Source of the DNA: an uncultured Methanobrevibacter sp.
GTDB taxonomy: Archaea; Methanobacteriota; Methanobacteria; Methanobacteriales; Methanobacteriaceae
Reading direction: 5' to 3'
NCBI RefSeq assembly: GCF_902769175.1
Contig: NZ_CACXNW010000015.1
Span: 1-64,000 of the forward strand
DNA length: 64,000 bases
Part shown: positions 1-64,000 of the stretch, in pieces
How positions within the stretch are numbered: the stretch's first letter is position 1
Layout: the number at the start of each line of letters is the position of its first letter
The notes under the pieces: model-generated
Databases searched by the model: none
What the model was told of the DNA's origin: nothing
The model's input: the letters and a program-made list of their open reading frames with translations, nothing else
Made by a program: the position numbers and the translations under genes

Positions 1-183
1 TAATTTCATAAGGTTAATTTTAGATAATCTGATAGTTGCTTTTCCTGCGAGAGTTTTTCTCATTTCTTGTAATTGTCTAGCAGGAATGTTTAATAAGTTT
101 ACAATACCTACAACTTCTGCAGATCCGATTAAACCTTTAAGTTCATTAACTTCATCCTTTTTCCATTCAGCAACGTGAGCCAT
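1..183 (-). CDS. rpl10: Large ribosomal subunit protein L10/P0, 5' part
   Basis: This is the N-terminal 61 codons of the acidic stalk protein L10 (P0), which anchors L12 dimers on the large ribosomal subunit and recruits translation factors. The gene runs off the left edge of the window, so its 3' part is missing. The visible protein starts MAHVAEWKKDEV and continues with a VGIVNLLNIPARQLQEMR-type stretch typical of archaeal P0. The ATG (181-183) lies one base after the rpl1 stop codon, so the two genes are translationally coupled. It is the last visible member of the secE-nusG-rpl11-rpl1-rpl10 series. Confidence 0.93.
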   Translation of the reverse strand, partial: MAHVAEWKKDEVNELKGLIGSAEVVGIVNLLNIPARQLQEMRKTLAGKATIRLSKINLMKL

Positions 184-184
184 C

Positions 185-820
185 TTAAATCACCCTCACT
201 ACTGAACCCATAGTCGCTTTAATATACATGGATTTGATTTGGTTTCTTCCTTTTTCTAAATTGCGGTCTAAGACTGCAAGAACAGCTTCAATGTTTTCAG
301 CTAACTTCTCGTCTTCCATGTCTTGAGTTCCAACTAAGATTTGGATAGAAGGTTGTTGTTTTACACCTACTTTAATGGTAGCTTGTACTCTTTCGAGTAA
401 TGGTTCGATTCTAGCACTAGCTGGCACAGGTTTAGGCATTTTGTTACGAGGCCCAAGTATAGGACCTAAGAATCTACCTACAAGTGGCATCATATCAGCT
501 TGTGCGATAAATGAATCAACAGAGTTTACTACTTTTTTAGCAGCTTTTCTGTCTTTACCAAATTCTTGTAAATCTTCTTTGGAAATCACGACATCGACAC
601 CAGCATTTTTAGCTCCGAGAGCTAATTCCCCATCAGCGATTACGCCGACTTTGATCGGTTTTCCACGACCATTAGGAAGAGCTACTTCTTCACTAAATCT
701 GTTTTCTGGTTTTCTGACATCTAAATCCTTGATGTTTATGATTACATCAATGGATTGAGTGAAGTTTCTCGGCTTAGCTTGTTCTTTTGCCTCCTTCACC
801 GCTTCAATAATCTCTGTCAT
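185..820 (-). CDS. rpl1: Large ribosomal subunit protein L1
   Basis: This 211-residue protein is ribosomal L1, which binds 23S rRNA at the mobile stalk and helps release deacylated tRNA. The sequence has the archaeal L1 features RKPENRF near residue 37, the core [15 protein letters not shown] (about 117-131) and the C-terminal [16 protein letters not shown]. Length is normal for the family. The ATG follows a clear GGAGG Shine-Dalgarno (827-831). L1 is a known autogenous repressor in methanogens, and here a small perfect hairpin sits directly against the Shine-Dalgarno. The gene is followed by rpl10 with a one-base gap. Confidence 0.97.
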
Positions 821-826
821 ATAAAT

Positions 827-846
827 CCTCCATGAACTTTGTTCAT
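827..846 (-). promoter_or_regulatory. Hairpin abutting the rpl1 ribosome binding site
   Basis: On the transcript strand a perfect inverted repeat, ATGAAC-AAA-GTTCAT (832-846), is followed without a gap by the GGAGG Shine-Dalgarno of rpl1 (827-831). A hairpin touching the ribosome binding site could control L1 synthesis. L1 autoregulation is documented in other methanogens, but this particular site is inferred only from its shape and position, and a six-pair stem could occur by chance. Confidence 0.35.
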
Positions 847-1207
847 AGACATTTTTTTACGAGAAATCTTCAAATTAAATAAAATCTTTAAAAAGCATTT
901 ATAAAATCTTTAGATTCCTATCAATATATCAATTACAAGCATACTGTCCTAGAACAAGTAAGACAATAGACTCATAATATCATTTACATTTAAGTGAATA
1001 AATATTATCTATTTATCATAATTAGCTGTTGACATTAAATTAATAATTAAGAAGATAGATTAAGAAGTTATAAAAATCATATAAATAATCTATTAAATAA
1101 TTAAAATAATTCAATCATGCAAATTAATCACTTAAATAAATAATATATCAGCATAAATAATTTTAATTAAATTTTAGCATTTTGTAAGCAATCTAGTAGC
1201 AATATAT
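847..1207. other. A/T-rich spacer between rpl11 and rpl1
   Basis: About 360 bases with almost only A and T separate the rpl11 stop from the rpl1 leader. No open frame or RNA gene is visible. The gap is unusually long for genes that are often contiguous in archaea, so rpl1-rpl10 may have their own promoter here. Confidence 0.5.
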
Positions 1208-1690
1208 CTATTCTACTAAGATATCGTCATACTCTCCAGCATCAACTGCTTTTTGAGCATCTCTTGGGTCTTTACCGTCAACGGTAATTCCCATACTTAC
1301 ACAAGTACCCATTACTTCTTTGGTAGCAGCTTTGTAGTCGTTTGCGAGTAATGAATCGAATTTCATTCTTGCAACTTTAAATGCTTGTTCTACAGACACG
1401 TCTGCTGCAACTTCAGCACCAGGTTCATGAGCACCTTTTTCAATGCCGAGTTCATCCATAATAAGTGCAGTTGTTGGAGGGGTACCAATTTCGATTTCAA
1501 ATTCTTTAGTATCACTGTCGATAGTGATAATAACAGGGACTTTCATACCTGCGAAATCAGCACTTTTTTTATTGATCTCATCAACTACCTGCATCATATT
1601 AACACCGAAAGGTCCGATTGCAGGGCCTAATGGTGGACCAGGTGTAGCTGTTCCACCTTCGAGAAGAACTTCAACTGTATCTTTAGCCAT
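1208..1690 (-). CDS. rpl11: Large ribosomal subunit protein L11
   Basis: This 160-residue protein is ribosomal L11, which binds the GTPase-associated centre of 23S rRNA. The N-terminal domain shows the proline-rich signature [19 protein letters not shown] (about 13-31) and the C-terminal RNA-binding domain ends with [20 protein letters not shown]. Length and order match archaeal L11. The start overlaps the end of nusG by eight bases, which shows translational coupling. Confidence 0.97.
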
Positions 1691-2144
1691 TAGTCAGCCT
1701 CCTTTTTAATAATTCTAATTTGATCAGCTTTAACAGTAACAGTTCTTCACGAGATTCATCTAAACGGACAACTTTAGATTTTTCCCCTTTGAAAGGACCA
1801 GAAACAATTTCAACAATACTTCCTTTTTGTATAGAGGAAATGATTGGTTGTGGTTTTAAGAATTTCTTTACTTCTTCCAAGGTTATTTGACTGCTTGCGT
1901 CTATAGTTCCATCTTTGTTTGCACCTACTATACCTCTTAAATGACGAACTTTCATATCAGGGTTCTTCATATCAAGGTTAGTTGCAGATTCGACTATAAT
2001 ATAACCTTTTAATGATTCCGGCACAACAATTGACTTAATATCTACTCCAGGTTTGTCCGCTTTCATCGCTAAAAGTCTTGCAACATTTCGTTCTTGACCT
2101 GCTGATGTTTTAAGAGCAAATATGGAATTTTTAGCATCTTCCAT
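1683..2144 (-). CDS. spt5: Transcription elongation factor Spt5/NusG
   Basis: The 153-residue protein is archaeal Spt5, the NusG-type processivity factor that clamps RNA polymerase together with Spt4. It has an NGN domain (residues 1-90, with [19 protein letters not shown]) and a C-terminal KOW domain ([20 protein letters not shown], about 107-126). It overlaps rpl11 by eight bases and follows secE after a long A/T-rich spacer. This order is standard in archaea. Confidence 0.96.
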
Positions 2145-2589
2145 TTAAATTCACCTATAATTAATATTTGTAATTTAATAATAAATTTATAGATTAAATT
2201 AATAGTTATATAAAGTAAAATTTTATTATTTCCCTTAATTTAAATATCCATATAGAAGCATTTCCTTTCAATTCTAATCTAACTTTTGTAAAATTACAAA
2301 ACAGCAGAGATTATTTAAATTTTGAAAAAAATAACAAAATTAAATAATTTATAGACTAAAATCCACAATTTAAATTTAAGAAAATATGAATGTTAAAGTA
2401 AAATAAATAAAATTAGATTCATATAATAAAAATATGTATGTAATTACAAGTATATAAATGTTTCAAATTTTAGGACTTTTCATCACGAAAAAAGAGTGAA
2501 AAAAAATCAATGATGAAACATCATTAAAAATACTAAAAATAGCTAAATAAAAAATAAGAATATTTTTTAAAAAAATAATAGCAAATAGG
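2145..2589. other. A/T-rich spacer upstream of spt5
   Basis: The 445 bases between secE and spt5 are almost pure A/T. I see no credible open frame or RNA gene. The spacer could hold a separate promoter for the spt5-rpl11 pair, but no clear TATA/BRE can be singled out in such A/T-rich DNA. Confidence 0.5.
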
Positions 2590-2769
2590 TTATAAACCTA
2601 TTAAGTAAGCTATTATGAAAATAATGAAACCGATTAATCCAATGATTGCAATACCTATTGCAGTTACCTTGGAAAAATCCAAATATTCTTCACGATCTGG
2701 TTTCTTAGCTACTTTTAAAACTCTTTTACTTTGTTTTATAAAATCATTAGTAGTTTCTTTAAAATCCAT
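2590..2769 (-). CDS. secE: Preprotein translocase subunit SecE/Sec61-gamma
   Basis: This small gene encodes 59 residues. The protein begins MDFKETTNDFIKQSKRVLKVA, has a charged amphipathic helix with KKPDREEYL (about 22-30), and then a single membrane helix (about 35-59) rich in Ile, Gly and Leu. This is the SecE/Sec61-gamma pattern: the helix that clamps the SecY channel. Its place between ftsZ and nusG supports the call, since archaeal secE is normally directly upstream of spt5. Confidence 0.93.
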   Translation of the reverse strand: MDFKETTNDFIKQSKRVLKVAKKPDREEYLDFSKVTAIGIAIIGLIGFIIFIIAYLIGL

Positions 2770-3084
2770 AAAATCCCTACATATATAAAAGTTAAGTTAA
2801 TAATAAATTAAATAAATTTTAATAATTTTAAACAGATTTAAATAAATTTAAACACATCTCACTTTATAAAATTTATTTGTACAATAAGACTATTTTTTAA
2901 TCTTAATTTATAATAATAGTATATGTTATATTTGACTACATTAATAAAGTTTTGCATAAAAATATCAAAAATTTCATGAAAAATCTAAAAAATAGCATTT
3001 TTAATAATATTATAAAATAAAATTAAAAAAAGAAAAAATCTTTAAGAAAAACCTAAAGAAATTTAAAAGTCAACTTACCTAACC

Positions 3085-3183
3085 CAAAAAAAGATTTTGG
3101 TCAAGGTTTTTGAGCCGCAGACTCAAAAAGCTTGGCTCCAAAACTTGAATCCAAAGTTTGAGTTGAAAGCTTTGACAAATCTT
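3085..3183 (-). ncRNA. Folded RNA element at the ftsZ 3' end
   Basis: Directly after the ftsZ stop, about 95 bases contain an outer stem (3172-3183 with 3091-3104, 12 pairs and a two-base bulge) enclosing two hairpins. One pairs 3122-3133 with 3103-3114 around a seven-base loop, with one mismatch. The other pairs 3154-3159 with 3141-3146. On the transcript it ends in a run of seven U (3085-3092). The outer stem and first hairpin share two bases at 3103-3104. It could be a terminator-like 3' UTR or a structured RNA between ftsZ and secE. Function is unknown. Confidence 0.5.
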
Positions 3184-3187
3184 AGGC

Positions 3188-4366
3188 TTAGAATATACCA
3201 TCTAAGAATTCATCTAAAGGATCTGAAGGAGCGTCTTTAGATTCACCTAATACAGTTCCTCCAAATTCATCATCTTCCTCTTCACCGAAGTCGATATCTT
3301 CGAAGTCTTCGCTTTCAGGTTCAATGGTATATTGAGATTTAACACCAGAAACAACAATGGTTGTTCTAATCATGTTATGCAATTCTTCATCAATTTGAGC
3401 TCCCCAAATGATGTTTGCTTCTGGATCTAATCTGTCACCAACAATTTGTACAATCTTTTCAGCTTCATTCAAGGTTAAGTCAGAACTACCTGAAATGTTA
3501 ATTAAAGCACCTTTAGCATTGGAAATGTCAATGTCTAATAATGGGCTGCTTAATGCTTCATGTACAGATTCAATAGCTCTGTCACCAGATTCAGATTCAC
3601 CCATACCAATCATTGCCATACCGGAACCTTTCATAATGGAACTGATATCAGCAAAGTCTAAACTAATGAGTCCAGGTTTGGTAATGAGTTCAGTGATTCC
3701 TTTAACAGCTCTTCCTAAGATTTCATCGGAAGCCATAAATGCTTTGTTTAAAGGAAGGTTTGGAGCTACTTCTAATAATTTATCATTAGGAATAACAATT
3801 ACAGTATCTGCATTTTCTTGAAGTTTTGCTAAACCAATTTCTGCATTTTCTCTTCTTTTTACACCTTCAGCAGAGAATGGCATGGTTGCTACAGCAACAG
3901 TTAAAGCACCTGCTTTTTTAGCTACTTTTGCAATGACAGGAGCAGAACCGGTACCAGTTCCACCACCAAGACCGCAGGTAACAAATACCATGTCAGCGCC
4001 TTCTAATTCTTCTCTAATGTCCTCTTCACTTTCTTCAGCAGATTCTTCACCTACGGTAGGTTCTCCACCAGCACCGAGACCACCGCAAGTTTGTCTACCT
4101 AAAAGCAATTTTTTATCAGCAGTACTATAGAATAAATCTTGAGCATCAGTATTTACAGTAATAGTTCTTGCACCTTCAATACCAATTTCAGTTAATCTTG
4201 AAATTGTATTGTTTCCTGCACCACCAGTACCAACTACAATAATGTTAGCACGGCTTCCTTCAATGATTTTTAATAATTCTTCATCTAAAGCATCATTTGA
4301 CTTTTTAGGAACAGATTTTTCAATGGTTTCTTCTGATCCTTTAATTGCATCATCTATAAACTTCAC
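3188..4366 (-). CDS. ftsZ: Cell division protein FtsZ
   Basis: This is the tubulin-like GTPase that forms the division ring. Visible motifs are [17 protein letters not shown] (nucleotide-binding loop), the tubulin signature [29 protein letters not shown], and a C-terminal acidic linker with [19 protein letters not shown] place the start at a GTG (4364-4366), giving [13 protein letters not shown] and 392 residues. It has an upstream GGGG, whereas an in-frame TTG five codons earlier lacks a ribosome binding site. The gene precedes secE, as in other Methanobacteriales. Confidence 0.96.
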
Positions 4367-4852
4367 GAGTAAACCCCACAATTATTGATTATTTTAAAAA
4401 TTATTTCTAATAAGTATAAATTATTTATTAATTATGTTTAAAGTAATATTTAAATGTTTAAAGTCATTTTTAAAATTGATTGAAAAATTTAAAATAAAAA
4501 TATTAAAAACATAAAAATTGTTTTATATAAATAAAACATGCCATGAAATTTTATTAAATTGTCTTAAAAAATAAAAGATTATTAGAGTTTTTTCTAATTT
4601 TAAAAAATATCATGAAAAAAATAATATGTATTATAAACTATTTAAATTTGTACTTTTATTTTACACTTCAAAGTATATAACTATTATCCTTGAAAATTAA
4701 AAAAATTTGAAAAATTATAAAATAAGCAAAAAAATAAAAAAATAAAAAAATAAAAAAATAAACTATTTTAAAAATAGTTTTTTAAAAATAGTTTTTTAAA
4801 AATAGGATTTTAAAAATAGTATTTTGAAAATAGTATTTAAAAAACTAAATAA
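4367..4852. other. A/T-rich spacer with short tandem repeats
   Basis: No gene is visible. The part 4756-4850 consists of imperfect repeats of about 18 bases built on AAAATAGTTTTTTAA-like sequence, next to the stop of the following minus-strand gene. The part next to ftsZ probably holds its promoter. Confidence 0.5.
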
Positions 4853-5422
4853 TCAAGGTCTTGGCATAGCTATGACTTCATGGAATTTCATGTCAAATAC
4901 ATTAGTCATATTAGCGGCAGTCATTACAACAGCAGTGTCTACTCCATGGCCAGTACCACCAATAGCAATTATCTCTTCACCTACTGGAATCAAACCTGCA
5001 TCTGCAAGCATGATGGAAATTTCAGCACATACCTTAAAACCTTGACAGATTGTTCTGTAGGTTGCAGCAATGATTTCTACAGGAGTTGCTCCTCCGAACT
5101 TTTTGGAAATGCTTTTTCCAACGCCACTTAAAGCATGTGATCCTACAAAGGTAACAATTCCTTCAGCTTCAAGCTTTGCTCTTGTTTCATCATCAATTTG
5201 TGCCTTGTTTGGTTCTTTGAAACCTACATGGTGAGAACAGTTTACAATAGTTACATCCATACCTTTTAATGCTTCATTCAATTTTAAAGCACTTTCACCA
5301 GTTGAAGATGCAATAGCTACATATTTGATGTCTGAACCTTCTAATCTGTCCTTTACAAGCCCAATAAGAGCATCAGTATTTTCAATACCTGGTTCTTCGA
5401 AATAAGTAATTGTCTTTTCCAT
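4853..5422 (-). CDS. Stand-alone pyruvate-kinase C-domain (alpha/beta) protein
   Basis: This 189-residue protein resembles the C-terminal alpha/beta domain of pyruvate kinase without the catalytic barrel, a family common in methanogens but functionally undefined. It has DIKYVAIASSTGESALKLNEAL, VNCSHHVGFKEPN and GVDTAVVMTAANM. The start is the ATG at 5420-5422, preceded by GGGAG, and not the upstream in-frame GTG that carries that same Shine-Dalgarno. It is transcribed away from the next gene across a 250-base divergent spacer. A role in sensing or binding a small phosphorylated ligand is only a guess. Confidence 0.75.
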   Translation of the reverse strand: MEKTITYFEEPGIENTDALIGLVKDRLEGSDIKYVAIASSTGESALKLNEALKGMDVTIVNCSHHVGFKEPNKAQIDDETRAKLEAEGIVTFVGSHALSGVGKSISKKFGGATPVEIIAATYRTICQGFKVCAEISIMLADAGLIPVGEEIIAIGGTGHGVDTAVVMTAANMTNVFDMKFHEVIAMPRP

Positions 5423-5670
5423 AATTAAATCTCCCACAAACTTTTTGAAATTAATAAATATTTATTAAAATTCTTAAAATCAATCAATAGATTTTTAAAA
5501 AATCATATTCAATTAATAACTTGATACTCAAATTGAATAATCAAATTGAATAAAATAAATAAACAATAATAATTATATATTTACTAATATAAAATTATAC
5601 TATTAAATGAATTAACTTTTTAATTAATCTTAAATTAACTTTTAAATTTTTATTTGAATGAAATGATACC

Positions 5671-6573
5671 ATGACAACTAATCCAACTTATAAAGAATCC
5701 CAAACTGAGGAAGGCCAAAAATACAAATATGTTGAAATAAGAGGATATCAGGTTATCCCTATTGAAACACATTATATCAAGCCAAATGAAAGCATAGATT
5801 TCATGATTGAAGACATATCCAAATTAGAGGAAGATGGAGATTATTTGGTTATTGCAGAAACTCCAATTTCTGTTTCTCAAGGAAGATTAGTTGATGAAGC
5901 GGATTATACCCCATCATTCAAGGCTACATTTTTAGCTACCTATTGGAGCAAATACCTCTGGGGATATGTTCTTGGACCTCTTCTTGGAATAAAGAAAAGA
6001 ACCATAAAAAATTTAAGGAAACTTCCAGAAGAGTCTAAAAGACATAAAGAACTTGTTTTAGATTTATATGGTTGGAAACATGCATTAAAACCTGCCTCAG
6101 AAGCAGGAATCGATTTAAGCAATGCACCGGGAACCTGTGTTTCACTCCTTCCAGAAGACCCTGAAAAGGTAGCTAAGGAAATCAGTGCAGACATAAAAAG
6201 CAAAACCAACAACACAATTACCACATTAATCATTGATACCGATGCAACTTATAGAAGAGGAGACAAGTATTTTACAGGACTTCCAATAGCAATTCCCGGT
6301 ATTGAAGCAGATATGGGCGTTTTTGGATATACATTAGGCCAACTGTCTGAGAATTTAGGATCCACACCTCTTGGATGTTCAAGAGAAATAGCTGTTGATG
6401 AGGCAATTGAAATAGCTAATGTAGCTGAAGACTATCAAAAATCATTATCCCCTGCAATGGAAACAATTTACAGTGTAAAAGAAGTTTTAGGTTCTGATAC
6501 TGATGGAGTGACTGTAGAATCATTAGATTCTATTATTCATACCCCTGCAGTTTTAATTAGGAAAATGGAATAA
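5671..6573 (+). CDS. Coenzyme F420-0:L-glutamate ligase family protein (CofE paralogue)
   Basis: The 300-residue protein matches the F420-ligase fold, which adds glutamate to F420-0 in an ATP/GTP-dependent reaction. Family features include YKYVEIRGYQVIPIETHYIKP, VIAETPISVSQGR (about 72-84), a GYVLGPLLGI stretch and IIDTDATYRRGDKYFTGLPIA. It is about 50 residues longer than ordinary CofE, with an insertion around residues 95-140 (YWSKYLWGYVLGPLLGIKKR). It may therefore be a paralogue with another substrate. It stands alone and is divergent from the pyruvate-kinase-domain gene. Confidence 0.75.
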   Translation: MTTNPTYKESQTEEGQKYKYVEIRGYQVIPIETHYIKPNESIDFMIEDISKLEEDGDYLVIAETPISVSQGRLVDEADYTPSFKATFLATYWSKYLWGYVLGPLLGIKKRTIKNLRKLPEESKRHKELVLDLYGWKHALKPASEAGIDLSNAPGTCVSLLPEDPEKVAKEISADIKSKTNNTITTLIIDTDATYRRGDKYFTGLPIAIPGIEADMGVFGYTLGQLSENLGSTPLGCSREIAVDEAIEIANVAEDYQKSLSPAMETIYSVKEVLGSDTDGVTVESLDSIIHTPAVLIRKME

Positions 6574-6902
6574 TTATTAACTTTTTTTATAAAAATAAAT
6601 ACTTTTTTATTTCTTTTAAAATAATTTTAATCAAAAAATAAAATCTTTTTTATTATTTTTATAATTCTAATTTAACTTATATTAAAAAATCAATATAAAA
6701 ATAAATCTTGAATAAAATAGTTAAAACAACTAAAATAGCAATATCCAATAGTTAAATAATGAAAATGATTAAAATAATTAAAATAATTAAAATAATTCAA
6801 AATTAAAGAATTAAATAATAAATATAAATAATAAAATAATTTAAAAAAAGCAATATAGATTTAAGAAAAAGAAATAAAAATTAAAAAAAGAAAAATAAGA
6901 AA
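6574..6902. other. Convergent A/T-rich spacer
   Basis: This spacer separates the 3' ends of the CofE-like gene and tfe. T-runs right after the CofE-like stop (TTTTTTT at 6584-6590 and further T-runs by 6650) are typical archaeal oligo-U terminators. No open frame is visible. Confidence 0.5.
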
Positions 6903-8018
6903 TTAGCTAGAGATTACTTCATCTACAGCTCTAATTTCTTCTCTGATTCTATCGATTTTTTCTTGATTGTCATCAAATTCTAAATCGACATCACATTCTG
7001 GACAGAGGAATTCAACAGTTGAAGCGTCCTCAAAGTCGAGACGGTAATGACCAAATGGACAAACAAAGAACATGTTGTTTACTTCATAATCAAGCTCTTC
7101 ATTTAATCTTTTAAGTTCAGAACTTGCCAAATTGAATTCTAATTTTCTGTATTCATCCTCATTGAAAGTCCAATCATAAGTGTACCATTGAGTTTCCTTA
7201 TCCTTATCCCTTTTATAACTTGCTAAACGCATGTCATATAATTTATAGAGGATTTTTCTTACAATATTCAACTTACATGTGAGTCTTTCAGAGATTCCTT
7301 CATCAGTGCTGCATCCTTCCTTAAGAGAACTGATGATTTCATCAAAGGTGAGATACCAGAATTTATGATATACTGCTCTTTTTTGTTTCTTATCCTTTTT
7401 AGCTTTAGGTTTGGATTTTTTAGCAGCTTCTTCTTCTACAGGTTCTTCAATGACTGCATCTTCTTCCTTATCTTCATTAATAGTTTTCTTATCGTCTTCA
7501 GAGATTTCATCAGAAACTTTTTCAATACCAGTTTCAGCATTCTCTTCAGCATTCTCTTCTGTTGCTTGTTCTTCTTTTTCCTTAGCCTCTTTCTCTTTTT
7601 TATCTCCTTTAATTAAAGCAGTGAAATTATCATTTAATGTTTTGAGGGTTTTTTGAGAGTAGGTTTTCTTGGTTTCAAGCAAAAGAGATTCGTTTTCTTC
7701 AATGAATTGGTCTACAAGTTTTATGTCTAATTTGAGTTTTTTAGCCATTTCTTCATGGGAAAGCTTTCCAGATCTGAAGTGTTTCATTAATTTAACGCAG
7801 CCCTCATTAACTTTAACATTATAAACAAAGTTATTGGTTTCGAGCAATTTAAGAATATCGTTAACTGTTTTAACATCTATTTTAGTTTTTCTAGCAATAG
7901 CTTTATCATCACATAATCTGGTCTTAGGCCAATCTTTAAGACATCCGATAACTTCTACAGCTTCATCGAAATCAAATATTTCCGGAAATAAATTTTGAAT
8001 AATTGGATCTCTTAACAT
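6903..8018 (-). CDS. tfe: Transcription factor E (TFE-alpha) with extra N-terminal winged-helix region
   Basis: The C-terminal part (about 220-371) is a recognisable TFE: a winged helix with STDEGISERLTCKLNIVRKI and RLASYKRDKDKET, then a zinc-ribbon with CPECDVDLEFDDN. TFE stabilises the open complex of archaeal RNA polymerase. The protein is about twice the usual size of 170-180 residues. Residues 1-120 look like another winged-helix region (DPIIQNLFPEIF, DDKAIARKTKIDVKTVNDIL), joined by a charged linker (about 140-218) rich in Glu and Lys. The first zinc knuckle reads CPFGH instead of CxxC, so one cysteine may be replaced by histidine. Confidence 0.82.
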   Translation of the reverse strand: MLRDPIIQNLFPEIFDFDEAVEVIGCLKDWPKTRLCDDKAIARKTKIDVKTVNDILKLLETNNFVYNVKVNEGCVKLMKHFRSGKLSHEEMAKKLKLDIKLVDQFIEENESLLLETKKTYSQKTLKTLNDNFTALIKGDKKEKEAKEKEEQATEENAEENAETGIEKVSDEISEDDKKTINEDKEEDAVIEEPVEEEAAKKSKPKAKKDKKQKRAVYHKFWYLTFDEIISSLKEGCSTDEGISERLTCKLNIVRKILYKLYDMRLASYKRDKDKETQWYTYDWTFNEDEYRKLEFNLASSELKRLNEELDYEVNNMFFVCPFGHYRLDFEDASTVEFLCPECDVDLEFDDNQEKIDRIREEIRAVDEVISS

Positions 8019-8415
8019 AATAGGTTCTTCCTTATAGAATCTTGAATTTAAAATAAAAAATCTAAAATTATAATTTTAATTTAATAGGCAATCAATGAAA
8101 AATTGATAAATTTCATAAATTACATATTGAGTTATGATTTAATAAATTACATTATATCTATATTTATATACACACTATATTATAAATTTAATGTTTTCAT
8201 AAAATAATTTTAAAAAATTAAAAAATTTTTAATCAAAACCAAAAAATAGACTTGATTAAAAAAAAAACTTTTAATAAGATAAAGAAGATTAAATAAAATA
8301 CTTAAATAATTTTTAATAAATATATAATATGTATATGGAAAAATATGAAAAATATATGAAAAATTTATAAAACCTTAAAAAAACTGATTAAAGGATTTAT
8401 TGAAAACAAAATAAT
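8019..8415. other. A/T-rich spacer upstream of tfe
   Basis: About 400 bases with no plausible open frame or RNA gene. Promoter elements for tfe are expected here but cannot be separated from the general A/T background. Confidence 0.45.
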
Positions 8416-8919
8416 TCATAAAATAGAAACCTTTAAAACTCCTTCCACCTTAATGAATTCGTTTAAAAGTTCACCAGGAATTGGATCTTCTGTAATGATT
8501 GTTAAAACAGGATTGCCACCTAAACGAATGTCACCAGCATATGCCTGACGAATGCTTAGATTATGCTTGCTCATTATCCAAGCGACCTTAGCCAAAACAC
8601 CATCGCTATTTTCACCGCCTTCTATTTCAATTACACCTAAGTTCAAGTGTTTTGCAATATTCTTTATCAATGTTCCAGCAGGAATGATGTTTGAAAATAT
8701 TTCATACAGCTCCTCATCAGCAACAATAACATCTACAGTGGATTTGATTACCCTACGATCAACATTGGTAGCTGCTGCCAAAGCTGAATCGCTAATTTTT
8801 AGATTCCCACAATAGATTTTCCCATCTTCTCCAACACTCAATCCTAATTCAAACATCTTTTGAGCAACACTCATTCTTGCAGGATATTTACTGAACTTTG
8901 AATTTAAACTTTCCCACAT
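8416..8919 (-). CDS. ACT-domain regulator of amino acid metabolism
   Basis: This 167-residue protein has an N-terminal helix-turn-helix-like part (MSVAQKMFELGLSV, DSALAAATNVDRRVIKSTVDVI) and a C-terminal ACT domain (LGVIEIEGGENSDGVLAKVA and later GNPVLTIITEDPIPG). This layout is that of the archaeal proteins described as regulators of amino acid metabolism with an ACT domain. A GGTGAT Shine-Dalgarno precedes the ATG. It probably binds an amino acid and DNA, but its targets are unknown. Confidence 0.8.
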   Translation of the reverse strand: MWESLNSKFSKYPARMSVAQKMFELGLSVGEDGKIYCGNLKISDSALAAATNVDRRVIKSTVDVIVADEELYEIFSNIIPAGTLIKNIAKHLNLGVIEIEGGENSDGVLAKVAWIMSKHNLSIRQAYAGDIRLGGNPVLTIITEDPIPGELLNEFIKVEGVLKVSIL

Positions 8920-9097
8920 ACTATCACCATATAGCTCCTAATATATTTTGTATTTCTAATAATATATTGTACTTTTAAGTATATAAATGTATAATAATAC
9001 ATAAAAATGTACATTATAACTTTTAAACATTAAAAAATCAGTATTAAAAAATGATAAAAAAAGCTAAAAAAGTTATAAAAAAAATAAAACACCTAAT

Positions 9098-9200
9098 AAA
9101 AAAACGATAGACAATCCATAAAAAATAAAAACCCCTTAAAAAAACGATAGACAATCCATAAAAAATAAAAAATCCAATAAAAAACAATAAAATTGTCTAT
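9098..9200. repeat. Two 40-bp direct repeats plus inverted arm
   Basis: A 40-bp unit containing AAAACGATAGACAATCCATA occurs twice head to tail (9098-9137 and 9138-9177). The second copy's ATAGACAAT (9147-9155) is complementary to ATTGTCTAT at 9192-9200, so a hairpin could form. It lies between the tRNA and the ACT regulator gene. Confidence 0.7.
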
Positions 9201-9241
9201 AAAATGTAAAATATGTAAAAAAAATATAAAATTAGTAAAAG

Positions 9242-9316
<75 letters not shown>

Positions 9317-9438
9317 ATGAGAATAAAATACAACTATTATAAATTATATGCTAACTAATATATAAATCTTTTGCTTAATAGCATGAAAAATTAAAAAACG
9401 AAAGTAGTTAAAAGAATAAGAAATTAAGTTTAAAAAAC

Positions 9439-9729
9439 TTAATTATCTTTGTTAAGCATCTCATTAAGAGCATCAGCCATTACGTGACCTTCGATAATGA
9501 GTTTGACTTTGTCTATTCCTTCAACTTTTAAAGCTTCAGCTTTTGCTTGAGCAGCAATACGGGTAACACTCATACAACCAGGGTTAGTAGGTTTAATTAC
9601 TAATTCAGCAGTTGATCCATCAATTGCAATAGATTGTACAATACCCATTTCTACAATACTTACACCCATGTGAGGGTCGTTTACTACAGAAACTGCATCT
9701 TTAACAGCGAATGCTAATTCTTCAGACAT
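9439..9729 (-). CDS. DUF59/MIP18-family iron-sulfur assembly protein
   Basis: The 96-residue protein has the DUF59 pattern: VNDPHMGVSIVEMGIVQSI near the N-terminus and KPTNPGCMSVTRIAAQAKAEA in the middle, with the conserved cysteine in PGCM. Family members (SufT, MIP18/CIA2) help mature iron-sulfur proteins. A GGAGAT Shine-Dalgarno precedes the ATG. It stands alone, downstream of a divergent promoter region shared with the transporter gene. Confidence 0.82.
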   Translation of the reverse strand: MSEELAFAVKDAVSVVNDPHMGVSIVEMGIVQSIAIDGSTAELVIKPTNPGCMSVTRIAAQAKAEALKVEGIDKVKLIIEGHVMADALNEMLNKDN

Positions 9730-9938
9730 GTTATCTCCTCGTATGTTTTTTATATTAAATTTTTATCATTATCGTAAGAATAAAATTAATTAAATTCTTA
9801 TCTTAACAAAAAGTTAATAATATAACTATTGTTTTAATTATATTTATACATATCAATTGTAATAAAATAATAAATTTAAATATTAAATTGAAATAATAAG
9901 TTAAAAACGCAAGAAAACTATTAAAAAAAAATTGATAA

Positions 9939-9950
9939 CTTATATATAAT
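9939..9950 (+). promoter_or_regulatory. TATA box of the transporter gene
   Basis: TTATATATAA (9940-9949 region) lies about 25 bases before the ATG at 9972, so transcription would start within a few bases of the ATG and give a nearly leaderless mRNA. The call rests on sequence and spacing only. Confidence 0.5.
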
Positions 9951-9971
9951 AACATTTTCAAATTATAGAAT

Positions 9972-11459
9972 ATGAATAATGATGCAAACGAAACTAAAAG
10001 AGGTACCTATTTTGTCTCTTCACTGGCAATGACTACCTCATTAACCGAATATGGAATTTCATCAATTTTTACACTGTTTCTAATACATGTGCTTCACTTT
10101 TCAATTCCATTATCTTCCAGCATGTATTCACAATACTATCTATTCGCCTACACCTTGCCTATTATTGTAGGATTGATTTCAGACCGTTATTTAAGCAGAA
10201 CCACATCACTTTTAATAGGATTCATTTCAATGATAATAAGTCAGATAATCCTATTCATATCCGCTTCACTATATGCTCCAAGCAGTGTTCAGCTGACAAC
10301 AATTACATTTAATCTGCAAAACACCTTATTCATCATAGGATTGGCTTTCTTAGCTATGGGAACAAGTTTTGCAAACAACACCTTTTCAAATATAATCAGT
10401 TTAATCAGCAAAAACACAAAAGAAGCAGGAATAGATTCATATGCTATTTACTACTCACTCTTAAACTTTGGAGTCATCATCGGAATTTTAATAATGACTT
10501 TCATTGTAGGAGATACAAATTACCTTTTATTCAAATGGTCATTTTTAATATTTGCAATTTTCGAAGCAATTGCATTAATCATATTCCTATATGCCAGACA
10601 TGTGTTTTTGGTAAATTATAAAGGGGAACACCTACATGAAATAATAGACACAATGGAAACTAAGGGCGAAAGTGGGATTTGGAAAAAACTCTTTTCAGAA
10701 ATTAAAGGATTAGTATATGCAATTCTACATTTAAGAACAGTGCTGTCAAATTTCCTCGCATCATTATCAAAAAAGGATAAGGACAGACTCACATTATTCT
10801 TCCTGATAATATTTTTCATCATAGTCTATAAGATAGGATACAATCAATCCAGCGCATCCATGATCCTATTTGAAGAAAACTATGTTTTAAGGGATTATGG
10901 ATTTTTAGTATTGCCTGTACAGCTTTTCAGCATCTTTAACCCCTTTTTTATCATAATATTGACTCCATTATATTCAAAATTCAATCAAAAGGTTGCTGAA
11001 AAGAATTGGGATTTGGGAATTGTAGCTAGAATTGGAATAGGAATGATATTATTATCCATTTGTTTTGTTGTAATGGCTAATGTGAGTTATCAAATTGATA
11101 TTGGAGCAACTGATAAGGTCAATATCATTTGGATAATAATCTTTGAAATAATTTTAGCGATTTCTGAACTATTCTTATCAGTAACAGGTTACGCCATGGT
11201 TGCAGAATTGGCTCCAGCCCAGTACTTTGCACTGTTTTTCGGAATTTTCCAATCAACAAATGCGATTGCAAAATACATTGCGGGAATGGTCATCAAGATT
11301 TTCCCAGGACCAGAAAGTACAGTAAACTATATAGGACATATGCCAATTAATGGATTAAGCAACTTTTTCCTGATATTCGTATTTCCAGCATTAGTTTGTG
11401 GACTTATACTAGTTTATAAACGAAAATCATTAGAAAAAAGAGTTCATCATGGAGAATAA
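9972..11459 (+). CDS. POT/PTR2-like major facilitator transporter
   Basis: This 495-residue polytopic membrane protein resembles proton-dependent oligopeptide transporters. It has the early loop QYYLFAYTLPIIVGLISDRYLSR (positions about 53-75), about 12-14 hydrophobic helices, and a late helix with AELAPAQYFALFFGIFQSTNAIA typical of the family. The usual ExxER proton-coupling motif of helix 1 is degenerate (SLTEYGIS). The gene is convergent with the NRPS genes, so it could export or import the peptide product, but that link is only positional. Its last codons are duplicated just downstream. Confidence 0.78.
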   Translation: MNNDANETKRGTYFVSSLAMTTSLTEYGISSIFTLFLIHVLHFSIPLSSSMYSQYYLFAYTLPIIVGLISDRYLSRTTSLLIGFISMIISQIILFISASLYAPSSVQLTTITFNLQNTLFIIGLAFLAMGTSFANNTFSNIISLISKNTKEAGIDSYAIYYSLLNFGVIIGILIMTFIVGDTNYLLFKWSFLIFAIFEAIALIIFLYARHVFLVNYKGEHLHEIIDTMETKGESGIWKKLFSEIKGLVYAILHLRTVLSNFLASLSKKDKDRLTLFFLIIFFIIVYKIGYNQSSASMILFEENYVLRDYGFLVLPVQLFSIFNPFFIIILTPLYSKFNQKVAEKNWDLGIVARIGIGMILLSICFVVMANVSYQIDIGATDKVNIIWIIIFEIILAISELFLSVTGYAMVAELAPAQYFALFFGIFQSTNAIAKYIAGMVIKIFPGPESTVNYIGHMPINGLSNFFLIFVFPALVCGLILVYKRKSLEKRVHHGE

Positions 11460-11540
11460 ACAATTATTCTTCCACTTTTCATTATTTAGAAAAAAGAGTT
11501 AATCATGGAGAATAAACAATTATTCTTTCATTTTTTCCTT
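11431..11540. repeat. Duplicated 3' end of the transporter gene
   Basis: The last 29 bases of the transporter gene, including its stop codon, plus following spacer (11431-11486) are repeated directly after it (11487-about 11540) with a few mismatches. The second copy again contains the GGAGAATAAA of the gene end. It belongs to the window-wide pattern of 3'-end duplication. Confidence 0.8.
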
Positions 11541-11690
11541 ATTAAATAAGCCCATCACCAATAAAAACAAATATCATCTAATTTTTCCATATTAAATAAG
11601 CCCATCACCAATAAAAACAAATATCATCTAATTTTTCCATATTAAACGAGCCCATCACCATTAAAAGCAAATATCATCTAATTTTTCCAT
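11541..11690. repeat. Three 50-bp tandem copies of the NRPS 3' end
   Basis: Units 11541-11590, 11591-11640 and 11641-11690 are head-to-tail copies. The third contains the real last codons of the condensation-domain frame (MEKLDDICF-stop). The first two are identical to each other and differ from the third by four bases, three of them substitutions near its left end. They are extra copies of the gene end lying in the spacer. They have no spacers between them, so this is not CRISPR. Confidence 0.85.
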
Positions 11691-12878
11691 ATTAATTATT
11701 TGAACCAATATTTGACCATATGCTTCAACAAAATGAATTGCAGTCTCCCTTGAAAACATATCCGAATGATTTACATGAATAACATATCCATCATCCAAAT
11801 CATTGATTACACAGAAAAAGTCTGAAAAGGAATCCTTAAAGCTTTCTTTTACAATCATATCATCACCAATATCAGATACATCGTTAAAGTCAAGGTTATA
11901 CTCAAACAATACCTCATTGTTTAAATTAAATTCTTTTTCAAGCAATCTGAATGGATAAATATTGTAAAACATGGAATTTAATGCCAAATCAGAAAAATAA
12001 TCCAAATAATCCTTTACATAATCCTTTTTGCAATCCACTAAAATTGGAGTTGTCCGAGCAAACATCCCTAAAGAATCCTGAAGATTGCTTTCATGACGTC
12101 CATGCTCTACAAAATTATAGCAAACTTTATCGCTATTAATAAAGCGAGAGTAAGCATATGCAAATGCTGCATTTAATAAAGTTCCTACCGTATGGTTATT
12201 GTCTTGAGCAAATTCCTCTATACTGCTTTTGACTCCTCGAATTGGATATGAAACGATTCCTCGAGAAGCATTCGAATCCTTTTCCAATGAACCGACTTCA
12301 TCAATATCAGCCAATACTTCTTTGAAAAATTCATGTGCAGACTCATAGCTTGGATCAAATTTGGAGTCAAAAGAATCAAAACTTGCATAAACAAAACCTA
12401 AATCCACATCATCATCTAATTCTCCTTCAAAAGCAGCGTTCAAATCATTTTCAATTATGCCATATCCTGTAGCATCATTAATGATATGATGAATATCGTA
12501 GGCTATTGATTTGGAATACTCATTGTCAATTATAAAGAAGCGAACCAAGTACTTTTCCAAATCAAAAGGCTTCATAAGACTAGAATAATCATCAGTATTG
12601 CAAATCTCAATTAATGGATAGCTGTCACAAATTAAAAGAGGCATATTTTCATTTTCAACAATGCGTCCCTTTAAGATAGGGTGTCTATCAATCAATGAAT
12701 GAATTGCATCTTTTATTTCATCAATTGATTTATCTAAAGGACATTCATAGAGTTCTAAAGTAGAATATGCATTGCCCATATCCTTATCCTTTTCATTGAA
12801 GTAAATTTCCAATTGAGGTTCTGATAATGCACAAATAATATGATTCTCTTTAAAAGCATGGTTTCCAATGAATTCCAA
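11661..12878 (-). CDS. NRPS C-terminal condensation-like domain (fragment 4 of a broken gene)
   Basis: This 405-residue frame is one condensation-type domain: it starts at IGNHAFKENHIICALSEPQ and carries an HHxxxD motif as HHIINDA, and later KVCYNFVEHGRHESNLQDSLGMF, the domain's GR and MF positions. Without a thioesterase, such a terminal condensation domain could release or cyclise the peptide. The apparent start is a TTG. The natural reading runs in from the upstream epimerase fragment (EFIENIKSELEFIGNH) across an extra TA dinucleotide near 12920-12930. It is therefore the end of one long NRPS gene and not a separate gene. Confidence 0.75.
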   Translation of the reverse strand: MEFIGNHAFKENHIICALSEPQLEIYFNEKDKDMGNAYSTLELYECPLDKSIDEIKDAIHSLIDRHPILKGRIVENENMPLLICDSYPLIEICNTDDYSSLMKPFDLEKYLVRFFIIDNEYSKSIAYDIHHIINDATGYGIIENDLNAAFEGELDDDVDLGFVYASFDSFDSKFDPSYESAHEFFKEVLADIDEVGSLEKDSNASRGIVSYPIRGVKSSIEEFAQDNNHTVGTLLNAAFAYAYSRFINSDKVCYNFVEHGRHESNLQDSLGMFARTTPILVDCKKDYVKDYLDYFSDLALNSMFYNIYPFRLLEKEFNLNNEVLFEYNLDFNDVSDIGDDMIVKESFKDSFSDFFCVINDLDDGYVIHVNHSDMFSRETAIHFVEAYGQILVQIINMEKLDDICF

Positions 12879-12919
12879 TTCAGATTTAATGTTTTCAATA
12901 AATTCTGTAAAGCCATTAT

Positions 12920-13693
12920 CTATATATATGTGTTTTCAGGATAATTTCCACTAATGGAATAAAAATTATCTAAACGATTAATATTGAAATCAACACCATA
13001 AGTATTATCCTGATTAATTTTAATATCAGATCCCCCTTCTTGAGATAAAACAGAATTATTTTCATCTTTTTGGGACAAATCAGAATTAGTCCCACCTTCT
13101 TGAGACAAATTATGATTAATAGATTTAAATAAATTATTTTCATATTTAAATTCCGTACTTAAGAAATTGAAAGTTACAGGACAGTGCTTATACTCAAATT
13201 CCTCAGAAGTATAAATCAATGAAGCATAATTCAAACCTAAATTATTTATGTCTTTAAATGCAGTTTTGAGTTTATAAACGTCATTTACAATGGAAATGTC
13301 ATCATAATTGATATCAATATCAATTGGAATAGGATATTGGCTAGTAAACCACCCCACGGTTCTGTAAAGTTCTGCAATACTTTCATCACGGCCAAAGGAT
13401 TCGTAATTTAATATAATGTCCTTGGCATATGTCTTTTTATATGCTCTTGCAATAGCCAAAGCCCAGTATTCCTCTTCAGACAACATTAATAAATTGTCAA
13501 CATCATAATCTAGGCCAACTTTGAAATCGAATCTCTTTGCAGTTCCCTTAATTTGAGAATCATCCAACAGATCATTGACTTCCATCCAATGCTCCTTTTC
13601 ATCTTCAGAAATATTATTGGCTAATTCCTTAACATCTTCAATCCATGATTCAAATGAATAGGGCCTATTAAGCTTTAATCTGCTATTTTCCAA
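12920..13693 (-). CDS. NRPS epimerization domain, second half (fragment 3)
   Basis: This frame holds the second half of an epimerization domain, with GRDESIAELYRTVGWFTSQYP at about residues 101-121, the classic epimerase signature. Its TTG start is only apparent. The frame is exactly continuous with the upstream fragment, separated by a single TAA (13706-13708): ILDDLT, stop, IYNHLENSRLKL. A repetitive insert (LSQEGG, LSQKDE, LSQEGG at about 197-222) lies in the domain. The frame ends at a TAG created by an extra TA in a TATATATA run. Confidence 0.75.
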   Translation of the reverse strand: MENSRLKLNRPYSFESWIEDVKELANNISEDEKEHWMEVNDLLDDSQIKGTAKRFDFKVGLDYDVDNLLMLSEEEYWALAIARAYKKTYAKDIILNYESFGRDESIAELYRTVGWFTSQYPIPIDIDINYDDISIVNDVYKLKTAFKDINNLGLNYASLIYTSEEFEYKHCPVTFNFLSTEFKYENNLFKSINHNLSQEGGTNSDLSQKDENNSVLSQEGGSDIKINQDNTYGVDFNINRLDNFYSISGNYPENTYI

Positions 13694-13705
13694 ATGATTG
13701 TAGAT

Positions 13706-16351
13706 TTAGGTCAAATCATCCAATATTATGCTCCAGCTTACCCCATCAACAATCAAGTGATGGATAACGAAAATAAGATAGGATTTGTTGTCATATCTAA
13801 GAAGGCTAACATAAATAAGCTTATTGAAAACATCAAGTGAATCTTTAGATTTTCTAATGATTTTTCCAATATTGCCATCAAAATCATCAGCTATTTCAAA
13901 TTCATTGATTTGGCAAATTTGCATATTAGAGGGCATTATTTTCTGCATATGCTTTCCATTTTCAAGAGTGAATTTTGCCCTTAGCATTTCATGGAGGTTT
14001 GTCAATTCATCTAAAGCAGCTTGCAGGAGATCAATATCCAAATCAATTGTAGATTCTAAAATAAACTCCTGTGTGTAGTCATTTCTATTGATTTGGTCAA
14101 AGAAGTAACTTTGAATAGGAAGCAAGTCAAAACTACTATTATAATCATTAGATTTATCTTTAAGATTTGAATAATTAGACTTCTCTTCTTCACCTTTAAG
14201 ATTTGAATAGCTAGACTTTTCTTCTTCACCTTTAAGATTTGAATAATTAGAATATTCAGTCTTATCCTTAATATTTTGAGCAATTAAATAAGGAGTTTTA
14301 TAATTCAAAATGTCTCTTGGATTGCATGAAATATTCTGATTTTGAAGTAGGGAAACGATACGAATGGCTTTAATGGAATCTCCACCTAAACGATAAAAGT
14401 TGTCATTTATTCCTACTCGATCCATGTCTAAAACATTTTCCCAAATTTCAACAATCACCTTTTCAATATCGTTAGTAGGTGAGAGATATTTGCATTTGCT
14501 TGATTTAGGACGAGGCAAATTCTTAGTATCAATTTTTCCATTCTTATTTATTGGTATGGATTCTATCTGCATTATTGAAGAGGGAAGCATAAATGGAAGG
14601 AGAACAGCAGTTAAATCATTTAACAGTTTTTCCGTATCAATTTTCCTATCACTGACAATATAGGAATGCAATTGGGTTTTGCTGGAATTTGCAACGGTGA
14701 CTGCTTGAATTATATCCTCATTTTTCTCAATTTGCCTATTGATCTCATCAATTTCAATTCTTTGACCATTAATTTTAATTTGCGAATCCTTTCTTCCAAT
14801 GAAGTTTATTTCATAGTTCTCATCAAGATATGCCAAATCACCAGTGCAATACAATCTGCCTTCATCAAATGGATTGGAAATGAAATGCTTATCTGTTTCA
14901 TCATCCTGATTTATATATCCTTCAGACAGTTGCTTTCCACCAATGCATAATTCTCCAGGGATGCCTATAGGACACAACTGCTTTTCATCATTTAAAATAT
15001 AAATCTGAGTGTTGATGTTAGCTTTTCCTATAGTGACCTTATCTGAAATGACTTTTTTTATGCTTGCAAAAATAGTTGCTTCACAAGGTCCATAAGCATT
15101 AAATATAACTGGATTATAGTCTTTACGGATTTCAGCAACTAAACTTTCACTTAAAGCTTCACCTGCAAGTATCAATTGCCCTAGATTCCCCATAATATTT
15201 TCAAAATTTGGAAGTGTGAAAAACATTTTCAGCTTAAATGGGACAGTATTGATGATTGACTTTTGATTAAGGATATCCTTAGGAATTTGTGTAAAGTCAT
15301 AATTTTCATCGATTATATGAAGTTGGATTCCATTCAATAGAGAAAATATGATTTCAAAGAGATGTGTGTCAAATCCAATGTTTGTTGTATGGTAAAAAAC
15401 ATTCATATCCTTATCATAAAATTCCTTTTGAGCACTGATTAAGAAGCTTTCAATATTTTCATGAGAGATTTGCACTCCTTTTGGAATGCCTGTAGTTCCA
15501 GAGGTATGAAGAATGGACAATTTCCCTTGACAAGACAAGTCCAAGCCATCATAATCAAAATCAAAATCATATTCATATAATGATTTTTGGCCTAAATCAA
15601 CAACAACATTCTCTAAATCCAAATCAATATTTGTCAGCACCGCTTTAGCATCAACATCATCAATAATGTGCATTATCCTTTTTTTAGGAGCTGTTGGATT
15701 TAGTGGAACATAAACTGCATTTAATTTTAAAATGCTGTAAAAGGCCAAAACAGATTCAATACTGCGGTTAGCCACCAATACAACAGCATCTTGTTCATTA
15801 AGATTAAAATTATCCTTTAAATAATTCGCTAAACTATTGGTTTTTAAATTAAAATCTTCATAGCTTAAGGAAGATTCATTATCAGATAGGATAATCTGAT
15901 AAGGATTTTCCATTATCTGTTTTCTAAGTGAAGATAGAATCGAATCAGTTTCAAAATCCCTTTTAACGCCAGAATTCTCCAATATCATTTCCTTTTCAGA
16001 TGGGGATAGGATGCTTATATCAGATATTCGCTTATCCATATTTTCTCCAATAGCATCAATTAAACGGACATAATGATTCAATAATCTGTTGATTTTTCCA
16101 AAGGAATATAAGTCATTATTATAATCAAATTCAACTGTCAACTGAGAGGGACTGTTCTTTAATGTGCAAGTCAAATCAAATTTTGATTCATTCCACTCTA
16201 AATCATTGTCAAAATCAGCAGCAGTATTTTGTATAAATGCAATGCTGAATAATGGATTATAGGAATCATTTGTAGTTATCCTATGAGTTTCAATTATTTT
16301 GCTCAATTGAAAAATTTTGATTGGCAAATAGCTTAGCCAATTCCTCTCCAT
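13706..16351 (-). CDS. NRPS module 2: end of C, adenylation, carrier and start of epimerization domain (fragment 2)
   Basis: Adenylation motifs are clear: SILHTSGTTGIPKG (A3), FDTH with Asp at the position that binds the alpha-amino group (A4), NAYGPCEATIF (A5), LYCTGDLAYL (A7), GRKDSQIKINGQRIEIDEI (A8), NKNGKIDTKNLP (A10). The carrier site is FYRLGGDSIKAIR (phosphopantetheine Ser), the GGDS form usual before epimerization domains. The epimerase part opens with LLPIQSYFF and HHLIVDGVSW, then hits TAA. The linker has a repeat, YSNLKGEEEKS in three copies. The start is artificial: the frame begins inside the first C domain, overlapping fragment 1 because of one extra A near 16300. Confidence 0.85.
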   Translation of the reverse strand: MERNWLSYLPIKIFQLSKIIETHRITTNDSYNPLFSIAFIQNTAADFDNDLEWNESKFDLTCTLKNSPSQLTVEFDYNNDLYSFGKINRLLNHYVRLIDAIGENMDKRISDISILSPSEKEMILENSGVKRDFETDSILSSLRKQIMENPYQIILSDNESSLSYEDFNLKTNSLANYLKDNFNLNEQDAVVLVANRSIESVLAFYSILKLNAVYVPLNPTAPKKRIMHIIDDVDAKAVLTNIDLDLENVVVDLGQKSLYEYDFDFDYDGLDLSCQGKLSILHTSGTTGIPKGVQISHENIESFLISAQKEFYDKDMNVFYHTTNIGFDTHLFEIIFSLLNGIQLHIIDENYDFTQIPKDILNQKSIINTVPFKLKMFFTLPNFENIMGNLGQLILAGEALSESLVAEIRKDYNPVIFNAYGPCEATIFASIKKVISDKVTIGKANINTQIYILNDEKQLCPIGIPGELCIGGKQLSEGYINQDDETDKHFISNPFDEGRLYCTGDLAYLDENYEINFIGRKDSQIKINGQRIEIDEINRQIEKNEDIIQAVTVANSSKTQLHSYIVSDRKIDTEKLLNDLTAVLLPFMLPSSIMQIESIPINKNGKIDTKNLPRPKSSKCKYLSPTNDIEKVIVEIWENVLDMDRVGINDNFYRLGGDSIKAIRIVSLLQNQNISCNPRDILNYKTPYLIAQNIKDKTEYSNYSNLKGEEEKSSYSNLKGEEEKSNYSNLKDKSNDYNSSFDLLPIQSYFFDQINRNDYTQEFILESTIDLDIDLLQAALDELTNLHEMLRAKFTLENGKHMQKIMPSNMQICQINEFEIADDFDGNIGKIIRKSKDSLDVFNKLIYVSLLRYDNKSYLIFVIHHLIVDGVSWSIILDDLT

Positions 16352-19300
16352 TTTTGATTAAGGTCTCTCTTACAGTGTCTTTGCCGGATATTGATTGTAT
16401 AAAAGGCAATGTATTTACAAACATTCCCATAGCTTTTTCCAAACTTGGATGTGTTCTTCCGCTTGTTACAGTCCCTATCTGTATAACGGATTCATCAGTG
16501 TACTTATGAAGCAAAACAATAAATTGTGAAAGCAATAATTGGTAAATGGTAGTGTTATTTTCTCTTGCAAGCTTTTCGATAATTTTCTTATCAAATTCAT
16601 AGCTAATCCTATTTCCATTGAAAGTTTGGTTTAGAGACCTCTTAAAATCAGTTGCCAATATAGTCCCATAATCTGAAATTTCCTTGTTTTTCCAATAATC
16701 CTCTTCTAAAGCCTGCTGTTTAAGCACCCAAAGAGAATAATCCTTATATTGAACATCATTGCCCTCTAATGGCTTATCGTAATAAGCATCCTTAATCTTG
16801 CCATACAATAAATCCAGACTTATCTGATCTCCGATTGCGTGGTACATGTCTCTGAAAATGTAATTGTCACCATTAAATTCAATGACTTTTATTCTAAGCA
16901 ATAGATCTGTCTCTAATTTGAATGGTTGAATATTTTCCAAAAACACTTCACCAATATCCTCATCCTCTTCAACTTTAATGAAGTCTACAGCAATAGGCCG
17001 TTTTTCATGGACCCGTTGTATGAAATGACCATTTTCCATATGAAGGGAAGTTCTTAATATCTCTTCAGATCCAATGACCTTGTTTACGCTATCCTCTAAT
17101 TTGGCAATATCAATGGAATTTTCAAGTTTACGGACTTTTGGCAAATTATAGTTAGTCAAACTTGGATTTTTACGGTAAAGGACATACAATCTCTTTTGTT
17201 GAGAGGACATTGGATATTCATTGGAAATTCTTGACTTAGCCTTTTCTATCTCTTCAGTGAATGTCTTTCCATCAATCAATTTTGACAGATTTCTTATTGT
17301 CGGATTGTTCATTAAATCCACATGCTTCAAATGTATTCCAAATTCATGATAAATCTCTGAATTCAACTCCATCAATCTAAGGGATGTAAATCCTAGCTTG
17401 AATAAATTATCGGTGACTCCAAAATTATCATGACCTAATATATTTTTACAGAAATCATAAACCCTTCTTTCAATATCATTGGTTGGCTTTGCATTTTCTG
17501 TGCTTAATTCCGGTTTGGGAAAACTCTTTCGGTCAATTTTTCCACTAGGAGTTTCAGGAAACTTATCCAATTGGATGAAAAAGGTTGGAATCATGTATTG
17601 TGATAGGAATTTCTCTAAATAATCCTTTAAATCTGAAATGTCAATCTTTGTTTCAGAGGTGAAATAGGCACATAAGTGCTTTTCATTGCTTATTTCGTGA
17701 AGCAGGACAATGGCATTCTGAATTTCAGGATATTTGACAATCACCTGTTCAATGTCTTCAGGATCCACCCTTTGACCTCTTAACTTAATTTGATTGTCAA
17801 CCCTTCCCTTAATTATTATTTCATCTGAAGGAAGCTGAATTGCATAATCTCCAGACTTGTAATAAGGCAAACCATTTAGAGAAATAAAGGCTTCTTTGGT
17901 TTTCTCCTCTAAATTCAAATAGCCCTTGCTGACACCTATTCCTCCAATATACAGCTCACCAATTACGCCATAAGGCAATAATTTTCCATCAATATCCCTA
18001 ACATCTGTGACATAATTGTGAATAGGCTTTCCATTTGTTATGAAGTCAGGATTTTCAATTTTTTTAGAATTTGAGGTTAAGCTGGTTTCCAAAGGACCGT
18101 AACCATTATAAATGTCAATATCAGCATATTCCTTAATTGATTCATAAACGTTCTTTGTAAATTGCTCTCCTCCACAGCCCATTCCCTTAAATTGCTTTAT
18201 TGCCTTTCTAAACTCAGGAACCTGGAGATAAGAGAGCACCCTTGAAGGAGTTAAATTCACAAATTCCGGTTTGGTCCTTTCAATCAAATCAGACAATAAG
18301 ACAATGTCTTTAATTTCATCATCACTTGCAAATATCAGTTCCTTATCATTAGTCAATGCCACTAAAATGTCCTCTTCAGAAATGTCAAAGGCAATTGAAG
18401 AGATGGACAATAGGCTTTTAAACCTATTCTTAATATGTACGGAAGTCAAATTGGATATTCCGCAATGAGTTGAAATAACACCTTTCGGATTTCCAGTTGA
18501 ACCTGAAGTGTAAAGGATAAAAATAGGATCATCCACCTTCAGCTCAACATCAGGACAAGTTGGATCCCCTTCATTGATTAGGTCTTGAGGATTGATTGCA
18601 ACATCAATGGATTCATTTGTGATGATGTACCTTGAATTGGAATCATTTCTTATGTAATTTATTCTTTCGATAGGATAATTCATATCCAATGGAATGGCTA
18701 CACATCCTGCCTTGATGATTCCTAAAAAAGTAGTTATTAGAGTCTTATTCCGGGCAAGCATAAAGGATATTGTGCTTCCCTTTTGAATTCCCCTTTTTAT
18801 TAAAGCGTTGGCTATTCTGTTTGCCTCATCATTGACTTGCTTAAATGTATACTCTTCACCGCAAGTCCTTAAGGCAATCTTTCCAGGGGTTTTATTGGCT
18901 TGATCTTCCAATAGAACATTTACTAAAGGGTTTCTTTTAAGTTCATACTTCAATGGGGGCACTTCATCCCTAAGTGCAATATCTTCAATTCTAAGCTTTG
19001 AATCATCAGCAACACCATCACCAAAACCAACACTTGAAGTATCGGCAATGCTAAATTGGTCCAATACCCATTTAATGCTTCTTAAAAATGAATGAATATA
19101 TGAAAAAGTGTATTTGTTAGCATCAAACCTAAATTTCAGCAGATATAAATTAGAGGATTCCTCAACAATTAAGGAATTTTCAGCATCCTCCTCTAAATCG
19201 TTGAAAACATAGGAAAAATAAGAATTTTCATCAAATTGATTTAATTGTTCATAAGCATGTTCTGAATTGGAATAAAGATCCATAAGATTGGCAATATAAT

Positions 19301-19574
19301 CATAGACAGTTCTTTTTCTATCTTCATCATTAAATCTTAAAGGAAACTCTCTTGAATCTTCATCAATCTTAGATTTTACCTTAATAAAAATTTTTGTGCT
19401 ATTGGTGTATTTTGTTAATGTGATGCATGCAGCGGCTAAAAATAGCAAATTTGGATTTGAATCATATTTTAATGCCAAATCATCAATTTTTGATTTGACG
19501 ATGGAAATATCCTCATATTCCACTTTAAGAATCTCATCCTCATTTTTATTTGACATGAGCAATGTAGGCTGCAT
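16290..19574 (-). CDS. NRPS module 1: half C, adenylation, carrier and condensation domain (fragment 1)
   Basis: The 1094-residue frame begins at ATG 19574 with a GTGAT ribosome binding site. Residues about 10-190 resemble only the second half of a condensation domain. Adenylation follows: ILYTSGSTGNPKG (A3), AFDIS (A4 Asp), NGYGPLETS (A5), YYKSGDYAI (A7), GRVDNQIKLRGQRVDPEDIEQ (A8; two motifs run together), PSGKIDRKSFP (A10). The carrier is LFKLGFTSLRLM. The condensation domain has MSSQQKRLYVL but a changed HHxxxDG as YHAIGDQ, keeping the second His and the Asp. The frame ends early at TGA after FSIEQNN, where one extra A breaks the C domain. It lies 68 bases downstream of arcS. Confidence 0.85.
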   Translation of the reverse strand: MQPTLLMSNKNEDEILKVEYEDISIVKSKIDDLALKYDSNPNLLFLAAACITLTKYTNSTKIFIKVKSKIDEDSREFPLRFNDEDRKRTVYDYIANLMDLYSNSEHAYEQLNQFDENSYFSYVFNDLEEDAENSLIVEESSNLYLLKFRFDANKYTFSYIHSFLRSIKWVLDQFSIADTSSVGFGDGVADDSKLRIEDIALRDEVPPLKYELKRNPLVNVLLEDQANKTPGKIALRTCGEEYTFKQVNDEANRIANALIKRGIQKGSTISFMLARNKTLITTFLGIIKAGCVAIPLDMNYPIERINYIRNDSNSRYIITNESIDVAINPQDLINEGDPTCPDVELKVDDPIFILYTSGSTGNPKGVISTHCGISNLTSVHIKNRFKSLLSISSIAFDISEEDILVALTNDKELIFASDDEIKDIVLLSDLIERTKPEFVNLTPSRVLSYLQVPEFRKAIKQFKGMGCGGEQFTKNVYESIKEYADIDIYNGYGPLETSLTSNSKKIENPDFITNGKPIHNYVTDVRDIDGKLLPYGVIGELYIGGIGVSKGYLNLEEKTKEAFISLNGLPYYKSGDYAIQLPSDEIIIKGRVDNQIKLRGQRVDPEDIEQVIVKYPEIQNAIVLLHEISNEKHLCAYFTSETKIDISDLKDYLEKFLSQYMIPTFFIQLDKFPETPSGKIDRKSFPKPELSTENAKPTNDIERRVYDFCKNILGHDNFGVTDNLFKLGFTSLRLMELNSEIYHEFGIHLKHVDLMNNPTIRNLSKLIDGKTFTEEIEKAKSRISNEYPMSSQQKRLYVLYRKNPSLTNYNLPKVRKLENSIDIAKLEDSVNKVIGSEEILRTSLHMENGHFIQRVHEKRPIAVDFIKVEEDEDIGEVFLENIQPFKLETDLLLRIKVIEFNGDNYIFRDMYHAIGDQISLDLLYGKIKDAYYDKPLEGNDVQYKDYSLWVLKQQALEEDYWKNKEISDYGTILATDFKRSLNQTFNGNRISYEFDKKIIEKLARENNTTIYQLLLSQFIVLLHKYTDESVIQIGTVTSGRTHPSLEKAMGMFVNTLPFIQSISGKDTVRETLIKNGEELAKLFANQNFSIEQNN

Positions 19575-19642
19575 AAAATCACATAAATTAAAAATAGTTT
19601 TGAGAAAAAATTAGTTTTAAGAAAAAATGACTTAAATTAAAA

Positions 19643-20554
19643 CTAATTTTTTATTCTATGACGTATTTTTACTCCAATTCCATTTCTAGATTCAACCATT
19701 TCCTTACCGGTTAAAACAGCCTTTCCAACTGCTACAACTTCATCATTCCTTACAACAACAACTTCATCCTTAGGAAGAATGCTTGAATCTGCATTTACGA
19801 TACCTGGAGCAAACAAGGAATTTGTCTTTAAGTCAAAATCAATTTCAACCACATGAATGCCTAATTCAGCAAGCCTTCTGCCTCCTTTAAGGTTAAGTGT
19901 GTATAATCCTACATCCCTATTAAGCAGAGCTATAGTTTTGCCATTTGAATAAAGGGTTCTGTGATATCTTCCTTTATCAACAACATCATCAGTGATTATA
20001 GCTTCAGCCTCTTGGCCAAATTGATATTTTGCAATTGATCTAAGCTCATTCAAAACCCTATCCCTATGCTTGGTTTTTGGGTATTTCTTAAGCTCTTCTC
20101 TTAACTTATATATAGAATCAGGTGAAGTAGGCCTACCGCCAACACAGACATAAGTGCAATTATCCAAATACTCCCGACAAACCTCTTCATAGCCTCCATC
20201 AACATTGGCAATAACAGGCTTGTCTCCAACATAATCTCTTAAAAGCTCTCCAGCCAATCTTATTTCATCATCATTCCAATCACCGGAAACCGCTACATCG
20301 TAGGATTGAATTGGAAATGTATTTTCCATTTCCCTTGGACAAATTCCAAATGGAGAAGTTACAATAACTTCCTGATAACCTTTAGTAGCTCTTCTAAACT
20401 TCTGATGTGATTGGGAATTAGAGTATGGCTTTTTCATACTGCATGGAAGGGCAACAACAACATCACCTAAAGGTGACATCATAGACATCCTTTCCCTCCA
20501 TCTGACAACTTCAGGCCTATATAAAGACTCATCACTTGAACAAATAACTTTCAT
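19643..20554 (-). CDS. arcS: Archaeosine synthase ArcS (DUF5591 and PUA domains)
   Basis: This 303-residue protein carries the ArcS signature PCx3KPYx2Sx2H, seen as PCSMKKPYSNSQSH (about 37-50). ArcS is involved in converting preQ0 to archaeosine at tRNA position 15 in the D-loop, a hallmark of archaeal tRNA. The C-terminus (about 220-300) is a PUA RNA-binding domain (FAPGIVNADSSILPKDEVVVVRNDEVVAVGKA, cut here into its two strands by ILPKDE). It is shorter than the long TgtA2 form because it lacks the N-terminal TGT-like domains. The NRPS gene follows 68 bases downstream. Confidence 0.85.
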   Translation of the reverse strand: MKVICSSDESLYRPEVVRWRERMSMMSPLGDVVVALPCSMKKPYSNSQSHQKFRRATKGYQEVIVTSPFGICPREMENTFPIQSYDVAVSGDWNDDEIRLAGELLRDYVGDKPVIANVDGGYEEVCREYLDNCTYVCVGGRPTSPDSIYKLREELKKYPKTKHRDRVLNELRSIAKYQFGQEAEAIITDDVVDKGRYHRTLYSNGKTIALLNRDVGLYTLNLKGGRRLAELGIHVVEIDFDLKTNSLFAPGIVNADSSILPKDEVVVVRNDEVVAVGKAVLTGKEMVESRNGIGVKIRHRIKN

Positions 20555-20834
20555 TCTTTGCCTCGTATAAATTGTGTAAAAATAAAATTATAATTTAATT
20601 ATTAATAATTTAAATTTAATTCCTCATCAAATTAATGATTATTGTTAAATAAGTTAAAAGTTATTCTTATTAACAATTCTTAAATGAATATTTTAATTTA
20701 TTAAATTTAATTCTCATTAATGTTAATGATTATTGTTAAATAATTTAAATTTAACTCTTATTTAATAATATTAAAGTTTATTATTATATAATTTTAGTGT
20801 TTAAATTAATGTTTAAAATCAGGTATCATCAAAC
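20555..20834. other. A/T-rich spacer with imperfect repeats
   Basis: No gene is visible. The stretch TTAATGATTATTGTTAAATAA and its flanks occur twice (about 20630 and 20720), an imperfect direct repeat of about 90 bases of spacer DNA. Confidence 0.45.
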
Positions 20835-21329
20835 TTATTCAAATCTTAAAACAAGCTCTTCATGTATTTCCTTGATTCTTTCAATGGAAGGATGATTTTC
20901 ACCTAATTTCCTTTTCCACTTGTTTATGGTGAACTCAACATCAACCTCATCGGCACCATTAAATAGATTATCTGCATGAGAAACTATTTTTTCTTCCAAT
21001 GTTTGAGGAATATAGCTTTTTACAGGCAATCCCAAATCCTTTGCATCATCTTCACTAAGACCTGTTCCAATATGCCTTTCAACAATATTGCATATTTCTT
21101 CAGAGTATCGTCTCTCCCTAAGAATTTGAGCGCCAATCACTGCATGTTCAATGGAATTGGTTTGGCTTCTGCCAATATCATGCAAAAGTCCCCCCACTCT
21201 AACAAGCTCCATATCAACATCCTCAAAATTAGAGGCTATTTCACATGCTTTTCTTGAAACTCCTTTAGAATGCTCAATCACCCATTCAGGACAATTCATT
21301 TCCTTCAACAATTCAATTTCTTCATCCAT
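20835..21329 (-). CDS. HD-domain (HDIG) phosphohydrolase
   Basis: The protein (about 164 residues from this start) has the HD signature [20 protein letters not shown] and a later [20 protein letters not shown] proteins are metal-dependent phosphohydrolases, often acting on nucleotides, and this archaeal subfamily has no assigned substrate. I place the start at the ATG 21327-21329, preceded by GTGAT. A TTG 16 codons earlier would give 180 residues but has no ribosome binding site. Confidence 0.8.
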
Positions 21330-21527
21330 ATAATCACAATTTAAGAATAATTGATCAACAGCATTAATATTTTGCAAATTAAATATAAAAATAGTTAAAA
21401 ATAGTTTAATATATAAAAATAACTGAAATTTTAAAAATAGCTATTTGAAAATAGCCAAATATTAAAAAAATTAAACAAATAAAAAAATTAAAAAATAGAA
21501 AAAAATTAAAAAAATGAAATGGAAGAA

Positions 21528-21797
21528 TTATAATCCTTCTTTCATCATCTTTTCACGTTCTCTATCTTCCTCTTCTAACATTTCCATTAATTCATCCCAG
21601 GACTCTAAAGATTCTTTTGCAGCTTGTTCTGATAATTTTTCAATAGCATATCCTGCATGAATCAAAACGTAATCGCCAATTTGTACATCTGGAAGAAGAT
21701 CTAATTTTGCGTTTTGTCTTACTCCTCCAAAGTCTGCAGCACAAATGTTAGATTCAGTGTCAATTTCTACAATTTTAGCTGGTGCAGCAATACACAT
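21528..21797 (-). CDS. hypC: Hydrogenase maturation chaperone HypC
   Basis: This 89-residue protein begins MCIAAPAKIVEID, the invariant HypC start in which Cys2 holds the iron with HypD during assembly of the [NiFe]-hydrogenase Fe(CN)2CO centre. It continues with DFGGVRQNAKLDLLPDVQIGDYVLIHAGYAI, a normal HypC core split here by QIGD, and an acidic/basic C-terminal helix. The ATG 21795-21797 follows GGAG. A TTG two codons earlier would hide the essential MC start. Other hyp genes are not in the window. Confidence 0.93.
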   Translation of the reverse strand: MCIAAPAKIVEIDTESNICAADFGGVRQNAKLDLLPDVQIGDYVLIHAGYAIEKLSEQAAKESLESWDELMEMLEEEDREREKMMKEGL

Positions 21798-22249
21798 AAA
21801 CAACTCTCCTTATTTTTTTAAATGAATTAAATTAATTTAAAATATTTATTTTAATCCAAAATCACTTCATTTTCTTTAAGCAAATTTTAAAATTTGTTTA
21901 ATAAAATCGCTTTTCATTAATATTGTTATTATTGTTTTTAGATTATATAAATATTTTTATTTTATGAAACAAATTTACATCAACTTAAACATGGCAAAAT
22001 CTAAGATAAAAGTTGGAAAAAACTAAAACTTAAATCAATGATTTCACCTTTAAACATTGTTTGAAAGAAAATATAACTTATTTTTTAAAAAAAAAAACGA
22101 GTTTTGATGATTATTTAACAATTTTGCCATGCAAGTAGGCACTTACATGCGAGAATCTTTAAATAGAGCCATTATAAGATATATAATGTAATAAAATTTT
22201 TAACAAACAAACTAAAAAAACTATTTTTTCTGAACACGATTTAAAAGGT
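21798..22249. other. Divergent spacer with shared-operator promoter
   Basis: The spacer between divergent hypC and the secreted-protein gene is A/T-rich, with a long A-run at 22086-22097. The only ordered element is the inverted repeat and TATA box of the plus-strand gene described separately. The transcribed leader is about 60 bases. Confidence 0.5.
22129..22165 (+). promoter_or_regulatory. Operator-like inverted repeat and TATA box of the secreted protease gene
   Basis: ATGCAAGT-AGGC-ACTTACAT (22129-22148) is an eight-base inverted repeat with one mismatch and a four-base spacer. TTTAAATA (22158-22165) follows ten bases later as a probable TATA box. The same repeat with the same spacing occurs upstream of the other secreted-protein gene (47410-47429), so a common regulator is likely. 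Which regulator is unknown. Confidence 0.55.
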
Positions 22250-22996
22250 ATGAAAATGAGGCAAGAACTAAAGATAACTTCAATATTGCTAATAATGTTC
22301 ATTCTTGCAAGCAGCATAACAATCGCTAGCGCAAGCGATGATATTGATAATGCCACTGCAAATGATAAAAGCATTATGCATATTGAAACTGAAAATATTG
22401 AACAAACAAGAATTAATCAAGATCCTGGAACTCTTGAACAAGCAGGAAATAATCAAGAACCAGGAACTCTTGAACAAACAGGAAATAATCAAGAACATAA
22501 AACTATTGAAGAAACTGAAAATAATCATATAGAAACTAAAACAGCTGATCAAAACATTCTTATGGGAATCTCAAAAAGTGATGAAGATATATCAGCACCT
22601 AATTCAAACCTATCCAAATTAAAAGATGAAATTTATGGAGAAAACCTGGAAAGCAATGTAGAAGCACGAATCAGCACAAATCCTATAATTAATGTACCAT
22701 TGCCATCCCTACCTATCATGGGAGATGATCCAAAGGTATTGTATGTAGACCCAGATATATCATGGTTTGAAGATTTTGTAAGAACCACAACTTTTCGTAA
22801 TTTGAAATCTGCACTTAAAGCAGCATCCCCTCATACCACCATCCTCCTAAAACCTGGAGTATACGGCGATAATAGCGATAGCGACTTAACTATTGAGAAG
22901 GAAGTGAGCATTGGAAGATGGGGAGAATATGGAGAAGTGATTTTCGAGGGATATGATGCTAAAAAGATTTTCAATATTCAAAAAACGTTAATTTAA
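22250..22996 (+). CDS. Secreted beta-helix/papain-like protein, N-terminal fragment
   Basis: The 248-residue frame starts with a signal peptide (charged start, hydrophobic core ITSILLIMFILASSITIA, then ASASDD). Residues about 45-95 contain a short repeat built on NNQEPGTLEQTG. From about residue 160 the sequence enters the beginning of a beta-helix domain (KVLYVDPDISWFEDF, LKSALKAASPHTTILLKPGVYG). It ends at a premature stop after QKTLI. One missing A in an A-run (22980-22985) accounts for the break: restoring it gives QKNVNLNNLIFRNCVNDFGGA and joins the next frame. ATG 22256 is an alternative start with better Shine-Dalgarno spacing. Confidence 0.75.
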   Translation: MKMRQELKITSILLIMFILASSITIASASDDIDNATANDKSIMHIETENIEQTRINQDPGTLEQAGNNQEPGTLEQTGNNQEHKTIEETENNHIETKTADQNILMGISKSDEDISAPNSNLSKLKDEIYGENLESNVEARISTNPIINVPLPSLPIMGDDPKVLYVDPDISWFEDFVRTTTFRNLKSALKAASPHTTILLKPGVYGDNSDSDLTIEKEVSIGRWGEYGEVIFEGYDAKKIFNIQKTLI

Positions 22997-23019
22997 ATAA
23001 CCTAATCTTTAGAAATTGT

Positions 23020-25626
23020 GTGAATGATTTTGGAGGAGCCCTAATTACCAATAGCAATTCCACTATCACAAACTGCACATTCAAAAATAACCGTGGCCGC
23101 TATGGTGGAGCAGTCAGCATTGCAGACAATAAGTCTTGTCTTTTTATAGACTGCAAATTCATAAACAATGCTGCTTCACTTGGTGGAGGTGCAATATACA
23201 CTTGGAATGGGGAAGGCATATTTGAACAATGTGTTTTCAGCAACTGCACATCACAATTTGGAGGAGCTATCTTTTCATTAAATGGAAATTTGGCCTTAGA
23301 CAATGATATCTTTCATGATAACCAAGCATTTGCTTTTGGTGGAGGAATCTACAAAAAATGGGGAAATTTAAGCATCTATAAAGGAAATTATGCGAATAAC
23401 AGTGCATATTATGATAGAGGAGCTGTGTACATTATAAATGGAACATCCTCTATAGACGGAGCTTTATTTGAAGAAAACTTTGCAAATTATGGTGGAGACT
23501 CAATTCACTCAATTTCTACTGCCCTCAACTTGCATGAGCCACTATTCGAAAACGCTACTGGAAAAACCACCATTGAAACCAAATACATTAATCCATTTAT
23601 TGATTTAGGCAATTACACAATGATTGTATCAAAGATTTCCCATGATTTAGAAAAAATGCCTTCATCCTTTAACCTGGCAGACCATGGATGGGTTACAAGT
23701 GTAAAATCCCAAGGACACACCGGTCTTTGTTGGGACTTCGCTGCGATTGCAGTGGTTGAATCTGCGGTGAAAAAAGCAACAGGAAAAGAACTTGACCTTT
23801 CTGAAAACCATTTGAAAAACATGATAGCTGAGTACTCTTCCTATGGATGGGATAGAGATCCAAATGAGGGAGGAAGCAAATGGACATCATTCCCATACTT
23901 CATTAATGCACTTGGACCTGTTTTGGAAGCCACAGAACCTTTAAAGACCTTTGGATTTTCACCATTGCTAGAAAACGTTCTCCTTGTTTCCAATATTGTA
24001 AACCTTAGCAGAGATAGAGACTTCCCTTTGGATAACTCTCATATTAAACAAGCTATCATGGACTATGGGGCAATTAGAGCCAGCATGAATGCAGACTACC
24101 ATAATGGATACAATTATTATTCATATAAGGAAACCACCACCAATCATGCTGTAGCCATCGTAGGATGGGATGACAATTATGACAAGAAAAAGTTTGGAAA
24201 TAACTGCCCAGAAAACGGAGCTTGGATAGCGAAAAATAGCTGGGGCAAAAATTCCGGCAAAGACGGTTATATCTATATTTCCTACTATGATAAGTCCTTT
24301 GCATATGAAGATTTAATATATGTGGTTTTTAATAATACAATGAAATTTGATAGAATTTACCAATATGACTATGGACTCTATAGGGATGAAATATGCCCAG
24401 ATTCTTATGTAGCATATAAAAATGTTTACACAAGCATTAACGACGAGGACATCGGTGCAGTTTCAACATTTTTCTATGGAAACACTAATTGGACAGTTTC
24501 TGTATATGTAGGGGATAAATTACAGCACAAGCAATCTGGATGGACTGAAGACGTAGGTTACTTTACAATTAATTTGGATAAGCAAATTCGTGTAAAGAAA
24601 GGACAGAATTTTTCAGTTGCCATAGAAGTGAATAAAAAGATAATGCCATGCGTAAATAAAGATTTAAATAGTTTAACTTGTGGTAAAGGAGCATCTTATG
24701 TTTATTTATCTTCAAGCAAGAAATGGACTGGCTTAAATGATCAAAAAACTCCTTGTGTTGCAATAATAAAAGTCTACACTATAAATAAGGCTTCTGAAGA
24801 TGTTATATATCCACTTGATAATGTAATTTACGGAAGTCCCGTCAACGTTACTTTCGACACTGAAAATCGCACTGCTATAAATTACCTCCTTAAAAAAGAT
24901 GGAGAAATAATCTCATCAATGGAAGACATCAATGGAAATGAAATCATATTACCTGATTTGGAAATTGGAAATTATGAAATTACCATCAATTTCATAGGTA
25001 CTGAATCCAATAAATCAGTTTCCTATTGTGCTAATTTCACAGTGAATAAAATTCCATCTCTGATTGAAATTGAAGACATTAGTCCAATAATCTATGGAAA
25101 CAATCTAACTGTCAATTTCAATACTTCAAACATAAGCAATAATATATTCACTTATAGAGTTGCATATGATGGATTGAGAAAGGTAATGAATGAAACCTAC
25201 ATATCAAATGGAACAAACAATAGCATCACTCTCCCTACTTTAGATGCAGGTGATTATACAATCACAATCTATACTGGTGGAGATGACATGAATGCAAACA
25301 GCAGCGCATCCCATAACTTTACCATATCAAAAATCACTCCAACAGTGACAATTGACATTTGTAAAGAAAATAGTGAAGGAGAGCTTAAATTCAATGTAAC
25401 AAGTGATGTTAGAGAATCATACTTGATTAGAATAGGAGAAAAAGGCAGATTTGTAGGTTTTACTAGGGCAGATTCAAAAATATGTACATTAAATGATATT
25501 CCTGATGGAAATTATACCCTAAGCCTTGAATCTACAGGAACACTCAACCTCAATAAAGTTAAGAAATTATATAATGTTACAGTGGATAGGACAGCTTCCA
25601 TTTTTACAATGCAACCTGTCGAATAA
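23020..25626 (+). CDS. Secreted beta-helix / papain-like cysteine protease / Ig-like protein, main fragment
   Basis: The GTG start is artificial, since the frame continues the preceding fragment. Residues 1-190 are polymorphic-membrane-protein-like beta-helix repeats (GGA, FxNN). A papain-family (C1A) domain follows, with oxyanion Gln and catalytic Cys in SQGHTGLCWDFAA (about 232-240), His in NHAVAIVGWDDNY (about 375) and Asn in KNSWGKNSGKDGY (about 406). Residues about 600-868 are Ig-like repeats (YGSPVNVTF, YGNNLTVNF, LDAGDYTITI). Similar adhesin-like proteins are plentiful in Methanobrevibacter. It probably acts at the cell surface on peptides, but its target is unknown. No membrane or pseudomurein anchor is visible at the C-terminus. 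Confidence 0.8.
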   Translation: MNDFGGALITNSNSTITNCTFKNNRGRYGGAVSIADNKSCLFIDCKFINNAASLGGGAIYTWNGEGIFEQCVFSNCTSQFGGAIFSLNGNLALDNDIFHDNQAFAFGGGIYKKWGNLSIYKGNYANNSAYYDRGAVYIINGTSSIDGALFEENFANYGGDSIHSISTALNLHEPLFENATGKTTIETKYINPFIDLGNYTMIVSKISHDLEKMPSSFNLADHGWVTSVKSQGHTGLCWDFAAIAVVESAVKKATGKELDLSENHLKNMIAEYSSYGWDRDPNEGGSKWTSFPYFINALGPVLEATEPLKTFGFSPLLENVLLVSNIVNLSRDRDFPLDNSHIKQAIMDYGAIRASMNADYHNGYNYYSYKETTTNHAVAIVGWDDNYDKKKFGNNCPENGAWIAKNSWGKNSGKDGYIYISYYDKSFAYEDLIYVVFNNTMKFDRIYQYDYGLYRDEICPDSYVAYKNVYTSINDEDIGAVSTFFYGNTNWTVSVYVGDKLQHKQSGWTEDVGYFTINLDKQIRVKKGQNFSVAIEVNKKIMPCVNKDLNSLTCGKGASYVYLSSSKKWTGLNDQKTPCVAIIKVYTINKASEDVIYPLDNVIYGSPVNVTFDTENRTAINYLLKKDGEIISSMEDINGNEIILPDLEIGNYEITINFIGTESNKSVSYCANFTVNKIPSLIEIEDISPIIYGNNLTVNFNTSNISNNIFTYRVAYDGLRKVMNETYISNGTNNSITLPTLDAGDYTITIYTGGDDMNANSSASHNFTISKITPTVTIDICKENSEGELKFNVTSDVRESYLIRIGEKGRFVGFTRADSKICTLNDIPDGNYTLSLESTGTLNLNKVKKLYNVTVDRTASIFTMQPVE

Positions 25627-26000
25627 AATAAAAAAAAAAAAAGTTTAAAAGCAATTATGATCTCATGATTAAATGAAGAAAATAATTCTTTTAAACAATA
25701 TTTTACTATTTTTTAATAAAAACACATGTTAAAACACTAAAATAATAACTAATTTTAAATTAAAAATTAATAAAAATGTTATAAAAAAATAAACTAAATT
25801 TAAATAAAACACACTAATTTTAATAAAATAAACAAAATAAAAATAATAAAATCTAATTTTAATAAAATAAACTAATTTTAAATTATAAACTCTTTTTTGA
25901 CTCATTTCTACAAATTTAAAAGCGAATTAAAAATTAATAAAAATTTTATAATAAAATAAACAAACTAAAAACTAATTAAAAAAACTTAAATAGGGATAAA
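25627..26000. other. A/T-rich spacer
   Basis: The spacer contains loosely repeated ACTAATTTTAAAT and AATAAAATAAAC motifs but no gene. It includes the terminator of the protease gene (its stop is followed by an A-run) and the promoter of the oxidoreductase. Confidence 0.45.
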
Positions 26001-27368
26001 ATGGAAGAAATAAAAAAAATAAAAAACATAGTTATTGGTGCAGGCCCTGCAGGAAGGTTAGGCTCATTTGAATTAGGAAAATTAGGTGAGGAAACATTAC
26101 TTATTGAAAAGAAATACATTGCAGGAACTTGCCTTAATGAAGGATGTATGGTTGTCTGTGCATTAACTGACATTAGCCGTTTTATAAGAACATTTAAAAG
26201 ATTCAGCGAAATTGGATTCATTGATGGAAACATTAACTTTGATTATAAAACTGCATGTGACAACATTAAAAAGACACGATTGTTTCTCCGTAAGCTAAAC
26301 CAGGAAGAAAACGAAAGCGTAAACAATAATGTTATCTATGGTGAGGCAAGTGTGGAAATAAATGATGAAGGAAAAATTATCGTTACAGTTAAACTGGACA
26401 ATGACAACCCACTTCAAAAGGAAAATCTTAAAAATAAAGAAGTAAATATATATGAAGCTGAAAATTTATTGATAGCTACAGGTGCAAGGCCATTTATTCC
26501 AAATATCGATGGAGCAAATTATGCTTTAACAAGCAGCGATGTACTTAACTTAGAGGAAATTCCATCTAAATTAAACATAGTTGGTGGAGGAATAATAGCT
26601 ACTGAATTGTCTAACATTTTCTCAAGCTTTGGAAGTGAAGTGAGAATCATTGCAAGATCAGAAATCCTCAAAGAATTAGAGCCTGAAATAAAAAGCTATG
26701 TTGTTAAAAAGCTTATTAATGAAGTTGAGATATGTGAAAATACAAATGTATTTGAAATAACTGAAAACTCAATCATTACAGACAAGGGAGAGTTTGAAGG
26801 AAAAACATTAATAGCTACTGGAAGAGTTCCAAACTCAGAAATAGTGGCAGATATTGTAGAGCTTAATGAAGATGGTTCCATTAAGGTAAATGAGTTTTTC
26901 CAAACCTCTAACCCACACATATACTCTGCAGGAGATGTTACTGGAGGAATAACCTTAACTCCTTATGCAAGAAAAGAGGGAATATCTGCTGCAAGAAATA
27001 TGGCAGGATACTTGAATAAGTTTGAGGATAATATAGTTCCACAATCATTGACATTGGATTTGGATGTAAGTTTCACTCAAAAGCAAGAGACAGATGCAGA
27101 TCTTGAAGACATAATTATTCCAGGTCTTGGAGGACCTCATGCATTCTGGAGAATAATGAAGGGAGAAACTGGACTTACTAAAATCTCATTGAATTCTGAA
27201 ACAGACGAAATAGTAAGGGCAAGCCAAATATCCCCATCTTCAATTGATGATACTGCTTATCTTGCATTCCTAATGAATTTAGGCATAGATAAGGAAGCAT
27301 TTGATGACTTCTTGGAAGTTCATCCATCTACAGATGCTTACTATAAAATCCTAAAGATTATGGGATGA
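26001..27368 (+). CDS. FAD-dependent pyridine nucleotide-disulfide oxidoreductase
   Basis: The 455-residue protein has the dihydrolipoamide-dehydrogenase-like order: FAD loop VIGAGPAGRLGSFELG, the redox-disulfide motif GTCLNEGC, an NAD(P) loop NIVGGGIIATELSNIF, an ATGRVPNSE stretch and SAGDVTGG. The position after the second redox Cys is unusual, with CMVVC in place of CIPSK, adding a third cysteine. The C-terminal dimer interface keeps VHPST but lacks the usual acid after the His. Its electron partner is unknown. It is flanked by long A/T spacers and has no operon partner. Confidence 0.82.
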   Translation: MEEIKKIKNIVIGAGPAGRLGSFELGKLGEETLLIEKKYIAGTCLNEGCMVVCALTDISRFIRTFKRFSEIGFIDGNINFDYKTACDNIKKTRLFLRKLNQEENESVNNNVIYGEASVEINDEGKIIVTVKLDNDNPLQKENLKNKEVNIYEAENLLIATGARPFIPNIDGANYALTSSDVLNLEEIPSKLNIVGGGIIATELSNIFSSFGSEVRIIARSEILKELEPEIKSYVVKKLINEVEICENTNVFEITENSIITDKGEFEGKTLIATGRVPNSEIVADIVELNEDGSIKVNEFFQTSNPHIYSAGDVTGGITLTPYARKEGISAARNMAGYLNKFEDNIVPQSLTLDLDVSFTQKQETDADLEDIIIPGLGGPHAFWRIMKGETGLTKISLNSETDEIVRASQISPSSIDDTAYLAFLMNLGIDKEAFDDFLEVHPSTDAYYKILKIMG

Positions 27369-27621
27369 TAAAAAAATAGAACAATAAGCAATATCTAAAA
27401 AACTAAAATAAGAAAATAATAAAATAAGAAATTTAGAAAAGTAATCGAAAAAACAAAAATAGTTAAAAATATTAAAAAGGATAAAATATTCATTATTTTA
27501 TCCAAAACTCTTTTTTTAAAAAAAAATAGAAAAAATTAATCAAACTTTTTTTAAAAAGATTGTCTATTTTAACCAATTAGCAAAAACTTCACTACGTGGG
27601 TTTGGTTCATTTGGTTCAAGC

Positions 27622-28110
27622 TTATTTTCCTAAAGCAACACCATATAATGGAGTGTGTCCTTCAGGTATGTGAAGCTTTTTCAAGTTTTCTTCAACACTG
27701 AAGTAAATAGCTATAAGACTTAACCAGCAGAACCCTATATCTAATCCTTCTGCTGCAAGAAGCATATTTTCAATAGCTGCAGAACAGTCTGCTTGCATGT
27801 TTGTTGCATCGGATTTTGCAGAAACAAATACAACTGTTGGAGCATTGTGCATTACATTTACTCCAGATTCAGCGATTGCTTCAAGGAACTCATCTCCGGA
27901 ATTTGATAAAATATTGAGTACAGAGTCATTGATTTCTGCAAGGGTCTCTTTGTTTTGAACTACTGTGAAATGCCAAGGAGCTTCTCCTCTTGCGGTAGGA
28001 GCCATAACAGCTGCTTCCAATATCTTTTCAATCTTTTCATCTTCGATTTGTTCATCTTTATAAACTCTTACGCTTCTACGATTCTTAATAACATCAAAAA
28101 CATCAACCAT
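27622..28110 (-). CDS. Nitroreductase-family FMN oxidoreductase
   Basis: This 162-residue protein has the family's N-terminal RRSVRVYKDEQIEDEKIEKIL, the AVMAPTARGEAPWHFTVVQ stretch that binds FMN (split at about residue 36-54), and ADCSAAIENMLLAAEGLDIGFCW, with the C-terminal FMN contacts. Family members use NAD(P)H to reduce small molecules, and the natural substrate cannot be read from sequence. A GGTGAT Shine-Dalgarno precedes the ATG. It is convergent with the oxidoreductase gene. Confidence 0.85.
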   Translation of the reverse strand: MVDVFDVIKNRRSVRVYKDEQIEDEKIEKILEAAVMAPTARGEAPWHFTVVQNKETLAEINDSVLNILSNSGDEFLEAIAESGVNVMHNAPTVVFVSAKSDATNMQADCSAAIENMLLAAEGLDIGFCWLSLIAIYFSVEENLKKLHIPEGHTPLYGVALGK

Positions 28111-28269
28111 AAAATCACCATAATTAAATTTTAAATGATCTGTAATAATATTAAAATATTAAATTCTAGTCAAAACTGCATTAAAAGAAGGGATAAATTA
28201 CCTTCAAAAATGCAATTGTACTGCATTAATTTAAGTAAACATTAAATCTGCATTTAAATAATCATTTAA

Positions 28270-29226
28270 TTAATTTAACCTTCTTAAATCTGCAGGCTTT
28301 GTTCTAACATCCTTTTCAACTACTCTTTCAAGATTAGGAGAATATGGATTATATAATAGTCTTCTAAATCCAAGTGCAATTAATAAATTGTCTGTAACAA
28401 TTTGTTGGCGCTGGCCGAGAATGATTTTTCTAAATAAGTCACCTAATCCTCCGCCAGTTAAAACATCCATAAACAAATCACCGAATGTCGGATTATTTAT
28501 GTGCAATTTATTAATGAGGAATCTAGATAAGTTCTTTCTTCTTATGTATGCAATTAATGCAGTAGTTACAATGAATAATATTAAAGTTCCTAAAAATCCT
28601 CCAAGGATATAATATCCAATTCCTAATGCTAAAGCAAAAGTATGGTTACCTACTTCTCCCAACATAATCTTTCCAGAATAGTCTAAAGGAGCATAACCTA
28701 AACAGGTTACGAAAGTAAGCAATGGAACATAATATGCAGGAATCTGTGTGATAGGAGCAACACCTATAATTACAGTAGCGAGGATTGTGAATAAGCTCAT
28801 AATAAAGACTACGCTTACTGCAGATCCTGGCTGCATATCTGCAATATTCATTGGTTGAATCATCAATGCAACTAAGATAGAAGAAAGGCCCATAAGAGGA
28901 TAACCTAATCCTATAACACATAGCATACCTATTCCTCTGGCAAGCTGGCCTATTTCAATAGGTAAATTAGCTATTCTTTTTCTGCCAATCACATCATCAA
29001 TTAGAGCACATAATCCCATCACTAAAACAAGATTGTTATATCCTGCAGGCAAGAACAAGCTGATTATGATAAATGGGATGATACCTATTGCACGAGGAGT
29101 TCCTCCACGAACAGGTTCGTATAAATTACCCATATATCCACGCTTGCCTAAGAAACGGAATATTATATTTAATGCTCCAGTTCCGACTAATGAACATATA
29201 AATACAATGAATAATTCTAAAAACAT
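28270..29226 (-). CDS. MraY-like polyprenyl-phosphate glycosyl-1-phosphate transferase
   Basis: The 318-residue polytopic membrane protein resembles MraY/WecA enzymes that load sugar-1-phosphate on a lipid carrier. It has the acidic pair in GLCALIDDVIG, PMNIADMQPGSAVSV corresponding to the NxxNxxDG motif, and LDYSGKIMLGEVGNHTFALALG corresponding to the PAKxFMGDTG loop. About ten membrane helices are seen. In pseudomurein-containing methanogens such a protein is the likely lipid-linked step of wall synthesis. AAGGA precedes the ATG. It stands alone. Confidence 0.8.
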   Translation of the reverse strand: MFLELFIVFICSLVGTGALNIIFRFLGKRGYMGNLYEPVRGGTPRAIGIIPFIIISLFLPAGYNNLVLVMGLCALIDDVIGRKRIANLPIEIGQLARGIGMLCVIGLGYPLMGLSSILVALMIQPMNIADMQPGSAVSVVFIMSLFTILATVIIGVAPITQIPAYYVPLLTFVTCLGYAPLDYSGKIMLGEVGNHTFALALGIGYYILGGFLGTLILFIVTTALIAYIRRKNLSRFLINKLHINNPTFGDLFMDVLTGGGLGDLFRKIILGQRQQIVTDNLLIALGFRRLLYNPYSPNLERVVEKDVRTKPADLRRLN

Positions 29227-29733
29227 GTTTTAAAATCCTTTATTTTTTTTAAAATTCTATTAAATCATCAATAAATAATATTTTTTAAAATCTTAGTAAA
29301 ACAAGAAATAAATCTCTTTATTTTAAAAGATTTATGAATGATTTTGCTAATAAATATAGTATAGTTTATTTTTATAATTTTTAATATATAATTTTTATTT
29401 AAAAAACATTAAGAAAATAGGATAAAAAAATTAATTATGCATTTTCATTTTAAGAAAATATTGAAAAAAATGGGTGAAAAATAAACTAAAATCCAATTTA
29501 ATTTTTAAGAAAAATATTAAAAAAAATCTGATAAAAAATAAAACAAAAACAAATTCCCTTTTTAAGAAAAATATTAAAAAAAATCTGATAAAAAATAAAA
29601 AAATTCCCTTTTTAAGAAAAATATTAAAAAAAATCTGATAAAAAATAAAATAAATTCAAATTTCATTAAAAAAATGATAAAAATAAATAATAAGGCAAAA
29701 AATAGTGAAAAAACAAGATATGAACATTTAGAA
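29227..29733. repeat. A/T-rich spacer with three tandem repeats
   Basis: No gene is visible in this 500-base spacer. A 42-base unit, TTTTTAAGAAAAATATTAAA onwards with AATCTGATAAAAAATAAAA, occurs three times at 29502, 29559 and 29609 (50-57-base spacing), next to the 3' end of the pelota gene. Confidence 0.7.
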
Positions 29734-30795
29734 TTAGGAAATGGCATATCTTAAAGTGGCAGCTAAACCACCTAATCCTTCAAGCTGCTTTCCCCCTTCA
29801 TGTTCACTGCTTATCACTAAAACTTCACCAGACATGTTTTCAACCATGTCCATAGATTCCTCCAAGTCTTCACTTCTTATCAGCTTATCCAAAACAAGCA
29901 ACTTGTCAATAGCTCCCAAATTAATTGCTTCCTTAACTTGGTCTTTACCATAAACAACCAAATTTGAGGCTTTTGCAATTTCCTGAAGTATTTCATTTAC
30001 AGCTGCGATTTCAAATGCAACCCTATTTTCAGTAGCTAACTTTTCAACAGTTCCTTTTTTGAGAACTTCATTGATTCCTACACGTCCGCCAGATCCAGTT
30101 GATTCCAAAATGGACTTTTTAGCCAAATTACTATGCTTGGATTCCAAATACTTGAAGAAATCATTCTTATAAAAGCCAGGACCTGCTAAAACTATTGTTT
30201 GAATATTATCAAACTTAAGAATGTAATCAACAATCTTTTGATAGAATTTCTCAATGTTTTTAGCCCTGTTTTTATCAATGATTCTTTTTCCGGAAACATT
30301 TCCCATTACAGGACCATAATATTCAATTCCAAATTGCCTCATCAATCCAAAGTCTGCAACATCATCTTCCAATACAACAATGATTGCAGATAACTTTTTA
30401 GATGCATCAATTGCCTGATTGATTCTTTTTAGAGCATATCCAGACCAATGCTCCTTATAGATTTTGATTGGAGTGTTCAGCTTAGCCTCAATGGTATGGT
30501 GAGAGCCAAGAGGAATCAAATCTTCAGGTCCCTTAATGATTGAACCTATTACCCTAAGCTTTCCTGTAAAGATGTGAAAGCTAACATCCTCTACAGAAAC
30601 CCCTAAGGTGACTGTCCTTTTCACTCCCCTATCACTTCTTAACTTATCTCCAGTTGTATCCTGAATCCTCCTTGTTGTTTTGGAATAGACAGTATCACCT
30701 TCAGCGATTATATGGGACAAATGCCATAAGTCATCCAATGTTTCTGGAAGAAGTTCAATGATTCCTTTCTTTTTATCTTGATAAGTTATCTTCAT
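29734..30795 (-). CDS. pelA: mRNA surveillance protein Pelota
   Basis: This 353-residue protein is archaeal Pelota (Dom34), which, with the GTPase aEF1A or ABCE1, rescues ribosomes stalled on broken mRNAs. It starts MKITYQDKKKGIIELLPE and contains LWHLSHIIAEGD, GVSVEDVSFHIFTGKLRV, a central domain with VLEDDVADFGLMRQFG and AGPGFYKNDFFKYL, and a C-terminal VLVISSEHEGGKQLEGLGG. All three domains are present, and the length is typical. Confidence 0.95.
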   Translation of the reverse strand: MKITYQDKKKGIIELLPETLDDLWHLSHIIAEGDTVYSKTTRRIQDTTGDKLRSDRGVKRTVTLGVSVEDVSFHIFTGKLRVIGSIIKGPEDLIPLGSHHTIEAKLNTPIKIYKEHWSGYALKRINQAIDASKKLSAIIVVLEDDVADFGLMRQFGIEYYGPVMGNVSGKRIIDKNRAKNIEKFYQKIVDYILKFDNIQTIVLAGPGFYKNDFFKYLESKHSNLAKKSILESTGSGGRVGINEVLKKGTVEKLATENRVAFEIAAVNEILQEIAKASNLVVYGKDQVKEAINLGAIDKLLVLDKLIRSEDLEESMDMVENMSGEVLVISSEHEGGKQLEGLGGLAATLRYAIS

Positions 30796-31156
30796 GATTA
30801 AGCCTCTAAAATATGCAAATAAACTTTCTAAAATTAACTAAGCAAAAATATAAATATATTAAAAATATAAAGTATTAATTTCATATATTACTATAAAACA
30901 ATATAAAATATGATTATCGATAATATATAAAATTAAGCAATTTTCAATTAATTCGCTGCTAAAAAAATTAATTAAAAAAATATTTTATAACCAATCAATT
31001 ATTTAAAAAAAAAAATTGATTAAAAAAAATATTTAATAACAAATCAATTATTTAAAAAAAAAATTGATTAAATGAATAATTAGCATTGAATAAATATTAT
31101 CAACAAATGAACAATCAATATTACAAATTTAATTAATCAAAACCATAGGTAAAAAC
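30796..31156. repeat. A/T-rich divergent spacer with tandem and inverted repeats
   Basis: Two copies of a 50-base unit (about 30968-31016 and 31017-31066) contain AATCAATTATTTAAAAAAAA and end in AATTGATT, so each can form a hairpin through AATCAATT/AATTGATT. The spacer separates divergent pelota and prephenate dehydrogenase, so the repeats lie in the promoter region of both. Confidence 0.6.
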
Positions 31157-32464
31157 ATGAAAATCGGAATTATTGGTGGAACACGAGGTTTAGGAAGAAC
31201 CATAGCATGGTATTTGAAAGACTTTGAATATGATGTAACAGTAACTGGAAGAGATGACATAGTAGGAAAGCAAGTAAGCAAAGACCTTGGAATAAAATAT
31301 TCCAGCGACAACAAGAAAATAGTCCAAAACAACGATATCGTAATTATTTCTGTTCCTATTTCAAGCACTGAAGGTGTTATAGAGGAATTAGCTCCATTCA
31401 TGAAGGAAGGATCATTGATGATTGATGTGACTTCCGTAAAGGAAGGGCCAAGCAAAAAGATGCAGGAATGCTTGAAGGAGGGGGTAGAATTCATCCCAAC
31501 TCACCCAGTCTTCGGTCCAAGGACTACCGATTTGAAAGGGCAAATAATCGTCCTTACACCAATTGAAAAAGGAAAATGGTACCCTAAGGTTTACAAGTTC
31601 CTTGAAGATAAGGGAATGAGAATAGTAGAAACAACTGCAGGACATCACGATGACATGATGGGTATTGTACAGGTTTTAACTCACTTTTCATATATTTCCA
31701 CAGCTTCTGCAATTGAAAGGCTTAAAGTGGACATTAAGGATACTGAAAACTATGAAAGTCCAATCTATAACCTAATGATAGATACAATAGCTAGGATCGT
31801 ATCCCAAAATCCTTATTTAACATATTCCATTCAACATGAAAACAAGAAGGGAAATAAAATCAGACAGGCCCTTTTCGATTCAATGTCTGAATTGAAAGAG
31901 GTATTGAATAATAATGAGGAAGAGAAGTTTGTTGAAATTGCACTTAGGGCAACCAAGCATATGGGAGATATCCAAGCTGCTCTCGGTAGAAGTGACAAGG
32001 CAATTTCAGCACTTACCCATGAGTATAATTTGCTCCTACAATCCATTGGATCAGAAGTTGGGCTAAAGCATATTTATTCAGACACAATTCATGTAGGAAT
32101 AATTAAGGAAATATATTTGGATTTCCTTTATTTGGAAGATGAAAACGGCAAAGTCAAAAAGCTTAAGATATCCAATGTGGAAAAGCTGGATGATGAAGAG
32201 CTTTACCAATGGAAACTCAATAATGAAAAGATACATACACGAGACATCAGTGCTGTTTTCAGCAAGAATTCAGATCCACATGTCATAAAGGACACTTTGA
32301 AAAAATTTGAAGACATAATTGATGTGATAATAATTGACATTTATGATGGAAGCCCTATAAAAGAAAATCAAATCAGCTACACATTTAAGATAATCTCATT
32401 AAGTGAAGAATCAATTGAGGAATGTATTGAAACATTGGAAGGATTTGGTGGAATAAGCAGATAA
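31157..32464 (+). CDS. tyrA: Prephenate dehydrogenase with C-terminal ferredoxin-fold domain
   Basis: This enzyme converts prephenate to 4-hydroxyphenylpyruvate in tyrosine synthesis. The Rossmann start is MKIGIIGGTRGLGRTIA. The catalytic region has TSVKEGPSKKM, PTHPVFGPRT and TAGHHDDMMGIVQVLTHF. At 435 residues it is longer than bacterial TyrA. The extra C-terminal region (about 305-435) contains TRDISAVFSKNSDPHVIKDTL, similar in style to the ferredoxin-fold anticodon-binding domain of PheRS, and may serve feedback sensing. No other aromatic genes adjoin it. Confidence 0.9.
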   Translation: MKIGIIGGTRGLGRTIAWYLKDFEYDVTVTGRDDIVGKQVSKDLGIKYSSDNKKIVQNNDIVIISVPISSTEGVIEELAPFMKEGSLMIDVTSVKEGPSKKMQECLKEGVEFIPTHPVFGPRTTDLKGQIIVLTPIEKGKWYPKVYKFLEDKGMRIVETTAGHHDDMMGIVQVLTHFSYISTASAIERLKVDIKDTENYESPIYNLMIDTIARIVSQNPYLTYSIQHENKKGNKIRQALFDSMSELKEVLNNNEEEKFVEIALRATKHMGDIQAALGRSDKAISALTHEYNLLLQSIGSEVGLKHIYSDTIHVGIIKEIYLDFLYLEDENGKVKKLKISNVEKLDDEELYQWKLNNEKIHTRDISAVFSKNSDPHVIKDTLKKFEDIIDVIIIDIYDGSPIKENQISYTFKIISLSEESIEECIETLEGFGGISR

Positions 32465-32578
32465 GCATTATCCCAATAGATTTAGTTGAATCAACGAATA
32501 ATCCTTAATTCAATAGCTTAAAAAGATTATAAAAATAATCCATTTAAAAAAATCTAACAACAAATTTTGAGGAAAACT

Positions 32579-33376
32579 ATGAAAATGATTAAGCAAACAT
32601 TAGGATTGAATGTAGATGACTCTAAATATTACATCAAACTAATTATAGAAGCTATTTTAATAGGATTATTCTCAGGATTAGTTGTATCATTATACAGATT
32701 TGGACTGGACAACTCTGAAAACATCCTATTTTCCACCTTAAAACACATACAGGGAGACTTGATGCTGTTTTTTTTTTTTTTTGTTTTTTTTTTTTTTTTT
32801 GATTATTTAAAACACATACAGGGAGACTTGATGCTGACTCTTGCATGGTTTGCCATACTTGCAGTTATGGGATTTATAACAGCTCTTTTAATGAAATGGG
32901 ACCCTGACAGTTCAGGAAGTGGAATTCCTATAGTGATGGGTGAAGTGAAAGGATACTTTGATGTTTGCTGGTGGAAAACATTGGTAGCCAAGTTTATTGG
33001 AGGAACCCTTACAGCACTTGGAGGGCTTTCATTAGGAAGGGAAGGACCTTCTGTACAATTGGGAGCAATGGCTGCAAAAGGTGTTTCAAAATACTTGCCA
33101 AACAGCAAAACCGATGAAAAGCGTTTATTGGTTTGTGGAAGTGGAGCGGGACTTGCAGCAACCTTCAGCGCACCTCTTGCAGGATTCATATTTACCTTAG
33201 AGGAAATCAACAAAGGATTTGACAGGTCAATCGTCATTGTAGGATTGTTTTCAGCAGTTGTAGCAGATTTAGTGTCAAAAGCATTCTTTGGGCAAATCCC
33301 AATATTCCCATTTACATCATTGAACCTTCCATTAAACTATTTTTACCTATTGATTATTTTAGGAATCATTATATGA
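32579..33376 (+). CDS. ClC-type chloride channel/antiporter, N-terminal fragment
   Basis: This frame contains the first half of a ClC protein: the anion-filter motifs GSGIP and GREGPSVQLG, and AGLAATFSAPLAGFIFTLEE. The start is the ATG 32579-32581 after GAGG; a TTG four codons earlier is less likely. It carries an in-frame 69-base insertion with a poly-Phe tract (described separately) and ends at TGA 33374-33376. The frame then continues in phase (ILGYIYNVGMIKASEMW) into the next fragment, so the TGA is a nonsense codon within the family sequence, probably replacing a glycine codon. Confidence 0.8.
   Translation: MKMIKQTLGLNVDDSKYYIKLIIEAILIGLFSGLVVSLYRFGLDNSENILFSTLKHIQGDLMLFFFFFVFFFFFDYLKHIQGDLMLTLAWFAILAVMGFITALLMKWDPDSSGSGIPIVMGEVKGYFDVCWWKTLVAKFIGGTLTALGGLSLGREGPSVQLGAMAAKGVSKYLPNSKTDEKRLLVCGSGAGLAATFSAPLAGFIFTLEEINKGFDRSIVIVGLFSAVVADLVSKAFFGQIPIFPFTSLNLPLNYFYLLIILGIII
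32738..32836 (+). repeat. Poly-T insertion flanked by a 30-bp target duplication
   Basis: A 30-base segment, 32738-32767, is exactly repeated at 32807-32836. Between the copies lies T15-G-T17 followed by GATTAT. The insertion adds 23 codons in phase (a poly-Phe run and a second LKHIQGDLML) between the first two ClC membrane regions. Duplicated flanks around a homopolymer look like a target-site duplication with a poly-A/T tail, but a gap-closure or assembly artefact would look the same. Confidence 0.75.
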
Positions 33377-33403
33377 ATATTAGGCTACATTTATAATGTA
33401 GGA

Positions 33404-33958
33404 ATGATTAAAGCCTCTGAAATGTGGGATAAGTTAAGTTTCTTGCCATTGGAAATCAAATTTGTCATCGTATTTCTCATAACCGGATTAGTAGGTCTTT
33501 TCTTACCTAATGTCCTTGGAGGAGGATACTCCATGATGCATTTAATAGAGTTCACCTTGCCTCCATTATCCGTTTTGATTGTTCTTTTAATTGGAAAATA
33601 CCTGCTTTTAATCTTCTGTTTCAGTTCCAATGCTCCTGGAGGAATATTCTATCCAGTTCTTGTTATTGGAGCATATATCGGTGCAATATTCAGTGCAATT
33701 GTTATTCCAATCTTTGGCTTGAATCCAATGATTGCATATAAGTTCATTATGATTTCAATGGCGGCTATGTTTGCAAGTTCAGTGAGAACTCCAATAACTG
33801 CAGTTGTGCTGATTGCTGAAATGACTGGAGTTACAAACTCACTTGTAGCAATGATTGTTGTAACCATACTTGCATACATCATTCCAACAATCCTTGGAAA
33901 CGATCCGATTTATGAAACCTTGCTTATGAGATTATTGAAAAAAAAACAAAGGAATTGA
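33404..33958 (+). CDS. ClC chloride channel, middle fragment
   Basis: The frame contains the second half of the membrane domain, with SNAPGGIFYPVLVIGAYIG (the GGIFxPxL motif) and AAMFASSVRTPITAVVLIAEMTG. It is in phase with the preceding fragment across TGA 33374-33376. It ends early after RLLKKKQRN because a run of nine A (33938-33946) is one base too long. With eight A the frame reads LLKKNKGIDFDKTKSILEEY and joins the next fragment. Confidence 0.75.
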   Translation: MIKASEMWDKLSFLPLEIKFVIVFLITGLVGLFLPNVLGGGYSMMHLIEFTLPPLSVLIVLLIGKYLLLIFCFSSNAPGGIFYPVLVIGAYIGAIFSAIVIPIFGLNPMIAYKFIMISMAAMFASSVRTPITAVVLIAEMTGVTNSLVAMIVVTILAYIIPTILGNDPIYETLLMRLLKKKQRN

Positions 33959-33980
33959 TTTCGATAAGACAAAAAGCATT

Positions 33981-34214
33981 TTGGAAGAGTATGTTGTGCC
34001 AATGGACTGTGCATTGATAGGAACTAAAATCTGGGAACTTCCGATTCCTAAGTCTGCTATGGTTGTATCAGTTGTCAGAAGCGGAAACACATTAATCCCA
34101 GATGAGGAATTGGAATTGAAGTATGCTGATGAATTATTCATTATAATGAATCAAAATACATATTCTGAAGATAATCAGAAAATTGAATCTTTAATTTACA
34201 ATAATTGGAAATGA
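33981..34214 (+). CDS. ClC C-terminal TrkA-C (RCK) domain fragment
   Basis: The 77-residue fragment matches a TrkA-C ligand-binding domain: MDCALIGTKIWELPIPKSAMVV and GNTLIPDEELELKYADELFII, split here at about residue 30. It is the cytosolic regulatory tail of the ClC protein, separated by the +1 A frameshift near 33946. Its TTG start is artificial. The last codons (34193-34214) are copied downstream in tandem. Confidence 0.7.
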   Translation: MEEYVVPMDCALIGTKIWELPIPKSAMVVSVVRSGNTLIPDEELELKYADELFIIMNQNTYSEDNQKIESLIYNNWK

Positions 34215-34370
34215 AAATAAAGAAAAATAGACTCACCAATTTACAATAATTGCAATGAAAATAAAGAAAAATAGACTCACCAATTTACAATAATTGCAAT
34301 GAAAATAAATGAAAATAGAATCTTTAATTACAATAATCAGAAATAAAGGAAAAACAGACTCTTTAATAAA
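34193..34370. repeat. Tandem copies of the ClC gene 3' end
   Basis: A unit of 44-45 bases starting AATTTACAATAATTG occurs at 34193 (including the real gene end), 34238, 34282 and, more diverged, 34326. The copies spread the end of the coding sequence into the spacer before the next gene. Confidence 0.8.
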
Positions 34371-34401
34371 ATAATTGAAAATAAGAAAAGGAGATTAGAA
34401 A

Positions 34402-34740
34402 ATGAGAATCGCTGTAGCTTCATCAAATGGAGAAAATGTAGATTTGCACTTTGGAAAAGCAAGATCATTATATGTTTATGAATATAATGAAGAGAAGGAT
34501 GAATTTAAGTTTATAGACCAAAGAAATGTTGAAATCGAAGTAGACATGAAACACCAAAATCCTAAAATTATTAAAGCCATTGAAGCTTGTGAAGTATGCA
34601 TCTGCGAGCAATTTGGCCCTAAAGCTGCAATCTACTCAGAAGATGCAGGCTTAAAACTTGTTAAGGATGAAGGAACTGTTGAAGAGGTTTTAAGAAAATA
34701 CATAGACCATGTAAATTTTATGAAAAACATTAAAATTTAA
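34402..34740 (+). CDS. NifX/NafY-like dinitrogenase cofactor-family protein
   Basis: This 112-residue protein has the family pattern MRIAVASSNGENVDLHFGKAR at the start and later CEVCICEQFGPKAAIYSEDAG. Such proteins bind iron-sulfur or iron-molybdenum cofactors, and many methanogens carry several copies with no nitrogen fixation genes near. An AAGGAGAT Shine-Dalgarno precedes the ATG. It is followed after 20 bases by the flavoredoxin gene, so the two probably form an operon. Confidence 0.85.
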   Translation: MRIAVASSNGENVDLHFGKARSLYVYEYNEEKDEFKFIDQRNVEIEVDMKHQNPKIIKAIEACEVCICEQFGPKAAIYSEDAGLKLVKDEGTVEEVLRKYIDHVNFMKNIKI

Positions 34741-34760
34741 ACAAATAGAGTTCAGATAAA

Positions 34761-35342
34761 ATGTCAAAAATTGATTTGAAACCAAGAGGAATGATGTATC
34801 CTGCTCCAGCAGTTATTGCATCTGCATATGATAAAGATGGAAAGGCAGATTCATGCACCCTTGCATTTGCAACAATGTGTAGCCATAAGCCTCCTGCAGT
34901 AATGATTGCAATCAATTCAACTGCTAAGCGAAAGACACTTAAAAGCATATTGGAAAGAAAGGAGTTTGCTTTAGGATTTCCAACAATAGATCAAGTTGCA
35001 GAAACCGATTACATTGGAATGGCATCAGGATATGATGTAGATAAGATTGAAAAGGTAGGTTTCACTACAACTAAAGCAAAAAAAGTCAATGCACCAATCA
35101 TAAATGAAATGAAAGTCAGCATAGAATGCAAAGTCATGAATATTGTTGAAGTAGGTAGCCATACCCAAATAACTGGAGAAATTGTAAACATTCAAGCAGA
35201 TGAAGAGGTTATAGGGGAAAAAGGAAAAGTTGATTTAAAATTGCTTAATCCAATAGTTTATGATGATGTCCTATATGACTACTACCAAGTGGGAGATAAA
35301 ATAGCTGATGCATTTAATGTGGGAGTTAAGTTCAGAAAATAA
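34761..35342 (+). CDS. Flavin reductase-like (flavoredoxin) protein
   Basis: The 193-residue protein has the flavin-reductase fold: MMYPAPAVIASAYDKDGKAD, a FATMCSHKPPAVMIAINSTAKRKT stretch (about 36-59) for FMN binding, and KEFALGFPTIDQVAETDYIG. Related proteins in anaerobes are called flavoredoxins and carry electrons. It is in an apparent operon with the NifX-like gene. Its electron partner is not visible. Confidence 0.85.
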   Translation: MSKIDLKPRGMMYPAPAVIASAYDKDGKADSCTLAFATMCSHKPPAVMIAINSTAKRKTLKSILERKEFALGFPTIDQVAETDYIGMASGYDVDKIEKVGFTTTKAKKVNAPIINEMKVSIECKVMNIVEVGSHTQITGEIVNIQADEEVIGEKGKVDLKLLNPIVYDDVLYDYYQVGDKIADAFNVGVKFRK

Positions 35343-35380
35343 TTCCCATATAACTATTTTTAAAAAGAATAAAAAAAAAG

Positions 35381-35604
35381 AAAATATTAGCAAAATAGCT
35401 AATTAAAAAAGAATAAATAAAAAAATAACTTCAAAATAACTATTTCTAAAAGAAAAAAATAAAAAATAAAATATTAGCAAGATAACTAATTAAAAAAGAA
35501 TAAATAAAAAAATAACTTCAAAATAACTATTTCTAAAAGAAAAAAATAAAAAATAAAATATTAGCAAAATAGCTAATTAAAAAAGAATAATAAAAAATTA
35601 AAGA
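35381..35604. repeat. 87-bp tandem repeats in a convergent spacer
   Basis: A unit of 87 bases beginning AAAATATTAGC starts at 35381, 35468 and 35555 (the last cut short by the following gene). It is nearly perfect, with A/G changes such as CAAAATAGC to CAAGATAAC in the second copy. It lies between the convergent flavoredoxin and gshA-like genes. Confidence 0.8.
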
Positions 35605-37047
35605 TTACTTTTTAGCCCCTTGAAGAGCAATAGGAACATATTCTTTATATTTTTCATGATTCAATAAGTCTCTGTGCTCTAAAAGATACTTGCTTGTTAA
35701 TTTATTAATCTGAGACAACTTTAATTGGCTATTTATATATCCTTTTTCTTTAACTAGCTTAACAAGCCCTTTTCCATAAGTCAAAGATGGATCCACAACT
35801 CTTTGCCTCATTGAATCTACCAATGATTGGCTACCAATGTTTAAGGTTCTGCACATTTCATCGATTTCATCAAGAATCTTTAATCCCCATTCTTCCAAAC
35901 TGATTTCCTCACCATCTTTAAGCAATTTCATATTATAATCATAAGCTGATTCATCCACCATTTCTTCATTGTAAATGGCTTCCTCTTGCCAATTTTCATA
36001 ATCAGACTCATCAGCAATCAATGAATAGATGAGGAATAAGTGAAGAAACTCCATATCCTTCTTAATTAAACCGCACTTATAAAATGGATTAATGTCCAAA
36101 GTCCTTATTTCTATATATTGAATTCCATCATTCCTTAAGGACAAAAGCACATCACTTGGGTCTTTAGGTTTCAATCTGATTTGAGTGTACAATTCCTTAG
36201 CCTGTGAAAGCTTACCTTCATCAATGAAGGACTGAACATCTCTTGCAAAAGCATCTACTGAATGATAATTAGGATATAAATGCTCTAAATTTTTATAGCC
36301 GCATGAAGCATTTCTGAATGAAGGACCTCTTTCACTATAGACTCCCCCATAATCATCACTATGTTCCATCAAATCGGTACATTCTGGAGTGAATGTATTG
36401 TGAGCTGCAACAGAACAGCCTGTAAGGTAGATTATAAGCCAAACATAACGAATGTAATTCCTTGATATCTTTAAATAAAGCATGTACTTAAATTCCTTAT
36501 ATGAAATACTTGAATTTTCATAACCCTCTATTTCACTAAAGTCCAAATTATCATAGAGCTTTTCTATCAGTTCATCCTTAAATGAAAAATTGAAATGAAT
36601 TCCAGAAATCATTTGCTTTCTAAGGCCATATTTTTTAGCCAAACCCTTTCTATATTCCATTGACTCTTCAGCTAATTCCTTGCCCTTGTATTTTGCAATT
36701 GGGATTTTGCTTGAATCTGGAAGTATGCATGGCAATGATTGGAACCATAAATACTCATCATCATCTAAAGAACTGTTTACTACATCAGACATGAATGAAA
36801 AGAATGAAAAAGCCTCATCAATTGTATCAAATGCTGGAGTGATGATCTCTATTTGGCTTTCTGAGAAATCTGTTGTTATGAAGGGATTTGATAATTTGTT
36901 ACCAAATATTTCAGGGTGTGGACTAAGGAACAACTCTCCATTTGCACGGACTCTTAATCCTTCCCATTCTATCCCAAAGGATCCCTTTCTTAAATCCTCT
37001 GCACTTGCATGCTTATGCAATTGAGATAAATTGAATATCCTATCCAT
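35605..37047 (-). CDS. Glutamate-cysteine ligase (GshA/GshF-type)
   Basis: This 480-residue protein resembles the glutamate-cysteine ligase of proteobacteria and the N-terminal half of GshF. The N-terminal active-site region is GSFGIEWEGLRVRANGELF (about 22-40), followed by TTDFSESQIEIITP (about 58-71) with acidic metal ligands and NDGIQYIEIRTLDINPFYKCG. The reaction joins glutamate and cysteine by a gamma-peptide bond. Glutathione is not usual in methanogens, and no GshB or ATP-grasp partner is in the window. The ATG follows GGGAGG, 21 bases after the upstream GCS2-like gene, so they are one operon. Confidence 0.8.
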   Translation of the reverse strand: MDRIFNLSQLHKHASAEDLRKGSFGIEWEGLRVRANGELFLSPHPEIFGNKLSNPFITTDFSESQIEIITPAFDTIDEAFSFFSFMSDVVNSSLDDDEYLWFQSLPCILPDSSKIPIAKYKGKELAEESMEYRKGLAKKYGLRKQMISGIHFNFSFKDELIEKLYDNLDFSEIEGYENSSISYKEFKYMLYLKISRNYIRYVWLIIYLTGCSVAAHNTFTPECTDLMEHSDDYGGVYSERGPSFRNASCGYKNLEHLYPNYHSVDAFARDVQSFIDEGKLSQAKELYTQIRLKPKDPSDVLLSLRNDGIQYIEIRTLDINPFYKCGLIKKDMEFLHLFLIYSLIADESDYENWQEEAIYNEEMVDESAYDYNMKLLKDGEEISLEEWGLKILDEIDEMCRTLNIGSQSLVDSMRQRVVDPSLTYGKGLVKLVKEKGYINSQLKLSQINKLTSKYLLEHRDLLNHEKYKEYVPIALQGAKK

Positions 37048-37068
37048 TTTATCCTCCCATATATATAA

Positions 37069-38469
37069 TTATAAATCACCATAATATTTAATGATTTTTT
37101 CTAAACTCTTTCCCTCTTCCAAGTAAAGCAGCATCCTTTTTCCAGGATTTGTTCTTTCATCAACATTTCTATATAATGGCTCCAAAAAAATTTCCTCACC
37201 AAGATTTCTTTCCTTCAAGCCCTCTTTTGCCAAATCCAATACATTTCTTGCAAGATCATATAATTGATCCTTATCAATGGAACTTGGTATTTCAGTTTTT
37301 ATAAATAACTTACGAAGCTCTGTACTATTATAACAATCGTGAAATACAGGGGCGTAAAAAAATAGCTTTTCCAGTTCCTTAGTCTTATGTTTTAAGCCTA
37401 CATGAAAAGCTGCAACAGACATAGAGTCTTTTATAGGCTGAGTGCAGACACTTCTATACTCAATAGTTCCTCTAAAAGTCAAATTAATAAATTTAAATGC
37501 CCTTAAATATTCAATATCATCTAAAGATGGCTTAAATTCTTTGCTTTTATAATTTCCCTTACAATAGTATTCTCCAGTAATGCTGTCACTATTGAAATAT
37601 TCCCTTAAAGGCATTGAAGGGAAATTAATGTAAACCCCATCACGCATGACACAATAGATGTTTAAGGATTCAAGATAGGAAACCAATTCACGAATATCGC
37701 TAAACTCAATGCCATACATGCCGATATTATGTGGATTGATTCCATGAGTACTATACTCCCATAGATTATCCCTAAAGCAAACATAATCTTCATTATCCTC
37801 TAAAAGGACAGAATTGGAAAAGAGCAATGCCTTAATAGGCTCCAATTTAGAGAACACATTTATGTTTTCAATCAAATCATCATATGGAACATCCAATTGA
37901 ACCTGAGAGGCACTTGAAAACATTCCATATCCAGGATAATCATAAAAATACATCAATGAATCAGAATAATTCTCAGCAGACTTTAAATGATTATAAAGCA
38001 TTAAATATCTTTCATTTGGAATTGGAATCTCATTATTGTACTTTCTGTAAGGATTTATTCCCATGCCGCTTAAGGTGTGATTGTAGCTTTCAAACTCTTT
38101 TTTAATGAAAGCATAATATTCCTTAAATCTATCATTGATAGTGAATAAGTCCTCTTCCTTACCCATTGCAAATTTTATATTGTTATATGAACAGTCATAG
38201 CATACAATGTCATCGTTTTCCCGATTTCTTAAGGCATAAATATTTCCATCATAGTCAATGCCTTCAACTTCAAATGAATTGAATTGATTTTTAAATGATT
38301 CAGTTACACGATGAACTATATCAAAATCCACTGCTTCCTTATTAAGATTGATTATCGGAATCACAATTTCTATCCCAATATACTCCTTTTTGGATTTTTT
38401 AGTAGATTCCAAAAACATTTGACAAATTTTCTCTCTTATCATTTCATCTGTAATTGCATCATTTACCAT
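37069..38469 (-). CDS. GCS2/EgtA-like gamma-glutamylcysteine ligase family protein
   Basis: The 466-residue protein resembles the plant/EgtA (GCS2) family, which is not the same family as the downstream GshA-type enzyme. The N-terminal GIEIVIPIINLNKEAVD (about 32-48) corresponds to the family's GxExE-type start, with IEIVI replacing the usual acidic residues. A central GMFSSASQVQLDVP matches the TASxQVxLD motif, and later GTIEYRSVCTQPIKD matches the arginine-containing motif. It may form another gamma-glutamyl bond or have lost part of its function. It lies between the amidotransferase and the GshA-type gene. Confidence 0.65.
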   Translation of the reverse strand: MVNDAITDEMIREKICQMFLESTKKSKKEYIGIEIVIPIINLNKEAVDFDIVHRVTESFKNQFNSFEVEGIDYDGNIYALRNRENDDIVCYDCSYNNIKFAMGKEEDLFTINDRFKEYYAFIKKEFESYNHTLSGMGINPYRKYNNEIPIPNERYLMLYNHLKSAENYSDSLMYFYDYPGYGMFSSASQVQLDVPYDDLIENINVFSKLEPIKALLFSNSVLLEDNEDYVCFRDNLWEYSTHGINPHNIGMYGIEFSDIRELVSYLESLNIYCVMRDGVYINFPSMPLREYFNSDSITGEYYCKGNYKSKEFKPSLDDIEYLRAFKFINLTFRGTIEYRSVCTQPIKDSMSVAAFHVGLKHKTKELEKLFFYAPVFHDCYNSTELRKLFIKTEIPSSIDKDQLYDLARNVLDLAKEGLKERNLGEEIFLEPLYRNVDERTNPGKRMLLYLEEGKSLEKIIKYYGDL

Positions 38470-38565
38470 TTTAATGCAACCCCCATATTTTTCAAATTTT
38501 CCTTAAAAAGAATAATATTCCCCATAAACTTCCAAAAGATCATAAACATAACAGAACATTCAACA

Positions 38566-38680
38566 AAGATATCAAAAGCCTTCAATAAGCAATATGACAA
38601 TTACCATACATATTTTTCATCAACATATCAAAACCCACCAATAAGCAAATGACAATTACCATACATATTTTTCATCATCA
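38566..38680. repeat. Duplicated 3' end of the amidotransferase gene
   Basis: A 57-base unit occurs twice, at about 38566-38622 and 38623-38679. The second copy spans the real last codons of the amidotransferase (DDEKYVW-stop). The first is a copy in the downstream spacer (GACAATTACCATACATATTT shared by both). Confidence 0.8.
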
Positions 38681-39456
38681 ACTTTTAAAGAATTGGCAAA
38701 ATTCTCAATAAACCTAAGTTGCTCTTCAGTTTCGATATATTCACAGGAATGAAGCTTTGCTTCAAATAATATCTCACCATTCAAGAATGAGATAACAGTA
38801 TTTAAAGGCAATTCCTCCCAATCATTAGAATCTAAAGGTTGAGTGGAAATGAAAACACCGCTTTCAGTTTTCAATTTATATAATGAATTTCTATAATTTG
38901 TGTGAACATACATCTGTTCCCCATCATAGACAATTAGATTCAATTTATTGGTATAGGCCATAAAACTTATTAAGTCAGAAATTATGTCGAACCTCTCTTT
39001 TAAACTTAAAGGCTCTCCCTTAAAAGATTCAAAATTATTTATATGATCAACAATAGCTAGCAGAATCCTTTCAGAATCGGTTTCCCCTTCTTCTATAGTG
39101 CTATATTTACATAAATCAGGGCAGTCAAAAATAGTCCCATTATGGATAAGAGTCCATCTCCTGCCGGAATTATCTTTTTTAACAAAAGGATGGCAATTAT
39201 AGAAATCTCTCTCACCAATAGTGCCTAATCGAATGTGTGCTAAAGCACTTTTAGAAACAATTGGATTTAATAAAATATTTCCCAACATTATGCTGTTGCG
39301 AGCTTTAACAGGCTCTTTATATAGGCTGAATTTATCTGAATCCAAAATAGCTAATCCCCAACCATGAGGATGCTCTTCACAATGACTATAAAATTCTCTC
39401 AAATAATCATTAAGCTCTTCTTCCTTTGATGAACTAAATCCAAAGATCTCACACAT
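38656..39456 (-). CDS. Class II glutamine amidotransferase (EgtC/YafJ-like)
   Basis: This 266-residue protein begins MCEIFGF, with Cys2 as nucleophile after removal of Met1. It has the Ntn amidotransferase motifs HPHGWGLAI, ALAHIRLGTIG, NCHPF, LIHNGTIFD and GETDSERIL. Stand-alone members release or transfer the amide of glutamine or hydrolyse gamma-glutamyl bonds; EgtC acts this way on a gamma-glutamyl intermediate. Because two ligases of the gamma-glutamyl type follow it, a role in the same pathway is likely. A GAGGAGG Shine-Dalgarno precedes the ATG. A palindromic operator candidate lies 46 bases upstream. Confidence 0.85.
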   Translation of the reverse strand: MCEIFGFSSSKEEELNDYLREFYSHCEEHPHGWGLAILDSDKFSLYKEPVKARNSIMLGNILLNPIVSKSALAHIRLGTIGERDFYNCHPFVKKDNSGRRWTLIHNGTIFDCPDLCKYSTIEEGETDSERILLAIVDHINNFESFKGEPLSLKERFDIISDLISFMAYTNKLNLIVYDGEQMYVHTNYRNSLYKLKTESGVFISTQPLDSNDWEELPLNTVISFLNGEILFEAKLHSCEYIETEEQLRFIENFANSLKVDDEKYVW

Positions 39457-39501
39457 TTTTTTACCTCCTCTTATTTTTTAAACAACATCACAAAATAATG
39501 T

Positions 39502-39540
39502 TATAACAATTGTTATATTTTTTATATTATTTAAATGTTT
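39502..39540 (-). promoter_or_regulatory. Palindromic operator and TATA region of the gamma-glutamyl cluster
   Basis: TATAACAATTGTTATA (39502-39517) is a perfect 16-base palindrome. On the minus strand a TATA-like TTTAAATAATATAAAA (about 39519-39535) lies just upstream, so the palindrome falls between TATA box and start, the usual place of an archaeal repressor operator. The next gene downstream is the amidotransferase. The regulator is unknown, and the short A/T-rich palindrome could arise by chance. Confidence 0.5.
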
Positions 39541-40303
39541 TAGTAGTCAACCGATTAAACAATTAGATATGAAATGCTTTAAACCAAGCAAAAACAATAA
39601 AGTTAAATGCTTTAATAGTCAAGCAATGAAATAAGGTTAAATGCTTTAGTAGCAAAGCAATAAAACAAGAATATCAAATGTTTTAGCAGCCAACCAAAAA
39701 CAATAAGCATGAGACATAAGATATAAAAATTAAAATATGAAAATTAAAACATATTTAAAACAATAAATATAATAAAAGTATATTTTATTAAAACCATATA
39801 ATAAATATATCATAAAATATTTGAAATTTTTTAATCATATCCAAAAAATGGAAGTCCAGATTAAAAAATTATATGAAAATTATAAAAAATTATAAAAATA
39901 AAACCTGAATATTAAAAATATTTATATACTATAAAAATCATAACTAACAATAACCTTTATGGGCGGGTTTTAAACTTATTTAAAACTTTTATGATATTAT
40001 TTTAATTTAAATTTATAACTATTTTTGTATCTATTTTTAATATAAGGCCACTTCAGATATCTTAAGTGACATTAGCCCATTAAACCTGTGAATTTAATAT
40101 TATATTTTTATTCTATCTAATGATTATTTCTGATTATTTCTTCAGACTTAATGCATTGGATTAAACTAAAACTTATATCATAGTCAAATCCCTATCCTAT
40201 TTTAAAAATAATTATAGTTTAGCCTTGGCTATGTTTTATTAATAACAAAAAAATTAATTATTCTAAAAAATAATTACGTCAAAAACAACGGAGAAATGAT
40301 ATA
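39541..40303. other. Long spacer upstream of the S3Ae gene
   Basis: This spacer has no plausible protein gene. It holds imperfect repeats of GTTAAATGCTTTA(A/G)TAG at 39590-39690, a perfect inverted repeat GTTTTAAA-CTTA-TTTAAAAC (39967-39986), and a less A/T-rich stretch at 40047-40095 where CACTT pairs with AAGTG and GGC with GCC (ggccactt to aagtgacattagcc). These could be leader structures of S3Ae or an unrecognised small RNA. No C/D or H/ACA boxes can be named with confidence. Confidence 0.35.
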
Positions 40304-40879
40304 ATGGCAAAGAAACAAAGACGTAGAGTACGTGACACTTGGAAAGAAAAATCTTGGTATACTATTAAAACCCCTGTAGCATTCGGTGACAAAGAAATAG
40401 GTACCACCCCTGCAAGAGACCCAGAACTTGTATACGGAAGAACCGTAGAAGTAACCATGAGAGAATTAACCGGTGACTTCTCTAAACAATACATCAAATT
40501 ACAATTTGAAGTAGACAATGTTGCTGGAGATATTGCAAACACCAAATTCACTGGACACAAAACCACTACCGATTATGTAAGAAGCATGATCAGAAGAGGA
40601 ACCAGTAGAATCGACGCTCCTGTTATTGTAACTACCCAAGATGATCGTAAATTAAAACTCCATGTATTAGCTGTTACCACAAGAAGAGCAAAATCTTCCC
40701 AACAAAAATTCATGAGAGAAACCATTAAGGAATTAGTTACCAACGTAGCTGCAGAAAAAACCTTTGATGAACTTGTAGAAAACTCTGTAAACGGTAGATT
40801 AGCTTCTGAAATTTACCACAAAGCTAAAAAAATCTATCCTCTTAAAAGAGTCATCAAAAGTAAAGTATTAGACAAATAA
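40304..40879 (+). CDS. rps3ae: Small ribosomal subunit protein S3Ae (eS1)
   Basis: The 191-residue protein is archaeal eS1 (S3Ae). It starts MAKKQRRRVRDTWKEKSWY, has the central FAMILY-type segment GRTVEVTMRELTGDFSKQYIK and the C-terminal IYHKAKKIYPLKRVIKSKVL. It sits on the 40S/30S platform near the mRNA exit. Length is normal. It is preceded by a long spacer and followed by T-runs, so it is a single-gene unit. Confidence 0.96.
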   Translation: MAKKQRRRVRDTWKEKSWYTIKTPVAFGDKEIGTTPARDPELVYGRTVEVTMRELTGDFSKQYIKLQFEVDNVAGDIANTKFTGHKTTTDYVRSMIRRGTSRIDAPVIVTTQDDRKLKLHVLAVTTRRAKSSQQKFMRETIKELVTNVAAEKTFDELVENSVNGRLASEIYHKAKKIYPLKRVIKSKVLDK

Positions 40880-40893
40880 ATCTAATATTTTAT

Positions 40894-40918
40894 CTTTTTC
40901 TTTTTTTTAACTTTTTTT
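40894..40918 (+). terminator. Oligo-T terminator after S3Ae
   Basis: Three T-runs within 25 bases (TTTTT, TTTTTTTT and TTTTTTT) follow the stop codon. Archaeal RNA polymerase terminates at such U-tracts without needing a hairpin. Confidence 0.6.
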
Positions 40919-41016
40919 AATCATTTATGCTTTTTTTAAACTATTTTTAACTCGTCTTAACTCAATGAAACTTCTTTTAAAAATCTAACATTATCTTAAA
41001 ATGTCACATTTTAACT

Positions 41017-41134
41017 AATTTTGCACTAAACACTCTTTCTTAAAAAATTTAATCAAATTATAATAAATTTTAGCCAATTTTGCACTAAACACCCTTTCTT
41101 AAAAAATTTAATCAAATTATAATAAATTTTAGCC
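41017..41134. repeat. Two 59-bp direct repeats
   Basis: Unit AATTTTGCACTAAACACYCT onwards to TTTTAGCC, 59 bases, occurs at 41017-41075 and 41076-41134 with a single base change (CTC to CCC). It lies in the spacer between S3Ae and the DUF92 gene and has no coding meaning I can see. Confidence 0.85.
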
Positions 41135-41318
41135 AAAATACCATTTTTAATAGTTTTTTAGGAATCCTTAACTAAAACAATTAAGAAAAGTATTTAAATA
41201 AGTTAAAACACTTAAATATAAATAAGAGTATATATTAATAAAAATTAGAATTTAAACATAAATAAGTATTGGATTTAAATTAATTAAAAATAATTAATTT
41301 CTTAATTGAAGTGATTAT

Positions 41319-42017
41319 ATGCAAAATACTATAATGGTAAATTGGGGATATGTATTACTCCTCTTTATTTTAGGAGCCATAAGCTATAAAAGAAAAAGCT
41401 TAGACATGTTAGGTTCCTTAATAATGATTTTTATGGGAATAACAATCATATTCTCAGCAGGTGTAAGTTGGTTTATTTTAATTGTTCTGTTCTTTATATT
41501 AAGCATATTTGCTACACGGTTTTCAAAGCCATATAAAAAAGAGATAGGGCAATATGAAAAAACCAGAACTGCAAAAAACGTAATCTCAAATGGTTTGGTT
41601 GCCTTTTTAATGGCAGCATTCGGAGGTTATTATCTTCCTTTTGCTGGAGGATTCATTGGTGCAGTAGCTACTGCAACAGCAGATACATTAGCTAGTGAAA
41701 TAGGGGTTCTTCAAGAGCCACGTTTAATAACCACCTTTAGAAAAGTTCCAGCAGGAACTGATGGGGCAATATCAGTATTAGGAACTGCCGCAGCAATTAC
41801 CGGTACAGGAATAATTGGATTTGCTGCATTTCTATTGGGAATAATACCAGATCCTTTAGTTTCAATTAAGATTTCAGTAATTTCTGGAACTTTAGGCTGT
41901 TTTATTGACAGCATACTTGGAGCAGTCCTTGAAAGAAGAAATTACATTAACAATGAACATGTAAACTTGCTTGCTACCATTTGTGGAGCAATTATAGGTA
42001 TTGTTTCTGTAATGTAA
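41319..42017 (+). CDS. DUF92 family membrane protein
   Basis: This 232-residue integral membrane protein has the DUF92 pattern, including RTAKNVISNGLVAFLMAAFG, GAVATATADTLASEIGVL and TFRKVPAGTDGAISVLGT. The plant member VTE6 is a phytyl-phosphate kinase, so an isoprenoid-phosphate role is possible in archaea, but no substrate is known. About six membrane helices are visible. GTGAT precedes the ATG. It has no operon partner. Confidence 0.85.
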   Translation: MQNTIMVNWGYVLLLFILGAISYKRKSLDMLGSLIMIFMGITIIFSAGVSWFILIVLFFILSIFATRFSKPYKKEIGQYEKTRTAKNVISNGLVAFLMAAFGGYYLPFAGGFIGAVATATADTLASEIGVLQEPRLITTFRKVPAGTDGAISVLGTAAAITGTGIIGFAAFLLGIIPDPLVSIKISVISGTLGCFIDSILGAVLERRNYINNEHVNLLATICGAIIGIVSVM

Positions 42018-42577
42018 AAAAACCAATTTATTTTTTATTTTTTTATAATTTATTTTTAAAAACTACTTTTTCAAATTTGAAAAGAATTATTTTTGTTTAT
42101 TTTTAAAATTCTATTTTTAAAAACTATTTCTTTAAATTTAAAAAAATTTTTTATTATTTAAAATTCGACCTTCTTTTTTAAAATTATTTTTAAAATTTTA
42201 TTTCTTATTCCCCATTTTATAAAAATAAATTAAATTTTATTTTTTTCTAAAATAAAACTGAATTTTTTCAATTTTTTTAAAATATTAAAGTCTTTTTTTA
42301 ATTCTCCTTAACTAATTTACAAATCATCCTAAAAAACCTATTTTTAAAATTTATTTAATAAAATATCAAATAAATAAAAACAAGTTTTATAAACATATAA
42401 ATTCATATATTTTATTAATAGTAATATTTTATACTGATTATAAAAAATGTTTTAAAAATAAGGCAAAGCATAAATTTTTTAAAATTATTTTTTTAAAATG
42501 CAATATTAAAAAAGATTTATAAAAAAAGGTATAAAACTTAATAATTCTATTATATTTCTTATTGAGATGGTGAAAAT
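42018..42577. other. A/T-rich spacer before apgM
   Basis: The 560 bases contain T-runs just after the DUF92 gene (terminator) and repeated AAAACTATTTTT-like strings. No open frame or RNA gene is visible. The promoter of the apgM-glmM pair should lie near its right end (TATATTTTATTAAT around 42407). Confidence 0.45.
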
Positions 42578-43816
42578 ATGAAAGGAATGATACTTGTTAT
42601 GGATGGGATGGCTGGACGTCCCTTAAAAGAACTCAACAATCAAACTACACTTCAAGCAGCTAAAACTCCAAATATGGATAAGATGGCTGAAAGAGGAATC
42701 ACTGGATTAATGGACTCAATTGCACCTGGAATAATTCCAGGAAGTGATACTGCACACTTATCCATTTTAGGTTACAATCCTTACGAAGTATACACTGGAA
42801 GAGGCCCATTTGAAGCAGTAGGTGTTGGTGTAGATGTTATTCCTGGAGATATAGCATTCAGATGCAATTTTTCAACATCAGATGAAAATGGTATCATTAC
42901 AGACAGACGTGCTGGAAGAATCAGAGAAGGAACCAAAGACATCATAGCTACATTAAATACTATGAAAATTGAAGGATATGAAGACATTCAAATCATCTTT
43001 AAGGAATCAACTGGACACAGAGCAGTTTTAGTCCTTAGAGGAGAAGGCTTGTCTGGCAAAGTAAGTGATGCAGATCCTAAAGTAGAAGGAAACAAGCCTA
43101 AAGTTGTTAAAGGACTTGACGGAAGTCCAGAAGCAGAAAAAACTGCAGACATTCTAAACAAGTTAGTGGCTAAATCTTATGAAATGACAAAAGACCATCC
43201 AATAAACCTTAAAAGAATAGAAGAAGGTGAAGCACCTGCAAATATAATCATTCCACGGGGTGCAGGTGAAGTCCCTGAAGTAGAACTTATCAATGACAAA
43301 TATGAAGTAAACTCCGCTTGCATTGCAGAAACTGGACTTATTGTAGGAATAGGCCGTTTTGCAGGAATGGACATCATAGAAATGGAAGGGGTAACTGGAG
43401 GAACCGACACAAATCTCGAAAACATTAGAGACACTATTTTAGACCAAGTGAACAATAGTGAACATGACTTCTTCCTAATCAATATTGACGGCGCAGATGA
43501 AGCAGGCCACGATGGAAATGCTCAAGAAAAATTGGAATTCATTGAAAAGGTAGATAAAGTTGTAATGAGCGAACTCCTTAAATTGGAAGATGTCTATATC
43601 TTCTTAACTGCAGATCATTCAACTCCTATTTCTGTTAAAAACCATTCAGGAGACCTAGTTCCTATCTTGATAAATGGTCCTGAAGTAAGAGTGGATGATG
43701 TAAAAGAGTATAACGAGTATGCAGTGATGAAAGGTGGCATGTGCAGAATCAGAGGTGCTGATGTAATGAACATACTTACTGATTTAATGGGATATGCACA
43801 TAAGTTTGGAGCTTAA
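42578..43816 (+). CDS. apgM: Cofactor-independent phosphoglycerate mutase, archaeal type
   Basis: The 412-residue protein is archaeal ApgM of the alkaline-phosphatase superfamily, interconverting 3- and 2-phosphoglycerate. It starts [19 protein letters not shown], where Asp binds metal, has [19 protein letters not shown] with the phosphorylated Ser, [10 protein letters not shown], and the metal sites [12 protein letters not shown] and [18 protein letters not shown]. The gene is followed 57 bases later by glmM, so they are probably cotranscribed. Confidence 0.95.
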
Positions 43817-43873
43817 AAAAAGAGAATAGAATTAATTTTTATATTACTTTTTATTATTCATAGGAGCGAAAAT

Positions 43874-45220
43874 ATGGTAAACAAAAAATTATTCGGAACT
43901 TCTGGAATAAGAGGTGTGATCGGTTCAGAAGTTAACTCCGAATTGGCATTGAAAATAGGTAAATCATTAGCTAAATACTTAAAGAATACCGGTAAAGTAG
44001 TTATCGGTTATGATACAAGAACTACAAACAGAATGTTGGAGCAAGCCATTTCAGCAGGACTTATTGAACATGGAGTGGATGTAATTAAAATAGGTATGGT
44101 TCCAACACCTCTTGTAGGTTATGCAACATTAAAGCTTGATGCTGATGCAGGAATAATGCTTACTGCATCTCACAACCCTTCACAATACAATGGAATCAAG
44201 CTTTGGAATAAAAACGGAATGGCTTACACACCAGAACAGGAAGCAAAAATTGAAGAAATCTATTATACTGAAGACTTTGGCTTTGTGGAATGGGATAAGA
44301 TAGGCATAATCAGCCATAACGATGAAATCAAAAAGCAATACATCAAGGACTTGCTTGATATTGTAGACATTAAGCCAGGACTTAAAGTGGTTATAGACTG
44401 TGCATGCGGTGCAGGATCTGAACTTTCCCCAATATTATTCAGAAAGGCAGGATGTGAAGTCATTACATTAAACTCACAAGTTGACGGATTCTTCCCAGGA
44501 AGAAACCCTGAACCAAATATAGCAAACCTTTCAAGCCTTATGGCAACAGTTGTAGCAACAGGTTCAGACCTTGGAATTGCTCACGATGGTGATGCAGACA
44601 GAATGATTACTGTTGATGAAAAAGGAAGAGTGTCTGAATTTGATAAGCTTCTAGCTCTTGTTTCAAAGAAATTCGGCGGAACTGTTGTAACCACAGTGGA
44701 TGCAGGATTATGTATGGATGAGGCAATGGAAGAAGTTGGAGGAAAGGTCCTTAGAAGCAAAGTAGGAGACGTCAATGTAGCGGAAGTTATGATTGAAGAA
44801 AATGCAAGCTTTGGAGGAGAACCTTCAGGAACTTGGTTGCATCCAGACTTCTGCATGTGTCCAGATGGAATATTATCAGGACTTAGAATGGCAGAAATCG
44901 TATCCAAAGAAGGAAAACTCTCTGAACTTCTTGAAAAATTCCATCAATACCCTCACATGAGAGAAAAGGTCATCTGTTCAAAAGAGGCAAAAATAGCTGT
45001 TATGGAAAATATGGAATCCCTTTTAAATGATGCTTTCGATGACATCAAAGACATTAACACTATTGATGGAATCAGATTAAGCTTCAATGATGGAAGCTGG
45101 GTTTTAGTAAGACCTTCTGGAACTGAAGACTATGTAAGAATAACTTTAGAAGCTAAAACCGAAGAAAAAGCCGAATACATCAAAGACACATGTACTAAAA
45201 TCATTAAAGAGAATATTTAA
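43874..45220 (+). CDS. glmM: Phosphoglucosamine mutase (GlmM type)
   Basis: The 448-residue protein has all four phosphohexomutase motifs: TASHNPSQYNGIKLWN with the phosphoserine, the metal loop AHDGDADRMI, the sugar loop GGEPSGTWLHPD and the phosphate-binding RPSGTEDYVRI. It converts glucosamine-6-phosphate to glucosamine-1-phosphate for UDP-GlcNAc, or acts on a related sugar phosphate. GGAG precedes the ATG. A second paralogue lies at the right edge of the window, with a different sugar loop. Confidence 0.9.
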   Translation: MVNKKLFGTSGIRGVIGSEVNSELALKIGKSLAKYLKNTGKVVIGYDTRTTNRMLEQAISAGLIEHGVDVIKIGMVPTPLVGYATLKLDADAGIMLTASHNPSQYNGIKLWNKNGMAYTPEQEAKIEEIYYTEDFGFVEWDKIGIISHNDEIKKQYIKDLLDIVDIKPGLKVVIDCACGAGSELSPILFRKAGCEVITLNSQVDGFFPGRNPEPNIANLSSLMATVVATGSDLGIAHDGDADRMITVDEKGRVSEFDKLLALVSKKFGGTVVTTVDAGLCMDEAMEEVGGKVLRSKVGDVNVAEVMIEENASFGGEPSGTWLHPDFCMCPDGILSGLRMAEIVSKEGKLSELLEKFHQYPHMREKVICSKEAKIAVMENMESLLNDAFDDIKDINTIDGIRLSFNDGSWVLVRPSGTEDYVRITLEAKTEEKAEYIKDTCTKIIKENI

Positions 45221-45484
45221 TATTCTCTTGCTTTCTTTTTTTATTTAAATCAAATTTTAAAAAATCTAATTTTTCAAACTAATTTTATTATTCTAATTTT
45301 TTTCCATTTTTTTAACTTATTTTAAAAACTTCAAAAAAAAACATTTAAATAATGATTAAAATAGGCATAAAACAAAATAAACCTTTTAAAAATAGTTAAA
45401 AACAGCTAAAAATAGCTAAAAATAGAAAAATAAGAAAATATATAAAAATAAAAAAATTAAAAAATAAAAGAATTAATAGAAAAC

Positions 45485-45646
45485 TTATTCATCTTCTGTA
45501 ATAATTCCTTCAATACCTGCTGCACATTTAGGGCATACCCAGTCATCTGGGAAGTCTTCAATAGGTCCTGCAGGTACTTTGTAAGTTTCATCTCCGGTTT
45601 CAGAGTCCCATGTGTATTCACAGTGCATACAAACATATTTTACCAT
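45485..45646 (-). CDS. Rubredoxin
   Basis: This small gene encodes 53 residues. The iron is held by two CxxC pairs: CMHC (residues 6-9) and CPKC (38-41). The core EYTWDSETGD, PAGPIEDFPDDWVCPKC is typical rubredoxin, a one-electron carrier often linked with oxygen or peroxide defence in methanogens. A GGTGAT Shine-Dalgarno precedes the ATG. The gene stands alone between glmM and the Ig-like genes. Confidence 0.93.
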   Translation of the reverse strand: MVKYVCMHCEYTWDSETGDETYKVPAGPIEDFPDDWVCPKCAAGIEGIITEDE

Positions 45647-45809
45647 ATAATCACCTTTTAAATAATTTAATTAATCAAATATTAGTTAATTAACTATAAT
45701 TCTAATATGTATTAACTAATATAAAAAACTTTTTTAATTTATATGATTCTACATTGCACGAACAATAATTGCACTTAATTCCATAGATAAAATGAAGACA
45801 TTAAAAAAA

Positions 45810-45902
45810 GTTTAAAGAAAAAGACATTGAAAAAAAATATACTTAATACTAAAAGAGTTTAAAGAAAAAGACATTGAAAAAAATATATTCAATACTAAAA
45901 GA
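45810..45902. repeat. Two 47-bp direct repeats
   Basis: The unit GTTTAAAGAAAAAGACATTG onwards occurs at 45810-45856 and 45857-45902 with few differences. It lies about 60 bases past the 3' end of the Ig-like fragment. Confidence 0.75.
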
Positions 45903-45959
45903 ATTTAAAAAAAAGAGAAAGAATGAAAAATAAATTTCATTCAAAAATTTACATTTAGA

Positions 45960-46445
45960 TTATCCCTCAATAATATTATAACTTGAAGAACAATTGTCTG
46001 CATTGAAAAATTCATTTCCAGAAGTTTTTGCCCTAGCAGTGTGATTTCCAAGATCAAACCAATTAGGATAATCAGATTCTCCATGACCATTTACAACTTC
46101 TATTTCCTTAGCCCAAACATACTGGTCCAATCCTACAGTTACATTTCCACTGAATCCTTTATCTGCATCAATTACAACATGGACTTCAGAATCAGATTTT
46201 TTACAATCCGCAACATGGATGCTTATCTTAGGGTCTGCCTTTTCTACAGCAAAACCTGTTTCAACTTCAGATGGTTCGAATATGCCATCTCCACAATAAC
46301 TGACACAAACAGTATAATTACCTAATGCAAAATCTTCAGGTATTTCAAAATCAAGGTTTCCATTTCTCAGTTTTACAAAAAAGTATTCGGAAGAATGGTT
46401 GGTTTTAATCTTAACAGTTCCATTAGAGTGCTTGTTTGAATGCAC
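45960..46445 (-). CDS. Secreted Ig-like repeat protein, C-terminal fragment
   Basis: This 161-residue frame has at least two Ig-like (Big-type) repeats, seen in LGNYTVCVSYCGDGIFEPSEV and DADKGFSGNVTVGLDQYVW, separated here by a short linker. It is exactly in phase with the upstream frame, and the two are split only by TAG 46467-46469, which falls where the repeats have a Tyr codon (DIDYGE versus DIQ-stop-GE). So it is the tail of the same gene. It has no membrane anchor or sorting signal at its end. Confidence 0.7.
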   Translation of the reverse strand: MHSNKHSNGTVKIKTNHSSEYFFVKLRNGNLDFEIPEDFALGNYTVCVSYCGDGIFEPSEVETGFAVEKADPKISIHVADCKKSDSEVHVVIDADKGFSGNVTVGLDQYVWAKEIEVVNGHGESDYPNWFDLGNHTARAKTSGNEFFNADNCSSSYNIIEG

Positions 46446-46466
46446 CTTGACTATAGGATGTTCACC

Positions 46467-47342
46467 CTATTGAATATCAGCAACAGATACACTTAATTCA
46501 GGATCGGCATTTCCAAATACTGTAAAGTTTGATATATACCTTGCTGGAGCAAAAATATCATCTCCATCATAATCAACAACAGCATCGTATTGCCCCTGAG
46601 CCAAATTAGCAATCTTTACACTACCAAATCCATCAACAAATTTAATTGGAACGGTTTTTGAATTGTTCAACTTAATATTAGCTGTGCCATTGAATCTTTT
46701 ATCTGCATTAACATTAATAACAACATCTTTTCCATAAGTGATATTATCAATATATTTAATGTTAAAATTAGGCCTAAGCTTTCTTACAGTGAATGTTGTA
46801 GTGATTTCCTGTGGATCAAATTTTGAAGTGCCAATGGTGTAAATCTTGACCTCATAAGTTCCAGGCTTCAAATCATACTCATGAAATTGATATTTCATAT
46901 AACCATTCTCAATACCAACCCCATAAGGGCCTATGAAATCAGGACATTCCATTCTAATTAAAGCCAAAAGCCCCTCATCCGCCCAAACTTCCACAACAGG
47001 CACTTCGCCATAGTCAATATCCGCTATACGTGCCCTTAAATCGGGAAAAGCTTTTGATAGATTAACTTGAGAACTGTGGACATCACTACAATTTACAGGA
47101 TTAATGTCTGAACCATTTACAACCTTTGTCTTATTGTCACTGCCACCATCATTATCCAAATCTTCAGCAGGATTAATGTCAATGCCAGTGAAGTTTGAAT
47201 CATCCACTAAACTATTTGTTTCATTTTCTTGATTGACATATTTAGTATTGCCACCATGATTTAAGTCAATAGCACCTAAAGGTGTTAAACAAAACATGGC
47301 AATAATAAATATGCAAGCAAATTTTAAAAAAGATTTTTTCAT
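46467..47342 (-). CDS. Secreted Ig-like repeat protein, N-terminal fragment
   Basis: The 291-residue frame starts with a signal peptide (MKKSFLKFACIFIIAMFCLT, Ala-Ile-Asp cleavage region), then a Thr/Asn-rich stretch, and two Ig-like repeats (DIDYGEVPVVEVWADEG, LKPGTYEVKIYTIG, TYGKDVVINVNAD). It ends at TAG 46467-46469 within a repeat. The start is the ATG 47340-47342 behind GTGGT. It resembles Methanobrevibacter adhesin-like proteins and is probably attached to the cell surface. The promoter carries the inverted repeat shared with the protease gene. Confidence 0.72.
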   Translation of the reverse strand: MKKSFLKFACIFIIAMFCLTPLGAIDLNHGGNTKYVNQENETNSLVDDSNFTGIDINPAEDLDNDGGSDNKTKVVNGSDINPVNCSDVHSSQVNLSKAFPDLRARIADIDYGEVPVVEVWADEGLLALIRMECPDFIGPYGVGIENGYMKYQFHEYDLKPGTYEVKIYTIGTSKFDPQEITTTFTVRKLRPNFNIKYIDNITYGKDVVINVNADKRFNGTANIKLNNSKTVPIKFVDGFGSVKIANLAQGQYDAVVDYDGDDIFAPARYISNFTVFGNADPELSVSVADIQ

Positions 47343-47389
47343 AATAATTACCACAATTTTTTTAATTATAATTTAATTTCTATAAGACA

Positions 47390-47429
47390 ACATATAAATT
47401 ATTTTTTGCATGCAAGTGAATACTTGCAT
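47390..47429 (-). promoter_or_regulatory. Operator-like inverted repeat upstream of the Ig-like gene
   Basis: ATGCAAGT-GAAT-ACTTGCAT (47410-47429) is a perfect eight-base inverted repeat with a four-base spacer. On the minus strand TTTATATG (about 47391-47398), a probable TATA box, follows 12 bases later. This is the same element and layout as at 22129-22165. Confidence 0.55.
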
Positions 47430-47727
47430 ATAAATCCAATATAAACAACAATTAAAAGTGCATTAACTAAAAAAACTAATATTCTTCTTTTAAAAGAAAA
47501 ACTTTTATGATTAAATGAAAAAAATAAACAGCAATTAGGCATTATATAAAATCAAACATTCAACTAAAAAAACAATAAGTATTATAATATAATAAGAAGT
47601 AATATAAATAATAAGGTATCTAATATTTGATTAAAATGACATCAAAAGATAAGATAATTTTAATCAAAAAAATGCGAAAATATTTTAAAGGGAATGATAA
47701 ATAAAATAATCGATTAGGAGGAATTTG
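47430..47727. other. Divergent spacer between the Ig-like gene and the GlmU-like gene
   Basis: About 300 bases of A/T-rich DNA with no open frame. It should hold the plus-strand promoter of the nucleotidyltransferase gene, and a strong AGGAGG ribosome binding site (47716-47721) is at its right end. Confidence 0.5.
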
Positions 47728-49044
47728 GTGAAAGCTATAATCTTAAGTGCAGGTGAAGGAACAAGAATGAGACCATTGACTCTCACAAAACCTAAAACAA
47801 TGTTGCCTGTTGCTGGAAAACCTATTGTTCAATATAATATAGAGGCACTACGTGATTGTGGTGTTACAGACATTCTTCTTATAGTAGGATATAAAGAGGA
47901 AATAGTCAGAAATTACTTTAAGGATGGTCATGAATTTGGAGTTAACATCTCTTATGCAACCCAAAGCACTTTAAAAGGAACTGCAGATGCTATTGGCTAT
48001 GGAAAAGACTTCATTGAAGACAGCTTAATCAGCCTTAATGGAGACATTATCCTTGATGTTGAAATACTTAGAGAAATCATTGGAGATTATGAAGAGTCAA
48101 AGCCAGACACATTAATGGTATTGACAGAAGTAGATGATCCAAGTGCATTTGGCGTAGTTGAATTAGATGGAGAAAATGTCATAAAGATTGTAGAAAAACC
48201 TAAAAGGGAAGAAGCTCCAAGCAATTTAATCAATACTGGAATTTACATTTTCAATAAGGACATTTTTGATAAGATTGAGAAGACAGAACTTTCCCCAAGA
48301 GGAGAATATGAGATTACCGATTCATTAACCTTACAAATAGCTGATGGAAAAATAGTTAAAGGACATAAAACCACTAAAGAATGGAAAGATATTGGAAAAC
48401 CATGGGAATTGATTGAAACCAATGAAGAATTGCTTAATCACATTAAAGGAGAAATCAAGGGAACTGTTGAAGAAGGAGCTACACTTCATGGTGAAGTATT
48501 CTTAGATGAAGGCAGCCTTATCCGTTCTGGAGTATACATTAAAGGACCTGTATACATTGGTAAAAACTGTGATATTGGACCTAACTCCTATATTAGAGGA
48601 AATTCCTACTTTGGAGACAATGTCCACATTGGCAATGCTGTAGAAATCAAAAACTCAATAATTATGGAAAACACCAATGTAAGCCATTTAAGTTATGTTG
48701 GTGACTCTGTCTTAGGTTCTAACTGTAATATTGCAGCTGGAACAAATATTGCTAACTTACGTTTTGACAATAAGACTGTGAAAACAACCATTAAGAATAA
48801 GAAAACAGATACTGGAAGACGTAAATTAGGTGCAATTGTAGGAGACTCTGTAAAAACTGGAATTAACTCAAGCTTAAGCCCAGGAGTTAAAATAGGAGTA
48901 AGAGCTACAATTGGTTCTGGCGTTCTATTATATGAAGACTTGGAATCTGACATGAGAGTTTTGGTAAAGCAAGAGCACATTTTCCAAAACAAGAAGGAAA
49001 CTGGACAAATCTCTCTTGAAGAAGCAGAGGAAAAGCAAGAATAA
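47728..49044 (+). CDS. Bifunctional sugar-1-phosphate nucleotidyltransferase/acetyltransferase (GlmU-like)
   Basis: The protein (438 residues) has an N-terminal nucleotidyltransferase domain with the signature LSAGEGTRMRPLTLTKPKTMLPVAGKPI and a C-terminal left-handed beta-helix (from about residue 245, IGKNCDIGPNSYIRGNSYFG). This is the archaeal GlmU layout, making UDP-GlcNAc from glucosamine-1-phosphate. I place the start at GTG 47728, six bases after AGGAGG; the TTG one codon earlier is less well placed. The gene is followed by the carbonic anhydrase-like gene with good spacing and its own ribosome binding site. Confidence 0.88.
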   Translation: MKAIILSAGEGTRMRPLTLTKPKTMLPVAGKPIVQYNIEALRDCGVTDILLIVGYKEEIVRNYFKDGHEFGVNISYATQSTLKGTADAIGYGKDFIEDSLISLNGDIILDVEILREIIGDYEESKPDTLMVLTEVDDPSAFGVVELDGENVIKIVEKPKREEAPSNLINTGIYIFNKDIFDKIEKTELSPRGEYEITDSLTLQIADGKIVKGHKTTKEWKDIGKPWELIETNEELLNHIKGEIKGTVEEGATLHGEVFLDEGSLIRSGVYIKGPVYIGKNCDIGPNSYIRGNSYFGDNVHIGNAVEIKNSIIMENTNVSHLSYVGDSVLGSNCNIAAGTNIANLRFDNKTVKTTIKNKKTDTGRRKLGAIVGDSVKTGINSSLSPGVKIGVRATIGSGVLLYEDLESDMRVLVKQEHIFQNKKETGQISLEEAEEKQE

Positions 49045-49115
49045 ATTAAATACAAAAATCACATTAATTAATTTATAAATTAATTAAAAAAAAAAAACTA
49101 AAAGAGGAGTATATT

Positions 49116-49592
49116 ATGAAACTCAATGAACCCGTAAAAATATTCCCTGGCGCACAAGTACTTGGCGATGTTGAAATTGGTGGAAACTGTTCCATTTGGC
49201 ATGGTGCGGTTATTCGAGGAGATGTAGGACCTATAAGAATTGGAAAAAACTCAAATGTCCAAGACAACTGTGTATTGCACACTTCAGCAAACTTGACCCT
49301 TAAGATTGGAGATTATGTATCTGTTGGACATGGTGCAGTAGTTCATGGATGTGAAATAGGAGACAACGTTCTTATAGGAATGAACGCTACTGTATTGAAT
49401 GGCGCTAAAATTGGAAAGAATTCAATAGTAGGTGCTGGAGCAGTAGTAAGCGAAAATAAGGAATTTCCAGAAAATAGCCTAATATTAGGAGTTCCTGGAA
49501 AGCTTGTTAAGGAAACTACACAAGAGCAAAGGGACCATATTCTTTGGAATGCAAAGCATTATGTTGAGCTTGCAAATGAATATGAGGACTAA
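49116..49592 (+). CDS. Gamma-class carbonic anhydrase-like protein
   Basis: The 158-residue protein is a left-handed beta-helix of the gamma-carbonic anhydrase/PaaY type. The three zinc histidines are present in NVQDNCVLHTSAN and VGHGAVVHGCEIGDN. It may interconvert CO2 and bicarbonate, though other family members are acetyltransferases, and this cannot be told apart by eye. GAGGAG precedes the ATG. It follows the GlmU-like gene and could be cotranscribed. Confidence 0.85.
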   Translation: MKLNEPVKIFPGAQVLGDVEIGGNCSIWHGAVIRGDVGPIRIGKNSNVQDNCVLHTSANLTLKIGDYVSVGHGAVVHGCEIGDNVLIGMNATVLNGAKIGKNSIVGAGAVVSENKEFPENSLILGVPGKLVKETTQEQRDHILWNAKHYVELANEYED

Positions 49593-49746
49593 GCCATTTC
49601 AATAAATCCCAAAAACAAAAACATTATAAGAAAAATTTATAAATCATTATAAATTTTCTTAATTTCTCTTTTTTTTAAATTTTTTACATTATTAAAAAAT
49701 TACATTTTATAAAATTATCAATAATTAGACTAAAGAAGGTAAAATA

Positions 49747-50871
49747 ATGAAAGCACGTAAAGCAGTAGAGGAATTAGACCCTTATGTTCCTGGAAGATCC
49801 AAAGAGGAAATTGCACAAGAGTTTGGAGTAAAGAAAGAAGATATCATCAAATTAGGGTCTAATGAAAATCCATGGGGACCATCTCCAAAAGTAAAGGAAG
49901 CGATTGAGAAAGAACTTGCAAATATAAACAGATATCCTGAATCCGATTTGGAAGAGCTTAAAAAGGAGTTTGCAAGATACTCTAATGTAAAGCCAGAGCA
50001 AATTGTTGTTGGAGGAGATGGAGCAGACGAAATTATAGACACATTAGCAAAAACATTTATCAAACCTGGCGACGAATTTATAGTCCCTTTACCTTCTTAT
50101 ATGTATTATGAATTCTTATTCAAACCATATGGAGCAATTCCAAACTATGCAAAATGGAATTTAGAAACAAATACTTTGGATTTAGACTCTGTGCTTAATG
50201 CAATCAATGAAAAAACAAAAATGCTATTCTTATGCACTCCAAACAACCCAACTGGAGCATTAATTAGTCAAGATCAATTAAGAGCAATTTTAGATAAGAC
50301 AAACAAGTCCAAAGGAGGAGCATGTGATGCATTAGTTGTAATAGATGAAGCATACTTTGAGTACTCTGAAACCACCAATGTAAACCTTTTAGATGAATAT
50401 GACAATATTTTCATCATCAGAACAATGTCTAAAGTAATGGGACTTGCAGGAATGAGAATTGGATATGGTATTTCAAGTAAGGAAATCATTGAATACATGC
50501 ACAGAATCAAGCCTGTTTTCTCCCTTACAAAACTTTCCTATGTAGCTGCACTTACAACAATAAAAGACACAGAATATATTGAAAAATCAATCAGGGATGG
50601 AATTGAAAGCAGAGATTTCCTATATGATGAAATATCTAAAATGAAATCTGTTAAGGTCTATAAATCATATTCCAATTTTATGCTAATCGACATCCACAAT
50701 ACAGGATTTACAGCAGCAGAGATTACAAAAGAATTCATGAAAAGAGGAATGATTGTAAGAGACTGCACATCATTTAAAGGATTAGATGAATATTATTTTA
50801 GAATAAGCATTTGCACATTGGAAGAAGATAAAAAATTCCTTGATGTTATGAGAGAAATCTTAAATGAATAA
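49747..50871 (+). CDS. hisC: Histidinol-phosphate aminotransferase
   Basis: The 374-residue protein is a PLP aminotransferase of the HisC type. It has [19 protein letters not shown], the core [25 protein letters not shown], and the PLP lysine in [19 protein letters not shown]. It makes histidinol phosphate in histidine synthesis. It precedes nrdG, and the last 45 bases of the coding sequence are duplicated in degenerate form just after the stop. Confidence 0.92.
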
Positions 50872-50917
50872 GGATAAGAAATTCTTAGAAATGATGAAGG
50901 AAAACTTAAATGAATAA
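50827..50917 (+). repeat. Degenerate duplication of the hisC 3' end
   Basis: The last 45 bases of hisC (50827-50871, [14 protein letters not shown]-stop) recur at 50873-50917 and would encode DKKFLEMMKENLNE-stop. Many differences are conservative in protein terms, so the copy looks old and may once have been read as a tail. Confidence 0.8.
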
Positions 50918-50948
50918 TTAAATATTGAATTTTTTGAGGATTGAAAAA

Positions 50949-51659
50949 ATGGAATATAGTGTAACAGTAACATCATCAATTGAATACCCTAAAAATATGT
51001 CATTTGTAATATTTTTAGCAAAATGCCCTCTTAGATGTCCTTATTGTAGCAATAGTGAAATATTGGAAGAAGGAACTGAAATCAGCTTGGAAGAGATTAA
51101 AGAGAAGATTGATGATTCTGCACTATTTATGGATGCAGTTGTGGTTTCAGGAGGAGAACCTTTAGTGCAATATGAGGATGTTATTGAAATCTTCAAATAC
51201 GTTAGGGAAATAGGACTTAAAACCAAATTGGATACAAGTGGAGTTTACCCTAACAGATTAAGGGAAGTTTTGGATTTAGGATTGGTTGACTATGTAGCTA
51301 TGGATGTCAAGGCTCCTTTTGATAAGTATACTGATGTTATCAATGCAGATATTGGAGAGAAGGTAAGGGAATCTATGGAAATCGTAAATGAATATGATAA
51401 TATTACCTTAGAATGCAGAACCACATATTGTCCAAAATTGCTTAGCGAAGAGGATTTGTTTACAATCGTTGATGAGGTGGATTGTGACCTATACACTATA
51501 CAGCAATTTAGAAACAGATGCGTATTGGATGAATCCTTAGCAGAAGCTGAAGAGCCAAATCCTCACGACATGGAAGATATTGCAAAAAGAATCAAAAAAA
51601 CACATCCAGACCAAGACATAAATGTAAAAACTGCAGAATTTGGTCAAAGAAGCATCTAA
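50949..51659 (+). CDS. nrdG: Radical SAM anaerobic ribonucleotide reductase activase
   Basis: The protein (236 residues) has the radical SAM cluster motif CPLRCPYCSN (CxxxCxxC), followed by VVSGGEPLVQ. It resembles the activating enzyme that makes the glycyl radical in anaerobic ribonucleotide reductase, though this family also includes pyruvate-formate-lyase activases. ATG 50949-50951 follows GAGG with suitable spacing. The TTG eight codons earlier has none. It follows the duplicated hisC tail. Confidence 0.85.
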   Translation: MEYSVTVTSSIEYPKNMSFVIFLAKCPLRCPYCSNSEILEEGTEISLEEIKEKIDDSALFMDAVVVSGGEPLVQYEDVIEIFKYVREIGLKTKLDTSGVYPNRLREVLDLGLVDYVAMDVKAPFDKYTDVINADIGEKVRESMEIVNEYDNITLECRTTYCPKLLSEEDLFTIVDEVDCDLYTIQQFRNRCVLDESLAEAEEPNPHDMEDIAKRIKKTHPDQDINVKTAEFGQRSI

Positions 51660-51810
51660 AATTCATATTGAAAACTTAAGAAATGGATAAGCTAGAAAAA
51701 TAAATAGATAAGTTTATTAATTTTTCTATAAAGATAATAATATAATTAAGGATACTTAATTATTTATTTAAAGACTATTTTTTTAATAAGTCTCCAAAAA
51801 AGGTGATAAA

Positions 51811-52947
51811 ATGCCAATCATGTCCTTTGGAAGTCAGAACATAAATATAATCACAAATAAAAAAGCAATGACTATAAGGAAGCTATGGAAAACACCTTTA
51901 AAAGTTGGAGACAGACTTCATTGCTATTGGAATTTAGCTTCCAAAGAAAAAAAGAAGATTTTTGAAGCTAAAGTCATTGATGTCAAGACACTTCCTTTTA
52001 AGGAAATAAAAAACAATGACAAATTAGCTCAGGAAGAAGGATACGAAGATGCAAAGGAGATGGTTAGGGAATTCAAAAAGATGTATCCCAATAAGATCTC
52101 CAATGATGACTTGTTCCAAGTAATCTATTTTGAAAAATTAGACATCAATAAATGGAAAGGGGAAAAGATAGATCAAAAGGAGATGATTACCCAAAGGGCA
52201 GACATCTTGTTTGATACAGGAAAGTATGACAAATCAGTATTATGCTATAATGCTGCATTGAAAATAGACCCTAATGATGTTTATCTTTTAAACAAAAAAG
52301 GAGACAACTTAAGCAGACTCGACCGTTTCGATGAGTCAATTGAATGTTATAACAAGGCTTTGGAAATCGAAGGGGACAATGAATACATTTGGAACAATAA
52401 GGCAATAGCTATGCTTAACTCTGGAAATATAGAGGAAGCATTGATAGCAAGTGATGGGGCATTGGAGGCAAACCCTGACAACCCAGTGGTTCTTTACTGG
52501 AGAGGATTCATTTTAGAGATTTTAGCAGAATTCGATAAGGCTTTGGAAGTTTATGACAAGCTAATCACAATAGATGACTCAAACCCTGAAGTTTGGAATG
52601 CACGTGGAAATGTATTGACAGATATGGAAAGACCTGAAGAGGCATTGGAATCATATGATAAAGCTTTGGAATTATGTCTTGAAGATTCTGAAATAGATGC
52701 AACTGCACAAAACAGAAAAGGAAACGCATTATTGGACCTTGGTAGGTTCGAAGAGGCAATTGACTGTTATGATAAGGCAATAGAACTTGAACCAAGAAAC
52801 ACTTCATTCCTACTTAACAAAGGTGTTGTATTGATGGAGATTGATAAATTTGATGAAGCTGAAATACTATTCACCAAAGTGCTTGCCCTTGATCCATCAA
52901 ATGATGATGCAAGAGTTCTAAAAATGGAATGCTTGGAAAATATGTAG
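51811..52947 (+). CDS. ASCH-domain and TPR-repeat fusion protein
   Basis: This 378-residue protein begins with an ASCH domain (residues about 1-115: TIRKLWKTPLKVGDRLHCYW and later EEGYEDAKEMVREFKKMYPN), a fold linked to RNA or ligand binding. It then has about seven tetratricopeptide repeats (for example FDESIECYNKALEIEGDN, FEEAIDCYDKAIELEPRN). TPRs hold protein partners, so the ASCH part may be targeted to a complex. The role is unknown. It is convergent with the helicase cassette and might belong to it only by location. Confidence 0.8.
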   Translation: MPIMSFGSQNINIITNKKAMTIRKLWKTPLKVGDRLHCYWNLASKEKKKIFEAKVIDVKTLPFKEIKNNDKLAQEEGYEDAKEMVREFKKMYPNKISNDDLFQVIYFEKLDINKWKGEKIDQKEMITQRADILFDTGKYDKSVLCYNAALKIDPNDVYLLNKKGDNLSRLDRFDESIECYNKALEIEGDNEYIWNNKAIAMLNSGNIEEALIASDGALEANPDNPVVLYWRGFILEILAEFDKALEVYDKLITIDDSNPEVWNARGNVLTDMERPEEALESYDKALELCLEDSEIDATAQNRKGNALLDLGRFEEAIDCYDKAIELEPRNTSFLLNKGVVLMEIDKFDEAEILFTKVLALDPSNDDARVLKMECLENM

Positions 52948-53244
52948 TCTCTTTTTAAATTTTTATCTCAAATTTTTGCTATTTTTTACTTTTAGAGAAT
53001 ATGAATTTTTATAATTTTAATCTATATCTTGCTATTTTTTACTACTTTTATAATAATTAATTGGTTTATGTAGATTATGGAATTGATAATAAATAAAAAA
53101 TGAATTTGAATTAATTTAATTGAAAATAAGATTAATTAAAAATAGGTTTACTATATATAACTATGATTTAATAATAGCTAAAATTAAAATAATGAAAGGA
53201 AAATTTGTTATGAAAAATAGAAAAATAATAGATAAACAATTTAG
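52948..53244. other. Convergent A/T-rich spacer
   Basis: No open frame is visible. TTGCTATTTTTTACT occurs twice (52975 and 53028). T-runs after the TPR gene act as its terminator. Confidence 0.45.
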
Positions 53245-54441
53245 TTATCTATTATAAAATTCATTAATTCTTGGAATGAAAACTTTTTTAAATTTTTCCA
53301 CATTATTACTATGCCAAGTAAATGCATCTTCCCATTCCTCCTTATTTTTTACATTATTTCTATGAGTAATGAAAATATCTGAAAACCATTTACCTTCCTT
53401 CCAATTTAAACTGCAACCAAATTCTTCTTCAATTTCTCTTTTTTGGGAAATAAAGAAATTGTATATGCTCTTATTTAATGCAAGAGTTATTTTAATCTGA
53501 TGTTTATTATGATAGGCATTTAAAATAAAACGTACTTCATCCCATGCATAATTATTCAAAACAAATGGATAATGAGACCAAGGATGATGAACATCCATTG
53601 GGAAAAGATTTGATTTATCTAAACGATAATCTAATTCTTTCCAATATTGTGCACGAAGATTTTCAGAATCCATAACTTTAGGATTCTTTAAACAGAAATC
53701 TTTTATTAAAGAAGAGAATACATCATAAAACCTCTTTGCAACAGAAATATGCCAATGCATAGCATCTTCCCATAAATCCTTATTATTAATATCGGTTAAA
53801 TTATAAATAACAATCTGATAAGGGTTAGAAAGATTTTCTCCTTTTACTTTAAAGCCCAATTCTTTTTCAATGTGATCTAATTTATTTTCTAAGAACTTAT
53901 ATAAATCGCCATTCCAAGCAATAAAAAGTTTCACTTTAATATAGCCAGCAAAAATCATCATTTCTATACGTGCTAAATTTAATGGTATATCATCAATAGG
54001 CATCCAAAAAATATGATTATTAAACTTAATAAAATGTCCATCAAATAGATTATTTTCAATAATCTTACTTCCTACATTTTGCCAGTAATCCTGAACATCA
54101 CAAATATCATTTACATTTGCAGTAATTCTTTCTGCTTCTTTATTGTCCCAAATATTACCGTCCCATATTTCAGACCTTATTGGAAAAATAAACTTTTCAT
54201 TTAAACCTTTTAAAACTGGGTCTTCTCCTGAATCAGAAGACAAAGTAGAATTAAGTAGGGAATTTTCATCTTCCAAATCCAAATTCTCAAGCCTTAAATC
54301 CTGTCCACAATTATAACAAAACTTAGAACCTTTAATAACTAATTCAGCACCACAATTAAAACAATATTTTAATTTAATATCCATCTCTTCATCAACCCTT
54401 AAATCTTCTTGTGAATTATTTTCATAATTATCATTTTCCAA
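53245..54441 (-). CDS. Zinc-ribbon protein with two DUF4268-like domains
   Basis: The 398-residue protein has an N-terminal zinc ribbon (CFNC at 27-30, CYNC at 42-45), then two copies of a DUF4268-like domain (about 115-260 and 265-398), each ending in a W-E-D-A-x-x-W-H line (KDLWEDAMHWHISVAKRFYDVF and EEWEDAFTWHSNNVEKFKKVF, differing by spacing). DUF4268 occurs in restriction or defence settings but has no proven activity. The only starts in frame are TTG 54441 and non-standard codons upstream, and there is no clear ribosome binding site. The upstream helicase may therefore be frameshifted or the gene translationally coupled. Confidence 0.7.
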   Translation of the reverse strand: MENDNYENNSQEDLRVDEEMDIKLKYCFNCGAELVIKGSKFCYNCGQDLRLENLDLEDENSLLNSTLSSDSGEDPVLKGLNEKFIFPIRSEIWDGNIWDNKEAERITANVNDICDVQDYWQNVGSKIIENNLFDGHFIKFNNHIFWMPIDDIPLNLARIEMMIFAGYIKVKLFIAWNGDLYKFLENKLDHIEKELGFKVKGENLSNPYQIVIYNLTDINNKDLWEDAMHWHISVAKRFYDVFSSLIKDFCLKNPKVMDSENLRAQYWKELDYRLDKSNLFPMDVHHPWSHYPFVLNNYAWDEVRFILNAYHNKHQIKITLALNKSIYNFFISQKREIEEEFGCSLNWKEGKWFSDIFITHRNNVKNKEEWEDAFTWHSNNVEKFKKVFIPRINEFYNR

Positions 54442-54446
54442 AACTT

Positions 54447-57400
54447 CTAAGACTTCATCAATAACATTACCTCATTCGCATTTAGCTCATCTTCAGAAAC
54501 ATCAACATCCAAAAACTTATCAAAAATATTATCCTTCTCTTCATCTGATTTGTCAAAATCTTCATTATCTGATGAATTTTCAATTTCTTCTATTTCCTCA
54601 CAATCTATTTCAAAATCTTCAACATCTTCCTTATAGTAAGGACTTAAATTAATAAATAAATCATTGATATTCTTCATCAAATCCTCATTTTCCAAAGTGG
54701 AATTAAAAATAGATTCTATAAGCTCCTCTTGCCTTGCTTGACCTAAAGTCAAACGATACAAAGATAAAAACTTAATTAATCTATCATACCTGATTTCATC
54801 TCTGCTGAATGGATACATAGGAACTATCCTTTCTATTTTAATCATGTCATCAGAGTCCTTTAAACCCCAATATGGAATTAAGTCTGAACAATCATCAACC
54901 TTTTCGATTTCACTTGCCTTATGGAATAACTCTAACCAAATGTTATTTGTATTGAATTTCATCTCACCATATCTTTTAGCAAGATTTTGACGAATGGCCA
55001 AACATTCAAACCTATTGATCCTACCTTCTCTTTGCTCTAAATCAATTGGATTTGAAGGCAAATTCCAATGAACTATCCTTCTGCAGTAATTGTGGAAATC
55101 AAGACCTTCCTGACCTATTGAAGTTGAAGCTAAAACAAAAGGCCTAAATGGTGCATTAAATGCACCCCTAACTGATTTTTTCCTATTGGTATCACTGTCA
55201 TCAGTTCTTCCTTTAGTAAAAGCAACTGCAAAATGAGTCCTTAAATAATTCACATCTTTGCTCTTTCCAGACATCCTTGAATTAAAACTATTGAATGTGT
55301 CAATATCATAAGAAGCAATTCTTAAATCCATTGAAGACAATAATTTGGCATTGATGATTTCAATCCTATTTTCATTACTTACATCTAAACCATTAGACAA
55401 TAAATGAACATATTCATCAAAAACAGCTTGCAAATTACCTTGCTTAGAATACTTTAAGACATTACGCCAGTAAGCATCATCCAAATCTGATTTGAAGATT
55501 AAATCAATCACGGAAATTGATTCTGGACTATTCATTAGATTTAAAAACCTTCTTGCAACCTGTGTAGTGTACTTAACATATTGGTCAATAGATTCTATTT
55601 CAAATAAAGATTCAAATGGCAAAGCATTATGAGCTAAATCCCTATCAATAAAACCACTAGAAATCAAATCATATTTAGACACTTTAGTTCTCTTGACAAT
55701 TTTATTTATTGACTTGACGTCTAAAAAGTCATCAACTGAACTTGCTTTTCCTGCAACAATATGTCCAATTAACCCTTTTTCAATTAGATCCTCAAGAGTT
55801 AATTTCCTATTAGCCAATTCTCGATTATATGATCGGTAAATACAGATAGCTGGAGATGCAATTGACATATCACACAAAACATCAACTAAATCTTTAGGTC
55901 TTTTGCCTAAAAGTGATTCACCATTATAAAAACTGTTGAATTTTTCTTCCAGCCTATCTAAATGCTTTAAGAAACCTTTTTGCTTGTCTTCCCTAAATAA
56001 TTCATTAACATCCTTAAACCACATATCAACAAAATTATGAGAATCAGAACCCTCTAAATATGAATTATCCAACAATAACGGAGACAAATAATACCATGAA
56101 GGGTCTTCAGGCAAAGATTCGTCATATGGAATATTATCTAGCTCTTTTCGTATTTTCTCTTTAATTTCTTGTTCAATATCCTCCAGTGACAATTTCCTGT
56201 TTAAGCAATCAATAGGATTATAAGCATCAATTAAAAATTTTGAAGGATAAATTAAGGTAAGCAAAGCCATTTGAGCAGGTTTTCCTTCCCTTAAATCAAA
56301 ATTTAATCTAGGTGAAGGATATCTTCTTTGAGCAAAATAATTTATATCCCTATTTAATTTTCCTATTGTTTTTCTCTCCACTTCATAAGAAACCAAACTT
56401 GAAATCATTCTAGGAACCATTTCCCAAGAGGAGAAAATCAAGGTCTTTGAAAAATTATCTGTGTCCTTAAATGCACCTTCTAATGGATAATAAGGTTTTG
56501 ATGGAGGAATCCACAGTAATTTTTCTGCATTATCCTTTAAAACATGACCCATCAAATCAATTAAGCGAGCATTATTATAAGAAATTGCATTATAATTAGC
56601 AATATCCTTTTCATTTAACCAAAATGTATCTTTATTCATTTTGTAAATTTCTTGAGGATTTCTTTTAAAATAGGACTCAATTCGCCTTTTTAATTTATAA
56701 TTCTTCATGAATGACATTAAATAAGGACTTGATTTTACATAATCAATAGGCACATTAATTCCCAACTCCAAATCATCCAATAGCTTTTGAGCCTCTATGA
56801 ATGAAAGAATATCCTCCTTAAGAACAGATAATGGCTTTTTAACATCATCATTATCAATAATATCAGATAACTGATTTTCTGTAATTCTTTCAGTTCTGCA
56901 AATATTTTTATACATGGAATTTTCTGCTTTAGCCTTTGCAACTATGAAAGAATCCTTATCATTAGCAAATTCCTTTAATTTGATTGAATAATCATTCCAA
57001 ACCTCTTTAAACTTAATTTTTTCATTTGGACAGACATTCAAGAAATTCATCACTTCAAAAAATTCTGAGAAGTGAGCATCAATTTGCTCTTCATCAATTT
57101 CATCAAGGGTGGAATACATCTTATATGGAGTAGCGGATAACATAAGAATCCTTACATCATCTGAATTGAAGAATTTAGCAGTTAATTTGCCCATTTCAGA
57201 CTCTTTATCACTGTTTAATAAGTATCTGAACCTTTGAAACTCATCCATAATTATTATATCTGGCTCTAATTTATTCAAGGAAATATCTGAAAAGATTAAT
57301 CTCAATTCCACAATAAATGGTTTTGCTTCAGATTTATCAAAACCATATCTCTTAATTCTTTTACAAAGCTTAATTAAGTCTTTTAAAAGATTTTCATTGC

Positions 57401-58103
57401 TGAAATGTGGATTTAGCAATATTTTTTCCTGTTTAGGAGAGTTATTCTTTAAATAATCGGAAATTTCCTTAACCATATACTTTTCATATTTGCCCTTAGA
57501 TTTTGCATTAACTTCCAAAAATTGATTTTCAAAGGAATCCCTAGCATCAGGCCAAGAAGCAGTGGCAAAACGAAATATTTGGTCCAATTGTTCAGCATAG
57601 GATCTTAACCTAGGAACTCTTTTTAATATGGCATAAATTAAAGCCCTTTCATTCATGGTCCCTTGAGAATTAGAAACTTTGAAAGAAGTTTGAGGAGTTA
57701 AAGGAATGAGCTGAATATACTTATCTAAGACTTTTGTATCGTTTTCCTGCTTAAAAATATTTAAATGCTGCATTGATAGCCTGGAAGTATGAGTGTCTTC
57801 AGCACGTATTTCATTTACAATCCTCAATTTATCAAGGTTTTGATCAGCAATTGTTGCATTGGAACAAATATAAACAACCTTTACTAAATCATCACCTTCT
57901 TCTTTTCTTAATTTAGCAAACTTGGCAATAGTTCCACGAGCAACTAAAGTCTTTCCCAATCCAACTTCATCTGAAACCAGAATACGTCTTTGACCTTTTC
58001 TATAAAGATAATCTATTCTTTCAACTGTAGCTCTTTGAAAATCCTTTAATTCTGCCATGACAGTATCTTCGATATCATCTAAGCGATTGAATATGCTTCC
58101 CAT
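54447..58103 (-). CDS. SNF2-type DNA helicase of a defence-like cassette
   Basis: This large protein (about 1218 residues from ATG 58103, ribosome binding site AGGTGG) has helicase motif I in SDEVGLGKTLVARG (about residue 43-56), motif II as IIMDEFQRFRYLL (about 284), motif III in LMLSATPYKMYS (about 317) and motifs V-VI in STSIGQEGLDFHN and EQREGRINRFE (about 990-1030). The long middle region has no recognisable domain, and the C-terminus is very acidic. DEFQ and QREGRINR are typical of SNF2-like ATPases from restriction and defence systems. It starts one base after the PLD gene stop. Confidence 0.82.
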   Translation of the reverse strand: MGSIFNRLDDIEDTVMAELKDFQRATVERIDYLYRKGQRRILVSDEVGLGKTLVARGTIAKFAKLRKEEGDDLVKVVYICSNATIADQNLDKLRIVNEIRAEDTHTSRLSMQHLNIFKQENDTKVLDKYIQLIPLTPQTSFKVSNSQGTMNERALIYAILKRVPRLRSYAEQLDQIFRFATASWPDARDSFENQFLEVNAKSKGKYEKYMVKEISDYLKNNSPKQEKILLNPHFSNENLLKDLIKLCKRIKRYGFDKSEAKPFIVELRLIFSDISLNKLEPDIIIMDEFQRFRYLLNSDKESEMGKLTAKFFNSDDVRILMLSATPYKMYSTLDEIDEEQIDAHFSEFFEVMNFLNVCPNEKIKFKEVWNDYSIKLKEFANDKDSFIVAKAKAENSMYKNICRTERITENQLSDIIDNDDVKKPLSVLKEDILSFIEAQKLLDDLELGINVPIDYVKSSPYLMSFMKNYKLKRRIESYFKRNPQEIYKMNKDTFWLNEKDIANYNAISYNNARLIDLMGHVLKDNAEKLLWIPPSKPYYPLEGAFKDTDNFSKTLIFSSWEMVPRMISSLVSYEVERKTIGKLNRDINYFAQRRYPSPRLNFDLREGKPAQMALLTLIYPSKFLIDAYNPIDCLNRKLSLEDIEQEIKEKIRKELDNIPYDESLPEDPSWYYLSPLLLDNSYLEGSDSHNFVDMWFKDVNELFREDKQKGFLKHLDRLEEKFNSFYNGESLLGKRPKDLVDVLCDMSIASPAICIYRSYNRELANRKLTLEDLIEKGLIGHIVAGKASSVDDFLDVKSINKIVKRTKVSKYDLISSGFIDRDLAHNALPFESLFEIESIDQYVKYTTQVARRFLNLMNSPESISVIDLIFKSDLDDAYWRNVLKYSKQGNLQAVFDEYVHLLSNGLDVSNENRIEIINAKLLSSMDLRIASYDIDTFNSFNSRMSGKSKDVNYLRTHFAVAFTKGRTDDSDTNRKKSVRGAFNAPFRPFVLASTSIGQEGLDFHNYCRRIVHWNLPSNPIDLEQREGRINRFECLAIRQNLAKRYGEMKFNTNNIWLELFHKASEIEKVDDCSDLIPYWGLKDSDDMIKIERIVPMYPFSRDEIRYDRLIKFLSLYRLTLGQARQEELIESIFNSTLENEDLMKNINDLFINLSPYYKEDVEDFEIDCEEIEEIENSSDNEDFDKSDEEKDNIFDKFLDVDVSEDELNANEVMLLMKS

Positions 58104-58104
58104 A

Positions 58105-59922
58105 TTAATCAACCACCTGTTTAAAAGTATTATAAAGATCTTCAAACCCATCAGGAATTACATCATCATCAGAAAGAGTTTTTATTAAAAATTCCAATTC
58201 ATCAAATTTCTCAGGAGCATAAAGTGAAGCCTTTAGCATCTTTTCATATAATTCCGGCAATTGCATTCTAAAGCTTAGATTAGCAGAGCCTAATCCATCC
58301 ATCATTTCAGATTCCATAACACTAATAATATAGTCATCCCCAAGCAAAAAAGCGACATATCTGATAAATGCTTCCTTGTCATTAACAACAGAGGAAATTA
58401 CTTCTTTTTCCCTGTCTTCAGGTAAACCAGATACAGGAACTTTAATTACTCGTTCTATAGAAGATTCTCCCTCTTCAGTCTTTTCGTATACAGAAACAAC
58501 AAAAAATTCAGATAATCTAATTTTATCAATGTTTTTAAAGCAAATTTTTCTTTCAAATTTAGACTTCTTCTTTGATAATAACGGCCTAATCTCAATTTTA
58601 TAATCTTTAAATTTTGCAATGAAATCTTCTTTCAACTTATTGAAGCATAATCCAATATTATATGAATTTTCATTAAATGCAATACAGGCTTTAGGATTTG
58701 AACGACTGATGGCTTTAACAATTAAGCTCAAGTCATTATTTTCAGGAGCTTCTTTTTCATCAGCAAACTTCTCAATATTCACTAATTGAAATGGACTATT
58801 AGGACCTCCCTTTTCACCATCAAACAAAGCTTCAGACAATAGCTTAAGGTTTAACTTATCACTTCTTGCCCTAAGCCTAATCATAAATTCAACATTACCG
58901 TCTAAAGCATTATATGAAGCATTTAAAGAACCTAAATACAAATCTGTCAAATTCCCATGCCTTACCATAAACATTTTAGCATGTATATCATGTTTAATAA
59001 TTTCATTTTTAGAATTCTCATCAGATTCCTCAGAAATTAATGATTCACCATCAATAATTTGGTCCTTTAAGGAAAAGATTTCGAAATTGCCGCAATCCTT
59101 CTCTGTAAAGCCGTTTAATGAATTTTCTCTTGTAAAAAGCATTGCCTTATCATTATTGATATTCTCATTAAATGCCCTAATAATTATCTTACTTAAAAAT
59201 GGAGACATGATCAAAAGTTCATCAAAGGATTCATTGAATAAAGGATAGTCACTTATAGAGTAATCCCCAATCCCATTAGGAATAAAGTCAAAATCATAAA
59301 AGTCATTGGAGTTCAATTCGAAACGAACGAATTGCAGTTCATCAATAACTGCAGAGATTTTGGAACTCTTTTCATCATTTTTAGAGAACTCCTTCAAATA
59401 AGCTAAAAAATCGATTATAGGATTATTTTTATCTGTTCTTTCTTCACTTTTAAACCCATCCATAGAAAAACTAATATCCCAACTCCTATCAAAAGTGAGA
59501 TTTCTGCTTAAGACAACAACCCTATAAAGAACATTATTCTCTTCATCAACATATCTCAACAACCAAAATTTCGGATGAAATGAAGCATATTTGCTTTGAA
59601 TAAGTTTAGAGTTGCTTACCTGAAATACCATTTCTTCAAGTAAAATATACAAAGGATTTGGTTGATTTGGAAGGTGAATCTGACCACCTTCACAGAATAA
59701 AATAACTTTATCAGCAGTTGTGCGTAAAGCCTCCAATAAAAAAATGGGATTATTGATAAGATTAGTGTCAGTCTCTTCAGATAAACCTAAAGATATTGCT
59801 GCACCTACTAAAGCATCCAAATCTAGGGAATATGTAGTTCCTATTGCAAAATCCAATTGATAATTATTTGGAGGAGATAAAATATCTCCATAATCTAAAC
59901 GGTTATTGTTAGGATTTAACAT
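58105..59922 (-). CDS. Phospholipase-D-like nuclease-family protein of the cassette
   Basis: The 605-residue protein has two HxK half-sites expected of PLD-family phosphodiesterases and nucleases: FHPKFWLLRYV, followed by VVVLSRNLT (about 114-140), and HAKMFMVRHG, followed by LYLGSLNAS (about 309-330). Position and length match PLD proteins accompanying helicases in DISARM and similar systems. It starts directly on the stop of the previous gene, with GGAGGGG inside it. The final ~200 residues have no known domain. Substrate is inferred to be DNA. Confidence 0.72.
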   Translation of the reverse strand: MLNPNNNRLDYGDILSPPNNYQLDFAIGTTYSLDLDALVGAAISLGLSEETDTNLINNPIFLLEALRTTADKVILFCEGGQIHLPNQPNPLYILLEEMVFQVSNSKLIQSKYASFHPKFWLLRYVDEENNVLYRVVVLSRNLTFDRSWDISFSMDGFKSEERTDKNNPIIDFLAYLKEFSKNDEKSSKISAVIDELQFVRFELNSNDFYDFDFIPNGIGDYSISDYPLFNESFDELLIMSPFLSKIIIRAFNENINNDKAMLFTRENSLNGFTEKDCGNFEIFSLKDQIIDGESLISEESDENSKNEIIKHDIHAKMFMVRHGNLTDLYLGSLNASYNALDGNVEFMIRLRARSDKLNLKLLSEALFDGEKGGPNSPFQLVNIEKFADEKEAPENNDLSLIVKAISRSNPKACIAFNENSYNIGLCFNKLKEDFIAKFKDYKIEIRPLLSKKKSKFERKICFKNIDKIRLSEFFVVSVYEKTEEGESSIERVIKVPVSGLPEDREKEVISSVVNDKEAFIRYVAFLLGDDYIISVMESEMMDGLGSANLSFRMQLPELYEKMLKASLYAPEKFDELEFLIKTLSDDDVIPDGFEDLYNTFKQVVD

Positions 59923-61164
59923 TTAGAGCCCCTCCATTTTACTGCCATTATCCTCTAAAACATATTTCTCCACAATATCTGGAGTTTCACTTTCAAAAAT
60001 ATCCCTTATGATGTTTTTAGCATTATTGAATCGATAATCCAAATATCCTCCAGCAAACCATAAATCTTTATCAAATTCCCCAGGATGAGCTGTTTTGGAC
60101 CTATTTTGTCCTTTCAGCATAAGTTCTCTAGATTTTATAATATTTTTTAAGCCTTCATAATCCTCATTTTTCATCAAATCTCTAGATTTAATTAAAAAAG
60201 TTCTTAGATGAGGATTATATATTTTTAAAGAAGCAAATATCTCTTCAATATCCACTTGAGCAAAATTTGATAAATCAGGCTTTAATGACGCAAACTCCTT
60301 TTTTGCAGTTTCATTTTCCCCTTCTGAGACTATTAAATTATAAATTACCCTCAAAACAAAGATAAATTCTGAAAATGACCTTGCCCTATAATAATCCTTT
60401 TGGATTTTTTCTGGAAATTTCCCAATAATACCTTTTAAATCCCTGAAAGAAGCATATTCTAAAATTTCGTACATATTGTCCTTTAAAATATGGACCATCA
60501 TACTATCTCCACAACTGGAAATGATTTGGCTTTTCAGAAATTGTCCCTCTTCTGGAGTTAGATTCATATCAAATTCATTTTTCCACTTTGGATTATAAGA
60601 AGGAATATTTAAAAAATGAACCTTTTGACCAACACCAGCATTCTTGTCATCATGCTCTTCTTCATTATCCTCATTATTTCCTAATTTAAGAATATTTGAT
60701 TTTTTCTGTTTTTGAAAGGCGATTATTTTGATATATTGGTCAATGGAAATATTTGCCCTAAAGATTTGATATTTTCTAAGACCTGCCCAATAAATGCTTG
60801 CAGGAGTTCTTTTAACCCATTTATTAGCAGCTATGGATCTTCTACCTATAATTCCCCTTTCATGAAAATTTATATCCAATAAGGTTCTCGCACATTTCTC
60901 TTCTGTATCATCCAAATTTCTTTTTAATTTACTAAAGCTCTTTTCATTATTTAATTCTAAGTCTTTTAGAGCATAAGGAACAATGAAAAAGTACTTTGCT
61001 CGAGTTTGGATAGTGGAAGTTCCTGGAAAAAACAAGTCTGAAAATCTATCTCGAATAGGCGCTATTCCCAATTCATCAAGAACTCCAAGTTCTGTTAATA
61101 AATCTAAAACATTTAAAATTTTCTCTCTTTCTGATTTTGAAAAATCTATCCATCCCAATTCCAT
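59923..61164 (-). CDS. DUF6361-like protein of the cassette
   Basis: This 413-residue protein resembles the uncharacterised DUF6361 family. The N-terminus reads MELGWIDFSKSEREKILNVLDL, and there are conserved-looking segments FPGTSTIQTRAKYFFIVPYAL and RGIIGRRSIAANKWVKRTPASIYWAGLRKY (split at KRTPA). No known catalytic motif is seen. It is the first gene of the cassette; its stop codon touches the start of the PLD gene, and together they form one translationally coupled unit. Confidence 0.6.
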   Translation of the reverse strand: MELGWIDFSKSEREKILNVLDLLTELGVLDELGIAPIRDRFSDLFFPGTSTIQTRAKYFFIVPYALKDLELNNEKSFSKLKRNLDDTEEKCARTLLDINFHERGIIGRRSIAANKWVKRTPASIYWAGLRKYQIFRANISIDQYIKIIAFQKQKKSNILKLGNNEDNEEEHDDKNAGVGQKVHFLNIPSYNPKWKNEFDMNLTPEEGQFLKSQIISSCGDSMMVHILKDNMYEILEYASFRDLKGIIGKFPEKIQKDYYRARSFSEFIFVLRVIYNLIVSEGENETAKKEFASLKPDLSNFAQVDIEEIFASLKIYNPHLRTFLIKSRDLMKNEDYEGLKNIIKSRELMLKGQNRSKTAHPGEFDKDLWFAGGYLDYRFNNAKNIIRDIFESETPDIVEKYVLEDNGSKMEGL

Positions 61165-61259
61165 ATAATGCCCCTTTTTTAAAATAAGTAATTAATAATC
61201 TATTTATAAAAATATATAAAATTATTTAAAAAAAGAAAAGGCTTAAAAAAAGCCTAAAA

Positions 61260-61931
61260 TCAAAACTCCAAATTGTCAATTGCCTTAACTAATTTTTCAC
61301 TTAAGTCATATGTCCTTTCCATAGGTTCATAGGAATAGGTTTCATAAACAATTGTTGGAATACCGCTTTCCACAACCGGAATTGTAATATAAGGTGGGCT
61401 TGCTCTATACTCTGGAGCATAATAAACAAGTTCCTCAATTTTCTCTAATATCACCTTCAATCGATTGCTTGACTCATCATCAAATCCTGGAGCAAAAATG
61501 AAATTGGTTTTTTCATAGGTTCCAGGTCCCTTTAAGCCTTTATTGCTGTGAATATCTGCAAAGAAATCATATTTGCTATTGATTATATGTGGTGCAGCAA
61601 ACTCTTGAGCAAGCAATTGGCCATCCATACGACCTTCTGTTTCTGCATCAAGCTCTCCAGCCACATTTATATTGTAAATATAATATGTATAGTTTAAAAG
61701 TCCCTTCTTATCCCATTCTACTATTGTATCAAATAATCCTCTATGTGCCTTGCTTTCCATTGGATGCATGCCAATCAAATAGGCAATTTCTACATTAGAC
61801 TTTGAATTCCCATAAGGTCCATGAACATGAACCGTTCCCAAGTCGTTTTCTCCAATCAGTTCTGCATCATACATGGAAGAATCTACTTTAGCCACATCTG
61901 TTGGTTCTTGAGGATAATCTTTCCTAAACAT
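61260..61931 (-). CDS. M14-like zinc carboxypeptidase paralogue, soluble form
   Basis: The 223-residue protein contains GMHPMES, where HPME fits the HxxE zinc motif of M14 metallopeptidases, and FADIHSN, a third zinc histidine. It also has GRMDGQLLAQEFAAPHI and the PPYITIPVVESGIPTIVYET stretch in common with the next gene. It resembles hydrolases of the M14 or succinylglutamate-desuccinylase kind. It lacks the membrane helix of its neighbour, so it is probably cytosolic. The substrate is unknown. Confidence 0.65.
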   Translation of the reverse strand: MFRKDYPQEPTDVAKVDSSMYDAELIGENDLGTVHVHGPYGNSKSNVEIAYLIGMHPMESKAHRGLFDTIVEWDKKGLLNYTYYIYNINVAGELDAETEGRMDGQLLAQEFAAPHIINSKYDFFADIHSNKGLKGPGTYEKTNFIFAPGFDDESSNRLKVILEKIEELVYYAPEYRASPPYITIPVVESGIPTIVYETYSYEPMERTYDLSEKLVKAIDNLEF

Positions 61932-61945
61932 TTATACACTCTCAC

Positions 61946-62061
61946 TATTCCATTAAACTTTTTATAACCACTTGTCTTAAAATTCCAAACTATCCACTGC
62001 ATCTATTCCATTAAACTTTTTATAACCACTTGTCTTAAAATTCCAAACTATCCACTGCATC
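61946..62061. repeat. Perfect 58-bp duplication of a gene 3' end
   Basis: The 58-base unit at 61946-62003 is exactly repeated at 62004-62061. The second copy includes the last codons of the following M14-like gene (stop 62035-62037). The first is a spacer copy. The perfect identity indicates a recent event. Confidence 0.9.
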
Positions 62062-62877
62062 TACAAACTTATCCATCAAATCATAGGTTGTATTGATTGG
62101 CTCAAAGGAATATGTTTCATAATTTACAGTTGGAGTTCCTGCCTGCTCTACCGGCAATGTAATGTAAGGAGGGCTGGACTGTGCATTTGGGAAATAATAA
62201 ACAAGTTCAGGCATCTTATTTAAGATCTTGTTTACAATCACTTCTGACTTTTCATCTTTTCCCACTGCAAAGACAAAGTTAGTCTCTTCATATGACCCTT
62301 CAACAGTTCCCTTATTGCTGTGAACATCCACAAACAAATCATAATCATTCTTGATTATATGAGGAGCCACAAACTCTTGAGCAAGAAGCTGACCATCCAA
62401 TCTGCCTTCATCATCTGTATTGTAATTTGTCACATTGATTTTGTAGATATAATAACAATAATCCAATGAACTGTCTTTAGACTTTACAGTATCAAATAAA
62501 GCCTTATGAGATTTGCTTTCAAAAGGATGCATTCCTATCGAATAGGCTATTTTCCTATCAGAATTTGGATTTCCAAAAGGACCTAATAACTCTACAGTCC
62601 CCAAATCATTGCTTCCAAGCAATTTTGAATTTACATTAGACGAATCTATTTTAGCTTCTGCTGTAGGCCCATCAGGATAGGATTGGTTAATGTAAATGTC
62701 CTTATTTTTTGCTATATTTTCAGTTGAAGAACTGAAATCATCATCATTTGCTATAGCATTAAGACTTGAAGTGCTGGAATTTTTCAAAGATATTGCATAT
62801 CCGAAAAATATTATAGCAAAGGCTAAAATAATCACTAAAATAAGTATTAGCTTTGATTTATTGTTATCAGGAATCAT
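62035..62877 (-). CDS. M14-like zinc carboxypeptidase paralogue, membrane-anchored
   Basis: This 280-residue protein has an N-terminal membrane helix (residues about 9-31, LILILVIILAFAIIFFGYA) and an extracellular domain with GMHPFES (HxxE) and FVDVHSN (third His). It shares GRLDGQLLAQEFVAPHI and PPYITLPVEQAGTPTVNYET with the soluble paralogue. A role in trimming wall peptides is possible because Methanobrevibacter has a pseudomurein wall, but no test of this is available from sequence. The next copy is 100 bases downstream, so the pair arose by duplication. Confidence 0.65.
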   Translation of the reverse strand: MIPDNNKSKLILILVIILAFAIIFFGYAISLKNSSTSSLNAIANDDDFSSSTENIAKNKDIYINQSYPDGPTAEAKIDSSNVNSKLLGSNDLGTVELLGPFGNPNSDRKIAYSIGMHPFESKSHKALFDTVKSKDSSLDYCYYIYKINVTNYNTDDEGRLDGQLLAQEFVAPHIIKNDYDLFVDVHSNKGTVEGSYEETNFVFAVGKDEKSEVIVNKILNKMPELVYYFPNAQSSPPYITLPVEQAGTPTVNYETYSFEPINTTYDLMDKFVDAVDSLEF

Positions 62878-62977
62878 GCTTTAAAAAAAAAGTTAAATAT
62901 TAGAGAATAATTAAAATTAATCTCCAATATCCATTATAAAATTTATCAAACTACTTGTTGCTTAAAAGGAAATTTAA

Positions 62978-64000
62978 CTATCCCTTATATTTTTCCACTA
63001 AACTAATTCCCCATTCAGCCATTTCATTAGCCTTTTCTTGGGAGTCAGATTCAGCGAAGCATCTGAAGATCGGTTCAGTACCGGAAGGTCTGACAATTAC
63101 CCAACCATCATCTTTTAATATTTTTACTCCATCAGTTGTATCAAGCTCAAAGTCAGTGGTTTCATTGATTTCATCAGCGATTTTAGCCATGACCTCTTGC
63201 TTTAAGTCATCAGCACATTCCACTTTCAATTTTTGCTGATAATAAACTGGAAGCTCTGCTACAAGTTCAGATAATGGCTTGCCTTCTTTTACTAAAATTT
63301 CAAGAATCTTAGCTACAGTCATAGCTGCATCTCTTCCATAAACAAAGTTAGGGAAAATTAGACCACCGTTTTCTTCTCCACCGAATAAGCCATCAGTATC
63401 CTTAAGCTTTCTTGCAACAAGCAAATCTCCAACAGCAGTAGCTATAACTTCACCATTGTATTCTTCTGCAATGTCATAAATTGCTTGAGAGGTAGCAACA
63501 GTGGTTACGATGATTCCGCCACCATTTTCTTTTAGCATTTGCTTTTCTACAAGTGCAAAGGTCTTATCTCCTAAAACAAAGTTTCCTTTCTCATCAATAC
63601 AGATGGTTCTATCTGCATCACCATCGTGAGCAAGACCAATGTCTGCACCTAAATTCTTAACAGTTGCAATCAAATCCTGAAGGTTTGGTTCAATTGGCTC
63701 AGGATCTCTTCCAGGGAAGAATCCATCAGCTTGACAATTGATGGTTGTCACTTCACAACCTAATTCCTTAAGGATATATGGAGCTGTAAAGCAACCTGCT
63801 CCAGAACCGCAATCAACTACAATCTTAAGCTTTCTGTTTCTGATAGCTTCCACATCAACTCTTTTTAAGGTTTCAGCAATATACTCTTTAATGATTGTTT
63901 GGTTAGTGAAGCAATCTCCAATCTTATCCCAAGATACCCGATTTGGTTCTGAATCGAAGTACATCCTTTCCACTTCAAGTTCCATATCATCTGGAGTTCC
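62978..64000 (-). CDS. Phosphoglucosamine/phosphomannomutase, 3' part
   Basis: The frame is open to the right edge, so the N-terminal part with the phosphoserine lies outside the window. The visible part has the metal loop AHDGDADRTICID, the sugar loop GGEENGGLIFPNFVYG and RPSGTEPIFRCFAES. The GGEENGG loop is the form in archaeal GlmM proteins such as MJ1100. The paralogue at 43874-45220 has GGEPSG, so the two probably act on different sugars or one is a backup. Confidence 0.85.
   Translation of the reverse strand, partial: GTPDDMELEVERMYFDSEPNRVSWDKIGDCFTNQTIIKEYIAETLKRVDVEAIRNRKLKIVVDCGSGAGCFTAPYILKELGCEVTTINCQADGFFPGRDPEPIEPNLQDLIATVKNLGADIGLAHDGDADRTICIDEKGNFVLGDKTFALVEKQMLKENGGGIIVTTVATSQAIYDIAEEYNGEVIATAVGDLLVARKLKDTDGLFGGEENGGLIFPNFVYGRDAAMTVAKILEILVKEGKPLSELVAELPVYYQQKLKVECADDLKQEVMAKIADEINETTDFELDTTDGVKILKDDGWVIVRPSGTEPIFRCFAESDSQEKANEMAEWGISLVEKYKG

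What the first reader, a model, noticed from the sequence alone, without database searches (positions are those of the whole stretch)
53245..61164. Coupled four-gene cassette (DUF6361-like, PLD, SNF2 helicase, zinc-ribbon DUF4268) that looks like an unassigned defence system
Three genes are joined with zero- or one-base gaps and strong internal ribosome binding sites; a zinc-ribbon double-DUF4268 gene follows. SNF2-type helicase (DEFQ, QREGRINR) plus PLD nuclease is the pairing found in DISARM (DrmD and DrmC), but no methyltransferase, DrmA or DrmB is seen. It could be a methylation-independent nuclease/helicase system in methanogens. Defence is inference, since no gene here has a proven immune role.
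Basis: partly seen in the sequence, partly recalled or inferred. Interest (0 to 1): 0.8.

Follow-up and report, generated by a model that had tools for sequence, protein, structure and literature searches.

The report
Archaeal Azaca defence operon plus DUF4268
A methane-producing archaeon carries a known but mechanistically unexplained virus-defence operon (Azaca: a helper protein, a DNA-cutting enzyme and a DNA motor) with an extra fourth gene whose domain is fused to the motor protein in a related archaeon, so the fourth gene is probably a real add-on part of the system.

Summary
The genes are real and at the stated coordinates, but the cassette is not unassigned. Genes 1-3 are a complete Azaca system: the PADLOC models ZacA, ZacB and ZacC match end to end at 3e-89, 2e-147 and 5e-300. 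It is not DISARM. Catalytic motifs of the PLD nuclease and the SF2 motor are conserved in 15-16 homologues. In five species of the same genus the flanking genes are contiguous with no Azaca between them, so a block of about 8 kb holding exactly these four genes was inserted here. Azaca occurs in only 6 of 152 species of the phylum.

The new part is gene 4 (zinc ribbon plus two DUF4268 domains). In a related archaeon a DUF4268 domain is fused to the C-terminus of ZacC, and in the tree that domain is the sister (99/98) of gene 4's first DUF4268. Only these two ZacC proteins have long C-terminal extensions. A predicted DUF4268 model resembles YbjN and type III-secretion-chaperone folds, a peptide-binding class. 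Best reading: Azaca with a DUF4268 accessory that binds the ZacC tail and/or a trigger protein. The fold and the trigger are inference. Novelty: new variant of a known kind.

The parts
59923..61164 (-). zacA (DUF6361), 413 aa, predicted all-helical subunit
   Evidence: PADLOC ZacA E=3.3e-89, residues 3-392 of the protein to 5-393/396 of the profile; Pfam DUF6361; 30 invariant columns in 17 homologues
58105..59922 (-). zacB, PLD-superfamily nuclease, 605 aa, both HxK half-sites in one chain
   Evidence: PADLOC ZacB E=1.9e-147 over 1-604; H116-P-K118..N141 and H314-A-K316..G331-S-x-N334 invariant in 16 homologues
54447..58103 (-). zacC, SF2 (SNF2/RapA-like) helicase or translocase, 1218 aa
   Evidence: PADLOC ZacC E=5.3e-300 over profile 6-1017/1019; DEVGLGKT, DEFQRF, SATPYK, GQEGLDFH and DLEQREGRINR motifs largely invariant in 15 homologues
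54447..54638 (-). 63-residue acidic C-terminal tail of ZacC, absent from 13 of the 15 ZacC proteins compared
   Evidence: tail lengths after the last conserved core residue: window 63, L073 214 (holding DUF4268), all others 20 or fewer
53245..54441 (-). gene 4: zinc ribbon plus two DUF4268 domains, proposed Azaca accessory
   Evidence: Pfam DUF4268 E=6.3e-17; PDC-S11 C-terminal part only; lies inside the inserted block
54295..54369 (-). zinc ribbon of gene 4 (residues 25-49, two CxxC pairs)
   Evidence: Pfam Zn_ribbon_3 E=1.4e-5, 24.8 bits against a cut-off of 27
53662..54129 (-). DUF4268 copy 1 of gene 4, sister of the DUF4268 fused to ZacC in G161
   Evidence: 99/98 support; 36% identity to the fused domain over 150 columns
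53245..53679 (-). DUF4268 copy 2 of gene 4; AlphaFold2 model has a T3SS-chaperone/YbjN-like topology
   Evidence: pLDDT 85; Foldseek top hits YbjN, AmyR, ExsC, best E=5e-3, TM about 0.5
61171..61256 (-). upstream region: terminator-like hairpin of the deacylase gene (61239-61255), A/T-rich TATA-like stretch about 61200-61225, Shine-Dalgarno of zacA (61171-61180)
   Evidence: read from sequence; hairpin; the TATA assignment is inference
53225..61256 (.). inserted block relative to empty sites in five relatives (left edge 53222-53236, right edge 61201-61256)
   Evidence: blastn against L114-L118: window sequence up to 53222-53236 and again from 61201-61293 (62035 in L117) aligns to loci that hold only the flanking genes

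Best explanation
This is a complete Azaca anti-virus operon (zacA-zacB-zacC) in a methanogen, extended by a DUF4268 accessory gene. Proposed working: ZacC, an ATP-driven SF2 translocase, engages invading DNA; ZacB, a PLD-type nuclease with two HxK half-sites, cuts it; ZacA is a helical adaptor or regulator that couples or restrains the two. Gene 4 is a non-nucleolytic adaptor: a zinc ribbon and a tandem pair of chaperone-like DUF4268 domains that bind a peptide segment, either the 63-residue acidic tail of ZacC, a viral protein, or both, tethering or licensing the ZacC motor. Shown: family identity, intact motifs, operon layout, insertion as one block, a homologous DUF4268 fused to ZacC in a relative. 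Inferred: DNA cleavage, ZacA's role, peptide binding by DUF4268, the trigger.
For: Full-length PADLOC matches for all three Zac proteins. Conserved PLD and SF2 motifs across archaea, Bacillota, Cronobacter and Halomarina. Same gene order in the intact loci read. Four-gene block absent from five relatives with otherwise contiguous flanks. ZacC-DUF4268 fusion in G161, 1268 aa, one open frame. The fused domain and gene 4 copy 1 are sisters at 99/98 among 22 DUF4268 domains. Extended ZacC tails only in the window and G161. In bacterium G394, zacABC is followed by a PRiA4-type gene and then a DUF4268 gene on the same strand. DUF4268 model topology matches the alpha-beta3-alpha-beta2-alpha fold described for DR1245, YbjN and T3SS chaperones. 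Homologous loci lie beside type I R-M, McrB-like or PLD_Helicase genes.
Against: Most Azaca loci have no DUF4268, so it is not essential to Azaca. Co-occurrence at genome level is weak (3 of 6 against 17 of 146 in the phylum, p=0.03) and not seen in Bacillota (1 of 10 against 27 of 389). Gene 4 has a weak ribosome site and a TTG start. The fold match rests on a model only, Foldseek E no better than 5e-3. No experiment shows activity in an archaeon.
Confidence: 0.72

Rival explanations
1. Genes 1-3 are an ordinary three-gene Azaca and gene 4 is an independent single-gene defence candidate (PDC-S11-like) that happens to sit next to it in a defence island.
For: PADLOC lists DUF4268 proteins as a stand-alone candidate, PDC-S11. 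In G135 the DUF4268 gene is about 18 kb from Azaca among other genes. Most Azaca loci lack it. Weak ribosome site and separate start in the window.
Against: Gene 4 lacks the N-terminal nuclease-like half of PDC-S11. Its first DUF4268 is specifically sister to the ZacC-fused one. It is 5 bp from zacC and came in the same inserted block. By rough arithmetic of my own, about 0.001 such adjacencies are expected by chance in the 6 Azaca genomes of the phylum; two were seen.
Confidence: 0.2
2. The cassette is a DISARM-like or otherwise unassigned nuclease-helicase system.
For: Weak SF2 similarity of ZacC to DrmD, DpdE, BrxH; a PLD nuclease beside an SNF2-type helicase.
Against: ZacC matches its own model with about 950 bits more than DrmD; the NCBIfam DrmD score is 55.6 bits against a cut-off of 610; no DrmC match for ZacB and no DrmA, DrmB or methyltransferase gene in the cassette.
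Confidence: 0.03
3. The operon is a decayed or non-defence DNA-processing cassette.
For: No activity data in any archaeon; the ZacA fold has no PDB or viral structural match.
Against: All four frames are intact with catalytic residues conserved; sporadic distribution, plasmid-borne relatives, defence neighbours.
Confidence: 0.05

Closest known systems
Azaca (ZacA-ZacB-ZacC; Millman et al. 2022)
   Same: Same three proteins end to end, same order, same coupling; same predicted PLD nuclease and SF2 helicase
   Different: Adds a fourth gene with a zinc ribbon and two DUF4268 domains, and a 63-residue acidic ZacC tail; archaeal host. A 2026 paper quotes Azaca in 2 of 382 complete archaeal genomes (PMC13321033)
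PDC-S11 (PADLOC candidate, stand-alone DUF4268 protein)
   Same: Carries the DUF4268 domain
   Different: PDC-S11 proteins have a conserved N-terminal PD-(D/E)XK-like half (D-I-L-A..I-E-N-Q), read by eye from the alignment; gene 4 lacks it and has a zinc ribbon and a second DUF4268
GmrSD type IV restriction enzymes with C-terminal DUF4268
   Same: DUF4268 appended to the C-terminus of a DNA-acting defence enzyme (PMC4619093; seen in L102, L105, L106)
   Different: Unrelated enzyme (DUF262/DUF1524); its DUF4268 lies outside the Azaca-type branch
DISARM class 1
   Same: PLD protein and SNF2-type helicase
   Different: No DrmA, DrmB or methyltransferase; ZacB and ZacC are not DrmC and DrmD
Hachiman (HamAB)
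   Same: Works-like comparison only: helicase sensor holding a nuclease effector (PMC12278908)
   Different: Different protein families; no membership implied
TY-chaperones (YbjN / T3SS class I chaperone superfamily; Iyer et al. 2022)
   Same: Model of DUF4268 has the same secondary-structure order; TY-chaperones are already reported in conflict systems, some as two tandem copies (PMC9503650)
   Different: No sequence match; similarity rests on one predicted model with modest scores

Membership tests
Azaca | ZacA homologue over full length | tested here: met
   PDLC03828 E=3.3e-89, profile 5-393/396
Azaca | ZacB homologue with two PLD half-sites | tested here: met
   PDLC03829 E=1.9e-147; HPK and HAK motifs invariant in 16 proteins
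Azaca | ZacC homologue with intact SF2 motifs | tested here: met
   PDLC03830 E=5.3e-300; motifs conserved in 15 proteins
Azaca | three genes adjacent, order A-B-C | tested here: met
   0-bp and 1-bp gaps
Azaca | protection against phage or virus | not testable with these tools
   Reported for bacterial Azaca in the literature (Millman et al. 2022, as cited in PMC10952713 and PMC10121019); not tested for archaeal copies here
DISARM | DrmA, DrmB and a DNA methyltransferase | tested here: not met
   None among the cassette genes
DISARM | DrmC (PLD) and DrmD (SNF2) identity | tested here: not met
   ZacB has no DrmC match; NCBIfam DrmD 55.6 bits against cut-off 610
PLD_Helicase / phospholipD_antiphage (fused single protein) | PLD and helicase in one chain | tested here: not met
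   Separate genes; NF042964 30.1 bits against cut-off 1100
PDC-S11 | full-length protein including the N-terminal nuclease-like half | tested here: not met
   Gene 4 matches only profile positions about 170-313 of 318
TY-chaperone (YbjN/T3SS chaperone) fold | alpha-beta3-alpha-beta2-alpha fold | tested here: inconclusive
   Model topology fits and the top ten PDB hits are all YbjN-type or T3SS-chaperone proteins, but E is no better than 5e-3 and TM about 0.5

The most novel reading that the evidence does not exclude
DUF4268 is a portable peptide-binding (TY-chaperone-like) sensor or adaptor domain that several unrelated DNA-targeting defence systems share: fused to ZacC or supplied in trans in Azaca, appended to GmrSD, and attached to a PD-(D/E)XK-like nuclease in PDC-S11. 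It would give Azaca a protein trigger and would explain a domain of unknown function across at least three system types.
Probability: 0.3. Interest if true: 0.7.

Novelty: new variant of a known kind. Interest (0 to 1): 0.42.

Why it matters
Azaca is one of the reported anti-phage systems whose mechanism is listed as unknown (PMC12926258). A natural ZacC-DUF4268 fusion plus a split version gives a direct handle on how ZacC is controlled or targeted, and the shared DUF4268 domain links Azaca, GmrSD and PDC-S11 through one testable module. It also adds archaeal Azaca loci and shows that one entered a methanogen genome as a single block.

Tried and rejected
Unassigned system: rejected, genes 1-3 are Azaca. 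DISARM: rejected. Gene 4 as a PDC-S11 nuclease: rejected, it lacks the nuclease-like half. Sequence relatives of solved structures: none credible for any of the four proteins. ZacA fold: all-helical model, no PDB or viral structural match. Virus-borne Azaca: no relative in IMG/VR by pattern scan; one 'phage' record carries it, but it has no annotation and a type I R-M gene beside zacA, so it may be host DNA. Target-site duplication or integrase at the insertion: none recognised. A fourth gene shared by all Azaca loci: none; G102 has a zinc-ribbon protein without DUF4268, G394 a PRiA4 protein, G576 a HAD-like PDC-S34 protein. Genome-level enrichment of DUF4268 with Azaca: marginal in archaea, none in Bacillota.
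Full report
OBSERVATION. Four minus-strand genes lie at 53245-61164 as described. Gene junctions are 0 bp (zacA/zacB) and 1 bp (zacB/zacC); gene 4 starts 5 bp (TTG) or 62 bp (ATG) after zacC. Ribosome sites before the first three genes are strong, before gene 4 weak. Pfam gives DUF6361, a weak PLD-like domain, ResIII/Helicase_C, and DUF4268 twice with an N-terminal zinc ribbon just under cut-off.

IDENTITY. The PADLOC models ZacA, ZacB and ZacC match the first three proteins over their full lengths at E=3.3e-89, 1.9e-147 and 5.3e-300. This is the Azaca system of Millman et al. 2022, listed as such in later papers (PMC10952713, PMC10121019, PMC12278908). DISARM fails: no DrmA, DrmB or methyltransferase gene in the cassette, no DrmC match, and the NCBIfam DrmD model scores 55.6 bits against a cut-off of 610.

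CONSERVATION. In alignments of 15-17 homologues from methanogens, Bacillota, Halomarina, Cronobacter and (ZacC only) Caballeronia, ZacB keeps both HxK half-sites (H116-P-K118 with N141; H314-A-K316 with G331-S-x-N334) and ZacC keeps the SF2 motifs (DEVGLGKT, DEFQRF, SATPYK, GQEGLDFH, DLEQREGRINR). ZacA has an invariant N-terminal cluster (D30, E31, G33, R38, D39, F46-P-G48, T51, T54, Y58). Its AlphaFold2 model is all-helical (pLDDT 82) and matches nothing in PDB or the viral library. No solved structure is related by sequence.

DISTRIBUTION AND MOBILITY. ZacA occurs in 6 of 152 species genomes of the phylum and in 3 of 19 of the genus, in 10 of 399 genomes of the phylum of the Ruminococcus locus, and on plasmids. 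In five congeneric species the flanking genes (anaerobic-RNR-activase-like radical SAM, TPR protein, deacylases, GlmM-like; names from sequence and synteny) are contiguous with no Azaca between them. The alignments break at window 53222-53236 and resume at 61201-61256 (best cases L115, L116), so the inserted block is about 8 kb and holds exactly the four genes. No integrase or target-site duplication was recognised. ZacC and ZacB trees place methanogen Azaca together (100/100 and 100/99), sister to a rumen Ruminococcus locus and a human-gut contig, consistent with transfer between bacteria and archaea sharing a gut. Homologous loci sit beside type I restriction, McrB-like and PLD_Helicase genes.

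GENE 4. Four observations tie the DUF4268 gene to Azaca. (1) It came in the same inserted block. (2) In archaeon G161 (L073 4043-7849) a DUF4268 domain forms the C-terminus of a 1268-residue ZacC in one open frame. (3) In a tree of 22 DUF4268 domains, gene 4 copy 1 and that fused domain are sisters at 99/98, apart from nuclease-type (PDC-S11) and GmrSD-type DUF4268. (4) Of 15 ZacC proteins only these two extend beyond the conserved core by more than 20 residues: 63 acidic residues in the window, 214 in G161. In bacterium G394 a DUF4268 gene follows zacABC and one other gene on the same strand. Against this, most Azaca loci have none, co-occurrence at genome level is marginal in the phylum (3/6 against 17/146, p=0.03) and not seen in Bacillota (1/10 against 27/389). 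So DUF4268 is an optional accessory, not a core part.

WHAT DUF4268 MAY DO. A 22-row model of gene 4 copy 2 (pLDDT 85) shows alpha-beta3-alpha(alpha)-beta2-alpha. Its best PDB matches are YbjN, AmyR, ExsC and other T3SS chaperones (best E 5e-3, TM about 0.5). That order matches the topology given for DR1245, a YbjN-like protein that binds the ssDNA-binding protein DdrB (PMC3575483). Iyer et al. 2022 group these as peptide-binding 'TY-chaperones' and report them, also as tandem pairs, in conflict systems (PMC9503650). I infer that gene 4 binds a peptide segment; the acidic ZacC tail is the obvious candidate, a viral protein the second. The match is suggestive, not proof: a single model, no E-value below 1e-3. 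DUF4268 is also fused to GmrSD (PMC4619093) and to a PD-(D/E)XK-like half in PDC-S11 (motif read by eye), so it is attached to several unrelated DNA-acting defence enzymes. No paper in the held library was found to link DUF4268 to Azaca or to YbjN.

MECHANISM (inferred). ZacC translocates on invading DNA, ZacB cuts, ZacA couples or restrains them, gene 4 tethers or licenses ZacC through peptide binding. A helicase-sensor/nuclease-effector logic is documented for Hachiman (PMC12278908) and is used here only as a works-like comparison.

VERDICT. Known system, new variant. My estimates: family identity about 0.97; gene 4 as a functional accessory about 0.75; peptide-binding role about 0.35.

Noticed in passing
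window 61260-62877: Two tandem paralogous deacylase-like genes (223 and 280 aa) without any Pfam match, conserved as one or two copies next to a GlmM-like gene across the genus; in G010 (L117) only fragments remain.
   Followed up: partly
window 11661-19574: Non-ribosomal peptide synthetase genes (condensation, AMP-binding and carrier domains) next to an MFS/POT transporter in a methanogen.
   Followed up: no
window 23020-25626: Large papain-family cysteine protease with a lectin-like domain.
   Followed up: no
L085 2262-9965 (G000 contig C11): A second defence cluster of the same genome: type II REase-like pair, a Hhe/PDC-S37-like helicase of 907 aa and a full PDC-S11 DUF4268 protein in a row.
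   Followed up: partly
L074 70-5999 (G291): A 1555-aa DEAD-box helicase with an MrfA-type zinc-binding domain about 11 bp upstream of zacA, a possible link between Azaca and the YprA-helicase systems.
   Followed up: no
L089 9989-11227 (Caballeronia plasmid): zacA is annotated as short pieces in a stretch with IS elements nearby, while zacB and zacC stay intact.
   Followed up: no
L071 4505-5299 (G102): A different fourth gene, overlapping zacC by 4 bp, with a C-terminal zinc ribbon and no DUF4268.
   Followed up: partly
L109, L113, L107: Stand-alone DUF4268 proteins of about 140 aa in other methanogens; neighbours not examined.
   Followed up: no
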